Below, in pieces: positions 1 to 64,000 of a stretch of 64,000 nt of DNA. Origin of the DNA: Haliclona indistincta (Eukaryota > Porifera > Demospongiae > Haplosclerida > Chalinidae); the NCBI GenBank assembly GCA_964017065.1, contig OZ024790.1, positions 10,242,403 to 10,306,402 on the forward strand. Reading direction: 5' to 3'. The stretch's first letter is position 1. Every line of letters begins with the position of its first letter. The notes under the pieces are model-generated. The model did not search any database and was not told where the DNA came from. It saw only the letters and a program-made list of their open reading frames with translations. The translations under genes were made by a program, and so were the position numbers.

Positions 1-147
1 TGCGTGGGCGCGGTGTCGCATGCGGTTTATGATTATGTAATACATTGCACAGCCGCTGCACGACTTTTGTGTACGGTTTTTACCAGACCCTTTCCTCGTT
101 GCGAAAGGGGCGGGCCCCCAGACTAGCCTAGTATCAGGTCTGCCCAG

Positions 148-857
148 TCGCCTACGCATGCATGCAGTGCATACGAGCCCCGCCCACACTTGTTTGTAGA
201 ACTACACGGCGGTTATAACTATCTGGCAAGTGCAGAATGGCGATCCTACACGAGCTTACCGTTCTTCGAAGACTCCAGACAAATGCCGGGTGTGTGTTCT
301 CCGTGATAGTGATCCAATCATCCACACGGCGCAGCGATACTTTAGCTGCTTGGTCACGTGCACTACCCATTTGCTAATTGGTCACGTGCGTATTGCGCAA
401 TCACAACAATGGCGTCTAACACTAAGCTGACAATGGATCACGATCGAGAAATCGCGGAACTTAGATCGCCGTTACGCTAAAAACAAAGCTCAAAAGGCAC
501 ATGCCAGGAGAATTTCACGACTGTTCGTGGATGTTTTGGTCTCGGCACTGCTCGCGTAAAGGCGCTAGGCGAGTGGAAGAAAGAAAGAAGAAAGAAGAAG
601 AAAGAAAGAAGAAAACGAAGATGACGAAACTCGATTTTCACCGTTTCCAGGTTCGTCACTTTAGTAACAGTTTCGAGCAATCTCCTTGCTACTGTAAGAT
701 GGGGCAACGCCAGAGAGCAGATCTAAGTGTCTAAAGACGTCTAAAATTCAACACCAGGCGAAATATCAGCGCTTGAACGCTAATACATTGTATGTAGCCG
801 CCATCTTGTTTTCTCGTTCATCCCTACATAGGGAGACACTACCGTGTCTCCCTAATA
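148..857 (+). repeat. Dispersed repeat R, copy R1
   Basis: About 710 bases that recur in reverse orientation around 20,280-21,385 and 21,958-23,010, and partly in the same orientation at 56,600-56,990. Landmarks are a GA-rich stretch near 575-620 and a terminal hairpin at about 831-853 (GGGAGACAC, TACC loop, GTGTCTCCC). The right end abuts a receptor-tail exon directly, which implies insertion into that exon. No coding capacity is seen. The class is unknown; it is probably a non-autonomous transposon. Bases 1-147 to its left show nothing recognisable. Confidence 0.7.
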
Positions 858-1277
858 TGAAACTGTTTCTACTGTTCCTCAAAAATCAACAACAGATCAA
901 GTCAGTAACCGGTTTATTATAACCAGATATTACTATAGCTAGTTCTGACATGCTCTCGCAGGGAAAAAATGAGCCTCCATCGATTGACACGACAACCCCA
1001 ACATATGACAGTGTTACTACTACAGTACCTCAAACTCCACCAACAGAACAGGTTAGTGTCCATAGCAACGTATCCATGTGTATCATATTTTATACATACA
1101 GGGGACGACTGAGCCTCCAATTGAAATGACAAGCCCAACGTACGACAGTGTTGTTGCTGAACCTCAAGATCCAGAACAAGTACGTTAGTGATTGCTATGA
1201 CAATAGTAACCACACAGCTGCTGCAGGTAACAGTAAATCCCACTGAAACTATTTATGAGGAAACAGATTTAATGTGA
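855..1277 (+). pseudogene. 3' exons of a receptor-like cytoplasmic tail, copy A (5' end lost)
   Basis: Four short phase-0 exons can be read: about 858-900 (truncated at its left by repeat R1), 962-1051, 1102-1179 and 1227-1277 (stop TGA). All have GT-AG borders. The first three encode variants of one module, with PPIEMTSPTYDSV as its core, and the last encodes IYEETDLM. The tyrosines in YDSV and YEET contexts look like SH2/PTB docking sites on a receptor tail, which is inference from motif style only. No transmembrane or extracellular exons are visible, so this is a fragment or the end of a gene whose start was removed. A second copy lies at about 38,955-39,891. Confidence 0.55.
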
Positions 1278-1960
1278 TACGGCTAGTAAACATACCAGAA
1301 TTAGCACTAGATGTTTGTGAAACGTATTTCAGCACTAGATGTAGCTACTTAGAATAATTATGATTATAGTCTTTGATATAAGTTTATCATGCAAACACTT
1401 TCATGAATGTTATTATACTGAAGAGACTCAAAAGAGAATACAGTACTTATAATGATTTTGCTGAAAGTGAAAGGCTTGAGTGTATAATTGAGGTGTGTAC
1501 ATGCATGTGTAAAACACAGACTTGCATGAGCATATGGTGTCACCGCCACTTATACCCTACATTATCAGAACTATGTCAGTCAACTATGTCAACAGTCAAC
1601 TATGTCAACTATGTCAACTATGTCAACTATGTCAACTATATAACTACAACATGGGTATTATCAGAGCATCAACACGAATTCAACTGTTTTATTGGATCAG
1701 TGGGGTACATAAATAGACATCAAGAACAATACAATACAGGTGGACATGACGGTACCAGTCACAAGACAACCATGATTAAAGTAGATATGATTAAAATAGT
1801 TTCAAACAGCTGTCTCTGATCATTACAAGATCGAACATCACATTTTTGCAATAAGTGTTCATTAGACCTCATTGACTTTTGGTAATATTCTACCATCGCA
1901 CATCATTGATAAGACTGAAACATGTAAACTTAGCTGGTTTGGCATGCAAATGAATAATCA
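1278..1960. repeat. Duplicated non-coding spacer (left part of the segmental unit)
   Basis: Non-coding sequence shared with 7,024-7,640 and with 39,890-41,900, so it belongs to the segmental duplication. It contains a short 9-bp tandem run (CTATGTCAA units) at about 1,577-1,637 that is absent from copy B. Open frames through it are not conserved between copies and are not called as genes. Confidence 0.6.
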
Positions 1961-2215
1961 TTGATCAAAACAAGTAATATTCACGGCAATGAGTTTTATG
2001 CATCATGCAGCACTGTGCATAAGTCAGTGTGTTCTTTATCATTTTTTAAAGTAAACAACTCCAATCTGCTTCATCGCCATATTGGCAACAACCAAGGTTT
2101 CTTTGTGAGTCATGACTGGGCTTTCTTTCAACCCTTCCTTCAGATATCTCCTAACTTCTTCTGCCTCATAACGTAATCCTGTACTGTTACCATAGTAGAG
2201 TGGAAGTGCTGGTTC
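1961..2215 (-). pseudogene. 3' fragment of dihydrodiol dehydrogenase, copy A
   Basis: Closely matches the last coding exon portion and 3' flank of the intact gene at 41,970-42,974. Homology stops abruptly near 2,213, where sequence specific to the MFSD8 unit begins. A small deletion removes bases near the stop codon relative to the parent. No start, Rossmann fold or catalytic region is present, so it cannot make the enzyme. It marks the breakpoint where a piece of the dehydrogenase locus was joined to the MFSD8/kinase unit. Confidence 0.75.
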
Positions 2216-2543
2216 AAGGAGAGCAGGGGCATAACTAAGAGAGAGGAGGCGCGCGCGATTTTTAGCCAGTTGGATTTTTGGCCAGTTGGAGTCTCTTCCT
2301 GCTTCGAGAGGATACCTGAACTAATATTGTATTGTTTGAAATTGTCCACCAAATTGTTTATTTTGTGAATGCATGGTTATACCCTCTGGGTCTCTGCCTA
2401 ATATGAACCTTTGAACCTTTTTGAAACAGGGACTTTGGTCACCATAAGGCGCTAAGAACCCCGCCGCCCCCCACGTGCGCAGTTGTTTCAAATTAATTTT
2501 CATCACAGTCGCAAAATTGGACTGTGACTGCATTTGAGGTGTT

Positions 2544-5500
2544 TCACAGGGCTCTTTGTTTGAAAGGCACCATGCGATAGCAGAATACCAGCAAAGTCCA
2601 AATTGCTATTGAATGAAATGCCATCACTGAAGCGAAAGTAATCTGTGGTCCAGACAGGTCATACATGAAAGTTACAAACAAGGGACTGACTGCTAGAGAC
2701 ACACTACCCACAGCAGTGAGCACTCCCATCATCATGCCCTGCAGAGCCGGGATGGCCATGGATGAGTGACACCAAAGCAGAGTGGAAATATTACCTGAGG
2801 AAATGGTCCCAGTATTCTAGAGTAGAGAGTAAAGTTTGGCAGTACTGAAGCACTGTAGCCAACCATCATCAACAACATGCCAGCTACAAACTTAGGCAAG
2901 AGTATCTGAGGAACTCTATTACACCAACTCAATTGTTGGTTGCGACATCCAACAGCCACAGTACTATTGTTAAGAGAATCTCCCACTGCATGAAAGAGAA
3001 CAATTTTACAGTCTATATAACCTTTTATATACTCACTTAGTTTAGGATATACATTGCTCATTGGAATAAACAGCAAATATGAAAATTCTATGATAAACAA
3101 ACCAATCATGATCATTGTCCTGTGCTGCACCCTGAGGAAAAATGCACGGCTGTGTAATAAAAAAGTGTAAATTCACTGCATACCATTTACTAATATAAGC
3201 AATAATGACATAGTAGAAAACCATTGACACAGCATAGACTCCTAAAATGATGCTGTTGTAGAGAATAGCTTGCTGCCTGGTCCAAGCAAACTCATCCATT
3301 GAATACGGCACTGCTATCCTATAAAGAGCATAGTGAAATAAACTAAGAATAAAACATTAGTTCGCAAACTTGCGTTTCAACAAGACCAACAGTTGTATAA
3401 ACGAAAAAAGCAACGATCAAAGCAACGACAACAGCTACCCAGTCAACATCTAAATGGTGGAGCAAACATTATTAAAATATTGATTTGCAACACATGCACA
3501 CCTTTTCTGGTCAGCTCTTTTCCTTTATGTAATTTTTTGAAGTTAATCTTGTATTCACGAAATAGCCCCACTAGCAGAAGAAGATTTATGATGTCCATCA
3601 GAATGTTAAAGTACACTGGTCCTGTGTACATATTGAAGTGAAACCGTATTGCAGGAATTGATATTCCACGAGGTCCAAGGGGAACAAACATGAGTGACAC
3701 CACTGTGGGAAAATGGCACTTGTTAAACAATGACATGACTGTGTTTTATATACAAGCCTGATTTTAGCTTGTCGTCCAGTACACAACAACTTAGCTGGCA
3801 GTTGGTTGGAGCAAGAAGCTAGAGGCCCAACTGTTTTTGGATATAGTTTTTTACATTGAAAACACCCCAACTAAGTTGGCATTTATCTGAACAATCTTAG
3901 GTATGCCATTGCAAATGTATAGAGTTCTCTGGATCAATAGGAACACAGCAATAATTTTGGGGTAAAAATGTGTGTCTGTGCAACTAGGCAATAGTACAAA
4001 TTTGGCTAGCATAGCTTAAGATGTGAAAGTTCCTTAGTTTTCCTCGAATAGAAGCCGTCCCCAAATAGACGCCAGTCTAGAGGCCGGGTCTGATTAAGTT
4101 AGGAAAGAACTGGGCTACTTGTAAAGTGGTCTAAATGGTGCATTTGGTAAGCCTGATGTTCTTATAACCTACCTGAATTTTCTACTTTTGTACTAAATTT
4201 TTACAACTAAAAGGCCTCAATAAGAAATAGATGCCCGGGCTTCTTTCGAGGAAACACGGTCCAGAAACAGTTAGACCTGCTCTCTGATGTTGCCCCAACA
4301 CTACAGTTGCATTAAGATTACTTGTAAATGTTGTTAGAGTGATGAACATGGAAGTGGTGAAAATAGAGTTCACCATTTTATTATTGCATAATAGCGTGCA
4401 CGTGATGCAACAGGTGTGGGCGGGGCTCGTATCAAGTGCTTGGGCGGCTATAGTACTGAAGATATTAATATTTTAAAAGTGTACAAACAAGCCAGTAAAA
4501 AATGAAAAAACGAAAGTAGGAATGTCCAGCATACAGGCCTACAAAGCACACTAACAAGAAGGCACCATAGCAGCAACACACTGGTAAGTTAGGTGCACAA
4601 ACAACGGGTATACTTGGCACATCATCCCTACATCAGTGACATGGCTGTATTCAATACAACTTGGTTGAACGCACAGCCACGTGCACTGAAATAAGGATGC
4701 TTGGAAAGATGTGCTGAATGCCCTTGTTTGTGCACCTTGTTTACTAGTGTTGTTGCTGCTATAATTCCTTCTTGTTTGTGTGATTATTAGGCCTGTATGC
4801 TGGACATCCCTACATCCAGGGATGACCTCGGTTTAGCCTAGTACCCAGGCCTGCTCTATGAGCTAACGGCCTGCCTGGTACACACTGTTCGCGCAAGCGT
4901 GTAATTAAAAAACACGTGCGTTTCTCACTTGCTTTGAATTCAGCGCGATGCTCACTATTTCAGCTCATAATGTCGCGTGCTAGACACAAATCAGCTAAAC
5001 TTACCTTACAAATAAGCGTCAGCCGCGCAGAAGTTCGCTATGCACTATCTACGTTGTGTTCATCACGTGGCTAGCCAAGTAACACGGAGAAATGTACAGT
5101 AAGTATCTGCGTTTTAACCGGATGTTGGATAAATTAAACGCAAGCGCGAACAGTGTGTACCAGGCCATACCGTCAGCTCAATAGAGCATGCAGGCCTGGG
5201 TACGAGGCTAGACCTTGGTTCAAATACTTTTGACTGAAAACGAACTATCACGAGTACCTTACTGTCTCGAATTTCTATTGGGTTTTAACTATCCCAGCTA
5301 TTTTCCGGCGTGCAAGAGCTTCCGAAGAGTCCATTAACCCTTTAGTTCCAGAATTATTTTGCCATAAATTTGACCAGCTCGAAATTGTCAGTTTCTTGTG
5401 CACGTTTCTTCAGCATGCAGTACGCTAACTGTATCAAACCAACACCCTTTTAACTGATGGGCAACGTTTCTGGGCATGTCATAACCACTGAGTTGGCCAC

Positions 5501-6832
5501 TCCCATTTCGGAACTGAAGCCACTAAATTGCTTGTCTTTTTTTGGGCAAACATTTTGACGTTCATTCGATCAGGCTTGTTGACCGATACAAAAACCTGGT
5601 GATGACCGTGTGAGTATACAACACTGTTTAGACTTCATCTAGTGCAAGAATGTCATTTCCGGGCACCTTGAAGCTGCACAAATTCCCCAAACCCCGCCTC
5701 TAGGGGGAAACCCCCCTTTGTGTATGTTTTAGTCCCAGGCGTGGCGAAAAACTGCTGGGTTTTTTACTGTTTTTGTATTATTCAATTTCACCATAAAGCA
5801 AGTGTTACTAATTATGACGCCTAAAAGGCGTAATTGGGGTTTAAAGGGTTAAAGTTGCCAAAATCGCTTGTTCGACATCGCAAATCAAGATGGCGACACT
5901 CAAGGATCGGGCACTATAGATCTTTGCTGCCTTGTAGTTTCTCAAAATTTCAGTCATTAAGAGGTTGATAGCCCAACTCAATTTTTACACTAGTCAACTT
6001 ACATGGTCCAATTAGTATTCCTAGTGTCTGGGAACCACTTGATAAAGCCAGGCCCCATGTTCTCTCCTCTTCAGTTGTTGCTGCTGCTACATATGACCTT
6101 ACAACAGCAGCTGAACCTGTATGCACATGCAACATACAATATTTCTTCTCTCAAGTGGTAAATTCTCTCTCAGACTTACCTGCACACCCTCCAACAAAAA
6201 TTCTAGCCACTAAAACTACATATTGTCCTCCACTGGGCAATGCTCCAGCATAGCAGTACGCAAAGTTAGCAACAATTGAGACCACGAAACACACTATCAA
6301 GGGTTCCCGAGTTGGCCTCTTGTCTGACCAGAATCCACAAACTGGTGACATTACAAATCGACCGAGACTATACCCTGCCATCACCCAGCCGAGAAATGTA
6401 GTTGGAGATTGACCACCAGTAAGCTACACAAAAAAGAGTCATCATGATGTCGTCACTGAAGACACAGCTAACTCACGTGTAGCAAGTATGGAAACATCGA
6501 AGTTGTCACTATAGAATAAGCTGCAAAAAATTAGGGAGTGTTACGCATGCACTACCACATCCATGACAGTGTGTGTACGTACTTGACATGATATCCACCA
6601 TGGTAAAGCACAAAACTAATATGGACGTCCATCTCTTCCATTTGGGCACTGTCTTCAGTTTATCTACGTTCAGCGAGGAGTCCGCCACAATCGCGCTGTC
6701 CTGAAAAGATTCTTTTGTAGAAAGATTTTTCAACTCGGATGACCTATAGATACGACAATGAATACATGCGTTGTGCGTACACACAAGGTTCCTTGCTACC
6801 TACCTTTGAGTTTCCAGCTCGCGGCCTGCCAT
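2544..6832 (-). CDS. MFSD8/CLN7-like lysosomal MFS transporter, copy A
   Basis: Ten-exon gene with the same structure as copy B. Exon 1 is 6,804-6,832 (start encodes MAGRELETQ) and the last exon is 2,544-2,738. The spliced protein is about 511 residues, close to human MFSD8 (518). MFSD8-type signatures are GYSLGRFVMSPVCGFWSDKR after the first helix, AAVVRSYVAAATTEEERTWG in the cytosolic loop, IPAIRFHFNMYTGPV, and PYSMDEFAWTRQQA. The family is a 12-helix major facilitator of lysosomes. Against copy B it lacks one Arg near the C-terminus and one Glu in the IDCK loop, and has Leu for Arg in GSVSLAVSPL. The large central intron (about 3,700-6,000) holds a 9-bp-TSD MITE. No frameshift is seen, so it may be functional. 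Symbol assignment is by family resemblance. Confidence 0.8.
4834..5210. mobile_element. TAGCCTCG-type MITE in the large intron of MFSD8 copy A
   Basis: Inverted termini begin TAGCCTAG and end CGAGGCTA, and pairing continues through the GTACCCAGGCCTGC region. It is flanked by GACCTCGGTT (4,824-4,833) and GACCTTGGTT (5,211-5,220), an imperfect 9-10 bp target duplication. Copies B (near 10,510) and C (near 27,555) have the uninterrupted empty site, which confirms the boundaries. It belongs with 20,446-21,022, 40,300-40,787 and 43,986-44,075. The TSD length suggests a Mutator-like origin. Confidence 0.85.
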
Positions 6833-6957
6833 CATGTCACATGTATTCGACTCAAAATTCAGACTCGTTCAGAGCGTAAATTTGGCAATGCCCCAAGAGC
6901 ATTATCACTTGCATTGTCCTAACTCATCCCATCCGGCAGTGAATTGAAACTGTCAAA

Positions 6958-7050
6958 ATGGAAACGTCCAGCGACAAGAATTCTGCTACGGGCTTCACCG
7001 ATGCACACCTCAACGAAGAGTTCAGCACTAGATGCAGCTACTTAGAATAA
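6958..7050 (+). pseudogene. Truncated first exon of the kinase-like gene, copy A
   Basis: Begins METSSDKNSATGFTD, like exon 1 of copies B and C, then leaves homology after NEEF at about 7,023. There it runs into the left end of duplication unit B and reaches a stop at 7,048-7,050. This is the tandem-duplication junction. A TTC/TTCAG microhomology is visible there. No other kinase exon follows, so copy A lacks the kinase. Confidence 0.85.
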
Positions 7051-7640
7051 TTATGATTACATGTAGATCTATAGTCTTTGATAATAAAAAAATATTATAA
7101 GTTTATCATGCAGACACTTTCATGAATGTTGTTATACTGAAGAAGAGACTCAAAAGAGAATACAGTACTTATAATAATATTGCTGAAAGTGAAAGGCTTG
7201 AGTGTATAATTGAGGTGTGTACATGCATGTGTAAAACACAGACTTGCATGAGCATATGGTGTCACCGCCACTTATACCCTACATCATCAGAACTGTATCA
7301 GATAACAACATGGGTATGGTCAACACGAATTCAACTGTTTTATTGGATCAGTGGGTCGGGATACATAAAAAATAGTCAGCAAGAGCAATACAACATGACA
7401 TACCAGACCATGCAGTCACATAGTCTACAAGACAACCATGATTAAAAATAGATATGATAAAAATAGCCTTTCAATCTGTCTCTGATCAATACAAGAATGA
7501 GCATCACATTTTTGTAATAATAGTTCATTAGAACTCATTCTGCTAATACTCTACCAATGCAGATCATCGAAATGTGTAAACTCAGGTTTGGCAAATGAAT
7601 AATCATTGATCGAAACAACTAATATTCACAATCGTGATTC
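7024..7640. repeat. Duplicated non-coding spacer, copy B
   Basis: Homologous to 1,330-1,960 (and 39,950-41,900), with indels. The dehydrogenase 3' fragment present in copies A and C is missing here, removed by a deletion near 7,640. No gene is supported. Confidence 0.65.
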
Positions 7641-7971
7641 ATGGAGAGCAGGAGCGTAATTAAGAGAAAGGAGGAGCGCGCTTGTGCGATTTTTAGCCAG
7701 TTAGATTTTTGGCCGGTTGGAGTCTCTTCCTGCTTCAAGAGGATACCTGAAGTAATATTGTATTGTTTGAAATTGTCCACCAAATTGTTTATTTTGTGCA
7801 TGCATGGTTATACCCTCTGGGTCTCTGACTAATATGAACCTTTGAACATTTTTGAAACAGGGACTTTGGTCACCATAAGCCGCTAAGAACCCCGCCCCCC
7901 ACGTGCGCAGTTGTTTCAAATTAATTTTCATCACAGTCGCAAAGTTGGATTGTGACTGCATTTGAGGTGTT

Positions 7972-10900
7972 TCACAGGGCTCTTCTTTGTTTGAAAGGCA
8001 CCATACGATAGCAGAATACCAGCAAAGTCCAAATTGCTATTGAATGAAATGCCATCACTGAAGCGAAAGTAATCTGTGGTCCAGACAGGTCATACATGAA
8101 AGTTACAAATAAGGGACTGACTGCTCGAGACACACTACCCACAGCAGTGAGCACTCCCATCATCATGCCCTGCAGAGCCGGGATGGCCGTGGATGAGTGA
8201 CACCAAAGCAGAGTGGAAATATTACCTGAGGAAATGGTCCCAGTATTCTAGAGTAGAGAGTAAAGTTTGGCAGTACTGAAGCACTGTAGCCAACCGTCAT
8301 CAACAAAATGCCGGCTACAAACTTAGGCAAGAGTATCTGAGGAACTCTATTACACCAACTCAATTGTTGGTTGCGACATCCAACAGCCACAGTACTATTG
8401 TTAAGAGAATCTCCCACTGCATGAAAGAGAACCATTTTACAGTCTATATAACCTTCTTTTATATACTCACTTAGTTTAGGATATATATTGCTCATTGGAA
8501 TAAACAGCAAATATGCAAATTCTATGATAAACAAACCAATCATGATCATTGTCCTGTGCTGCACCCTGAGGAAAAATGCACGGCTGTGTAATAAAAAAGT
8601 GTAAATTCACTGCATACCATTTATTAATATAGGCAATAATGATATAGTAGAAAACCATTGACACAGCATAGACTCCTAAAATGATGCTGTTGTAGAGAAT
8701 AGCTTGCTGCCTGGTCCAAGCAAACTCATCCATTGAATATGGCACTGCTATCCTATAAAGAACATAGTGAAATAAACTAAGAATAAAACATTAGTTCGCA
8801 AACTTGCGTTTCAACAAGACCAATAGTTGTATAAACGAAAAAAGCAACGATCAAAGCAACGACAACAGCTACCCAGTCCACATCTACATGGTGGAGCAAA
8901 CATTATTAAAATAGTGATTTGCAACACATGCACACCTTTTCTGGTCAGCTCTTTTCCTTTATGTAATTTTTTGAAGTTAATCTTGTATTCACGAAATAGC
9001 CCCACTAGCAGAAGAAGATTTATGATGTCCATCAGAATGTTAAAGTACACTGGTCCTGTGTACATATTAAAGTGAAACCGTATTGCAGGAATTGATATTC
9101 CACGATCTCCAAGAGGAACAAACATGAGTGCCACCACTGTGGGAAAATGGCACTTGTTAAACAATGGCACTTGTTAAACAATGACATGACAGTGTTTTAT
9201 ATACATGCCTGATTTTAGCTTGTCGTCCAGTACACGAAAACTTAGCTGGCAGTTGGTTGGAGCAAGAAGCTAGAGGCCCAACTGTTTTTGGATATAGTTT
9301 TTTTCATTGAAAACACCCCAACTAATTTGGCATTAATTTTATCTGAACAATCTTAGGTATGCCATTGCAAATGTATAGAGTTCTCTGGATCGATAGGAAC
9401 ACAGCAATAATTTTGGATATAGTTTTTTCATTGAAAACACTCCAACTAAGTTGGCATTAATTTTATCTGAACAATCTTAGGTATGCCATTGCAAGAGTTT
9501 TCTGTGCGTCTGTGCAACTAGGCAATGGTACAAATTTGGCTAGCATAGCTTAAGATGTGAAAGTTCCTTAGTTTTCCTCGAATAGAAGCAGTCGCCAAAT
9601 AGACGCCGGTCTAGAGGCCGGGTCTGATTAAGTTAGGAAAGAACTGGGCTACTTGTAAAGTGGTCTAAATGGTGCATTTGGTAAGCCTGATGTTCTTACA
9701 ACCTTCCTGATTTTTCTATTTTTGTACTAAATTTTACAACTAAAAGGCCTCAATAAGAAATAGATGCCCAGGCTTCTTTTCGAGGAAACACGGTCCAGAA
9801 ACAGTTAGACCTGCTCTCTGACATTGCCCCAACACTACAGTTGCATTAAGTAAATGTTGTTAGAGTGATGAACATGGAAGTGGTGAAAATTGAGTTCACC
9901 ATTTTATTATTGCATAATAGCGTGCACGTGATGCAACCACACTGGTAACTTAGCAGTTGTGATCGATATCACAAACATGCATGTTCGACTCTCGAGCTCG
10001 TCACACAATTGCTGTGTGTAAAATCGCCAATCTGCTGTTGCTACATGTCTATTAGCTACAAGCAGCACTTCTTTGAGGGTGTGGGCGGGGCTCATGTCAA
10101 GTGCTTGGGCGGCTAGTACTGAAGATATTAATATTTTAAAAGTGTACAAACAAGCCAGTAAAAAATGAAAAAAAACGAAAGTAGGAATGTCCAGCATACA
10201 GGCCTACAAAGCACACTAACAAGAAGGCACTATAGCAGCAACACTGGTAAGTTAGGTGCACAAACAACGGGCACTCGGCACATCATCCCTACATCAGTGG
10301 CATGGCTATATTCAATACAAGGTTAACAACTTGGTTGTTAGACATGCAGTACGTGCAGCCACGTGCACTGATGTAAGGATGCTTGGAAAGATGTGCTGAA
10401 TGCCCTTGTTTGTGCACCTTGTTTACTAGTGTTGTTGCTGCTATAGTTCCTTCTTGTTTGTGTGATTTGTAGGTCTGTATGCTGGACATCCCTACATCCA
10501 GGGATGACCTCGGTTCAAATAATTTTGACTGAAACGAATTATCACGAGTACCTTATTGTCTCGGATTTCTATTGGGTTTTAACTATCCCAGCTATTTTCT
10601 TGCGTGCAAGAACTTCCGAAGAGTCCATTAACCATTTAGTTCCTGAATTATTTTGCCATAAATTTGACCTGCTCGAAATTGTCAGTTTATTGTGTACGTT
10701 TCTTCAGCATGCAGTACGCTAACTGTATCAAACTCACATCCTTTTTAACTGATGGATCAACGTTTCTGGGCATGTCATAACCACTGAGTTGGCCACTCCC
10801 ATTTCGGAACTGAAGCCACTAAATTGCTTGTCTTTTTTGGGCAAAATTTTTGACGTTCATTCGATCAGGCTTGCTGACCAATACAAAAACCTGGTGATGA

Positions 10901-11929
10901 CCGAGTGAGTATACAACACTGTTTGGACTTCATCTAGTGCAAGAATGTCATTTCCGGGCACCCTGCAGAAGCTGCACAAATTCCCCAAACCCCGCCTCTA
11001 GGGGAAACCCCCCTTGGGGTTTCTCAAAATTTCAGTCATTAAGAGGTTGATAGCCCAACTCAAATTTTACACTAGTCAACTTACATGGTCCAATTAGTAT
11101 TCCTAGTGTCTGGGAACCACTTGATAAAGCCAGGCCCCATGTTCGCTCCTCTTCAGTTGTTGCTGCTGCTACATATGACCTTACAACAGCAGCTGAACCT
11201 GTATGCACATGCAACATACAATATTTCTTCTCTCAAGTGGTAAATTCTCTCTCTTACTTACCTGCACACCCTCCAACAAAAATTCTAGCCACTAAAACTA
11301 CATATTGTCCTCCACTGGGCAATGCTCCAGCATAGCAGTACGCAAAGTTAGCAACAATTGAGACCACGAAACACACTATCAAGGGTTCCCGAGTGGGCCT
11401 CTTGTCTGACCAGAATCCACAAACTGGTGACATTACAAATCGACCGAGACTATACCCTGCCATCACCCAGCCGAGAAATGTAGTTGGAGATTGACCACCA
11501 GTAAGCTACACAAAAAAGAGTCATCATGATGTCGTCACTGAGAAGACACAGCTAACTCACGTGTAGCAAGTATGGAAACATCGAAGTTGTAACTATAGAA
11601 TAAGCTGCAAAAAAATTAGGGAGTGTTACGCATGCACTACCACATCCGTGACAGTGTGTGTACGTACTTGACATGATATCCACCATGGTAAAGCACAAAA
11701 CTAATATGGACGTCCATCTCTTCCATTTGGGCACTGTCTTCAATTCATCTACGTTCAGCGAGGAGTCCGCCACAGTCGCGCTGTCCTGAAAAGATTCTTT
11801 TGTAGAAAGATTTTGCAACTCGGATGACCTAGACACGACAACTGATGAATACGTGCGTTGTGCGTACACACAAGGTTCTATCAATCTTCTTGCTACCTAC
11901 CTTTGAGTTTCAGGGTCGCCGCCTGCCAT
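7972..11929 (-). CDS. MFSD8/CLN7-like lysosomal MFS transporter, copy B
   Basis: Exons, 5' to 3': 11,901-11,929, 11,668-11,828, 11,561-11,604, 11,262-11,505, 11,085-11,198, 8,936-9,136, 8,808-8,883, 8,618-8,752, 8,226-8,565 and 7,972-8,169. They sum to 1,542 bases, 513 residues, with every phase consistent. Start is MAGGDPETQ. Family signatures are GYSLGRFVMSPVCGFWSD, AAVVRSYVAAATTEEERTW, FNMYTGPVYFNILMD, PYSMDEFAWTRQQAILYN and NFTLYSRILGPFPQ. Known family role: lysosomal 12-helix major facilitator (CLN7 in humans). The exon ending in VYTTIGLVET uses a GC donor (GCAAGT), and the same site is kept in copies A and C. It is divergent from the kinase-like gene, with start codons about 153 bases apart, so the promoter is probably shared. 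It appears intact. Confidence 0.85.
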
Positions 11930-12082
11930 TATGTCACATGTATTCGGCTCAAAATTCAGACTCTGATTCAGACTCGTTCAGAGCGTAAATTTGGCAATTC
12001 CCCAAGAGCATTATCACTTGCATTGAATTATTTTCCTAACTCATCCCATCCGGCAGTGAATCGAAACTTAGTTACTGTCAAA
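11930..12082. promoter_or_regulatory. Bidirectional intergenic promoter region (MFSD8-like / kinase-like)
   Basis: Only about 153 bases separate the divergent start codons in copy B. The same arrangement is kept in copy A (6,833-6,957) and copy C (28,995-29,137). No TATA box is evident. Shared promoter activity is inferred from spacing and conservation. Confidence 0.5.
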
Positions 12083-14615
12083 ATGGAAACGTCCAGCGAC
12101 AAGAGTTCTGCGACGGGCTTCACCGATGCACACCTCAACGAAGAGTTCTTTGGTTCAGTTGTGGGCCGGGACAGAGGAAAGCTGATATCGTGGGAGGAGC
12201 TGCCGGTGAGTAGTATTCACACCAAGCCGCGACGTCATGCATGCAGTCACGATGTAAGTTCTCTGATCTGTAGCTGGACTCAAGTGGTAGTATTCTATGT
12301 GCTCTTGCTGCAAAATATACAAAGCGGAAAATTGGACACTTTAAATTTCGTGTTGACTTTAAAAATGAGAAAGGTAGCTATGTACACAAATGATGAATGC
12401 AATCACATTTGCATATAATCTCACATCACTCCGCAGGGCCATGCTCTCTGACTGTAGTTGTCAAGACAAAAGCTGCATCTGCTGATTGTTTTGAAGTGAT
12501 TAACAATATTGCACAGGCATGTGGAGGTGACTTAGCTCCTGTGTACGAAAAGTTCAAGAGGATGAAAGATGAATTCAGGTTTGAATTCAGGCACCATGAG
12601 TTTTGCAACTATTACCAAGCTGTGTATCAAGTACTGTGTATAATTATTATTATCATAGTGGTTATAGGGATACATGCATGTACACAAAATTTATCACAAA
12701 TACTATTGTAGGAACAATGATGTTCGCGAGGTAGAGATTGCTAGGCTTAGTGACCCTGGCCTAAGACAGCATTCTCCCATTATCTACCACACAATAAATG
12801 ATCCTACAAAGGTATGGTTATACAATAAATTTGCGCAGGTTAGTTACAGCAAATAAATTATGCTTGTAACCAGCTGCCATGCATTAGAAATTTCACAAAA
12901 TATTGTACCATTATAGGAAATTCATGTGTTGGTAATGGAGTATCTTGATCCCGAAAATGTGACTCTATTTAACACTAATGTTAGTGACCCGTGGCAAACT
13001 ACTGACATCAAGGTACATGTATAATAATTATCAAAACTATCACATACTACTCATCCTTTCTTTGCTCCACTATAAGGTTGCACTGCGTGATTTAGCAAGA
13101 ATTCACTCTTCCTTCTTGGCCAAGCAGCAATGGCTGACCTCTCAGTACTGGCTAGATGTTGAATCAGTAGAGAGGATGACACGCATGCAGCCATTGTGGG
13201 TAGCCATGCTACAAAATGCTGAGAAAAAATTTCCTGAAATGTGGAGCAAAGAATAGTGAGAAAGCACATTTGCATGTTCATTGTTGCCATGCAACACTAT
13301 GTTGCCACAGTGGTGGGTTCCTACAAAATTATACAGAATGTTGGCACCATATGGTCATGATGCCAGTGGTGGGTTCCTACAACATTATACAGAATGTTGG
13401 CACCATGGTCATGCTGTCAGTGGTGGGTTCCTATCACATTATCTCTTTAGAGCATGCAACAGTTGCTGGCAACATGTAAATTGATGCTAGATTACAAAAA
13501 TACACACAAGAAGCAACAGGAGAGCTGGATAACATGTTGCCAGCAGCTTTTGACCTATATAGACCACCATTCTATTCACTGCAGCTGGCAGCAATTGTTC
13601 CAGTAAAATGTAATTTAGATTAAAAGTTTTGTGGTTACACTTACCACATTAGTACCAGTATATATGTGGAAGGGTTAAGCATTATGTGTGTGTGTAGTCA
13701 AGCTAAGAAACGTGTCTGTTTGCACCTCACCACTTAAAAGTCACCTTCAAAAGGCTGTCTGCATGCATGCAGTCTCTGAGTTTATAACTTTGCAAAGGGA
13801 TCTTCTTTGAGCGTTAATCTATATTAGCTGCATATTCTGGTAAGAGCATTTCAAGTTACAAAATCATGAGCATGTCACTCAACCTCCAGTAATCTGCTAA
13901 TGTGTGCACGAGTTTTGTGAAAATGTAATAATCCATCATAGAGTTAACACAACTGTACATTTTATGTGTAATTTATCAAAATTAATTCTTTCAATTTTCT
14001 ACCTCTCCTTTAGCTGTGACATTATCAGAAAAGCATTCGAATTGATTCCCAGTCTCTGGTCTACTCTAGAACAAGCTCCCAGGTCACTGGTGCATAATGA
14101 TTGCACCCCACGAAAACTATGCCTAAAAAAAATCTACAAGTGTCCCCAATGAAGAGAAAAGCTGCAAGAAGGCGGGTGTTCCTTTCTCTGATGACCGCTG
14201 TCTTTGTTTGTATGACTGGGAACCTGCTTATGCTGGTGCACCTCAGCATGATGTGGTAGAATTCCTGTCTTTCACACTACCTTCATCAACTACACATTCC
14301 ATGAGGAAGGAGCTCATTGAGTTCTACAGACAGCATCTGGAGTACTACAGTGGAATGGAGTTCCCTGAGAAAGGGTAAGCTTACACATTAGTAGTATTGT
14401 TAATAATAATTGTCACATTTACAGGTTTCATGAGGTCTACAACATTTGCTGTCTTGATCTTGCATGCAATAAATCGTCTACAATTGTACACTATGGGCCA
14501 TAAAGTTGTTGTGGACTTCACGTTTTTAGCTAGAGTGGTACAGACTATCTTTGACAACCTGACTCATGAGATAGCTACCGGTGGTCTAGTACTAGATAAA
14601 GACGTACTAGACTAG
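12083..14615 (+). pseudogene. APH-fold phosphotransferase-like gene, copy B (frameshifted)
   Basis: Seven exons: 12,083-12,209, 12,437-12,578, 12,712-12,811, 12,917-13,012, 13,077-13,255, 14,014-14,374 and 14,425-14,615. The protein has EIHVLVMEYLDPENV (kinase hinge-like), then SLVHNDCTPRK (Brenner-type H-x-D loop) and CLYDWEPAYAGAPQHDVVEF (metal-binding D-W-E). This order is that of aminoglycoside/choline-kinase-fold phosphotransferases; the substrate is unknown. Damage: an eighth A in the A-run after TPRKLCL shifts the frame to an early stop, the usual loop Asn is Lys, and a 4-base TGCA insertion in the last exon shifts the frame again. The apparent stop at the end of exon 5 is not used, because GTGAGA splices inside it (…SKEY|C). 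It is probably a decaying copy, unless the indels are assembly errors. Confidence 0.7.
13308..13440. repeat. About 54-bp minisatellite in intron 5 of kinase copy B
   Basis: Nearly three units of a repeat containing GGTGGGTTCCTACAACATTA and AGAATGTTGGCACCATGG. The homologous array in copy C is at about 30,310-30,450. Intronic; no function is apparent. Confidence 0.8.
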
Positions 14616-14740
14616 AGGTGACAGATAATTGTTCAAATCAAATTCAGTTTCTATCCCTTTTAAATTAGTATGCATCACTTGCTCAACTTCAGACTTGTTC
14701 CTGTCAAGTAAAAAAAACTCAAAGTAACAAGTGTTGCTAG

Positions 14741-15002
14741 TAATTATGCCACGCGGTAGTTGTGGCATATTTAGGGTTGGGCGGAAAACAAGATGGCAGC
14801 TACACTTAGCATTGCCAGAAATGTAATATGCCGGTATGCACTGTTGGTGGTAGCAGATGATGTTTTAGAGCACTGTTAAACAATCTTTGAAGTTCCAAAG
14901 CTTCTCCAAGAACCATAGTATACAATTTGTAGGTTTGTGGTCCGTTTTCGTACGTACATGTAAACAGAATATGTCCAAAAAATGTATTACATTTCTGGCA
15001 AT
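14741..15002. repeat. Dispersed repeat starting ATTATGCCACGCGGTA
   Basis: The first 70 bases match 38,858-38,930 (short palindrome GCCACGCGGTA…TGTGGC, then AAAACAAGATGGC). An internal inverted pair, ATTGCCAGAAATGTAATA at 14,811 and its complement at about 14,985, suggests a foldback or MITE. It ends just before a GTAGTTATGTAG-type low-complexity stretch next to the transporter gene. Confidence 0.5.
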
Positions 15003-15037
15003 GGTATGATGTAGTTGTAGTTAATGATGTAGATGAT

Positions 15038-16390
15038 TTAGTTGTATGATGTAGTTATGTAGTTAATGTAGTTATGGATTCCAGGAATTGCCAAGCATAT
15101 ACCATTGACATTGAATTGTACTATGACAAAAAGGCAAGATAAGATAGGATTACCAGTGAAGTTCTTGCAAGCTGGTCTATTAGACATTGTTGCATGAATA
15201 GTAATCTCAGCAAGCACTTTTACCAGGCAACACAGTAAGCCTAGTCCCATTCGTTTGAGCATGTTGGGAACACACTTCTTACAGTATCGAATCATCAATT
15301 GATACAATGGAACTCCGATGAATATTGTGATTAGCATTGAATTCATTGGATCTGCAGCATATCCTGCGGCAAATGATGAAAGACATCGTCTTTTTGTTAG
15401 TTGGTTTGACAATGAGTAGCCATGTCCTGAGAGATGGAATCCTAGCAAGGACAGAAATAGACCAAGGATACGCAGGAATGTCTTGGTGTCCTCCACCTCC
15501 TCTGTGGTGAATGGTCCTCCATACTTGTTCTTGCCCAGGTCAATTCGAGGTGGAATATCCTCCTCCCAGTAAGTGAAGGCGCTGCGGTTCTCCGGACATT
15601 TGTGCTTCCAGGCATACCTGAGCACTTGATAGATGAGTTTAAGTGGATGATCACCAGTTCGATCAATATTGAGATACCTCTTACAGTATACCAGCAAACC
15701 CAAGCCTGTGCTAGCACATACCAGCTGTAGACCAGAACTAAACAATGCCACAATGTTAGCTGTTTTGATAACGAATCCATTCAATTCTTGAAGCTTTATA
15801 AGACAGTGGTGAACGTAGAACAACACAGCATAAGCCACATATCCGATCACCAGGTTGCCCAATTGTTTGCACCAGTAGTACCAATGAATGAAAGTGCTCA
15901 ACTCATCTGAAGAAGCCTCCAGCATCTGGTCCATACCGAACTGTATGGCAGTGGACTCAAACTGACCAATTCCAGGGAGACAGACGACTATAGTAAGAGC
16001 TGGGATGGAGTACAGTGCCAATCTTATTTGTGGTAGCATCATAATAGAGACAGCTGCTACAGCCATTACTAAACTACCCAATATCATTATGATGAAGGAG
16101 AACAAGACAAACTTGTATCTAGTGAAGCAGACATCAGCCATCCAGCCAAGCAAAGGATAGAGAAGATAAGAGACTGCTTGACTCACAGAGAACAGTGACA
16201 TGGCGTGCCTGGATACGGTGTGACACAGAACAATATCAGATCCTATTAAAGATATGTGCAGCAGAGCACAACACAGGACAATCAAATAAGCTGTTCTATG
16301 CTGCATCTTTGTCGATATACGAGCAACGTTAGCGGTCTTGTTATTGATAATACATAAAGTCAATACAATAAAATTAATAAGTATGATCAA
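15038..16390 (-). CDS. POT/SLC15-like proton-coupled oligopeptide transporter, C-terminally short
   Basis: A 450-codon frame with about seven or eight hydrophobic segments. It has GWMADVCFTRYKFVLFS after helix 2, a typical POT/MFS loop, and after helix 6 the block ENRSAFTYWEEDIPPRIDLG followed by KYGGPFTTEEVEDTKTFLRI, characteristic of metazoan POT-like proteins. Family members are usually 550-700 residues with 12 helices. This one ends soon after VQFNVNGICLAIPG, in a low-complexity TACATAACTACAT tract, so helices near the C-terminus are missing. The start is uncertain: MQHRTAYLIVLCC at about 16,302 may be exonic, with an intron upstream (donor GTAAGTAAAC near 16,400, acceptor AACAAG near 16,335). 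It is either truncated by the flanking repeat or continues in an exon I cannot identify. Confidence 0.65.
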   Translation of the reverse strand: MIILINFIVLTLCIINNKTANVARISTKMQHRTAYLIVLCCALLHISLIGSDIVLCHTVSRHAMSLFSVSQAVSYLLYPLLGWMADVCFTRYKFVLFSFIIMILGSLVMAVAAVSIMMLPQIRLALYSIPALTIVVCLPGIGQFESTAIQFGMDQMLEASSDELSTFIHWYYWCKQLGNLVIGYVAYAVLFYVHHCLIKLQELNGFVIKTANIVALFSSGLQLVCASTGLGLLVYCKRYLNIDRTGDHPLKLIYQVLRYAWKHKCPENRSAFTYWEEDIPPRIDLGKNKYGGPFTTEEVEDTKTFLRILGLFLSLLGFHLSGHGYSLSNQLTKRRCLSSFAAGYAADPMNSMLITIFIGVPLYQLMIRYCKKCVPNMLKRMGLGLLCCLVKVLAEITIHATMSNRPACKNFTGNPILSCLFVIVQFNVNGICLAIPGIHNYINYITTSYN

Positions 16391-16509
16391 TGTTTACTTA
16401 CTTAGTTGTTCTTCCTCTACAAGCAGATTATGTTTCCACACAAATTATTTGAAACATAGCTAATTATTTTCAAACATTCTGAAGCTCATGCATGTGTTAT
16501 AATGAAAAA

Positions 16510-18465
16510 TCAACATGACAGTCCCGATGACAGTATTAGTTTTCGAATATCTTCAAGCACTGTTGTAAAACTTGTTGCAAAAGAATTCACCTTTTCTGCA
16601 GACAAACCAGTCATCAATATAGCCAGTACTCCATCTTCCCAAGAAAAACTTATAGCGGTCCCATCTTTTTGAACAGGTCCACCAGTTACAAATGAAAGAC
16701 TTCCTCCATCAATTGTGGATGAATAGAGGACTAAGTGGTTCAAATCAGAGTATGCAGGATCTTCAAAAAGACTTAAAGATAGACTTTTTTCTTCAGCCAT
16801 GCACTTGAGAGAGTACAAGTGTCTGTCGAACCCTTGACCAATATTTGCCTGCTTAGCAAGAAGTGCCAGCTCTGCAATGGCCTTTTTTAGTAGATGCACC
16901 TTGTCAACTGCTGATGCACCTGATGACGGCTCCATTGCCTTTGCACACGCCATAACAGCCATTGTTCCTGGTCGCAACCATTCAGTGCGTCCATCAAGAA
17001 AACTTCTCGTAGAGCAAGGTTGGAAAGTTGGATCAAAACGGCCATACAAACGATAGTAGGCAATCTGAAGGGCAAGTTGCAAGCCACCATTTGGACTCAC
17101 ACCGTTTTGTTTCCAAAAAATTTTGTCATACCCTGAATTGAATTGTTTAAAAGAAAACAACTGACACTTGTCTTCTATGTCTACTCTTGCACAATCTATT
17201 GCTTGCTTCAAGCTGTCTGTTAAATGAAAGCGGAGTTGATTGATGTTACCCGCTCCAACAGATGGTATTCTTGGGCTTGACAATGAGTCATGGTATATTT
17301 TGTCCATAAAGGAAGCTACAGTGCCTGCATCTCCCCAGCTGTGTTCAAAAACAACTCCAGCCTCAGCATTAGGCGTTACCACTATCTGTAAGGACTTATC
17401 AAACCATCTGTTCACACCATAGTTGTGAAGGAAAGTACAATATCTGTTTGTTTCAGAATCAGGCTGATTATCATCAAGACACACGACAAAGAGAGCTGAC
17501 TCTATTTTCTCAAGTGCACGAGCGTTGTGGACATTGCTCATCATTTCTTCACGAGCATCAGCCCAGGAGTCTCTGTTTGTAGCTGTCAGATAGCTCACTG
17601 AGTGACTAGAGGAAGGAGAAGGATCTTGAACTATTGCTAACAGATCAGAGTAGAGTTGATCAGCAGGAACTGGGAGACCATTGTCTAGCTGGACATTGAC
17701 TGAGTACAAGTTTCCTCTTCTCATTACAACGATATGTTGAGAGGAGAGAGAATAGGTAAGTTTATCACACCCTTTACGAGGGACACGAGTGGTGCCAAGA
17801 ATATGCTTGTGCTGAGACATGTTGAGAGGAACAGCTCCTGCAAGCGAAGCAATACGAGTAGAGAACAGAGACGGAACTCTACAGAGTAACTGTTTCAAGA
17901 CCTCGGGGCTGATTCGTGAACCAGAGTACACTACATCTGGTTCCAGTTTCTCGTCAATGAGTGAGTTCTTGTAGCGTACAACAGATCGAATGATATTCAC
18001 AGCTCGTTCAATTTGACTAAGTTCCTTAAGATCATGCTTCATTCCAAGGGAAGAACTGAGACCGATTAAAGGAAGAGGGCTTCTATTTCTCATGAAACGC
18101 TCGTGCCAGTATTTTGCAACATAACTCGTGTGTTGCTCTCTACTGTCCCTCTCCATTAGCTCTCTGTGCAGCCTCCATCCTTCAGATCCATCCTTGGTGA
18201 ACTCTCGAGCAGCTCTTTCAGTGCGCTGAAATCGTTCTCTGTTGAGGAACGGTCTTTGTGCTGCCAAATATCGTGAAATGGTGTTATGTAAGCTCGGAAT
18301 GGGCAAACGAGGAAGACTTGTTTGGAAATGATAGGTCGGAATTCGACTGGTACTGCGGGTTTCCAGGAGATAGCGCCCGTTATCATCAGCTCGTGTGTAG
18401 TTGAAGAATTTCAAACGACTCGTTTGTGCTAAAGCATGCAATTGCGGCAACCTTGACGTGGCCAT
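16510..18465 (-). CDS. CPT2: Carnitine O-palmitoyltransferase 2, mitochondrial
   Basis: Single-exon frame of 651 residues (human CPT2 658). The Arg/Ser-rich N-terminus fits a mitochondrial presequence. The carnitine acyltransferase signature runs from SLPRLPIPSLHNTISRYL near residue 50. The catalytic histidine is in VVFEHSWGDA near residue 375, and the substrate block CSTRSFLDGRTEWLRPGT lies near 490-510. IGQGFDRHLYSLKCMAEEKS and FEDPAYSDLNHLVLYSST match the CPT2 C-terminal region. Known role: on the matrix side of the inner membrane it converts acylcarnitine and CoA to acyl-CoA for beta-oxidation. One oddity is Trp in RTEWLRP, where CPT2 proteins usually have RTETIRP. No introns or lesions are seen. 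Confidence 0.93.
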   Translation of the reverse strand: MATSRLPQLHALAQTSRLKFFNYTRADDNGRYLLETRSTSRIPTYHFQTSLPRLPIPSLHNTISRYLAAQRPFLNRERFQRTERAAREFTKDGSEGWRLHRELMERDSREQHTSYVAKYWHERFMRNRSPLPLIGLSSSLGMKHDLKELSQIERAVNIIRSVVRYKNSLIDEKLEPDVVYSGSRISPEVLKQLLCRVPSLFSTRIASLAGAVPLNMSQHKHILGTTRVPRKGCDKLTYSLSSQHIVVMRRGNLYSVNVQLDNGLPVPADQLYSDLLAIVQDPSPSSSHSVSYLTATNRDSWADAREEMMSNVHNARALEKIESALFVVCLDDNQPDSETNRYCTFLHNYGVNRWFDKSLQIVVTPNAEAGVVFEHSWGDAGTVASFMDKIYHDSLSSPRIPSVGAGNINQLRFHLTDSLKQAIDCARVDIEDKCQLFSFKQFNSGYDKIFWKQNGVSPNGGLQLALQIAYYRLYGRFDPTFQPCSTRSFLDGRTEWLRPGTMAVMACAKAMEPSSGASAVDKVHLLKKAIAELALLAKQANIGQGFDRHLYSLKCMAEEKSLSLSLFEDPAYSDLNHLVLYSSTIDGGSLSFVTGGPVQKDGTAISFSWEDGVLAILMTGLSAEKVNSFATSFTTVLEDIRKLILSSGLSC

Positions 18466-18540
18466 AGTCCGGCTATCAAACTATAGTTGCAGGACACCCA
18501 GAAAGGTTCGTTCTTGGTGCCAGAAAGGTTCGTTCTTGTT

Positions 18541-18559
18541 GGCGGCGCGAAGCGCCGCC
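18541..18559. other. Perfect GC hairpin upstream of CPT2
   Basis: GGCGGCGC-GAA-GCGCCGCC, an 8-bp stem with a GAA loop about 75 bases before the CPT2 start codon. It follows a duplicated CCAGAAAGGTTCGTTCTTG motif. It may fall in the 5' leader or the promoter; function is unknown. Confidence 0.6.
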
Positions 18560-19170
18560 GAAATTTTAGCTAATTAATTATTCATGATGGGCGTATGGAC
18601 ATGGATATGGACAGTGCTTGCTGATTTGAGGACTTCTCTATAAAATTACTATCCATCACTAATGCAGTCACTGATCAGCGCTAAACTACTTTGCGAGTGC
18701 CGACAAAGAGGCTTAGAATCAAATTTAACTTCTGGAATGCTCGGTTTACTTTTTGTTTTACACAAACACTGGGTTGCTCCTTGGAAGCCACGCCCACTAT
18801 TTTGGCTGTTTGCAGCTTGTGCGATCAAGAGACGAACGCAGGGTTACTGAATTTTGGTGATTGTGATGGACATGAGATGGCTCTACTCGGCCGACGTGTT
18901 TCTGTATCGCAATCGTGTTTTCTTTGAGCATAAATTGCACTGAAACAATATCATGAGTTGCCGAACATAGATTGCTCGACCCCGGGGTCTTTGGAAAAGA
19001 AAATTACCCGGACGGCAAGACGAGAGCTTTTCAATTGTAGCTCGTTGTAATGCTGATGGATAAAGGTGTTTGCAGTACTGACTTGCAATCCCGCCCTATT
19101 CGTCTATCAGTCACTAGGACTGGTGCCGGATAATAGATTGCTTTTGCCGAACATCAATGTTTTCGGCTAA

Positions 19171-20101
19171 GGTAGCTCGCCCTAATTCGGAATACCGGGT
19201 AATTCGGAATGATTCCGGTATTGACCCCAGCTACTGCAAATCTACAGATCGCCTGGATAAACTATTTCACCATGAGGTAGGTGCATCTGTTGGCTCAGCA
19301 ACGAGCACTCGCTTGGCTGCAGTAAGCAGTCCTTCACGATGTAAGAATGGAAAGTGTCGACGCGACTAGCCACGCCTATATGCTAGCTACCTAGTGAAAC
19401 TTTGCTGTCTACAGGGATCACTGGTATCTCTTGAAGTTAGATAAAGATCAAAGTGTGTACCAGGTAGCAGAGACTCTACAGCGGCGATTTGATGAAATTC
19501 TGTTTGCTAGTTTATTAGAAAATAATGCATTAACACAAATATTTAATGCAGAAGCCATATAACACTTGTAAACTCCGGCGTGTGGGGAATTGAAATTCGT
19601 ATTTATAACAATCCAACAGCAATACTAGACAAGATTGAAGCTTGAAACAGATGTCAAGGAGGCAACATATCCTCTGCAAGATGTACAACGTCCCAGCAAC
19701 CATTCTACGCAGGCATGTGAATTATGGAGCACCCTAGGACAGAAAGAAACGTAAAAATCACAGACCCATCGTCATGCAAACATGTACAATACCTGGAATC
19801 ATGCTGAAGACAGTCACAGCTGAGCCTGCTGAGGTCACATTGCTCGTGGCTGCACTAAAACCAAGTTACACGGGAAATACACGGACTATTCCGAATTACC
19901 CTAAAATAACGTATTTCTAGTAGCACTTGCTCTGACCGCTCTGGAAAACGACAGCAAGAACGGATAGTTACCAAACTTAGTATGCACATAGTCCGAAGGT
20001 GGTTGAAGCTTGCTGTGTAGTTGAAGTTTCGCAAAACTTTATACAGCATATTATTACCAGCGAAGAATTCCGAAGTGTATTCCGAATTAGGGCGAGCTAC
20101 C
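19171..20101. repeat. Inverted-repeat element with GGTAGCTCGCCC termini
   Basis: A perfect 24-bp inverted pair lies at 19,171-19,194 and 20,078-20,101 (begins GGTAGCTCGCCCTAATTCGG). Inside each end is a further AATTCCG-type repeat. About 880 bases in between have no supported gene. Likely a MITE or part of a larger non-autonomous transposon. 18,600-19,170 shows no recognisable gene. Confidence 0.6.
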
Positions 20102-20279
20102 TTACCCACTTTCTTCGTCTCTACAGTAGACAAAGAAGCAGTTATGAGCTGCATATTTGCAATGCAGGCAGAGGAAGTGTGTGTCTATACGTCGGTCAAG
20201 TTTGATCTGTGTAGCGTATTTGCAAGTGTACGAACGAGTGGCCGATAATAGATGGTGGCCGAATATTGGTGGCTTACTC

Positions 20280-21385
20280 TAGATCTGCTCTCTGGCGTTG
20301 CCCCATCTTACAGTAGCAAGGAGATTGCTCGAAATCGTTGCTAAACTGACGAACCTGGAAACGGTGAATATCGACTTTCGTCATCTTCGTCTTCTTCTTT
20401 CTTTCTTCAACTCGCCTAGCGCCTTTACGCGAGCAGTGCCGAGACTAGCCTCGCCCCCAGGCCCCGCCTCCCAAAGCTGAGGAGAGGGCCTGGTACAGAC
20501 TGTCAGCGCATGCGCCGGAATTCACGGAATTCCAGAAATCACCGGATATTTTCCGTTCATTATTGCTACACTTTACGTCACAGATCATGGCGGAAGTTAG
20601 TAGAGCAGATTTCGAGGCTACTATGTTGTATGCACTCCAGTGCATCGGATGTTCACATTTGAAACCAAAGCCAGAACAGTTAGCCATGTATATGAAGGCT
20701 GTGATGTTTTCGTGTGGAGATATTGTGCTGTCAAGTTTTACCATTCGTTTTCAACCACAAGTACAGTCGTACTGACAGCCTAGTAGTAGTTGTCTCTCAG
20801 TTGGTGTCTCTTATGGCTGACCAGGTGGATGGCTTACGGCAAAAGGGAGTGAAAGCTGCAATAATATCGCCCGTAGGCAAAATTATTATATACGTCACAT
20901 AAATAATTACCATCTAACGACGTCATCGCAATTAAATTCCCATGAATAATAGACGCATGCGCACACAGTGTGTACCAGGCCCTCTCCTCAGCTTTGGGAG
21001 GCGGGGCCTGGGGACGAGGCTATGCCGAGACCAAAACAACCACGAACATTCGTGAAATTCTCCTGGCAGGTGCCTTTTGAACATTGTTTTTAGCGAAACG
21101 GCGATCTAAATTCCGCGAGTTCTCGATCGTGATCCATTGTCTAGACGCCGTTATTGTGATTGCGCAACACGCACGTGACCAAGCACTACATGTAGCTTGA
21201 GTATCGCGATGCCGTATGGATCATGGAGAACACATATTTGTCTGGAGTCTTCGAATAACGGCAAGCTCGTGTAGGATCGCCATTCTGCGCTTGCCAGATA
21301 ATTATAACCGGCGTACAGGTCTACAAATAAGTGTGGGCGGGGCTCGTATGCACTGCATGCATGCATGCATGCATGAATGCGTAGG
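20280..21385 (-). repeat. Dispersed repeat R, copy R2 (inverted, interrupted)
   Basis: Reverse-oriented relative to R1. It is split by the MITE at 20,446-21,022, with the halves joining cleanly at the 9-bp duplication TGCCGAGAC. It ends in a CATG-rich run (GCATGCATGCATGCATGCATG) near 21,355-21,375. Confidence 0.7.
20446..21022. mobile_element. TAGCCTCG-type MITE inserted in repeat R2
   Basis: A 577-bp element with terminal inverted repeats of roughly 70 bp (TAGCCTCGCCCCCAGGCCCC… and its complement). It is flanked by a perfect 9-bp duplication, TGCCGAGAC, at 20,437-20,445 and 21,023-21,031. The inner part has short unsupported frames only. The 9-bp TSD and long TIRs are typical of Mutator-like elements. 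Confidence 0.88.
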
Positions 21386-21561
21386 CGAGCTGATATGTAC
21401 CACATAACAAATATTTTTAGCTACAAGTTCAAAATTGTTAATAATAAAGAAAAGCCATCAACAACAGGAAAACTAAACCAATGGTGGAAACCATGACAAA
21501 GACGACTCAGTACATGGATGATATTGAACTGCACTTCACTGAAAATGAAAAAGGACTCAAA

Positions 21562-21948
21562 CAAGAAAATAAAAAGATTTCTATCGAAATCAAAAGGATG
21601 TAGGGTTGTGAAATCTACCACTGGTCCACAATGTAATCTAACAAGGAACAAGCATGGAATGGTAACACGACTGACTTGCTAACAGACCATAGATCCCTAC
21701 ATCAGTGGCTGTACATAAGATCAATATTTTGTCACAAGCTTAATCCACGTCAGGTGTCAGTCAACAGCAAATAGCTGAACTAGCTATAGTCAACAACTGC
21801 AGCCACTGATGTAGGATCTATTGTCTGTTAGCAAGTCAATCGTGTTAACATTCCATGCTTGTTGCTTGTTAGATTACATTGTGGCCAGTGGTAGGTTTCA
21901 CAACCTTACATCCTTTTGATTTCGATAGAAATCTTCTTTATTATCTTT
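21562..21948. repeat. Foldback element family F, copy F1
   Basis: Two inverted arms of about 150-170 bases, with outer ends around GATTTCTATCGAAATC and inner ends near CCCTACATCAGTGGCTG, separated by a short loop. The arms have diverged. Homologous copies are at 23,114-23,476 and 48,146-48,750. Confidence 0.75.
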
Positions 21949-21957
21949 TAGTGTTCA

Positions 21958-23010
21958 AACGCTGATATTTCGCCTGGTGATGAATTTTATACGTCCAAAG
22001 ACACTTAGATCTGCTCACTTAGATCTGCTCACTTAGATCTGCTCTCCAAAGACACTTAGATCTGCTCATCTTACAGGAGGAAGGAGATTGCTCGAAATTG
22101 TTACTAAAGTGACGAACCTGGAAACGGTGAAAATCGACTTTCGTCATCTTCGTTTTCTTCTTCTTTCTTCAACTCGCGGCCTAGCGCCTTTACGCGAGCA
22201 GTGATGAGACCAAAACACCCACGAACAGTCGTGAAATTCTCCTGGCAGGTGCCTTTTGAACTTTGTTTTTAGCGAAACGGCGATATAAATTCCGCGATTT
22301 CTCGATCATGATCCATCGTCAGCTAAGGCCTTGTTTACACGAATACGTTTTTGCCCAAAAACGCAAACTTTGGCTTGCTGATCCGAGTTTTGTTTACACG
22401 AGTTCGACTGAAAACGAGTGTATCCGCGTGTTGAAACGTTTCTAAACAAAAACGCTCTCAAACGTGAATACTTTTATAAACGACTACATTTTGACATCGT
22501 GTAAACGCCGTATCCGCGGATCGATCGAGTGGTGATTTACTGCGCAGCTGCAGTATAGGACACTTCAGAACACGCCTACTAGACACACCCAAACGATAGA
22601 GTATGAAAACGCGTAGCTGGCTACGTGTAAACGCTACAGACGTTTTTTATAGTATTCGTGTAAACATTGCAAACGCTCTAGCTAGAAACGCATTACTTGC
22701 TAGAAACTTATTCGTGTAAACAGGGCCTAAGTGTTAGACGCCATTATTGTGACTGCGCAATATGCACGTGACCAACCAGTGGTTAGCGCACGTGACCAAG
22801 CACTATCTAGCTTGAGTATCGCCACGCCGTATAGATCATGGAGAACACATATTTGTCAGGAGTCTTAGAAGAACGGTAGGCTCGTATAGGATCACCATTC
22901 TGCGCTTGCCAGATAAGTATAACTGCCGTACAGGTCTACAAACAAATGTGGGCGGGGCTCGTATGCACTGCATGCATGCATTCATGCATACGTAGGCGAG
23001 CTGATATGTA
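21958..23010 (-). repeat. Dispersed repeat R, copy R3 (inverted, interrupted)
   Basis: Reverse-oriented relative to R1, with a local triplication of CTTAGATCTGCT at 22,010-22,070. It is interrupted by the Harbinger-like MITE at 22,327-22,727. Confidence 0.7.
22327..22727. mobile_element. PIF/Harbinger-like MITE with TAA duplication
   Basis: 401 bp beginning GGCCTTGTTTACACGAATA and ending with the near-perfect complement (…TATTCGTGTAAACAGGGCC). It is flanked by TAA at 22,324-22,326 and 22,728-22,730. Copy R2 near 21,140 gives an approximate empty site. The 3-bp T-A-A duplication and GGCC termini fit PIF/Harbinger. The inside is rich in AAACG motifs and has no transposase. Confidence 0.85.
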
Positions 23011-23113
23011 CAGCGAAAATCCCTCAACAACAGAACCAATGGTGGAAACAAAGACGGCTCAGTAAGTCCATGATATTGAACAGCATGTCACAGAAAAAGA
23101 AAAAAGGACACAA

Positions 23114-23476
23114 ACAAGAAATTTAAAAAGATTTCTCAAAAGGATGTAGGGTTGTGAAATCTACCACTGGTTCACAATGTAAACTAACAAAGAACTAGCA
23201 TGGAATGGTAACACGATTGACTTGCTAACAGACCATAGATCCCTACATCAGTGGCTGTACATAACCTGTCACAAGCTGAATGCACATCAGGTGTCAGTCA
23301 ACAGCAACTAGCTGAACTAGCTATAGTCTGCCACAGCAGCCACTGATGAAGGGATCTATAAGTCAATTGTGTTACCATTCCATGCTTGTTCCTTCTTAGT
23401 TTACATTATGGACCAGTGGTAGATTTCACAACCCTACATCCTTTTGATTTCGATAGAAATCTTTTTAATTTTCTTT
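23114..23476. repeat. Foldback element family F, copy F2
   Basis: Same arms as F1 and F3. Its right end directly abuts the dehydrogenase 3' fragment that starts duplication copy C, so this foldback may mark that breakpoint. Confidence 0.7.
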
Positions 23477-23625
23477 CATATTGGCAACAACCAAGGTTTC
23501 TTTGTGAGTCATGACTGGGCTTTCCTTCAACCCTTCCTTCAGACATCTCCTAACTTCTTCTGCCTCATAACGTAATCCTGTACTGTTACCATAGTAGAGT
23601 GGAAGTGCTGGTTCAAGGAGAGCAG
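23477..23625 (-). pseudogene. 3' fragment of dihydrodiol dehydrogenase, copy C
   Basis: Matches about 42,018-42,157 of the intact dehydrogenase and then diverges at the same point as copy A (after TGCTGGTTCA). Only the C-terminal ~45 codons are represented. Confidence 0.78.
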
Positions 23626-23940
23626 GGGCGTAGCTAAGAGAGTGGAGGCGCGCTCTTGCGCGCGTGCGATTTTTGGCCAGTTGGAGTCTCTTCCTGCTTC
23701 GAGAGGATACCTGAACTAATATTGTATTGTTTGAAATTGTCCACCAAAATAATTGTTTATTTTGTGCATGCATGGTTAGACCCTCTGGGTCTCTGACTAA
23801 TATTAACCTTTGAACCTTTTTGAAATAGGGACCGTTTGGTCACCATAAGGCACTAAGAACCCCGCCCCCACATGTGCAGTTGATTCAAATTAATTTTCAT
23901 CACAGTCGCAAAATTGGATTGTGACTGCATTTGAGGTGTT

Positions 23941-26900
23941 TCACAGGGCTCTTCTTTGTTTGAAAGGCACCATACGATAGCAGAATACCAGCAAAGTCCA
24001 AATTGCTATTGAATGAAATGCCATCACTGAAGCGAAAGTGATCTGTGGTCCAGACAGGTCATACATATAAGTTACAAATAAGGGACCGACTGCTCGAGAC
24101 ACACTACCCACAGCAGTGAGCACTCCCATCATTATACCCTGCAGAGCCGGGATAGCCGTGGATGAGTGACACCAAATTAAAGCAGAGTGGAAATATTACC
24201 TGAGGGAATGGTCCCAGTATTCTAGAGTAGAGAGTAAAGTTTGACAGTACTGAAGCACTGTAGCCAACCGTCATCAACAAAAGGGCGGCTACAAACTTAG
24301 GCAAGAGTATCTGAGGAACTCTATTACACCAACTCAATTGTTGGTTGCGACATCCAACAGCCACAGTACTATTGTTAAGAGAATCTCCCACTGCATGAAA
24401 GAGAACAATTTTACAGTCTATATAACCTTTTTTGTATCCCACCTCGTGGGCGTATCAAAGGCACCGCCAGGGCAATATTGTCTGAAGGAACAGACAATAT
24501 CTGCGGAAAGGGCAAGTGCCCAAAAAATTTTTAACGTGGTACAGTGTTGACCACATGGTAGAAAAATAGTGGTAGGGCAAGCCCTACCGGAAGGTACAGA
24601 GCACTATTGCGTTCGCTTTATATACCGCTTAAGCTTCCTTATGCTAGTGGGTTCCATTGTGGTCTTTACTATAGCACGTGTGATACTAAAAATAGCACAA
24701 GCGATACTAAAAACAGTACAATGCAGTGGGATACGCCCACGAGGTGCGATACAAACACGTTAAACAACGGTCCCTCGGGCAGTATGGAATATCCACTCGT
24801 GCAATCCAATTAGACCCCTCGGGCTGCGCCCTCGGGCTCTAATTGGATTGCCCTCGTGTATATTCCATACTGCCCTCGGACCGTTGTTTAACTAGTACAT
24901 ATACTCACTTAGTTTAGGATATATATTGCTCATTGGAATAAACAGCAAATATGCAAATTCTGTGATAAACAAACCAATCATGATCATTGTCCTGTGCTGC
25001 ACCCTGAGGGAAATGCATGCACAGCTGTGTAATAAAAAAGTGTAAATTCACTGCATACCATTTATTAATATAGGCAATAATGATATAGTAGAAAACCATT
25101 GACACAGCATAGACTCCTAAAATGATGCTGTTGTAGAGAATAGCTTGCTGCCTGGTCCAAGCAAACTCATCCATTGAATATGGCACTGCTATCCTATAAA
25201 GAACATAGTGAAATAAACTAAGAATAAAACATTAGCTCGCAAACTTGCGTTTCAACAACACCAATAGTTGTATAAACGAAAAAGATAACGATCAAAGCAA
25301 CGACAACAGCTACCCAGTCAACATCTAAATGGTGGAGCAAACATTATTAAAATAGTGATTTGAAACACATGCACACCTTTTCTGGTCAGGTCTTTTCCTT
25401 TATGTAATTTTTTGTAGTTAATCTTGTATTCACGAAATAGCCCCACTAGCAGAAGAAGATTTATAATGTCCATCAGAATGTTAAAGTACACTGGTCCTGT
25501 GTACATATTGAAGTGAAACCGTATTGCAGGAATTGATATTCCACGAGGTCCAAGGGGAACAAACATGAGTGACACCACTGTGGGAAAATGGCACTTGTTA
25601 AACAATGACATGACTGTGTTTTAAATACAAGCCTGATTTTAGCTTGTCGTCCAGTACACAACAACTTAGCTGGCAGTTGGTTGGAGCAAGAAGCTAGAGG
25701 CCCAACTGTTTGGATATAGTTTTTTTCATTGAAAACACCCCAACTAAGTTGGCATTAATTATCTGAACAATCTTAGGTAAGCCATTGCAAATGTATAGAG
25801 TTCTCTGGATCGATAGGAACATGGCAACAATTTTTGGGTAAAATGTGCGTCTGTGCAATTAGGCAATAGTACAAATTTGGCTAGCATAGCTTAAGATGTG
25901 AAAGTTCCTTAGTTTTCCTCGAATGGAAGCCGTCCCCAAATAGATACCCGGTCTAGAGGCCGGGTCTGATTAAGTTAGGAAAGAACTGGGCTACTTGTAA
26001 AGTGGTCTAAATGGTGCATTTGGTAAGCCTGATGTTCTTACAACCTTCCTGATTTTTTTATAATTATTGTACTAAATTTTTACAACTAAAAGCCCTCAAT
26101 AAGAAATAGATGCCCGGGCTTCTTTCGAGGAAACACGGTCCAGAAACAGTTAGACCTGCTCTCTGACGTTGCCCCAACACTACAGTTGCATTAAGATTAC
26201 TTGTAAATGTTGTTAGAGTGATGAACATGGAAGTGACGAAAATTGAGTTCACTATTAATTATGCCTCGGTGGGCGGAGCCACAGGGCATACGGTAGTCGG
26301 TTTGTGTATGTATGTATGTGTGTATATGTCTGTCTGTCGGCAGGATTTCTCGTCGCTCGCTGAAAACTAAGCGCTGAAACGTGCAACACAAGCTAAAGTC
26401 GATATTTGCTTGAAAATGAATTGTAAGGATTTTGGTTGTAAGGCTCTGTTCGTGAGTTACCTTGTCACCTGGTTAAGTTTTGTAGGCGCACGCTGAAAGT
26501 TAAGCTCTGAAACTAGCAATGCAAGTAGAAAACGGTATTATCTCGCTTTCGATCATGTGAAAACTTCATACGAAGCTTAGTTCATGAGTTGTGGCGCAAT
26601 TTGCTTCCTTGCGATTTATCATGGCTGTTGCTGGCGATCTGGACTTCTTCAAAGGCAAAGCTATCCACAGTTGACTACCTAGAAGCTGATAGGTTAGAAT
26701 TTCACTACAGGATAGCAGCGCTGGTCCAGAGAAATTGTGTTAGCAAGCTATATGGAAGCTGTCTCGCTTGTGTTCAGTATATGCATGGGCAGTACTGAAC
26801 ATTGTAGACACGCCCAGTTGAATTGTGGTCAGCACTGATTGGCTTCAGCTGATTGCATAACTATTGCTTTGTGATTGCTGTACAGAAAGGTATAATAGCT

Positions 26901-28994
26901 GCAGTTACTGTGTATGTCAAATGTTCCACCGAGGCATCTGCACCTTTGGTGCCTAGTTTTTATTATTGCATAATAGCGTGCACGTGATGCAAACACACTG
27001 GTAACTTAGCAGTCGCGATCGATATCACAAACATGCGAGCTCGTCACACAATTGCTGTGTGTAAAATTGCCAATCTGCTGTTGCTACATGTGTATTAGCT
27101 ACAAGCAGCACTTCTTTGCAGGTGTGGGCGGGGCTCATATCAAGTGCTTGGGCGGCTAGTAATGAAGATATTAATATTTTAAAAGTGCACAAACAAGCCA
27201 GTAAAAATGAAAAAAACGAAAGTAGGACTGTCCAGCATACAGGCCTAAAAAGCACACTAACAAGAAGGCACTATAGCAGCAACACTGGTAAGTTAGGTGC
27301 ACAAACAACGGGTACTCGGCACATCATCCCTACATCAGTGGCATGACTGTATTCAATACAAGGTTAACAACTTGGTTGTTGGACATGCAGTACGTGCAGC
27401 CACGTGCACTGATGTAAGGATGCTTGGAAAGATGTGCTGAATGCCCTTGTTTGTGCACCTTGTTTACTAGTGTTGTTGCTGCTATATAGTTCCTTCTTGT
27501 TTGTGTGATTTGTAGGTCTGTATGCTGGACATCCCTACATCCAGGGATGACCTCGGTTCAAATACTTTTGACTGAAAACGAACTATCACGAGTACCTTGC
27601 TGTCTCGAATTTCTATTGGGTTTTAACTATCCCAGCTATTTTCTTGAGTGCAAGAGCTTCCGAAGAGTCCATTAACCCTTTAGTTCCTGAATTATTTTGC
27701 CATAAATTTGACCTGCTCGAAATTGTCAGTTTCTTGTGTACGTTTCTTCAGCATGCAGTACGCTAACTGTATCAAACTCACACCCTTTTTAACTGATGGG
27801 TCAACGTTTCTGGGCATGTCATAACCACTGAGTTGGCCACTCCCATTTCGGAACTGAAGCCACTACATGTATATTGCTCAGATATTGCTTGTCTTTTTTG
27901 GGCAAACTTTTTGACGATCATTCGATCATGCTTCCTGACCGATACAAAAACCTGGTGATGACCGTGTGAGCATACAACACTGTTTGGACTTCATCTAGTG
28001 CAAGAATGTCATTTCTGGGCACCCTGAAGCTGCACATATTCCCCAAACCCGCCTCTAGGGGGAAACCCCCTTAAACCCCCTTGGGGGTTCTCAAAATTTC
28101 AGTCATTAAGAGGTTGATAGCCCAACTCAATTTTTACACTAGTCAACTTACATGGTCCAATTAGTATTCCTAGTGTCTGGGAACCACTTGATAAAGCCAG
28201 GCCCCATGTTCGCTCCTCTTCAGTTGTTGCTGCTGCTACATATGACCTTACAACAGCAGCTGAACCTGTATGCACATGCAACATCACAATATTTCTTCTC
28301 TCAAGTGGTAAATTCTCTCTCTTACTTACCTGCACACCCTCCTACAAAAATTCTAGCCACTAAAACTACATATTGTCCTCCACTGGGCAATGCTCCAGCA
28401 TAGCAGTACGCAAAGTTAGCAACAATTGAGACCACGAAACACACTATCAAGGGTTCCCGAGTTGGCCTCTTGTCTGACCAGAATCCACAAACTGGTGACA
28501 ATACAAATCGACTGAGACTATACCCTGCCATCACCCAGCCGAGAAATGTAGTTGGAGATTGACCACCAGTAAGCTACACAAAAAATAGTCATCATGATGT
28601 AGTCACTGAGAAGACACAGCTAACTCACGTGTAGCAAGTATGGAAACATCGAAGTTGTCACAATAGAATAAGCTGCAAAAAATTAGGGAGTGTTGGGATG
28701 CACTACCACATCCATGACAGTGTGTGTACATACTTGACATAATATCCACCATGGTAAAGCACAAAAGAAATATGGACGTCCATCTCTTCCATTTGGGCAC
28801 TGTCTTCAATTCATCCACGTTCAACGAGGAGTCCGCCACAATCGCGCTGTCCTGAAAAGATTCGTTTGTAGAAAGATTTTGCAACTCGGATGACCTAGAC
28901 ACGACAATGAATACGTGCGTTGAGCGTACACACAAGGTTCTATCAATCTTCTTGCTACCCACCTTTGAGTTTCAGGGTCGCCGCCTGCCTTCAT
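23941..28994 (-). CDS. MFSD8/CLN7-like transporter, copy C, with transposon inside an exon
   Basis: All ten exons of copy B have counterparts here. Exon 1 is 28,963-28,994 (MKAGGDPETQ, one codon longer than copy B) and the last exon is 23,941-24,138. The exon equivalent to 8,226-8,565 is broken between YPKLS and YIDCK by about 460 bases of nested insertions (24,431-24,892). A GTGAGT donor precedes the insertion (24,910-24,915, complement strand) and an AAAAAG acceptor follows it. Splicing there would rejoin the frame as …PKLS-YIDCK…, losing only a few residues of a luminal loop. If it is not spliced, the copy is a pseudogene. A second large insertion (26,258-26,962) sits harmlessly in the central intron. 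Other exons look intact (T-Y-M-Y for T-F-M-Y near the end). Confidence 0.7.
24431..24755. mobile_element. TIR element inserted in an MFSD8 copy C exon
   Basis: About 325 bp with 26-bp terminal inverted repeats (outer TTTGTATCCCACCTCG; one mismatch between ends). Copies A and B have no such sequence at this point. Two GATACTAAAAA…AGCAC-type direct repeats occur near 24,690-24,720. No transposase frame. Confidence 0.8.
24759..24892. mobile_element. 134-bp foldback next to the TIR element
   Basis: Near-perfect hairpin whose arms start GTTAAACAACGGTCC and end with its complement. The centre is CCCCTCGGGCTGCGCCCTCGGG, giving a tight loop. It may be the other end of one composite insertion with 24,431-24,755, since together they fill the whole gap relative to copies A and B. 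Confidence 0.75.
26258..26962. mobile_element. ATGCCTCGGTGG-type element in the central intron of MFSD8 copy C
   Basis: Inverted termini ATGCCTCGGTGG (26,261-26,272) and CCACCGAGGCAT (26,936-26,947) match over 12 bp. A TGTATGTA microsatellite follows the left end and a short GGCA…TGCC hairpin follows the right. Copies A (near 4,370) and B (near 9,900) show the empty site TTCACCATTTTATTATTGC. Confidence 0.8.
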
Positions 28995-29137
28995 GTCACA
29001 TATATTCGGCTCAAAAATTCAGACTCTGAGTCAGACTCGTTCAGAGCGTAAATTTGGCAATTCCCCAAGAGAATTATCACTTGCATTGAATTATTTTCCT
29101 AACTCATCCCATCCGGCAGTGAATCGAAACTGTCAAA

Positions 29138-31625
29138 ATGGAAACGTCCAGCGACAAGAGTTCTGCGACGGGCTTCACCGATGCACACCTCAACGAAGAG
29201 TTCTTTAGTTCAGTTGTGGGCCGGGACAGAGGAAAGCTGATATCGTGGGAGGAGCTGCCAGTGAGTAGTATTCACGCCAAGCCGCGGCGTCATGCATGCA
29301 TACAGTCACGATTTAAGTTCTCTGATCTGTAGCTGGACTCAAGTGGTAGTATTCTATGTGCTCTTGCTGCAAAATATATACAAAGCGGAAAATTGGACAC
29401 TTTAAATTTCGTACTTTAAAAATGAGAAGGTAGCTATGTACACAAATGATGAATGCAATCATGCACATTTGCATATAATCTCACATCACTCCGCAGGGCC
29501 ATGCTCTCTGACTGTAGTTGTCAAGACAAAAGCTTCATCTGCTGATTGTTTTGAAGTGATGAACAATATTGCACAGGCATGTGGAGGTGACTTAGCTCCT
29601 GTGTACGAAAAGTTCAAGAGGATGAAAGACGAATTCAGGTTTGGTGAAGAGCATGCACCATGAGTTTTGCAACTATTAGCAAGCTGTGTATCAAGTACTG
29701 TGTATATTATTATATCATACTATTATAGGAATAACGATGTTCGTGAGGTAGAGATTGCTAGGCTTAGTGACCCTGGCCTAAGACAGCATTCTCCCACTAT
29801 CTACCACACAATAAATGATCCTACAAAGGTATGATTATACAATAAATTTGTGCCGGTTAGTTACAGCAAATAAATTATGCTAGTAACCAGCTGCCATGCT
29901 TTAGAAATTTCACAAAATATTGTACCATTATAGGAAATTCATGTGTTGGTAATGGAGTATCTTGATCCCGAAAATGTGACTCTATTTAACACTGATGTTG
30001 GTGACCCGTGGCAAACTACTGACATCAAGGTACATGTAAAATATAATTATCAAAACTATCACATACTACTCATCCTTTCTTTGCTCCACTATAAGGTTGT
30101 ACTGCGTGATTTAGCAAGAATTCACTCTTCCTTCTTGGCCAAGCAGCAATGGCTGACCTCTCAGTACTGGCTAGATGTTGAATCAGCAGAGAGGATGACA
30201 CACATGCAGCCATTGTGGGTAGCCATGCTACAAAATGCTGAGAAAAAATTTCCTGAAATGTGGAGCAAAGAATAGTGAGAAACCATATGTGCATGTTCAT
30301 TGTTGCCATGCAACACCATGTTGCCACATTGGTGGGTTTCTACAACATTATACAGAATGTTGGCACCATGGTCATGATGCCAGTGGTGGGTTCCTACAAC
30401 ATTATTCAGAATGTTGGCACCATGGTCATGCTGCCAGTGGTGGGTTCCTATCACATTATCTCTTTAGAGCATGCAACAGTTGCTGGCAACATGTAAGTTG
30501 ATGCTAGATTACAAAAAATATAAACAAGAAGCAACATGAGAACTTGATAACATGTTGCCAGCAGCTTTTGACCTATATAGACCACCATTCTATTCACTGC
30601 AGCTGGCAGCAATTTTTCCAGTAAAATGTAATTTAGATTAAAAGTTTTGTGGTTACACTCACCACATTAGTACCAGTATAATTATGTGGAAGGGTTAAGC
30701 ATTATGTGTGTGTGTAGTCAAACTAAGAAACGTGTCTGTTTGCACCTCACCACTTAAAAGTCACCTTCAAAAGTCTGTCTGCATGCATCAGTCTCTGAGT
30801 TTATAACTTTGTGAAGGGGATTCTATTTTGTCTTCTTTGAGCGTTAATCTATAAGTGCTGCATATTCTGGTAAGAGCATTTCAAGTTACAAAATCATGAG
30901 CATGTCACCCAACCTCCAGTAATCTGCTAATGTGTGCATGAGTTTGTGTGAAAATGTAATAATCCATCATAGAGTTAACAACAGCTGTACATTTTATGTC
31001 TGATTTATCAAAATTAATTCTTTCAATTTTCTACCTCTCCTTTAGCTGTGACATTATCAGAAAAGCATTTGAATTGATTCCTAGTCTCTGGTCTACTCTA
31101 GAACAAGCTCCCAGGTCACTGGTGCATAAAATTGCACCCCACGAAACCTATGCCTAAAAAAATCTACAAGTGTCCCCAATGAAGGGAAAAGCTGCAAGAA
31201 GGCGGGTGTTCCTTTCTCTGATGACCGCTGTCTTTGTTTGTATGACTGGGAACCTGCTTATGCTGGTGCACCTCAGCATGATGTAGAATTCCTCTCTTTC
31301 ACACTACCTTCATCAACTACACATTCCATGAGGAAGGAGCTCATTGAGTTCTATAGACTGCATCTAGAGTACTACAGTGGAATGGAGTTCCCTGAGAAAG
31401 GGTAAGCTTACACATTAATAGTATAATAATAATTGTCACATTTACAGGTTTCATGAGGTCTACAACATTTGCTGTCTTGATCTTGCAATAAATCGTCTAC
31501 AATTGTACACTATGGGCCATAAAGTTGTTGCGGACTTCACGTTTTTAGCTAGAATGGTACAGACTATCTTTGACCACCTGACTCATGAGATAGCAACCGG
31601 TGGTCTAGTACTAGATAAAGACTAG
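29138..31625 (+). pseudogene. APH-fold phosphotransferase-like gene, copy C (frameshifted)
   Basis: Exons 29,138-29,264, 29,497-29,638, 29,729-29,828, 29,934-30,029, 30,096-30,274, 31,046-31,401 and 31,448-31,625, with lengths and phases matching copy B through exon 5. The last exon reads cleanly to LVLDKD-stop, the frame that copy B has lost. Lesion: one base is missing in the catalytic loop (GCATAAAATTGCACC against GCATAATGATTGCACC), which destroys the H-N-D motif and gives a stop shortly after. Yet the loop Asn codon (CGA AAC CTA) that copy B has changed to Lys is kept. The downstream CLYDWEPAYAGAPQHD block is present. So each copy preserves what the other has lost. Substrate unknown. Confidence 0.7.
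30310..30450. repeat. About 54-bp minisatellite in intron 5 of kinase copy C
   Basis: Counterpart of 13,308-13,440, with nearly three units; sequence differs slightly in the first unit. Confidence 0.8.
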
Positions 31626-31759
31626 ACTAGAGGTGACAGATAATGGTTCTCGTCAAATTCAGTTTCTATCCCTTTTAAATTAGTTTGCATCACTTGCTCA
31701 ACTTCAGACTTGTTCTAGTCAAGTAAAAAAAACTCAAAGTTACAAGTGTTGCTAGTAAC

Positions 31760-34300
31760 AACTATAGTGTTTGACTGTTCAATGAGCAGGATAATCTTGT
31801 TCCAGCCTGAGGCAGTAGTTTCAAACCGTACGTCAGCTAGCAGTGGTTATCTAATCTCTGTTCAACCAACACTTCGGCACGTTCAGCTGGAATGCAGCTT
31901 GCTGGGTTACTAATTCTTGTGGGAGGAATCAGTAATATTGCTCACTGCATAAGAAAAAAATGATTTTGTAAGGAAGATGCATGTACCCAATAATCTACTA
32001 ACCTGAGGTTCTCAGTCAGTCTTCAATCTCCTGCAGTGCTAGTATACTTACCATGTAGAGATCATAATGTCCATTACATTCAGATTCTTTGTGACAGCAG
32101 CACCTTGCAGTGTGAACTGGGAAGGGGATAATCATGTGATACATGTACTTGTATTATGAGCTCATGTGACATTCATGTGATCTATACTTCTATGGTCAAA
32201 TGATCAAACAATAACTTTGTATATGAACAAATCAGCACTAGCCTGCTAGCCTGAGGTTAGTCTTTGGCTAGTATATTGTAGGTAGCCCAGGTGGCTTGAG
32301 ATACTTGTAGACTTACAGCAGAATTTGAATGGAAACAAGTTCATTAATGCTTAAAATTATTTTTATTGGGCTGGTAGAAACAGTTTTGGGCTAGTTCACT
32401 GTACTAGCCCATCTGGCTAATTTTAAAAGAAGTTAATTTGAAGCTCTAACTGCAATGCCATTGACTTCATGGCCGTTCAAGCAAAGAGCTATTTAGACTG
32501 ATGTATATGAGAGCTTAACACTGAATACATAAATTTATTGTCGTAATTTTTATCAGAGCAGGTAGCGAGCCTGGGTTTGTATAAATTGTGTGCGTTGCTT
32601 GGTAACTAAAAGACATCCACTCACTGACAGTATCCTGCCCTTAAGGTGTCCTGAGCAATATTATTTCATATAACTTGCTTCGTAACAAGGCACTGTGCCT
32701 CTCTTGAGTAACTGTTTGATGAACGTGTTCCTACACACAAAGGCAAGGCGGTCTAATGACTGTCAATCATCACCTCAGCATGTCCCAACAGTGTACAGAA
32801 AACAGCAAACTACACAGCTACTTAAAGTCACACTATGCATCTGGAGCACACAACACAAAAATATGTTATGCAGCTGAATATAGTAGCTTTTGCACGCTGG
32901 ATAGTGGAATAGTGATGTCACATGTGCTGTTCTTGTGTTCACTACACTATCTGAGCATCATGCACAGGACGAATAGTGGTGTTTGATGGTGGCATATAGG
33001 TGTAGCACATATGTGTTGCATATGGTATGTGATTACCGTGTGATCTGTTTGAAATATACCTGTGATTTCGTATGTGATACATGTATACCCTACTTTTCAT
33101 AGTACAAAGTCATAATTTGAATCACGTTTGCTCTATGTTTTCAAGTAAGTTACATTTTGTGTGATACAGCTCTGACCATGACACACACATGTGTATTTTA
33201 TGAAGCATACATGAAGCATTGATGTTGCTCAGATGAGTTAAATATTGGCTATGTTTCCTAATACACGCTATTATTGTAATCGTTTCGTTTTCTTCAGCAA
33301 AGTTTTGAAGGTAAATAAATATAATTCAAACATACAACACTCAGTCAAGTCTCTAGTGTTCTTATAACTGGTTGCTTGAACGATGCAGCAGATTGTAAAA
33401 CGCAGAACTGCAATCTGAGTGAGGAAGTTCAGATAGGAAAGTCATGCAAATTAATCAGACGTACCTTTTACTGTCTTACTAAAATTAATAGTGATTTCCA
33501 GAAAGCCACGGTCCAACGAATTCTACATGTAGAAAAACATTGAGCAATTGAGAAGGTTATTATACTTACTCACGACCTCAGATTAAGCCAACAACATAGT
33601 CGACGTCATTAATCTCAATAGAGTATGTTTCTGGTATGACTCTGAGGACAACACCGAATGTAGCATTGCTATAATCATGACTAGCCATACCTTTTATTAA
33701 TAGTGATCTCCAGAAAGACACAATGAGAAGGGAACATGAAAATACCTGTGAGAAGGGAACGACGTGAAAATACCTGTGAAAAGGGAACGTGAAAATACCT
33801 GAGAAGGGAACGTGAAAATACCTGTGAGAAGGGAACATGGAAATGCCTGTGAGAAGGGAACATGGAAATACCTGTGAGAAGGAAAATGGAAATACCTGTG
33901 AGAAGGGAACATGGAAATACCTGTGAGAAGGGAACATGGAAATACCTGTGAGAAGGAAAATGGAAATACCTGTGAGAAGGGAACATGGAAATACCTGTGA
34001 AAAGAAACATGAAAATATCTGTGTAAAACACGCCTGAGTAACAAGCATAGTGGTAGCAAGCTACATAACTAGTATATATAAAAATTGTTCAAGAAAATAT
34101 GTATTGTAATGGAGAAACCGAGAGAAACTGACCGTAACATTATTTTTCTGTGCCCGAGCAAACTGGCGAAACAAGCAATGTAGTCCCCGAATTAGTCGAG
34201 GACACTTACTTGGCCACAGTTATCAACTCTCAGTTCCACAGAGACTTCTCTTTTCACAGTCAGCTATAATAAAACAAAGAGAAATAACAGACTTGAAGCA
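31760..34300 (-). other. Possible exons of an unrecognised minus-strand gene
   Basis: Short exon-like blocks with plausible splice borders lie on the minus strand. One near 34,205-34,265 encodes LTVKREVSVELRVDNCGQ. One near 33,575-33,695 encodes SNATFGVVLRVIPETYSIEI. One near 32,035-32,120 encodes FTLQGAAVTKNLNVMDIMI. The alternating strands of hydrophobic residues recall extracellular beta-sandwich (Calx-beta-like) repeats of sponge proteins, a weak resemblance. A duplicated FLEITIN exon piece occurs near 33,490 and 33,700. No start or full chain could be built. The rest of 31,760-33,400 shows no gene. Confidence 0.25.
33721..34030. repeat. About 25-bp minisatellite (AATACCTGTGAGAAGGGAACATGGA)
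   Basis: Roughly a dozen units of 23-25 bases, with the variants AACATG, AACGTG and AAAATG. Because the unit is often 25 or 24 bases, all three minus-strand frames stay open through it. Those frames are artefacts of the repeat rather than proteins. Confidence 0.88.
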
Positions 34301-34534
34301 AAAAATGGCGACAAGTAACTACAGCTGAAGATGATTCCCGCCAAAATTGTGGCTCCGCCTACCACATGAAAGCGCGCGCGCGAGACTTGTCTCGGGTCGA
34401 GGGAGCTGGAGCAGCCATTTCGAGTCATTTGCTTTCTCTCTGTGGCTACCAGTGTAATACAAAAGAAAGTGCCTGTTGTTAAGACAAAGCTTTAAAGTAA
34501 GTAACTAACTTGGAACACACTACCCTCCGCTGTA

Positions 34535-37350
34535 CTTATTCTCCCTGTATAGAGTACTCGAGAGCCGAGTACTAGCTAGCTAGCTGTCCTTCTGTATTGA
34601 GTAGTGAGTACTAGCTAGCTGTCCATCTGTATTGAGTACTAGCTAGCTGTCCCTCTGTATTGAGTACTAGCTAGCTGTCCATCTGTATTGAGTACTAGCT
34701 TACTTTCTCTCTGTATTGAGTAAAAATACTAGCTAGCTGTCCATCTGTATTGAGTACTAGCTAGCTGTCTATCTCTATTGAATACTTCTGTAGCTATAGC
34801 TGTCCCTCTGTATTGAGTACTAGCTAGCTGTCCATCTGTATTGAGTACTAGCTTACTCAAAAAATACTAGCTAGCTGTCCCTCTGTATAGTGTACTAGCT
34901 AGCTGTCCTTCTGTATAGTGTACTAGCTAGCTGTCCTTCTGTATAGTGTACTAGCTAGCTGTCCTTCTGTATTGAGTACTAACTAGCTGTCCCTCTGTAT
35001 AGTGTATTAGCTAGCTGTCATTCTGTATATTGTACTAGCTAGCTGTCCTTCTGTATAGTATACTAGCTAGCTGTCCTTCTGTGTTGAGTACTATAGCTAG
35101 CTGTACATCTGTCTTGAGTACTAACTAGCTGTCCTTCTGTATTGAGTACTAGCTAGCTGTCCTTCTGTATTGAGTACTAGCTAGCTGTCCTTCTGTATAC
35201 TGTACTAGCTAGCTGTCCTTCTGTATTGAGTACTAGCTAGCTGTCCTTCTGTATTGAGTACTAGCTAGCTGTCCCTCTGTATTGAGTACTAGCTAGCGGT
35301 CCTTCTGTATACTGTACTAGCTAGCTGTCCTTCTGTATTGAGTACTAGCTAGCTGTCCCTCTGTATTGAGTACTAGCTAGCGGTCCTTCTGTATACTGTA
35401 CTAGCTAGCTGTCCTTCTGTATTGAGTACTAGCTAGCTGTCTCTCTGTATTGAGTACTAGCTAGCGGTCCATCTGTATTGAGTACTAGCCAGCTGTCCCT
35501 CTGTATTGAGTACTAGCTAGCTGTCCATCTGTATTGAGTACTAGCTAGCTGTCTCTCTGTATTGAGTACTAGCTAGCGGTCCATCTGTATTGAGTACTAG
35601 CCAGCTGTCCCTCTGTATTGAGTACTAGCTAGCTGTCCATCTGTATTGAGTACTAGCTAGCTGTCCATCTGTATTGAGTACTAGCTAGCTGTCCCTCTGT
35701 ATTGAGTACTAGCTAGCTGTCCATCTGTATTGAGTACTAGCTAGCTGTCCATCTGTATTGAGTACTAGCTAGCTGTCTCTCTGTATTGAGTACTAGCTAT
35801 AGCTGTCCTTCTGTATTGACTACTAGCTAGCTGTCCTTCTGTATTGAGTATACTAGCTAGCTGTCCTTCTGTATACTGTACTAGCTAGCTGTCCTTCTGT
35901 ATTGACTACTAGCTAGCTGTCCTTCTGTATTGAGTACTAGCTAGCTGTCCTTCTGTATATTGTACTAGCTAGCTGTCCTTCTGTATTGAGTACTAGCTAG
36001 CTGTCCCTCTGTATAGTGTACTAGCTAGCTGTCCTTCTGTATTGAGTACTAGCTAGCTGTCCTTCTGTATATTGTACTAGCTAGCTGTCCTTCTGTATTG
36101 ACTACTAGCTAGCTGTCCTTCTGTATTGAGTATACTAGCTAGCTGTCCTTCTGTATACTGTACTAGCTAGCTGTCCTTCTGTATTGACTACTAGCTAGCT
36201 GTCCTTCTGTATTGAGTACTAGCTAGCTGTCCTTCTGTATATTGTACTAGCTAGCTGTCCTTCTGTATTGACTACTAGCTAGCTGTCCTTCTGTATTGAG
36301 TATACTAGCTAGCTGTCCTTCTGTATACTGTACTAGCTAGCTGTCCTTCTGTATTGACTACTAGCTAGCTGTCCTTCTGTATTGAGTACTAGCTAGCTGT
36401 CCTTCTGTATATTGTACTAGCTAGCTGTCCTTCTGTATTGACTACTAGCTAGCTGTCCTTCTGTATTGAGTATACTAGCTAGCTGTCCATCTGTATTGAG
36501 TACTAGCTAGCTGTCCTTCTGTATATTGTACTAGCTAGCTGTCCTTCTGTATAGTGTACTAGCTAGCTGTCCATCTGTATTGAGTACTGGCTAGCTGTCG
36601 ATCTGTATAGAGCACTAGCTATAGCTGTCCCTCTGTATTGAGTACTAGCTAGCTGTCCATCTGTATTGAGTACTAGCTAGCTGTCTCTCTGTATTGAGTA
36701 CTAGCTAGCTGTCCATATGTATTGAGTACTAGCTATAGCTGTCCCTCTGTATAGAGCACTAGCTAGCTGTCCCTCTGTATTGAGTACTAGCTAGCTGTCG
36801 ATCTGTATTGAGTACTAGCTAGCTGTCGATCTGTATAGAGCACTAGCTAGCTGTCCCTCTGTATTGAGTACTAGCTAGCTGTCGATCTGTATAGAGTACT
36901 AGCTAGCTGTCGATCTGTAAATAGAGTACTAGCTATAGCTGTCCCTCTGTATTGAGTACTAGCTAGCTGTCCCTCTGTATTGAGTACTAGCTAGCTGTCC
37001 CTCTGTATTGAGTACTAGCTAGCTGTCCCTCTGTATTTAGTACTAGCTAGCTGTCGATCTGTATAGAGTACTAGCTAGCTGTCCCTCTGTATTGAGTACT
37101 AGCTAGCTGTCCCTCTGTATTGAGTACTAGCTAGCTGTCCCTCTGTATAGAGTACTAGCTAGCTGTCCCTCTGTATTGAGTACTAGCTAGCTGTCCCTCT
37201 GTATTGAGTACTAGCTAGCTGTCCCTCTGTATTGAGTACTAGCTAGCTGTCCCTCTGTATTGAGTGCTAGCTAGCTGTCCCTCTGTATATAGTGTACTAG
37301 CTTACTTTCTCGCTGTATATAGTACTTGCTTACTTTCTCGCTGTATTGAG
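34535..37350. repeat. 28-bp minisatellite array of about 100 units
   Basis: Unit: GTATTGAGTACTAGCTAGCT plus GTCCNTCT, with TATAGTGTA, TATACTGTA, TATATTGTA and TATTGACTA variants at its head. The core AGTACTAGCTAGCT is partly palindromic. Between about 35,800 and 36,480 variants recur in a fixed order with a period near 170 bases (six units), a higher-order repeat. The array spans about 2.8 kb with no gene inside. Confidence 0.95.
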
Positions 37351-37661
37351 TACCATAATAGCTAGCTCTTATCTGTAATTATAACAATAAGGTCTTGGCC
37401 TGTTGCCAATCAATTTACAGAAAGTTTGTACAGTGTTGGGCTGATCAATAACAAGCCTTGCCCCTCTTCTTAAATACCAGTTATTCCATACCTGTAAGTG
37501 ACTCTGGTATTTGCAATAGTACAGTAGTTTTAATTTTATTACTCCTTGGAACAGCCACAAAAGCGTAAAGCGTGATCCTTGCCTTATTTGGAAGGTTTAT
37601 TACATTGCGTGATTCAGATTGAATACGGTTTAAGCTCTATGGTTGACGCTTTTAGATTGCA

Positions 37662-37727
37662 GGAAGTAGTGAAACCGCTGGTGCCTCTTGGAACACTTCA
37701 TGACTACTTCAATGAACGGATGGAATG
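37662..37727 (+). other. Isolated exon-like segment (EVVKPLVPLGTLHDYFNER)
   Basis: Preceded by a pyrimidine-rich tract and TTGCAG, and followed by GTGAGTGG. It encodes EVVKPLVPLGTLHDYFNERM without stops. A first exon could lie near 34,430-34,495, with the minisatellite in the intron. No family could be assigned. 37,730-38,860 shows no further gene, only TGATACATGTGAT-rich AT sequence. Confidence 0.3.
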
Positions 37728-39020
37728 TGAGTGGCGACATGTGTTAGTGTGAGATTTTACTTGTATGTTTCTCTTTCAAGCATTGCACCATGGAATCAGT
37801 AATCTCTCTCTTACTCTTTTGTCTTTTTCTTTTCTCTCCCTATCTCTTGCCTCTCAATCTGATTGACTGTACTGATGAGATCCGATAGATCGAAACGGAC
37901 TGACAACTTGATTTGTCGTCCGTATACAGTTTCAGATACACTCTTCTTCTTTCTTTTTTCTTTCACTTTCTATTGATCTTCTCTTTGGTACACCATTTTC
38001 CTTGAACAGATGATAGATTAAAACCATAATATTTCTGTTACCATGCTCTAGTGATTTTTCAATTTTATTTCAGTTGTGATATTTATTTGAACAACATGAA
38101 ACACATGTACAATACATGAATGATAGCATGTGGTCAACTGTAGTGCAGATGTATCACATATGATATCATGTGTGACATAGCTGTGACTGCTGACAAACAT
38201 GAATCAAACATCCCTTGTGTGTGATCCATATTTGATGCAGTGCAATAGTGTGTCACATATGACCTATCATCTGTGATATACATGTGATACCAATCAAATA
38301 CAACTCAAATACATCTTTTCGTCCTGTGATGACAACACAAATTATGTTGTTGTGTGAGCATGTGCACATGTGGCCTTGATGATCAGATCTAGAAAAAGTT
38401 GACAGCTCAAATATCAGAATGCCCTGATCAGACTGAATGGTGATATGTGCCACCCAATTCCTGTGCGTGCATGTGTACATCAAGTGATGCAAGCCTGAAG
38501 CCTAGCCTGTCCATCTCACCCAATTTGTGTTCGCTTGTAGCAATATGTGCACCTATACTCACTTGCTGTGCTTTGTGTGCCTGTACCTCTTGTCTTGACT
38601 GAACACTCTCATAGCAATTCGTGGGTGACACAACAAGCATCTAGTCTTATAGAAGAGTACTAGTAGGTTTTAGTGGGGAAGGTAGGATAGGAGTATGAAA
38701 CTGATGTGACTCTAGTTATTGACTGTGGGATCATGTGTTTATGCTGAAGCTGTGATAGACAGCAGGTTATACATGTAGCATTTCAATGTACACTGAATGG
38801 TGAATTAATTACATGATGCTTAGACACATTGTACAATGCAAGGTGTTGTGATTCTGTTTAATTATGCCACGCGGTATTCGTGGCATATTTAGGGTTGGCA
38901 CGAAAACAAGATGGCGGATACAACATACTGAAAACGAATTAATCGCGTATTTCTCTTTTCTCGTAACCACTCCTGCTCCAATTGAAATGATAGCATGTGA
39001 AGCATATGGATGTGTTTCTA

Positions 39021-39528
39021 CAGCGGTTTTCAGGCTTCTTGCATTAGAAAAACCGTAGACCGTGGAGCGTGCACGTGCGTGATCATGTGTTGGCCGCATT
39101 GCAGGGGTGTGGTCAGGCAAAGAAATGGCAAGTAACCGTCGAACGAGCTGTGAACCAAGTCGCTGTAGTGCTTATTCGGAGGACCTTCGCTGGCGAATGG
39201 TGTATCAGTATGAAGCACTGGACCTAACATGTGATGAAGTCGGTGCTAACTTGTGCGTTGATCCTTCAACTGTTAGTAGAACGGTCCAACTATTTCGCCG
39301 TACTGGCCACGTGAGCAAGAAACTTCGTCTTCTCCGCCATTCCACCACCAGTCTTCGTTCTCCATCGTGCTAGTAGCGATCGTTCAGTGACTACACGTGC
39401 TAGTGTTGTTTTCGTGTGGGCGTGTCGTCATTCGCCCGCCGCGCAAATTGCGCAATGATAGTGTGACGCTCCACGGTTTTCGCTTTACGCTCTACGCTTT
39501 TTTGTTGCAAGAAGCCTGAAAACCGCTG
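39021..39528 (+). mobile_element. Tc1/mariner-like element, internally deleted
   Basis: Perfect 23-bp terminal inverted repeats (outer CAGCGGTTTTCAGGC) at 39,021-39,043 and 39,506-39,528. TA dinucleotides at 39,019-39,020 and 39,529-39,530 give the duplication expected of IS630/Tc1/mariner. At 508 bp it is far too short for a full transposase, so it is non-autonomous. Confidence 0.9.
39107..39373 (+). pseudogene. Truncated transposase with N-terminal helix-turn-helix
   Basis: The 88-codon frame contains SEDLRWRMVYQYEAL, then VDPSTVSRTVQLFRRTGHV, a helix-turn-helix of the IS630/Tc1-mariner DNA-binding type. No DDE catalytic domain follows. It probably starts at MASNRRTSC, a few codons in. The element needs a transposase supplied elsewhere. 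Confidence 0.75.
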
Positions 39529-40299
39529 TATTAAACCAACAACAGATCAAGTCAGTGACTGATTTATTAATCTGAAATATTAAAATCTTATTGCTGCTTT
39601 GCCACACAATATCTCCCCTGGAGAGGACAACATCACTCCATTTTTACTTAAGGCAACTGCCTGTTCAATAGCAACGTATCCATGTGTATCATATTTATAC
39701 ATACAGGAGACAACTGAGCCTCCAATTGAAATGACAAGCCCAACATACGACAGTGTTGTTGCTGAATCTCAAGATCCAGAACAAGTACGTTAATGATTGC
39801 TGTGACAGTAGTAACTACACAACTTCTGCAGGCAACAGTAAATCCCACTGAAGCTATTTATGAGGAAACAGATTTAATGAGATACGGCTAGTAAACATAC
39901 CAGAATTAGCACTAGATTTTGTGAAACGTATTTGGGCACTATAGATGTAGCTACTTAGAATAATTATTTTGATATAAGTTTATCATGCAGACACTTCATG
40001 AATGCTGCCATACCTGATGAGACTCAAAAGAGTATTATAATGTTGCTGAAAGTGAAATGAAAGGCTTGAGAGGTGTGTGTAAAACACAATATTTCATTCT
40101 GACTTAAGCATGGTGTCACCACCGAGCATGGTGTCACCGCCACTAATATTCTACATATCAGAACTGTGTCAGATAACAACATAGGTATTATCAGAGCATC
40201 AACACGAATTCAACTGTTTTATTGGATCAGTGGGGTACATAAATAGGCAGCAAGAACAATACAATAAGTGGACATGACAGTACCAGTCACATAGTCTAC

Positions 40300-40787
40300 T
40301 AGCCTCGCATCCAGGCCAGTTTTATATAATGGCCTGGTAATGACTGCATACGTATGCGCGAAGATTTTCGTTAACCCTCCCAGTGTGTACAGTAATTCTA
40401 GCCTTTGTTTCTGTGCATTTCACTAACCTTTGTAACCATTAGTGCTGTGATCACTGATAATACGCAATATCAACTTGCACCACGAGATTCTTACGCAAAG
40501 GAAGTTAGCCACGCCCACTTGACGATCTACCGACTTCCGTGAGCTAGAATCACTCTCTCCGGACCAAAACGCCGTTTCTTTCGGGTACAACAGCATGTTT
40601 GCACCAGAAGCCTTCTTGCGTGGTGAAACGGACATGTCTCGATAGTGTGCGTTAAAATGCCCCGATATCGGGTGCGATGTTTTATTGATTACCGACATAC
40701 CAGGTTTTACTGGTAATATTGGAGCATGCGCAGACAGTCTGGACCCATCTACTCAGCATGCAGGGGAGTGGCATGGAGGCGAGGCTA
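40300..40787. mobile_element. TAGCCTCG-type MITE near receptor-tail copy D
   Basis: Begins TAGCCTCGCATCCAGGCC and ends GGCGAGGCTA. It is flanked by ATAGTCTAC (40,291-40,299) and ATAGTCTGC (40,788-40,796), a 9-bp duplication with one mismatch. The related stretch near 7,420 is the empty site. Confidence 0.82.
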
Positions 40788-40923
40788 ATAGTCTGCATGT
40801 ACAGACAACCATGACTAAAAATAGATAGGATAAAAATAGTTTCAAACAGCTGTCTCTGATCATTACAAAATCAAGCATCACATTTTTGCAATAAGTGTTC
40901 AATAGAACTCATTCTGCTAATAC

Positions 40924-41797
40924 CAAGAGTAAATAATATAAGGGAGAGTATCCAACTCCAATATACCCGTCAAGGACACTCTCGGGAAAGTAACGTGACC
41001 AGCACGTGAGCAAATTGACGTAATCTGACGTATATGAGGCAGTGAAAATTTTGCCTACGTAGCACTATGTAGCTTGTTGTCGCGCCGCATGAAGCGAACA
41101 GCAGAAGCAGCAAGCGACTCCGTTCCACAAACAAAGCGAGCAGCCACGTTTTCACCAGATAGTTTTATTTCTGCCTTAAACACTGCTGGATAAAAATAGT
41201 ATGGCGGGTGGCTTGATTTTTGTGTGGGACGCACCGTGACCCGCAGTCATCTTCTGGTGTACTCCAACTGTGGTACTGGCATCCACGTGCAGGCTCTACA
41301 TCGCGCATTCGACGTGTTGTCGATGAAAATGGTAGCTTTGAGCCTTTGACTTTCAAGTGCTGTCGTGATTTTTTTTTTAGCGCGCACATTATTTTTTTTG
41401 AGCTAAAGAATGCAATAATCAGATAATGGAAAAGTACAATAAAAATAAAACACATAAAAGGCAGCGCCAGAGGGCCGCGACAGACAAAAGTTCTAAGTTA
41501 ATAAATGGTTAGTGTAGACAGAATCAAAAAAGGAAGAAGCAAAATTCAAAGTGGGAGACAAGGAGTGCAGTCTGAATAATATCATTTTGGCATTGAAAGA
41601 CCATAACTTGATGGAGAGCTGTCGCGGGCGCGCGACCGCGCCGTCCGCGCGTACTAAGTTATGACGTTACGCGATGAATAATTGAAACGGATAAACGTCA
41701 TCTGCTCGCGTGCTAGTCACGTTACTTTCCCGAGAGTTTCCCTGACGGGTACATGTATATTGGAGTTGGATACTCTCCCTTCTATTATTTACTCTTG
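40924..41797. mobile_element. Long-TIR transposon-like element
   Basis: Imperfect inverted arms of about 95-105 bases (CAAGAGTAAATAATA, then AAGGGAGAGTATCCAACTCC). It lies between CTAATAC and CTAATGC, a 7-8 bp imperfect target duplication. The homologous sequence near 7,540 lacks it. The roughly 870-bp body has no supported transposase, so it is non-autonomous; a hAT/P-like class would fit the TSD size. Confidence 0.75.
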
Positions 41798-41969
41798 CTA
41801 ATGCTCTACCAATGCACATCATTGATAAGACCGAAACGTGTAAACTTAGCTGGTTAGGCAAATGAATAATCATTGATCAAAACAAGTAATATTTACAATC
41901 GTGATTCATGCTGAGAACATTGAGTTTTATGCATCATGCAGCACTGTGCATAAGTCAGTGTGTTCTCTA

Positions 41970-42974
41970 TCATTTTTTAAAGTAAACAACTCCAATCTGC
42001 TTCATCGCCTCCTCTATCATATTGGCAACAAGCAAGGTTTCTTTGTGGGTCATGACCGGGCTTTCCTTCAACCCTTCCTTCAGACATCTCCTCACTTCTT
42101 CTGCCTCATAACGTAATCCTGTACTGTTACCATAGTAGAGTGGAAGTGCTGGTTCAGGGAGAGGATACTCTTTTGGTCCATCTGGCGTTTCTAGTTTAGT
42201 GGGGCACCAGAAAGGTGCTGGTACTTTTATGTCCCCTTTGTCACCGCATACTACGGCTTGGCACGGAAGATTGCAGCATGTGCCACAAGTAAGTTGAGCA
42301 ATGCGTCCTCCTTTATAAATCAGTGTTACAGTTGCTAATTCGTCTGTTCCATCTTCAGTGAGTTGACCCCAAGCGTGAATGCTCTCCGGTTGTTCTCCTT
42401 CAAAGATCATGCTAGCAAAGTTGAGCACATAAATCCCAACATCCAACAACGCACCTCCTCCGAGTTTAGGGTCAACTACACGCCTAGTTGTCAATGGATC
42501 GCGCCTGAAGGAAAACATGGCGTTTACATGCCTCACAGTGCCGATTTTGCCCTGACTTATCAATCGACGAAGTTCCACCATTGCCGGAAAATATTTCATC
42601 CAAACAGCCTCCATTATAAACAGGTCTTTTTCCTTGGCTTTCGCGAGAAGAGTCTCGGTTTCGCGAACGTTCATGGTCAATGGTTTTTCACAGAGAACTG
42701 GCTTGCCCTTTTCGAGTGCCATAGTGCAGACGGCCAAGTGTGTTGGGTGAACACTTCCCACGTAAACAACGTCTACCTCGGTGTCTGTTGCTACCTCTTC
42801 GTACGATCCATAGGCGCGGGGAATGCTATGGGTCGCCGCAAACTTCTTGGCGTCTTCCAGCGAACGAGCTCCAACGGCGACCACCTTATGATCACTTTCT
42901 GGAAGAGTTCTAAGGCTGACTACGAAATCATTGGAAATTTTCCCTGCACTGCATATTCCCCAGCGAAGAGCCAT
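41970..42974 (-). CDS. Trans-1,2-dihydrobenzene-1,2-diol dehydrogenase-like (Gfo/Idh/MocA)
   Basis: Single-exon frame of 334 residues, the usual length of dimeric dihydrodiol dehydrogenase (DHDH). An N-terminal Rossmann fold starts WGICSAGKISNDF. The family EKP motif is in GKPVLCEKPLTMNVRE near residue 97. The C-terminal catalytic part has MEAVWMKYFP, then GGGALLDVGIYVLN (conserved Asp, Gly and Tyr). Known role: NADP-dependent oxidation of dihydrodiols and some sugars in the cytosol. It ends EEAMKQIGVVYFKK. This appears to be the parent of the 3' fragments at 1,961-2,215 and 23,477-23,625. Confidence 0.88.
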   Translation of the reverse strand: MALRWGICSAGKISNDFVVSLRTLPESDHKVVAVGARSLEDAKKFAATHSIPRAYGSYEEVATDTEVDVVYVGSVHPTHLAVCTMALEKGKPVLCEKPLTMNVRETETLLAKAKEKDLFIMEAVWMKYFPAMVELRRLISQGKIGTVRHVNAMFSFRRDPLTTRRVVDPKLGGGALLDVGIYVLNFASMIFEGEQPESIHAWGQLTEDGTDELATVTLIYKGGRIAQLTCGTCCNLPCQAVVCGDKGDIKVPAPFWCPTKLETPDGPKEYPLPEPALPLYYGNSTGLRYEAEEVRRCLKEGLKESPVMTHKETLLVANMIEEAMKQIGVVYFKK

Positions 42975-43985
42975 GTTTCAGAGTATGATTACAAGGGTGA
43001 ACTGCGAACAACATTCAGTGCGGCTGCGACCTTACCACCACAAAATTTACAGTAAGGCGTCTACCTCATGACCGTACAGACCTCCCCACTATGATTGTTG
43101 TGGTCTGTAGCGTACACATCAAGGGCCGTGTCTAAAACTACTTTTGATAACGAACCAGTAGAACTATTTTAAAGTACACAAAATTTTAGGGGTGCATTGA
43201 CATAATGATCGTTTTATGTGCGCATGAATTTTAACTTGATAAAACTGCAAAACGAGCCGAATGAGAGTGCGTGCCACATGTTCTGGACGATCTGATTGGC
43301 TGAAGGTCACGTGGTTAATAACACGCCAGCTAGATTGGTAGCAGACTAGAGTCTGTAAAGAACTAAGTGCAAGCGGAAGTACGATAGTGACGAGTGAGTC
43401 AAGTAAAAATACGAGTTCAGACCTTAGCTGTGGAACAAAAGGTGACTCGTTATCTGGGTCTAAGTGCAGAGGTAAATTGTAATGATTTGGTTACAATATT
43501 CATGCATGCAGCATACAAAATAATTGTGATCGGAAACCCAAATCTCAAGGTTTTTATCTGGTGGATCATTATTTTTTTGAGATCGATTTTTTTTATTTTT
43601 GAAGTAGTCTGAGTTAGTAGCCTGTTGCATAGTAAAGTTGTGTGTTTAGCTGGTTCGAGAGGACCAGTGTTCTCAAGAGTTGAACCGGTTTAGGGACATA
43701 CATTAATCAAATTTTAGAATTGGTATAATCTTTATGTAAATAATTATAATTTTAAACACCATAATCTTGTGATACCGGCATTACCATACCAATGTGGATC
43801 CCGGACAGCAGGCCGGCCTGGCTTACCCAGTCGTGCCCAACTGATATTCAACAAGTGCAGCAATCTTACCGTTTCAAGTTTTTCTCTATGTGCAATGAGC
43901 TTTTACTACTTTAGTATGAAGCCCGCAAGACCTGTATCTTGCTTCAAGAACATGCACGCATACTGTGCCAAAGGTCGCTTGATCC

Positions 43986-44075
43986 TAGCCTCGTCCCCTG
44001 GACGAATTTTTTTCACAACACGAAAACGCAATTAACGGAACCACGTTGCAAAAGATTCGCCAGGAGACAAGGCTA
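43986..44075. mobile_element. 90-bp TAGCCTCG-type mini-element
   Basis: Begins TAGCCTCGTCCCCTGG and ends CCAGGAGACAAGGCTA. It is flanked by GCTTGATCC (43,977-43,985) and GCTCGATCC (44,076-44,084), 9 bp with one mismatch. The smallest member of the family here. Confidence 0.75.
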
Positions 44076-44189
44076 GCTCGATCCTTGTGCAAAATCAATA
44101 ATTATTAATTGACAGTCCATTATGAATATTAATTAGAAAAATTTTCACAGCACTATTATGGCGTTGTCTTGTTGACCCTATTTATTTTT

Positions 44190-44520
44190 AGATCTGCTGC
44201 TTTACCAAAACCAAGTGGTGCAGGATCCAGACATTCTTAGTTCCCTCACTAAAATGTTTCATGTAAACAAATCACTTACACAAATCAATTTTCAGTTATT
44301 AAAACACATTCTGCTATGCCCAACGAAAATCACTGATTTTGAATCATGGGCACTAGCCAGTTCGAATTCCAGGAAAGGGGAGAAAAGACACTATATACTA
44401 GTACCTCCAGCTCTTCTATCTGTAAGGCTTAGTGTAGGGGTGGAAATCTTCACGGCAGTATTCTGTGCTCACGTCGATCTATTGATCATCTACCAAATGC
44501 AGCAGCTTGATATAAACTAG
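44190..44520 (+). pseudogene. Possible leucine-rich-repeat remnant
   Basis: A plus-strand open stretch includes DPDILSSLTKMFHVNKSLTQ, which resembles one LRR of NACHT-LRR-type proteins (…L..L.k.L..N.SLT.L.L). Only one repeat is convincing. It is probably a relic of an NLR-like or RNI gene. Confidence 0.3.
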
Positions 44521-47500
44521 ACAAATAACATTGCAGAAAAAAAAGAAGGTGAACCTATTTCTCAATTCTTCCTGTTGATTGCTAAGTGTGTCTGCTTTAC
44601 CCAACAAACATAGGTAGAACATTCTGTAGCTTCAGGAGACTATGAATTTTGGTGTCAGACTGTGAGAACGTGAGACAATGTCTGAGTTTTATTGTAAGTT
44701 GGAAAGAATGCATGCTGTATCTCACAGACTCATTGATGTTCAAAATCCGATCCATAATTATTCTTGTGTGACACGAGATCATTTCTGACCAATTGTCTGA
44801 CATCTTGTATGCTAATTATGGGGCGGGTACCTTAAAATTTTTGTAGGTTTTTGAATTACTGTAATTTTCCTCTGCGAACCACGAAGGCTCTCTGAATTGT
44901 TTCTACGACTAGATGAAGGCAGTTATTATTTGCAATGCAAGTACGACAGCTGGAATACTTGCTGGCGATGCACAAAACAGCTCGTTTTTGACGAAAAACT
45001 TATGGTGGTCTGTGGCAGTTTTCTCGAGTTAGGTCCATGCACCTATTCTAAGAAATCCTTTGGATATAGCTTACAAGCACCAGTGTACATGTCAGCATAT
45101 AGCGTTTTTTCGATAGCATCTTTGTAAGCTAGATTGCTGTATTCCCATGCATTCCAAAACGCTGTACAAAAGAGCTCAAACAGAAATTCAAAAAGTGCTC
45201 TATACGGACTTACAAAAGCTGGAGCCTCCGGTCTTGGCAAAAACTGTATGTTGCTACGTGGTTCCGTTGATGAGAAAACTGCCACGGAGTGCTTTTAATA
45301 TGTTATCTAACTATGAAGGATTCCCAGTCAGTTTACAATGGAATATGACCATACGCACAAGCGGCGCAGCTATAAATTTTAATAACGGTACCCGCCACCT
45401 TGCCTCACTTTACCCATGGGAAATGCTGAACAAATTCAATTTTTTCGCTCAAAACAAAATTTCGAGCATGTAGTAAGTGATTTATAGTACCATTTGGACT
45501 TCCCATAACTTAACTTCCTGTTTGAAATTAGTGCTGAAACAGATACCAGTTGTAGGATATCCGTTGTAATTTTACTATCCAGATATTCAGAAATGAGTAG
45601 GCAGGATATTTTGAGTGGTGGTTCTTTCAATTTTAGTGATAGTAATGAAAGATTTTCTATTACATGGAATAAAAATAACTCCAAAACTGCTTTATGGTTT
45701 AATTTATGATTAATTTGCTCTACTTTCAATATGATATAAAGCGTCTGAATATAATTGATTATCCGGCAGATATTTGAATTGAATTTTAGCACGATATCAG
45801 GATACCAAAATTGTTGATCGTTTCTGTACTATTTGAAATTTTACATACAAAATCAGCCTGGGTGGGGCCCCAAAATCGTAAATTGTGCTGTTTTGATTGA
45901 GACTGAGTCTTTAACTCAACAACTACCAAACTTACATGTGACTTTGGAACAGTATAGTGTATGCGCTTATTCCTTATTACTAAACATTTGACAGTTTTAG
46001 ATGTTGAACGGTAAAATTGATCTTGACGCCACAATACTGACCACACCTCTCAAAAATCTCATTGTTCACGGGTGAATTTTAACGTTTTTATGGCTGGAGA
46101 ACAATTATGCTGACTAGTACTTACGGTGGCTGTTTCAGCTTTAGTTTTTTATTCAGCTTTAGTTTTAGCAGGGGAAATACAGGGTGATACTTGCAAAATA
46201 CAGGGCGATACTTGAAAAATACAGGGCGATACTTGCAAAACAACTGCAAATTATTTTACAAACATAATTAGAGACACATGAATTACCAAGTATTTTATAT
46301 CAGCGGCTTAAATCAATAATTATTAGACAAAGCCTTTAAGAATGTCATAATAATTATAGCAATAATGTCGTGAAGTAAGGCTCCATGTTTTTGTGAATGC
46401 TGTACTAGATGAGATGCCTCACTGTTGTGTGTACATGGCATCATAACAAAATTACTACTATAGTTGCTAGTGTGCTATGCAGGGTATGCCGTCTTGCTAG
46501 TGTGCCTAGAGGTGGCGGTGACTGTTAGCTCATGCAGGTTTCACTGTAACATCAAAATTTTAAGTGAAAATTTGTGTTGCTGATAGCTATACTAGCCTAC
46601 AGTAGATACTTGCACTAGTTTATAGCGTAACACGTGACCTCCAGCAATTGAATCACCCGAATGTGTCACCTATACCAGTGCATTATAAATATACTTTTTT
46701 GTACTAAGTTCTTATCACACACTTAGAGATGCACCATGCAGAGATTGTGGAGATGGCGCGGTAAGCTCTAAAACACTTAGATCACACTGTGGCTGGGAAT
46801 TACATGGCTATTAAAGCACTCGGGGGGTAATTGTCTTGAGTGTAAAATAATAATGAACTTGCCTTTGGCTTGTGCACCTCTTGACCATTCTTAACCATGC
46901 CCTCATACTTTTATGGCCTTTGATCAAAGATGCTACCAATGCAATAAATCGGATATATTGCCCTAGGACCGATAATTCCCTGTGGCCGTTAACAGAACTT
47001 GTAAACATGAATACATTTAGTTGTGCAGAGGTCGAGTTTCAAGTCACAGCGTGAAATTTGTGCTACAAATTTAACCATTGCCTTCGAGTGCTAAATAAAC
47101 TGTAAGACGAGCACTAGTAATAAACTCAACAATTGGATCAGATTCAGTATACGATTCTTTGAGTTGTTGCATGTCACAGTTCATCTTACACATCGTGGCT
47201 GGCTTTCTAGGTAGCATGTGAAAGCTACAGAGAGTGCTGCATCTAGCTAGCTGGAGCATTTATTTTGCCTGATTGACCTCATGTGAGCTCACACGAGTTG
47301 GTTGAACTGCACCCTCCCTCGCTCATACAAGATCCGATTTTTACGACCAATCCCAGGGCAGCACTCATAGTGGGTGTAGTAATGTACACTGTCAAGTGGG
47401 GATTACACTACTACATAAGCATAAGCAGATGTTATTCCAAGTAATATAGGCTTGATGTGGTTGTTTACCATCTAAATCTTATCACCTATAGATTATGACT

Positions 47501-48145
47501 AGCTAGTTACACTAAGTAAACGTTTCCTCATAATTAGTAGCATGCTAATTCAACATTGTGACATCAGTGTATGATTATAAGTAGAAGTTATGTGGTTGCT
47601 AGGCATGCTTTGTTAATAATAAAACTATAATGTAGGCATGCAGACATTCATTAGCAGTATATACTGGTCCGAAACTAAAAGAGATTATAGTTGACAAACG
47701 AGAGGTGATTGTTTGCAAAATTGAAAATTGTTAGTGAGCCCAATTGTGTCAGGCATGCATGTCTAGAGTTAATTGTTTGTGCATAATTCTGCACTGATGT
47801 GTGTATGAATGCAGTAAAACAGTTCACCTGTGTAGTCACTCACCTCTCTAATACGACCACATGCTAGAGTCCCAACTGCAATGAGTTTTACACAGCCACC
47901 TGCCAATTTCACTGGCCCAAAGGTGACAGGATTAGCCAGGTTTCACTTTCTATGAGCTGTCTCAGTTGTCAAAACAGTTTTGACCCACTGCACTTTTCAT
48001 CATAGGAAATTTAGCTGGCAATTGCTTGATGGTGTTTACAGCATACCTACTTCCTAAAGTGCATGCATGTGATAATAGTGAAAACCACTGCACTGGACTA
48101 TAAAAACTGCTACTCTATCAAAGCTTTATCTACCAATCTATCACA

Positions 48146-48750
48146 CAAGAAATAAAAAGATTTCTAACGAAATCAAAAGGATGTAGGGATGGTAGATTAG
48201 CAATGAAGAAATCTGTCACTGGTCCACAATGTAAACAAACAAGGAACTACCCTGGAATGGTAAGACGATTGACTTGCTAACAGACCATAGATCCCTACAT
48301 CAGTGGCTGCACATAAGGATTGGATCTAGAGTAATGGGGTTTAACTTAGATTAAGCTAATTTTAAGCATTAATCAACTTGTTCCAGTCAAATTCTGCAGT
48401 AAGTGTATAAATATAGCCAGCTGGGCTACCAACCTGTATATTTTACTAGACCAAGCTATATTTTACTAGCCCTGGGCTAGCTGGCTAGTGCTAATTTGAA
48501 GCCCTGATCTGATAACAACACTAATAATTGGATCAATAACAGCATCATAGGTAACATTAGTTCACTCTAGATCCAATCCTTATGTGCAGCCACTGATGTA
48601 GGGATCTATGGTCTGTTAGCAAGTCAATCGTCTTACCATTCCAGGGTAGTTCCTTGTTTGTTTACATTGTGGACCAGTGACAGATTTCTTCATTGCTAAT
48701 CTACCATCCCTACATCCTTTTGATTTCGTTAGAAATCTTTTTATTTCTTG
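48146..48750. mobile_element. Foldback element family F, copy F3, with apparently perfect 187-bp arms
   Basis: Left arm 48,146-48,332 and right arm 48,564-48,750 read as exact reverse complements by eye, around a 231-base loop. Outer ends are CAAGAAATAAAAAGATTTCT. It is younger than the diverged F1 and F2. It lies just beyond the 3' side of the Helitron gene. Confidence 0.9.
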
Positions 48751-48822
48751 TTTGTATCCATTTTTCTTAATTTTATTCATAAAAATTTATAATAATCGTC
48801 AAAAATTTTAATAAAAAGTTTC

Positions 48823-49111
48823 TTAATAATACTTTATTTTGAACATGTTTCGTATAGCTATTGGTTGAACAATGTCATTGGTATCATCATCACCTACAAA
48901 AATAAAAATGTGAAAAAAATTGTTAAGCACAAAAAGTAGCCTACCTTTGGTTGATCTTCGACAATATACAGAGACTGTCTTGGTTTCCCCAAATATGGCA
49001 TTAGAAATTTTAACCAGCCACAATGGATACTCAGCCACTCTACCAACGACAAGGTGCAGTCTCACAGAGTGGAAAAAAATTGAGTGTTTGGGTAGACCTC
49101 GCACATACATT
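48823..49111 (-). other. Two putative terminal exons of an unrecognised minus-strand gene
   Basis: Exon 48,945-49,111 (acceptor TCCCCCACAG, donor GTAGGC) encodes GRVAEYPLWLVKISNAIFGE and CRRSTK. It splices in frame to 48,823-48,893 (acceptor TTTTTGTAG), which encodes GDDDTNDIVQPIAIRNMFKI to a TAA stop. The 51-base intron also stays open, so it may be retained. Upstream exons are not found; the Helitron gene lies 750 bases further upstream. It may be host sequence interrupted by, or captured with, the Helitron. Confidence 0.4.
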
Positions 49112-49858
49112 CTGTGGGGGAGAAAATGCAAAGTAAACACAGAGTACGTCCATACAGTAGACATTCACTTATCCATATCAGGAGTACTTGTGTTTATGCA
49201 ATTTTTTTGTCATCAACACTATTACCATGTGCTAAGCTCACAATTGTATGGGCATAATACTAGGTCTGGGGTACTTGCAGACAGTAAAATTGAAATTGAC
49301 CACATGTATGTATAGTAGACTGCCTTATGTAAACACACTTAGTAGGTGATCATAGGTTGCCATTACCAACATCAAGTATACCACCACATGTCAGAAGTAT
49401 TGAGATCAATAAAGAATTGATTACTAACATCTGCGTCATTGCTACATAATACCTCAGTAGACTCAACACTGTGTCAATACCATACATGTGTTGGTAGACA
49501 TGAGGTCAAGTGAATACGATGTATCAGAGCAAGAGCAGAGTTATTATCTCAAAATCAGTAAAGATTACAACACCTGCGGACATGTGATTTCACTCAACGC
49601 TAGTATCAGCAGACACCATGACGACACGGCAATAGTGCTCTGTATTAAAGCACATAAAATGGCTAAGCTCATTGTATTACAGCAGTCACTACACCACATG
49701 GGCAATAGCGCTCTATTTAGAGCACATAACTTGTCTAAGGCAAGCACACACTATGATGACAGATTACACAGTGATCTATTAATTTTAGACATGACTAAAG
49801 CCAGTGTATTGCATCAATCGAAGCACACAAACAATGTTCTTACTTTCATGTCCAGTGA

Positions 49859-52800
49859 TTAAACAGATAATGTTCTAAGGACAACATCATAATGCCCAGG
49901 GAGATATCTCAAATACATTGCCCTTTGTGTTATGTCATCAGGCAAGGTTCTATCAACAGAATGTGGACTAAACCTGTACCAATTTTGATCTTGTGTACTG
50001 TAGGTAAAAATGCAAGTGTTGATGAGATGAGATAAGGTTATTATCTCAATGTCAGAGCCCCAAGTCTCATTCTGATTCATTTTAGTGTCCTCTATGTACT
50101 GTTGTACACTTGAGTAACCTGCAAACAGATCATACTGGTGAGCATACAACAGATGGGAGATTGCTACCATATGATCTAATATAGCTTGGCGTACTGCCAT
50201 GTGCTGAGCTTGTGAACCAGTGATCACATATGAAAAGGAACGGAACATACAGTTCCCATCACCATCTATGTCTTTAGTATGGTTGTGATCAGGTGGAGTA
50301 AGCGGTACATTAGCTCCACCACCTCTGTGTCTGGGTGGTGGATGATGGTGTTCTAGACCAAGAGTAGCGCAAGCAGTTTTTTGCCATTCTAAGTCTACAG
50401 GATAGTAGTAGTACGGCCATCTTTGTGTACGTGCTGGATCAAATGACCCTGTAATTAAGCAATCATCATTTTGTGCAGTAGCAGTAGTGTGAAGTTGCTT
50501 TTTAGGAGCACTACTATTACAAGCTCTTTTGGCTGGTTTAGCAGTTTGAACAGGGGCAGTGCTAGTTCGTTTTCGATGAATGCCCAGGGTGCTAACAGGT
50601 ATTGTTTGTTGCTTGGTAGTGGTTTGTGAGCATTTTATTTTCTTACTGGGAACAACCACAGTATCTACTTGGTCAGTATCAGGTTTTCCAACAAGCTTAC
50701 GTTTAGAAGCCTGTTGAACAGGAATGGTGTACAGAGGAAGATCAGGTCTATACATTTTACGTAGACGATTATACTCCTCTAAAGATCGATTACTGACTAT
50801 AATGGACTTTGGATCAAATGAGAGGAGATGCAAGCCCGTGAGTGATCTTACTCTAGACAAAGCAACATAAGCCATTGCAGCACAAAAAACTTTATCCGAC
50901 AGATCAATAATGGCATGGTCCAGGGACAATCCTTGGGACTTGTGTATAGTAACAGCATATGCCAATATCAACGGAAATTGTTCTCGACGAACATAGTAGT
51001 TTTTCATAACAACGAATCTGCTCTTGACCCTTTCAACCTGATATGGGCTGGTCAAGTGATCAAATTGTACAGTTACAAATTGTTTAGTTATTGCAGTAAC
51101 TGTACCCAATGAACCATTGACTAGGCCTTTCTTTGTGTCAACGTTACGGCGTAACATAACACGTGCTCCAATAGCTAACACTAGAACACTTTGCAGTCCT
51201 CCAGTCATGTTGCAATCATGGTTTAATTTATGGAGCTGTTTGTCCGCAGTTTTTGTCCACTTAAGTTTACTGACAGTTTCGTCAACATCATCAGTACATT
51301 CTAGTTCGAATGATTTACCAGGAAGAGATTTGAGCATTTTATTGTTTAGCTCGTCACATTGCTTGCGTGTAGGAAAAAACGTTACTACCATTATTCCTTG
51401 TTCTTGCAACTCAGCAATTTTCTCAGTCAATGAGCAAGTAAACACTCTTGATTGGAGAGTGCTAATGGTGGAGCTTGTAACTTCACCAATTCTAATACCA
51501 TTAAGCAGCGTTGCATAGTCTTTGTCACCTTTCTGACGCTCATTGATGGTTAGCTCATCGTATACAACAGTTTCTTCCCATATATTGGGAGAGGTTGCAC
51601 AGCCTATTCTGTACTTGACTACAGTGTCAGGTACAGGTGAAAATACTGGTTGACCACCAACAGGCTCAAGTTGAAGCAAATCACCAAAAACAATCATATT
51701 TCGTGCTCCAAAGTAGTCAACACCTCCATATAGCTCATTCAAACGTAGATGAATGTAAGCTAGATTTAGGCTACTGACCATGGAAATTTCATCTACGATG
51801 AATAATTTCACATTACGCAGAGCTGTTTTCATCACTTTGTGTGCAGCTTTTGGTAAAGACCAATGAACGGCTGACCTACCCCCGTGCTGGACAGGTAGCT
51901 GAAATAACCGGTGGATAGTCATGCCACCAACATTAAACGCAGCTAAACCTGTTGGTGCAGTTATGGCACATGAGCAATCAGCACTAGGCCACAGTTGAGC
52001 TACAAATGCTTTGATTGTCTCGATCAAAAATGATTTACCAGTTCCAGCGACACCTGTGACAAACATGCACAATGGAGGTAAGTCACAAGAACAATCATTT
52101 GTTTCATGTTGTTGCACGTGAATCATATGCTCTTTGACTTTGTCAAATATTCGTCTCTGATCAGCATTCAACATGTTAGTCCTATCGGAAAGACTAAGTG
52201 TGTCTTCACACTTAGTGACCATGCTTACAGCATCCTGCATTGCAGCAACTGCTTCACAGATTAGCTGTGGCTCATTATCAACCTTTTGCTCTGGACAATC
52301 AGATTGTCTGGCTTCATTGATTAGTTTAACACTACGATTACATTCAAGCATCTGCTGTAATCGAGTGTGGTGAGTCAAGCAACGGTGTTCACCAGTGTCA
52401 GGAATATGACGATTAAATGCTTCTTCAGCAGTTTCGTCTTCTAGTAAAAGCTCACTCTCATTTCGGAAAGGCACAAAAAGCATGATTAGAGAATAGTAAT
52501 AATCTTCTTTCTGATTTTCATTTCTCAAATCATATAACTTGTGATTGGGTAACACAGGTTTGCCGCGCCTTTTGAATTCAGTTTGTTTCACGCCTTTGAC
52601 AATAGTGTGATACCAACTGTAATTAGCGACAATGTCGTAAAGACACACGTCCTCAAGCTTATTAGGACGATTGGGATAGTATGTGTCTACAAGATTCGAC
52701 TCAAATAAATCCTCACTATCAGGATCTGATTTTGAAAGCTCCGTCAAAGCTGCGTGACTTTTGAGTCGTCGATTTCGTTTGTGAGGCATAGATACATTTA

Positions 52801-55800
52801 CAAACTGTATCGCTTCCGATTTTTCAGTCAAGTGGTCACCCAACAACAAGTCGGCAGCCTCATACAAACCACACTCTCGTGAGCTCAAAGCTTTCATTCC
52901 AAATTTGTAGAGCTTGCTATAAATGCTCTTACTGTCTTGGATTTCTCTCCAAATGTCTTGCATGTTGCTTCTTTCTGCTTTAGTGACATACCCACTAACG
53001 TAATGAGCTAATGCAAGAGAAGACTCTGACACAAACTGTATGTCAATGTTAGCTTTCCACAATAACAGAATCAGAGGATTATAGTCATTCACTCTAACCT
53101 CTGACTCTGTTCGTGGAAGTTCGTAGATTTTCTTACGAGTTTTAAGAGAGTCTTCTACAGAGTGCACAATACCTGTTTCACAAGCCGGACGAGGAAAGCC
53201 AAACTTACAGTAAGTTATGAACGTACTGCCGACCTTTCGTCTGCGCTTGCAATATGCACTACACTTATGCATTTGATATCTTGTGACGAGCTCATGCAAT
53301 TCAGGACTGGTTTTCTTGTCAGGAATGTGACAAGTAACCCTTTCCTGGATCCATTTCAATACAACAGCAGAGTCATCACAGCCAATAACAGGTGCATCTT
53401 TTATCCACAACAGGACGTGGTAATGAGGTGCACCTCTGGCTTGATACTCCTTCTTCCAGTAGAAGTGCTCTACTTCACCCAATATCTGACCTTTACAAAT
53501 GACAATGCGGAAGAAGGCATGAAATTTCTCAGAAAATTTTCGAGAAACCGATATAGGATCTTCTGTGCAAAGTCTTCCCATATCGTAACTTGGAGAGACA
53601 TTGTTTACCTTCCTGAGGTAACGAGCCATGTCACTCCACTCATATTCAGCACAACTGAATGTGAGAAACAATGTTGGTGATCCCCAGTTACGCACCATGC
53701 ACTTGAGATCACTCTTACGCTGCCACCAGTACTGTTTGCTACCGCGTACTGACTGAAGCATTGTGAAGAGGCTTGCTTCTAACCGTTCATCAGAGGCTTC
53801 AACCTTAGCTAGTAGCTGCTTAACAGACATAGCAACTCCTCGTGAGGAATGAAGGACATTGTAGACGCCGTTACCTACTTCACGTAGGGTTTTTTGATTC
53901 AGCAGATAAAATACATATGAAGCATCTTTGCGAAATCGTGAGTCTTTGTTATGCAAACGTTGTTTGACAAACTCGCTAAAGCTCAAAGTGATTTCTTTGT
54001 TGCGAGGATGATTCTCACCAAATTGCCCGTTTGGGTAGAGTACAGGAAAGCACATAACATCCAAGTCTTTCAATCTACTGTGAATAGGTGCTTCTGTAAC
54101 ATTAACCAACTTGTATTGATCTATGTCAGAAACAGTTGGAATCTGATTATCTAAATACCTAATAGTATAGGACTGATAACCAGCTATATCGTCAGCAGTA
54201 GCCTTATCTAGCATCTTAGTGGTTGCATTGTTAGCCACTTCGATTACTTTTTGTGTAGTTTCATCGAGACTGTCTGCTTCTACTGACTTATAAAGTTTGT
54301 GAATCTCTTTCAGCTTTCTTATAGCTGCTTTCACACGTTCTATATTGACCAGTGAACGCCAGACAACATTGGCTTTTGTGGGTTTACCATTCACTAGTAT
54401 GTACAATTCTGGTGATGCAACACCAGACTTTGCCGATCCTTCAACATTGGACAGCGTTTCACACGTTTTATTGAATGGTAAAGGCAGAAAAAATACACTA
54501 CCCTTGCAAGCTTTCAATGAGTTGTACACAGGCACTTTGCAGGTGTATGTGCCTAATCTAACTACTGTCTGAAAGCATTTAGCAAGCTGAATGAACTGTT
54601 TGCTAAGGGCATCGAGTTTATCAAGCTCAGATGGAATGGGTATGGTTTCCAAACCATTTAAAACACATCGTGGTGGCAATACATCGGCTTTGATTTTGGG
54701 TTTACAGTAGCTACACATATAGAGTGTTTCATCCTCGCCTGGAGGAGTGTGCTTCAGTATATAGTCTACTAGCTCTGACCCAATGTCCGAATCAAAATGC
54801 TTTGAGAAGTTGGCTTTTGTGACAGATTTTCTCTGAAACAAGCATTGACAGCTACAACACACGTTTTCAGCATCGTCATTCCACTCTTTCTCAAGTTGGG
54901 ATATGACTAGAGAATGCTGTAACTGCAAGGTGGTTTCTAAGTTGAGCACTCTAAAAAACGAGTTGTTTATTGAGGAGCCTTCCTCGCCAACAAAATCATT
55001 AGTTGTTAGCAACTCGTCAAAGCTTTTCTTAGTTGCACAAAGTAAATGCTTGAAATCACCTTCGCCTAGGGCACGATCAATGCCAGCAAGGGATTCGTGA
55101 CTTGCCTTTGCACGATATACTCGACGCATAAACGTTCTCAGTACTTTATGATGTGCTGAAGCTGCTCGTAAGATACGAAGCTCACTATTACACATACTAC
55201 CAGTTTGATGACATGCCAAAGAATGACCCATCATTTGGCGTTCATTTGGGCAGTCATCGCATGATTGTAATGCTTGTCGTAACTCATGCATTGGAAGAGT
55301 AAAGGCATTCTTTAGTCTAACAATTGCATTGACTTCATCATCAGTGATTGGCTTACAATCACTGGTACACGGCATTTCATCACGAGGCTGGCTGGAAGGA
55401 TCAATACGATCAGGCACATCTGAATCATCATCATCCTTTACATACGATGCTTCATAGAAGTATGGATCACATGATCTTTTGCAATGAATGCCTTCACCAA
55501 AGTCATCTCTGCTTTTCATGCTCTTTGCATTGATACTTTTAGCAGATTTAATCAATTCAGCAGCATATTCCTTGCGCTTCTTTAAGGCTTCATGAACCAG
55601 CCTACGAGCTGCTATTCTACATGCAACACGATAAGAGATTCTAGCCAATCGCTTTGCTATAGGCTGCTCTTTAAAAGCTTTCATAACCTCGGTTCTTGCT
55701 TTACGATTTGCTAGCAATTCTCTTATCATTTCATTTATGTACATTTCCTTTACACTAGATTTTGGAGGAGACAAATAGTATTTGTTTCTCCTAGTGTGGG

Positions 55801-56287
55801 AAATGATTTCTTTGTGTTTAGCATAGTACGCCATACAAGCTTGTGTCTTAACCTTCGTGTTTTTGAGATACCAAACACGCGATGACACTTTCTTCTGATG
55901 CGAACTATTTTGGTACTTTGCCCTACGTTGTGCTTTGATTTTATCTGATTTACTATGGTACCTGGACAAAGCAGCAACCTTCTTAGCAGTTGAATCTTTC
56001 AAATAAGCCTGCTTTGACGACAACTTCTTATGTGCAGGGTTTCTGCCGTAAGCCTGCCTTGACGCCAATTTGTTATATGCAGGGTTTCTTTCATAAGCCT
56101 GCTTTGACACCAATTTCTTAGCCGCTGGGTTTTTGTTATAAGCCTTCTTTGAAGCAATTTTAGATGCTACTTTCTTAGACTCAGAATTGGTATCATATGC
56201 TTCCTTTCTCCCAGCTAGTATTTTATCTCTATTCTCTCCATAACGTTGCTTATCGTATGTGTGTTTTCTACGTGTTTTACTAGGCAT
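49859..56287 (-). CDS. Helitron Rep-helicase with C-terminal OTU domain
   Basis: Uninterrupted frame of about 2,142 residues from MPSKTRRKH (an upstream in-frame Met at 56,425 is less likely). Order: a basic N-terminus with tandem 16-residue repeats (KKLVSKQAYERNPAYN type) at about 35-110; a cysteine-rich zinc-binding-like region near 480-540 (CCSCQCLF, CSYCK); Helitron-like N and Rep domains, with the HUH motif in ARGAPHYHVLLW near 950 and paired tyrosines in YVSGYVTK near 1,090; a PIF1-like SF1B helicase with Walker A GVAGTGKS near 1,409, Walker B IVDEIS, then VFGDLLQLEPV, TIHKSQGLSLDHA and VALSRV; and an OTU cysteine protease-like end from DIDGDGNCMFRS near 2,006 to PGHYDVVL. Known role: rolling-circle-like transposition. 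It appears intact and so potentially autonomous. The element termini (5' TC, 3' CTRR with hairpin) could not be located with confidence. Confidence 0.93.
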   Translation of the reverse strand: MPSKTRRKHTYDKQRYGENRDKILAGRKEAYDTNSESKKVASKIASKKAYNKNPAAKKLVSKQAYERNPAYNKLASRQAYGRNPAHKKLSSKQAYLKDSTAKKVAALSRYHSKSDKIKAQRRAKYQNSSHQKKVSSRVWYLKNTKVKTQACMAYYAKHKEIISHTRRNKYYLSPPKSSVKEMYINEMIRELLANRKARTEVMKAFKEQPIAKRLARISYRVACRIAARRLVHEALKKRKEYAAELIKSAKSINAKSMKSRDDFGEGIHCKRSCDPYFYEASYVKDDDDSDVPDRIDPSSQPRDEMPCTSDCKPITDDEVNAIVRLKNAFTLPMHELRQALQSCDDCPNERQMMGHSLACHQTGSMCNSELRILRAASAHHKVLRTFMRRVYRAKASHESLAGIDRALGEGDFKHLLCATKKSFDELLTTNDFVGEEGSSINNSFFRVLNLETTLQLQHSLVISQLEKEWNDDAENVCCSCQCLFQRKSVTKANFSKHFDSDIGSELVDYILKHTPPGEDETLYMCSYCKPKIKADVLPPRCVLNGLETIPIPSELDKLDALSKQFIQLAKCFQTVVRLGTYTCKVPVYNSLKACKGSVFFLPLPFNKTCETLSNVEGSAKSGVASPELYILVNGKPTKANVVWRSLVNIERVKAAIRKLKEIHKLYKSVEADSLDETTQKVIEVANNATTKMLDKATADDIAGYQSYTIRYLDNQIPTVSDIDQYKLVNVTEAPIHSRLKDLDVMCFPVLYPNGQFGENHPRNKEITLSFSEFVKQRLHNKDSRFRKDASYVFYLLNQKTLREVGNGVYNVLHSSRGVAMSVKQLLAKVEASDERLEASLFTMLQSVRGSKQYWWQRKSDLKCMVRNWGSPTLFLTFSCAEYEWSDMARYLRKVNNVSPSYDMGRLCTEDPISVSRKFSEKFHAFFRIVICKGQILGEVEHFYWKKEYQARGAPHYHVLLWIKDAPVIGCDDSAVVLKWIQERVTCHIPDKKTSPELHELVTRYQMHKCSAYCKRRRKVGSTFITYCKFGFPRPACETGIVHSVEDSLKTRKKIYELPRTESEVRVNDYNPLILLLWKANIDIQFVSESSLALAHYVSGYVTKAERSNMQDIWREIQDSKSIYSKLYKFGMKALSSRECGLYEAADLLLGDHLTEKSEAIQFVNVSMPHKRNRRLKSHAALTELSKSDPDSEDLFESNLVDTYYPNRPNKLEDVCLYDIVANYSWYHTIVKGVKQTEFKRRGKPVLPNHKLYDLRNENQKEDYYYSLIMLFVPFRNESELLLEDETAEEAFNRHIPDTGEHRCLTHHTRLQQMLECNRSVKLINEARQSDCPEQKVDNEPQLICEAVAAMQDAVSMVTKCEDTLSLSDRTNMLNADQRRIFDKVKEHMIHVQQHETNDCSCDLPPLCMFVTGVAGTGKSFLIETIKAFVAQLWPSADCSCAITAPTGLAAFNVGGMTIHRLFQLPVQHGGRSAVHWSLPKAAHKVMKTALRNVKLFIVDEISMVSSLNLAYIHLRLNELYGGVDYFGARNMIVFGDLLQLEPVGGQPVFSPVPDTVVKYRIGCATSPNIWEETVVYDELTINERQKGDKDYATLLNGIRIGEVTSSTISTLQSRVFTCSLTEKIAELQEQGIMVVTFFPTRKQCDELNNKMLKSLPGKSFELECTDDVDETVSKLKWTKTADKQLHKLNHDCNMTGGLQSVLVLAIGARVMLRRNVDTKKGLVNGSLGTVTAITKQFVTVQFDHLTSPYQVERVKSRFVVMKNYYVRREQFPLILAYAVTIHKSQGLSLDHAIIDLSDKVFCAAMAYVALSRVRSLTGLHLLSFDPKSIIVSNRSLEEYNRLRKMYRPDLPLYTIPVQQASKRKLVGKPDTDQVDTVVVPSKKIKCSQTTTKQQTIPVSTLGIHRKRTSTAPVQTAKPAKRACNSSAPKKQLHTTATAQNDDCLITGSFDPARTQRWPYYYYPVDLEWQKTACATLGLEHHHPPPRHRGGGANVPLTPPDHNHTKDIDGDGNCMFRSFSYVITGSQAQHMAVRQAILDHMVAISHLLYAHQYDLFAGYSSVQQYIEDTKMNQNETWGSDIEIITLSHLINTCIFTYSTQDQNWYRFSPHSVDRTLPDDITQRAMYLRYLPGHYDVVLRTLSV

Positions 56288-56599
56288 GATTACTATTACT
56301 ATACAAGAACTAACCTTCTTCAAAGTAATTATTAAACTTACAACTTTCTTCAGTGACAGATCGAGACACGAGACGACGAACCCAAAAGCAAATCCAAACT
56401 TCGGTGAGGCAAAAGTAGAAATCAACAGTCACAATCTTCTGAAATGGACGAACTATTACAAACGGGTAGAGCCAGGGGTAGAGCAGCAGAAACACAAGTA
56501 GAAGCCACTCAAAGACAACATGTGCGCGCTCACGTTACATCACGTGCGCATTTAAATGGCGGTATACACATTGCTAGCTACAGCTCGTGATCGTGAAGT

Positions 56600-56995
56600 C
56601 CGCTAGAATAAAACTTTCATTTCGCTAAGAACTAAGTTCAAAAGGCACATGCCAGACGAATTTCATGATTATTCGTGGGTGTTTAGCCCAGCACAGTATT
56701 CGTGTTAAGGCGCTAGACGAGTGGAAGAAAGAATAAGAAGAAAACGAAGATGACGAAACTCGATTTTCACCGTTTCCAGGTTCGTCACTTTAGTAACAAT
56801 TTCGAGCAATCTCCTTGCTACTGTAAGATGGGGCAACGCCAGATAGCAGATCTAAGTGTCTATGGACGTATAAAATTCATCACCAGGCGAAATATCAGCG
56901 TTTGAACGCTAATACATTGTATGTAGCCGCCATCTTGTTTTCTCGTTCATCCCTACATAGGGAGACACTACCGTGTCTCCCTAATACTCTTCAAT
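56600..56995 (+). repeat. Dispersed repeat R, copy R4 (right part)
   Basis: Matches about 470-856 of R1 in the same orientation, including the terminal GGGAGACAC/GTGTCTCCC hairpin, and diverges after CTAATA just as R1 does. It lies 300 bases upstream of the Helitron frame. Confidence 0.75.
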
Positions 56996-57645
56996 AACTA
57001 TTTTTATTCCGTATACATAAAGTGCAGTTTCATTTTTATATTCATGTATGTGCCAAGTTATATGAATACATGTCCATGCATACACATCAGTCATACCTGC
57101 TAGTACATATCATAAATTATTATGATTACTTAAAGTAGCCAGATGACATGTACTTTAAGTATAGCATAATACGCATGCATGACCAAACAGTGATACTGCC
57201 AAATGCATAATTATTATCATTATGAACCCATGACCAAAAGATATAGTACCTATCATAATTGTTTGCATACGATATAGAAAACCCTGCAGTCAGCTGATAA
57301 GGTATGGGGATTATAAGGCTTATAATTATTTCAACAGCAAGCAGTGTTCTCTCCAGGATTAAACATTCAAGTTTTGCATTGACACCAAAAATTAATTTAA
57401 CACTTTTGGAATGAGTATACAGTCTGTAACTATGATTTCAGGCTCAAAATAACCACAAAAATAATGAGAATTAAGTGGTGCATTATCAAAACCAAGTGGT
57501 GCAACACCACTCAAAAATAGCCCAACGAGAACCGTGGGCACTGACAGCAAGAAAACATGCGCTTATAGTTATGTGAGATGCGCCTAACAATTCGCCAGTA
57601 TGGTAATCGCTATAACTGATTCACAACCTGTATGCATAAATGCAT

Positions 57646-57878
57646 AAAGACTTTTATTCAAAATTTACTCAAGACAATGCAGTCAGACAATGGGCAGTTT
57701 TATACCTGTACTGGAGCACCATTTATGATTCATTATAGCTTCTCCATAGTAAAACAACTATTATGGTTATGGAGAAGCTATACGAATGATAAATGGTGCT
57801 CTATAGTACAGGTATAAAACTGCCCATTCCTGACTGCATGAGTTGCATTGTCTTGAGTAAATTTTTAATAAAGGACTT
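57646..57878. repeat. Foldback (hairpin) repeat
   Basis: Two arms of roughly 105 bases (ACTTTTATTCAAAATTTACTCAAG…, TTTATACCTGTACTGGAGCACC, TAGCTTCTCCATA) with a short AT loop near 57,750. The rest of 57,000-58,600 is AT-rich and shows no gene. It presumably includes the promoter of the oxidase gene. Confidence 0.8.
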
Positions 57879-58918
57879 GTGCTCTGTTTTTTGTACATGT
57901 GTCCATACACATTTTAATGCTCCCAATTTTGGAATGTATCAGTGTACTGTGTGTAATTTCTTATAGAATGCAGACTTGTTATCTGTAATACTTTTTACCA
58001 ATACCAAACCACAGATGAAGCCCATCCAGCTGTTACCAAGATTGAATCAGTACATCTGGAGAAGCCAGCCTTCTGAACCTCTCTACTGGCTGACAAGCAT
58101 GACTTGCAATACAGCTTGGTCTTATAGGATAAGAGCCAGCTTGTCATGAGCGTATTTGATCACGGTCTGCGTGACATGAAACTTAGCAAAAAACAAGAAA
58201 TAATTTCTGACCTGACTCTCTATAGTCTAACTATCATCAATGCTTAGTAATCACCATCATCATGTATTGTACGTTATTTTTAATGTAATATTTATCCTAT
58301 TACACACTGAGGGCCTAATGAGTCAGTGCTATGTGCAGCCTTCACTCGACCTCTTTTTATGACAATCTATAGCATAAACGTAGAGATTTTCCGGCGCCAG
58401 GAAAATTTCGTGGGTAAAATATAAAATGTATTGGGACGGCTGACGCGAAACATTTCGCGCTCAATGAAAAACGCGAACACTCGAAATTTTCTACGTTTAC
58501 GGTATGGTCATACCAGTAGCAGAGTTCTAACACCAGGCTAGGGTACAAGTCAACTGACATAAGATACTGTGAAAATAATGTATTTAAAACTGATGAACCG
58601 CTATACATTTTGCTCAAAACGTTATCACAGCTGTACACCATAGCTATAGCACGACTAGGCTCTGCTGTCATGCAAGTGCTTTACTATAGCTATAAATATG
58701 TATGTAAATGGTGTGTCAGCAAGCAAGCTATCATCCTATACATTCAGCACTGGAAATTACTCTTTCTTCGCTTCTGCCGTTCGTTCACGCATGCGCGCGT
58801 CATTCGAGATTATATATACGGCATGCAGGCTGGTATAAAACTATGCGAAGTCATTTTGTTTCATGTCAAAAGATTGACCGTCATAAACTGCTTCACGAGT
58901 ACGAGCGGGCGTACAACG

Positions 58919-61900
58919 ATGGATGAAAATGAGACTGAAAGCGTCGACGGTGGTGGTAATATCATTAAAACCCAAGTACTCATTGTAGGCAGCGGCTTGC
59001 TTGGCGCAACGTTTGCACGCAGACTGACAGAAGGAGGCATGCAGGTGCTTATGATTGATGCTGGAGCGCAACTTTCTCCTGAACCTGGATGGCATTTGAA
59101 AAACTCCTTTCTCTATCAGAAAGATATTGATCTTTTCCCGGGAGTGATTCAAGGTCAAATGTCTCTATTCTCGGTGCCTCCGGACAGGCGTGCGAATCCG
59201 ACTCTAGATCCGGACGCATTCACGTACGACCGTGACGATGAAGAATACAAAAGGTATAATTTTCACCAATAATGATTAGCTATTACCTGGTTTTTTTTTA
59301 GCTTTGTTCAAAAGGGACAAAACCCAACCCAAAGTCCCTACGACAATTTGCCAGCAGCGTATGCTACTTACGCAGTAGGCGGAATGGGAACACACTGGAC
59401 GAATGCTACGCCACGTGAGAATCCAGATGTTGAACGAAGCCCGCTTTTAAATAAAGAAGAATGGATCCACTATTATGGTGAATCTGAAAAACTATTGAAA
59501 ACGACTCAAGAAATGTACAAGGGTATTCGTAACACTGTTGTAAGAGAAAATCTGATCAAAGCATATCCTAAATTAAAAGCTCCTTATTCTCCCCAACAAC
59601 TACCACTTGCTGGCGAGAGAAGAAAAGAATCCCCCGAATTTGTTACCTGGACCGGAAGCAATACCGTACTTGGCAAGAAACTAGTCGAACAGATAATGTC
59701 GAAGAAGGAAGAGCTGATAAAACTCAAGGTAAATCTTTCACGCGACGAAAAGTTACCGTGACTATAGTGATGAATTCAAGTTCACTTCCGGCGCACAGTT
59801 TTAAAAAGATACAAGATATTTTGCATGTTTGTGCACTCTGTGAACCGGCCGCGTGGCAGCGTTTACGTCAGTGAAAGCTGCATGGCGCGGGCTGAGGCCA
59901 CAGTAACATGATGCAGCCAGACTGGCTTGAATAAAATTATGATGTACACGCAATAATAATGCTACTGTAAGCCGGTGTTTGTGCAAATTCCTGGTTTGCG
60001 CGGAATATAATATTCTTGTGTGAAAAGCCAGACCGACTCGAGTGCATTATCCGCGTCTTAAAGTATTAGGTCAAAGATCAAAGACGCCGCCATGCTCATA
60101 GTGCACACTTTTGCCGGGAATTAATTTTATTGCACCAAGATGGTCGCCAACACGTTGTGAGTCACTTCAAGGATCTTTGACCGAGGTATGCTCTAAGGTT
60201 ACAAGATACTGGGCGTGGTTTGCGTTTCTCAGCAAGCGGTGCTCTACGTACTAAAACTTGGAAGATTTCAAGAGCAATAGATTAAGAAAAGGAAAGTATA
60301 CAACAAAAATAAATACTGTAGCTATTGCTGTTCGTGCGCTATGGCAGCCCCAAAATCAGACAACTACCGATTAGCCAAAAACCTCTCCTTGGACGATCAC
60401 GGTCAACTTGACAAATTTGCGCTTGGCGGTACATAGCAACAGTATGAGGGATTGACGAGAGCTTTTTTGCTTTGCTTTTTCCTGAATCAATAAACTAGCT
60501 GTAGAGTGTAGAAAATGGCATCGAATGCCAAATCCATGTACACATCCTCGCGTGGCTCGAATACGAAAAGAGATGTCACAAAAAAGATCTCGTCAATCCC
60601 TCCAAAAAGCCTTTCTTCCTTGGAGACCAAACGGCTTTCTCTACATTTCCTTATTTTGGCTACAAAAATTGCAACACGAAACGCAATACAAAAATACATT
60701 GATAACCGCGTATTTAAATGTACCGACAGTACCGCCACTGAAGAGTGGTTGCTCAGAGCAGAAGCGGATCTAGGGGGACCTGCCAGGGGGCCCATGGCCC
60801 CCAAAATTTCCCAGTAACATAGCCAGTAATAAGCCACACAATGGATTTTGTAAAAACTGTACAAGCCCACAAGTCACGTTCTATCATCTGATTGGCTGGA
60901 TGTTCAAGTTCTTAACTGTACAATTTTTACTATACCTCTTTTCTATTATATTATAGCCTATGTGGCAATGTATCCAGCTTGTTCGCAGCTATGATGGAAA
61001 AACTATCGAACTTGCTATAGTGAAGGATCTGCTCAATGATCAGTTATACCAAATTCGTGCCAAAGTGTTTGTTCTTGCTGCAGGAGCAATTCTTACTCCA
61101 CAGATTTTGTTCAATTCTGGTATTAAACCCTGCGCTCTTGGTCATTACTTATGTGCTCAAACCATGGCCTTCTGTCAGATTGTTCTCAAGCAAGAAATTG
61201 TTGACCGCATTCCTAATGATCCGCGTTGGGCAAAGGAGGTCGCAGAGTACCAGAAAACTCACCCTCATGACCCCATTCCAATTCCAATGAGTGATCCAAC
61301 TCCACAAGTAAGCAGCAGCAGCTCATGTACAGTTTAAGTTGTAACTATACCTATAATAGTTATGGCATCATAGATTACATGCAGCTATTATGCATGGATT
61401 GATGCTGCATCAGCACATCTATATGTATAAACTCTTCATGTAAAAAAGCATTAATTTTAATGATAATATTATACTTTATTTAGTGTTGGGTCCCTGTTTC
61501 TAAAACTCACCCATGGCATTGCCAAGTTCATGTGGATGCATTTTCCTATGGAGAAGTAAAACCCAACGTTGATCCTCGACTCATAGTGCAGTTACGTTGG
61601 TATGCAAGAGTAAACCCCAGTTATGCAAAACGAGTTGAATTCTCAGATAAAAATGTTGACACCTACTCTATGCCACAACCAACATTTCACTACTCGTTAA
61701 CGAAAGAGGAAAAAGATGATGCCCATAAAATGATGAAGGACATGTGCCATGCAGCCAGTGCTCTTGGTGGGTATCTACCAGGGTCAGAGCCTGCATTTTT
61801 AGATCTTGGTTCGGCCCTACATATCACAGTGAGCATACATGTATAGAATACAATCACTTAAGCAATAATTATTAATCATTATAGGGAACTTGTCGCATGG

Positions 61901-62115
61901 GTGCCAACAATGATGGAGAGTCGGTTGTTGACACCAACTCTAAAGTTTGGGATTTCACAAATCTCTACATTGGTTCGTGTGCAGTGATTCCTACTGGGAC
62001 AGCTTGCAACCCGACCAACACTGCCATGGCCCTCGCCATCAAATCCTGTGATGAAATCTTAAAACAGAACAAAAGGGGAATGTTCAAGTGCGACAAACTG
62101 GCTTCTAAACTTTAA
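58919..62115 (+). CDS. Pyranose 2-oxidase-like GMC flavoprotein with a peroxisomal SKL terminus
   Basis: Five exons: 58,919-59,253, 59,302-59,728, 60,957-61,307, 61,484-61,828 and 61,885-62,115. All are GT-AG with consistent phases, giving 562 residues. The N-terminal FAD Rossmann motif is [34 protein letters not shown] corresponds to the pyranose oxidase block whose His binds FAD covalently. The C-terminal catalytic part has [20 protein letters not shown], then [10 protein letters not shown], the usual His and Asn pair of the family. Known reaction: oxidation of aldopyranoses such as glucose at C2, reducing O2 to H2O2. The last residues are LASKL, a canonical PTS1 signal, implying peroxisomal import. 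Start MDENETES is chosen because homology begins soon after. Intron 2 (1,228 bases) carries repeat-like sequence near 60,760. Length is near bacterial homologues and shorter than fungal ones (about 620). Confidence 0.88.
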
Positions 62116-62549
62116 TATCTAGCTGGACAACTATAGTGCATGAACTTGATGTACGTGAAGTCACATTTTAACTCCCATAGTAAACAATGTAGCTAAATTT
62201 ATGTACTGGTTGTTTAATAATTTTCATACTATAATGCTGTATCTGTCAACATCAGTGATTTGAATTCGCTGAAAATAAGTTATTTTTATCTGACACTTTC
62301 ATGAATGATGTAATAGAAGAGACTCGAAAGATAATATTAATAATGAGACTAAAAATGAAAAAGAACAAAATATAGGACACTATATGCTTGAGTGGATTAG
62401 AATGTTTGAAGTGTGTATAGAACTCATCTAAGCAACGATAACACTTGTGTCATAAAGCCTGAGATTGTGGTGTGTCGTGTGTGATAAAAGCAGAAGAGAC
62501 ATAAAAAATGCACAGAATTGAGTTATGTGAATGGTTGTAAAAGTTTCGG

Positions 62550-64000
62550 TTATGAGCTTGACTGTGCAACAACTTCAACATCTCTCTGCAGTCTCTTTAG
62601 AGTGTTGACTGCGAACTGGTGTGTTACGCTTCTAAAGCTGACTCCGTTCACTGACAGTATCACATCCCTCGGCTTCAAGCCTCCCTCCCGCCCGGCTGCA
62701 CTGTCCTTCGATACAGACTTGACGCATATCGGCAGGTCTCCGTTTGGACTTCCCTTGCCACCAACGATACTAAATCCCAGACCACCAGAACAACGATTCA
62801 GATGAACAACCTTGATACTGCAATATGAGAAACACAAAAATTTGAATAATTTATGCTAACCGCATAAAATTTTAACAGGTGAAAGTATTTTGTGTGTTTG
62901 TGTGAAATTATTGCAATGTCTGATAAACTTGACGAAGATTACATCAAAAAATTGTAAAATCTTACTTTCCTGGTGGTTGCTGGAATTCTGGAGCAGGTGT
63001 GATGTGTGGTTGTTGATATAGATGCTGTCTACTGTCAGGTAAGCTCTGACCAACAATGCAACATCACGATAAAGAGACTGTTTGTGAAGATAGTCATCTT
63101 CAGCTACCTCTTCGAGTGACGTGTCCTTTGCATCAGAGTGGCGCCTCTAATCCCTCTACTAAGAGGCGAGGTAAAGGAGGGGATGGAGTCCTGCCCGTGA
63201 GGTGTGTGTGACTTTTTGCTTCGACCAGATCCTGCAAAGTACATAAACACCAATGTAATGTACATAGTGCTTCTGAATAGAATACAGACAGTATGTGACT
63301 AGTTGTAGTCGATAGCATGCTACAATATTGTGTTCTTGTCACCTCTTGTCGATGAAGAATTAGAGAACTCAGAGTAATGTTGTCCGTACGAGGCAGCAGC
63401 GGCGTGAGAGGTATCAGCGTGATCCGGTGTGGGTGCCGATAGTGTGCTGTGACCTCTGGGCACGTGCCTCACGGTCAGTTCAACGGTACCTCGACAAGCC
63501 TGTACATCAGAGAGAGAGAGAGAGAGAGAGCCATGACACAAATGGTGTATATGTACGGCTCATACCAATACATGAGAAGGTCTACATTTTTACCACACAT
63601 ACAGTAAACAAAAACATTTTACAGTAACTTAAATCTACACGAATTCGCGGGTGCTCTTCCATTGCAAAATTACGTGATTATTGTGATTTAGTCAATCACT
63701 TTTATACAGGACGCCAAAAAACGTGAAATTTATTGAATAACGCAAATCCGAGCAAATTGTATTAAAATAAAAATTTTACGGTTATGTATTGACATTTGTA
63801 CCTGTAGAAGTTGTATCACATGATCTTGTGTGGAGGTGGACACATTTTCTCTATTGACCGCTAGTATCGCGTCACCTGGTCTGATCCGACCACTCCTGTG
63901 AGCTACCTCTCCTGGTACCTGTACAGGAAGACAACCAGCAGTACGGTAACAGCACAATCACATTGAAAATGATTCAATGCTTACCAAACGATGGACAACG
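62550..64000 (-). CDS. 3' end of a multi-PDZ scaffold protein (runs off the window)
   Basis: Exons, 5' to 3': 63,985-64,000 (partial), 63,802-63,918, 63,343-63,499, 63,108-63,231, 62,966-63,043 and 62,550-62,817 (stop). Phases join cleanly. The first visible part is the second half of a PDZ domain (SGRIRPGDAILAVNRENVST). A Ser/Pro/Gln-rich linker follows (SLPDSRQHLYQQPHITPAPE). The C-terminal PDZ has the carboxylate-binding GGLGFSIVGGKGSPNGDLP and LKPRDVILSVNGVSFRSVTH, and the chain ends VEVVAQSSS. The protein is probably a membrane-associated scaffold; the exact family (PATJ/MUPP-like or other) cannot be told from this part. 62,116-62,549 between the two convergent genes shows no gene. Confidence 0.82.

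Follow-up and report, generated by a model that had tools for sequence, protein, structure and literature searches.

Wood-rotting fungi and bacteria of the soil are the best-known sources of pyranose 2-oxidase (POx). Reviews treat the enzyme as fungal and bacterial (PMC6509819), and a bacterial origin of the fungal genes by transfer has been proposed (PMC6581175; PMC6509819, section 11); whether fungi obtained POx in one very early transfer followed by massive loss or in several transfers was left open (PMC6509819, section 11 and discussion). Among open-licence papers we found no study of POx in animals, and the gene described here, copy A, is a member of this known enzyme family in that group. 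It lies in the window, the whole stretch of 64,000 nt that was analysed (positions 10242403-10306402 of contig C8, which has 12,954,103 bases, in an assembly of 144,033,363 bases and 46 contigs). The reading that we prefer, at a rough probability of 0.72 for the whole, is an animal POx, one of two tandem copies, which would oxidize sugars at C2, with copy A in peroxisomes and a single entry of the gene before the lineages of the window species and of corals split.

The preliminary description had placed an intron-bearing gene of five exons at 58919..62115, and these coordinates proved exact to the base. In the splice model, copy A starts with an ATG at 58919 and ends with a TAA at 62115 on the plus strand; all four introns are GT...AG, and the coding sequence of 1689 nt is in frame without an internal stop and encodes 562 amino acids. 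The features are as follows.

58919..59253, plus strand: POx exon 1, with the ATG, the Rossmann FAD-binding strand and the GSGLLG motif (splice model; conserved in copy B)
58988..59005, plus strand: GSGLLG dinucleotide-binding motif, residues 24-29 (alignment)
59302..59728, plus strand: POx exon 2, with the flavinylation motif (splice model; the copy B counterpart is also 427 nt)
59387..59401, plus strand: flavinylation motif GTHW followed by Thr, residues 141-145; His143 corresponds to Trametes His167 and Thr145 to Thr169
59729..60956, plus strand: intron 2 of copy A, 1228 nt (the copy B counterpart is 1522 nt)
60957..61307, plus strand: POx exon 3 (splice model; 351 nt in copy B too)
61484..61828, plus strand: POx exon 4, with the substrate loop and the catalytic His (splice model; 345 nt in copy B too)
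61535..61561, plus strand: substrate loop DAFSYGEVK, residues 389-397; Asp, Phe and Tyr correspond to Trametes 452, 454 and 456
61820..61822, plus strand: codon of catalytic His484, aligned to Trametes His548
61885..62115, plus strand: POx exon 5, with the catalytic Asn, the C-terminus and the TAA (splice model)
62008..62010, plus strand: codon of catalytic Asn528, aligned to Trametes Asn593
62104..62112, plus strand: C-terminal Ser-Lys-Leu, putative peroxisomal targeting signal type 1 (splice model; absent in copy B)

On its sequence, the locus is a functional-looking POx of the GMC superfamily, of CAZy AA3_4 type. Copy A scored 554.2 bits (E = 3.9e-166) with the pyranose_ox equivalog model TIGR02462, a narrow margin of 9 bits over the cut-off of 544.9; two of the three corals scored, P0003 and P0008, fell just below that cut-off. 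The Pfam domain GMC_oxred_C was found above its cut-off (77.3 bits) and GMC_oxred_N slightly below (21.0 versus 23). The best sequence match in PDB was the Oscillatoria pyranose oxidase 9fl2 (425.8 bits, E = 2e-126), with fungal pyranose 2-oxidases ranking next at ∼369 bits. Both residue claims of the preliminary description hold: the THWT block, the presumed site of covalent FAD, is found at residues 142-145, within the GTHW-T of residues 141-145 that conforms to the xTHW plus Thr motif of POx, and the catalytic His/Asn pair is in place by alignment to Trametes. The presumed FAD-linking His is invariant in the 103-row alignment A3. The loop DAFSYGEVK has the Asp, Phe and Tyr of the monosaccharide type and can be set beside the clade I consensus DAFHYGDVP (PMC10807413). 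The predicted monomer structure, built from 103 sequences (a superseded model from 18 sequences had pLDDT 78.7), has the POx fold. The earlier wording ‘pyranose 2-oxidase-like’ can therefore be sharpened to a genuine POx by TIGR02462, residues, tree and structural match.

Seven further NCBIfam models matched copy A, all far under their cut-offs. For choline dehydrogenase and other GMC equivalogs the scores fell well short (PRK02106, 52.4 versus 605; betA, 45.6 versus 732.1; cholesterol oxidase, 35.5 versus 850), and assignment to another GMC class was ruled out by these curated cut-offs together with the placement in the tree. Next to the substrate loop, both window copies have Val388, a position occupied by Arg or Lys in the other 22 POx-aligning rows shown; the adjoining loop of three glycoside-oxidase-type outgroup rows differs throughout.

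A second intact five-exon gene, copy B, is located 18.5 kb downstream of copy A (C8:10319864-10323316); its exons of 320, 427, 351, 345 and 207 nt encode 549 residues. The two proteins are identical at 504 of 549 aligned residues, with dN of 0.043-0.045 and dS of 0.109-0.124; the resulting dN/dS of 0.35-0.41 (three methods) is relaxed in comparison with many enzymes. Stretches of window segments 45022-48145 and 56984-63824 have counterparts near copy B, thus the gene and its flanks were duplicated together. A search of the genome with exon-5 DNA yielded copies A and B and no third copy.

Nothing collinear with the segment between these two flanks, 48146-56983, is seen next to copy B. The segment holds a single open frame of 2189 amino acids (49859-56428, minus strand), which its Helitron_like_N, OTU and PIF1 helicase domains mark as a Helitron Rep/helicase; lying in this segment, the Helitron frame was probably inserted after the duplication or lost at copy B. 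By eye, intron 2 of copy B carries a MITE-like inverted repeat (L009:6050-6370) with arms of ∼75 nt and a short spacer, absent from intron 2 in the window.

Protein searches (E ≤ 0.001) covered the best 120 of 527, 513 and 849 proteins. The named animal relatives among the matches listed were all corals: Montipora foliosa (P0003/P0005), M. capricornis (P0011), Acropora millepora (P0008) and A. cervicornis (P0121). When an animal-type alignment was used as query, the top ten consisted of the five coral proteins together with P0001, P0002, P0004, P0006 and P0007, which we call animal from their tree position between the window copies and the corals; the named rows further down among the matches listed were bacterial. 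Identity to the window protein was highest for P0001 (65%), 49-57% for corals and up to 54% for bacteria in the matches listed. A scan of GTDB genomes produced 61 loci, and two scans of viral_contigs with short patterns from one sequence, a weak kind of evidence, produced no viral relatives.

Two features of the relatives may be mentioned here. In P0004 and P0005 the N-terminus is extended by an arginine-rich stretch that lacks acidic residues (MLSSVVKFGRPVWR...) and by eye looks like a mitochondrial presequence; if it is one, the enzyme would occupy different compartments in different animals. Stretches skipped in the gene models of P0011 and P0121 are suggestive, at best, of coral exon boundaries.

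A quick tree of 92 rows (the two window copies, 56 of 232 proteins and 34 of the 61 GTDB loci) united the 12 animal-type rows in one clade (SH-aLRT 99) and joined animals with fungi (87), with long-branch warnings among the outgroup rows. Removal of 28 long, odd or redundant rows left 64, from which a careful tree gave support of 100/99 for the animal clade, 97/91 for the window copies with P0001, 100/99 for the remaining animal rows and 96/87 for animals with fungi. In a second careful tree (65 rows) we saw animals (100/99), fungi (100/100) and a split between bacteria and animals plus fungi (91/87). The preliminary description had called for a phylogeny; copy A falls inside the POx tree, outside other GMC classes.

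Given the coral relatives and a clade that takes in every animal-type row, a single origin of the POx genes of animals is well supported, and this one branch speaks for an ancient animal enzyme that has been overlooked, and not for contamination or recent transfer. The tie of the animal genes to fungi is favoured by the trees but falls short of significance, because the AU tests, with groups defined after the trees had been seen, rejected no alternative to it (first set: animals with bacteria p = 0.119, fungi with bacteria p = 0.106; second row set: animals with bacteria p = 0.183). Thus, of the earlier suggestion of ‘ancient transfer or an overlooked early-animal family’, the animal family of single origin stands, while the choice between transfer and vertical descent stays undecided at these p-values (0.106-0.183).

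The strongest competitor, with a chance somewhat below even, is that the stem lineage of animals acquired the gene once from bacteria, in an event separate from the one that gave fungi their POx. The AU results leave animals with bacteria, without fungi, standing in both row sets; the family is mostly bacterial, with window-to-bacterium identity reaching the 54% given above for the matches listed, and its patchy distribution is typical of transfer, yet both careful trees join animals to fungi. Possible, but rather unlikely, is that the ancestor shared by animals and fungi already possessed POx, which was later lost in most lineages and kept in the window lineage, corals and some fungi, with one of the two copies of the window species now a peroxisomal, H2O2-making glucose oxidase. 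In the preferred reading of a single entry, the enzyme would have come from an ultimately bacterial family before the window and coral lineages split, and its entry perhaps predates the parting of animals and fungi.

The tripeptide Ser-Lys-Leu is the canonical PTS1, and copy A ends in ...LASKL. Copy B ends in ...GMFK, without the tripeptide, because a 16-nt stretch of copy A is missing there. None of the 232 fetched homologues had a C-terminus of the pattern [SAC][KRH][LM]; by composition, SKL is expected in 0.03% and the pattern in 0.23% of cases. Yeast alcohol oxidase, another GMC enzyme, sets a precedent, as its C-terminus carries a peroxisomal signal (PMC6509819). Given this precedent, the ending and the low chance expectation, copy A is probably located in peroxisomes. 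SKL occurs in copy A alone and was seen in none of the fetched relatives, so the ending may have arisen by chance. Among the literature matches listed, no title dealt with a peroxisomal POx.

Copy A has the predicted fold and the cofactor, catalytic and loop residues of POx, and both copies form a single clade with the corals. From family and residues we infer a C2 oxidation of glucose or xylose with release of H2O2. FAD would be bound covalently to His143; in the substrate, D-glucose or D-xylose, His484 and Asn528 would take the proton of the C2 hydroxyl and N5 of FAD the hydride at C2, leaving a 2-keto sugar; FADH2 would then be re-oxidized by O2 via a C4a intermediate, with help from Thr145, to give H2O2. 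Copy A may be imported into peroxisomes by its -SKL tail, and catalase there could remove the H2O2; copy B, without the tail, would be cytosolic. PF18637 (AUDH, the glucosone-processing partner) had no match in the genome, but it was matched in 0/14 control genomes too, and its absence carries no weight. At 41970-42977 (minus strand), 16 kb from the POx gene, a single frame encodes a homologue of dimeric dihydrodiol dehydrogenase (305.7 bits with PDB 2o48), which is an oxidoreductase related to sugars; a functional link between the two would be speculation.

Action on glycosides at C3, as by glycoside 3-oxidase or C-glycoside oxidase, instead of on a free sugar at C2 is improbable. The flavinylation motif of clades III-IV is GVHW or (G/A)AHW (PMC10807413), whereas copy A has GTHW, and a glycoside-type loop such as LDASPVPL is replaced by DAFSYGEVK, both being of the monosaccharide type, clade I. 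The protein also groups with POx, apart from the glycoside-oxidase-type rows, and its predicted structure is matched better by fungal POx.

Even less credit can be given to separate recent transfers into the window lineage and into corals, for instance from symbionts. The animals named among the matches listed are patchy, acroporid corals only; however, the AU tests rejected either half joining bacteria without the other (window-type rows p = 1e-4, coral-type rows p = 6.6e-5), identity between the two halves, at about 55-59%, is well short of near-identity, and P0001, P0002, P0004, P0006 and P0007 fall within the same clade.

The assembly matched Wnt, Ets, Frizzled, TGF-beta and zf-C4, families that are, to our knowledge, restricted or nearly restricted to animals and each of which was matched in 0/14 control genomes; all of these matches were on contigs other than C8. 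Laminin-EGF had two matches on C8 (69 matches were listed in the whole assembly). Among the neighbours named in the preliminary description, the supposed CPT2 is a carnitine acyltransferase at family level (PF00755, 482.6 bits), the PDZ scaffold does contain a PDZ domain (PF00595, 59.8 bits) and MFSD8 was left unconfirmed, as the candidate ORF 15038-16393 gave no Pfam match at E ≤ 0.001. The argument that introns speak against a bacterial contig gains from the 12.95-Mb contig, the animal signalling genes of the assembly and the joint duplication of gene and flanks. That copy A is contaminating bacterial, fungal or symbiont DNA is extremely improbable: nothing was found in favour of it, apart from the animal-restricted families searched having matched other contigs, and against it stand four spliceosomal-type introns, a placement that is not among fungi, the tandem duplication on C8, the laminin-EGF matches there and the size, 37-76 Mb, of the contigs that carry the coral relatives.

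Elsewhere in the window, a 160-aa open frame at 33578-34060 (minus strand) consists, by eye, of degenerate HRYFHVPFSQVF-like repeats. In the wider genome, many cathepsin-type (Peptidase_C1) exon matches are clustered at C10:4136419-4149257; silicatein-type active sites were absent from the 30 peptidase loci fetched out of 80 matches.

The locus draws its interest from the single animal clade, with what this may reveal about the time at which POx came into the line of animals and fungi, and from the peroxisome-type C-terminus of one copy. A well-supported animal clade provides an outside point for dating the acquisition of POx by fungi. Should a broader sampling of taxa uphold the grouping of animals with fungi, the event would be placed before their split, a question that could then be tested with intron positions and genomes of unicellular opisthokonts. 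The preferred reading, if true, adds an H2O2-producing, sugar-oxidizing enzyme, one copy with a peroxisomal signal, to early animals that hold symbionts.

Among described systems, glycoside 3-oxidase and C-glycoside oxidase (PDB 7qf8, 7dve) share with copy A the overall GMC fold and the His/Asn pair but differ in flavinylation motif, substrate loop and a non-covalent FAD (PMC11650716, PMC10807413). Closer are the bacterial clade I enzyme KaPOx of Kitasatospora aureofaciens and OPOx of Oscillatoria princeps (9fl2), which have the motifs, the short head region and a similar length, although they lack introns and sit on separate tree branches; Gln80 of copy A stands where OPOx has Glu69, a residue whose role has been described (PMC11650716). 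Fungal POx (Trametes ochracea/multicolor, PDB 1tt0) has in common the fold, the covalent-FAD His, Thr169, the substrate loop and the His/Asn pair at ∼40% identity; its head domain is longer, and it was reported to have no conserved localization motif (PMC6509819, section 11), whereas copy A ends in SKL. The coral proteins P0008, P0121, P0003/P0005 and P0011, known by database annotation as ‘pyranose 2-oxidase-like’ or uncharacterized, end without SKL, unlike copy A, but belong to the same clade as the window copies, are 49-57% identical and keep all key residues.
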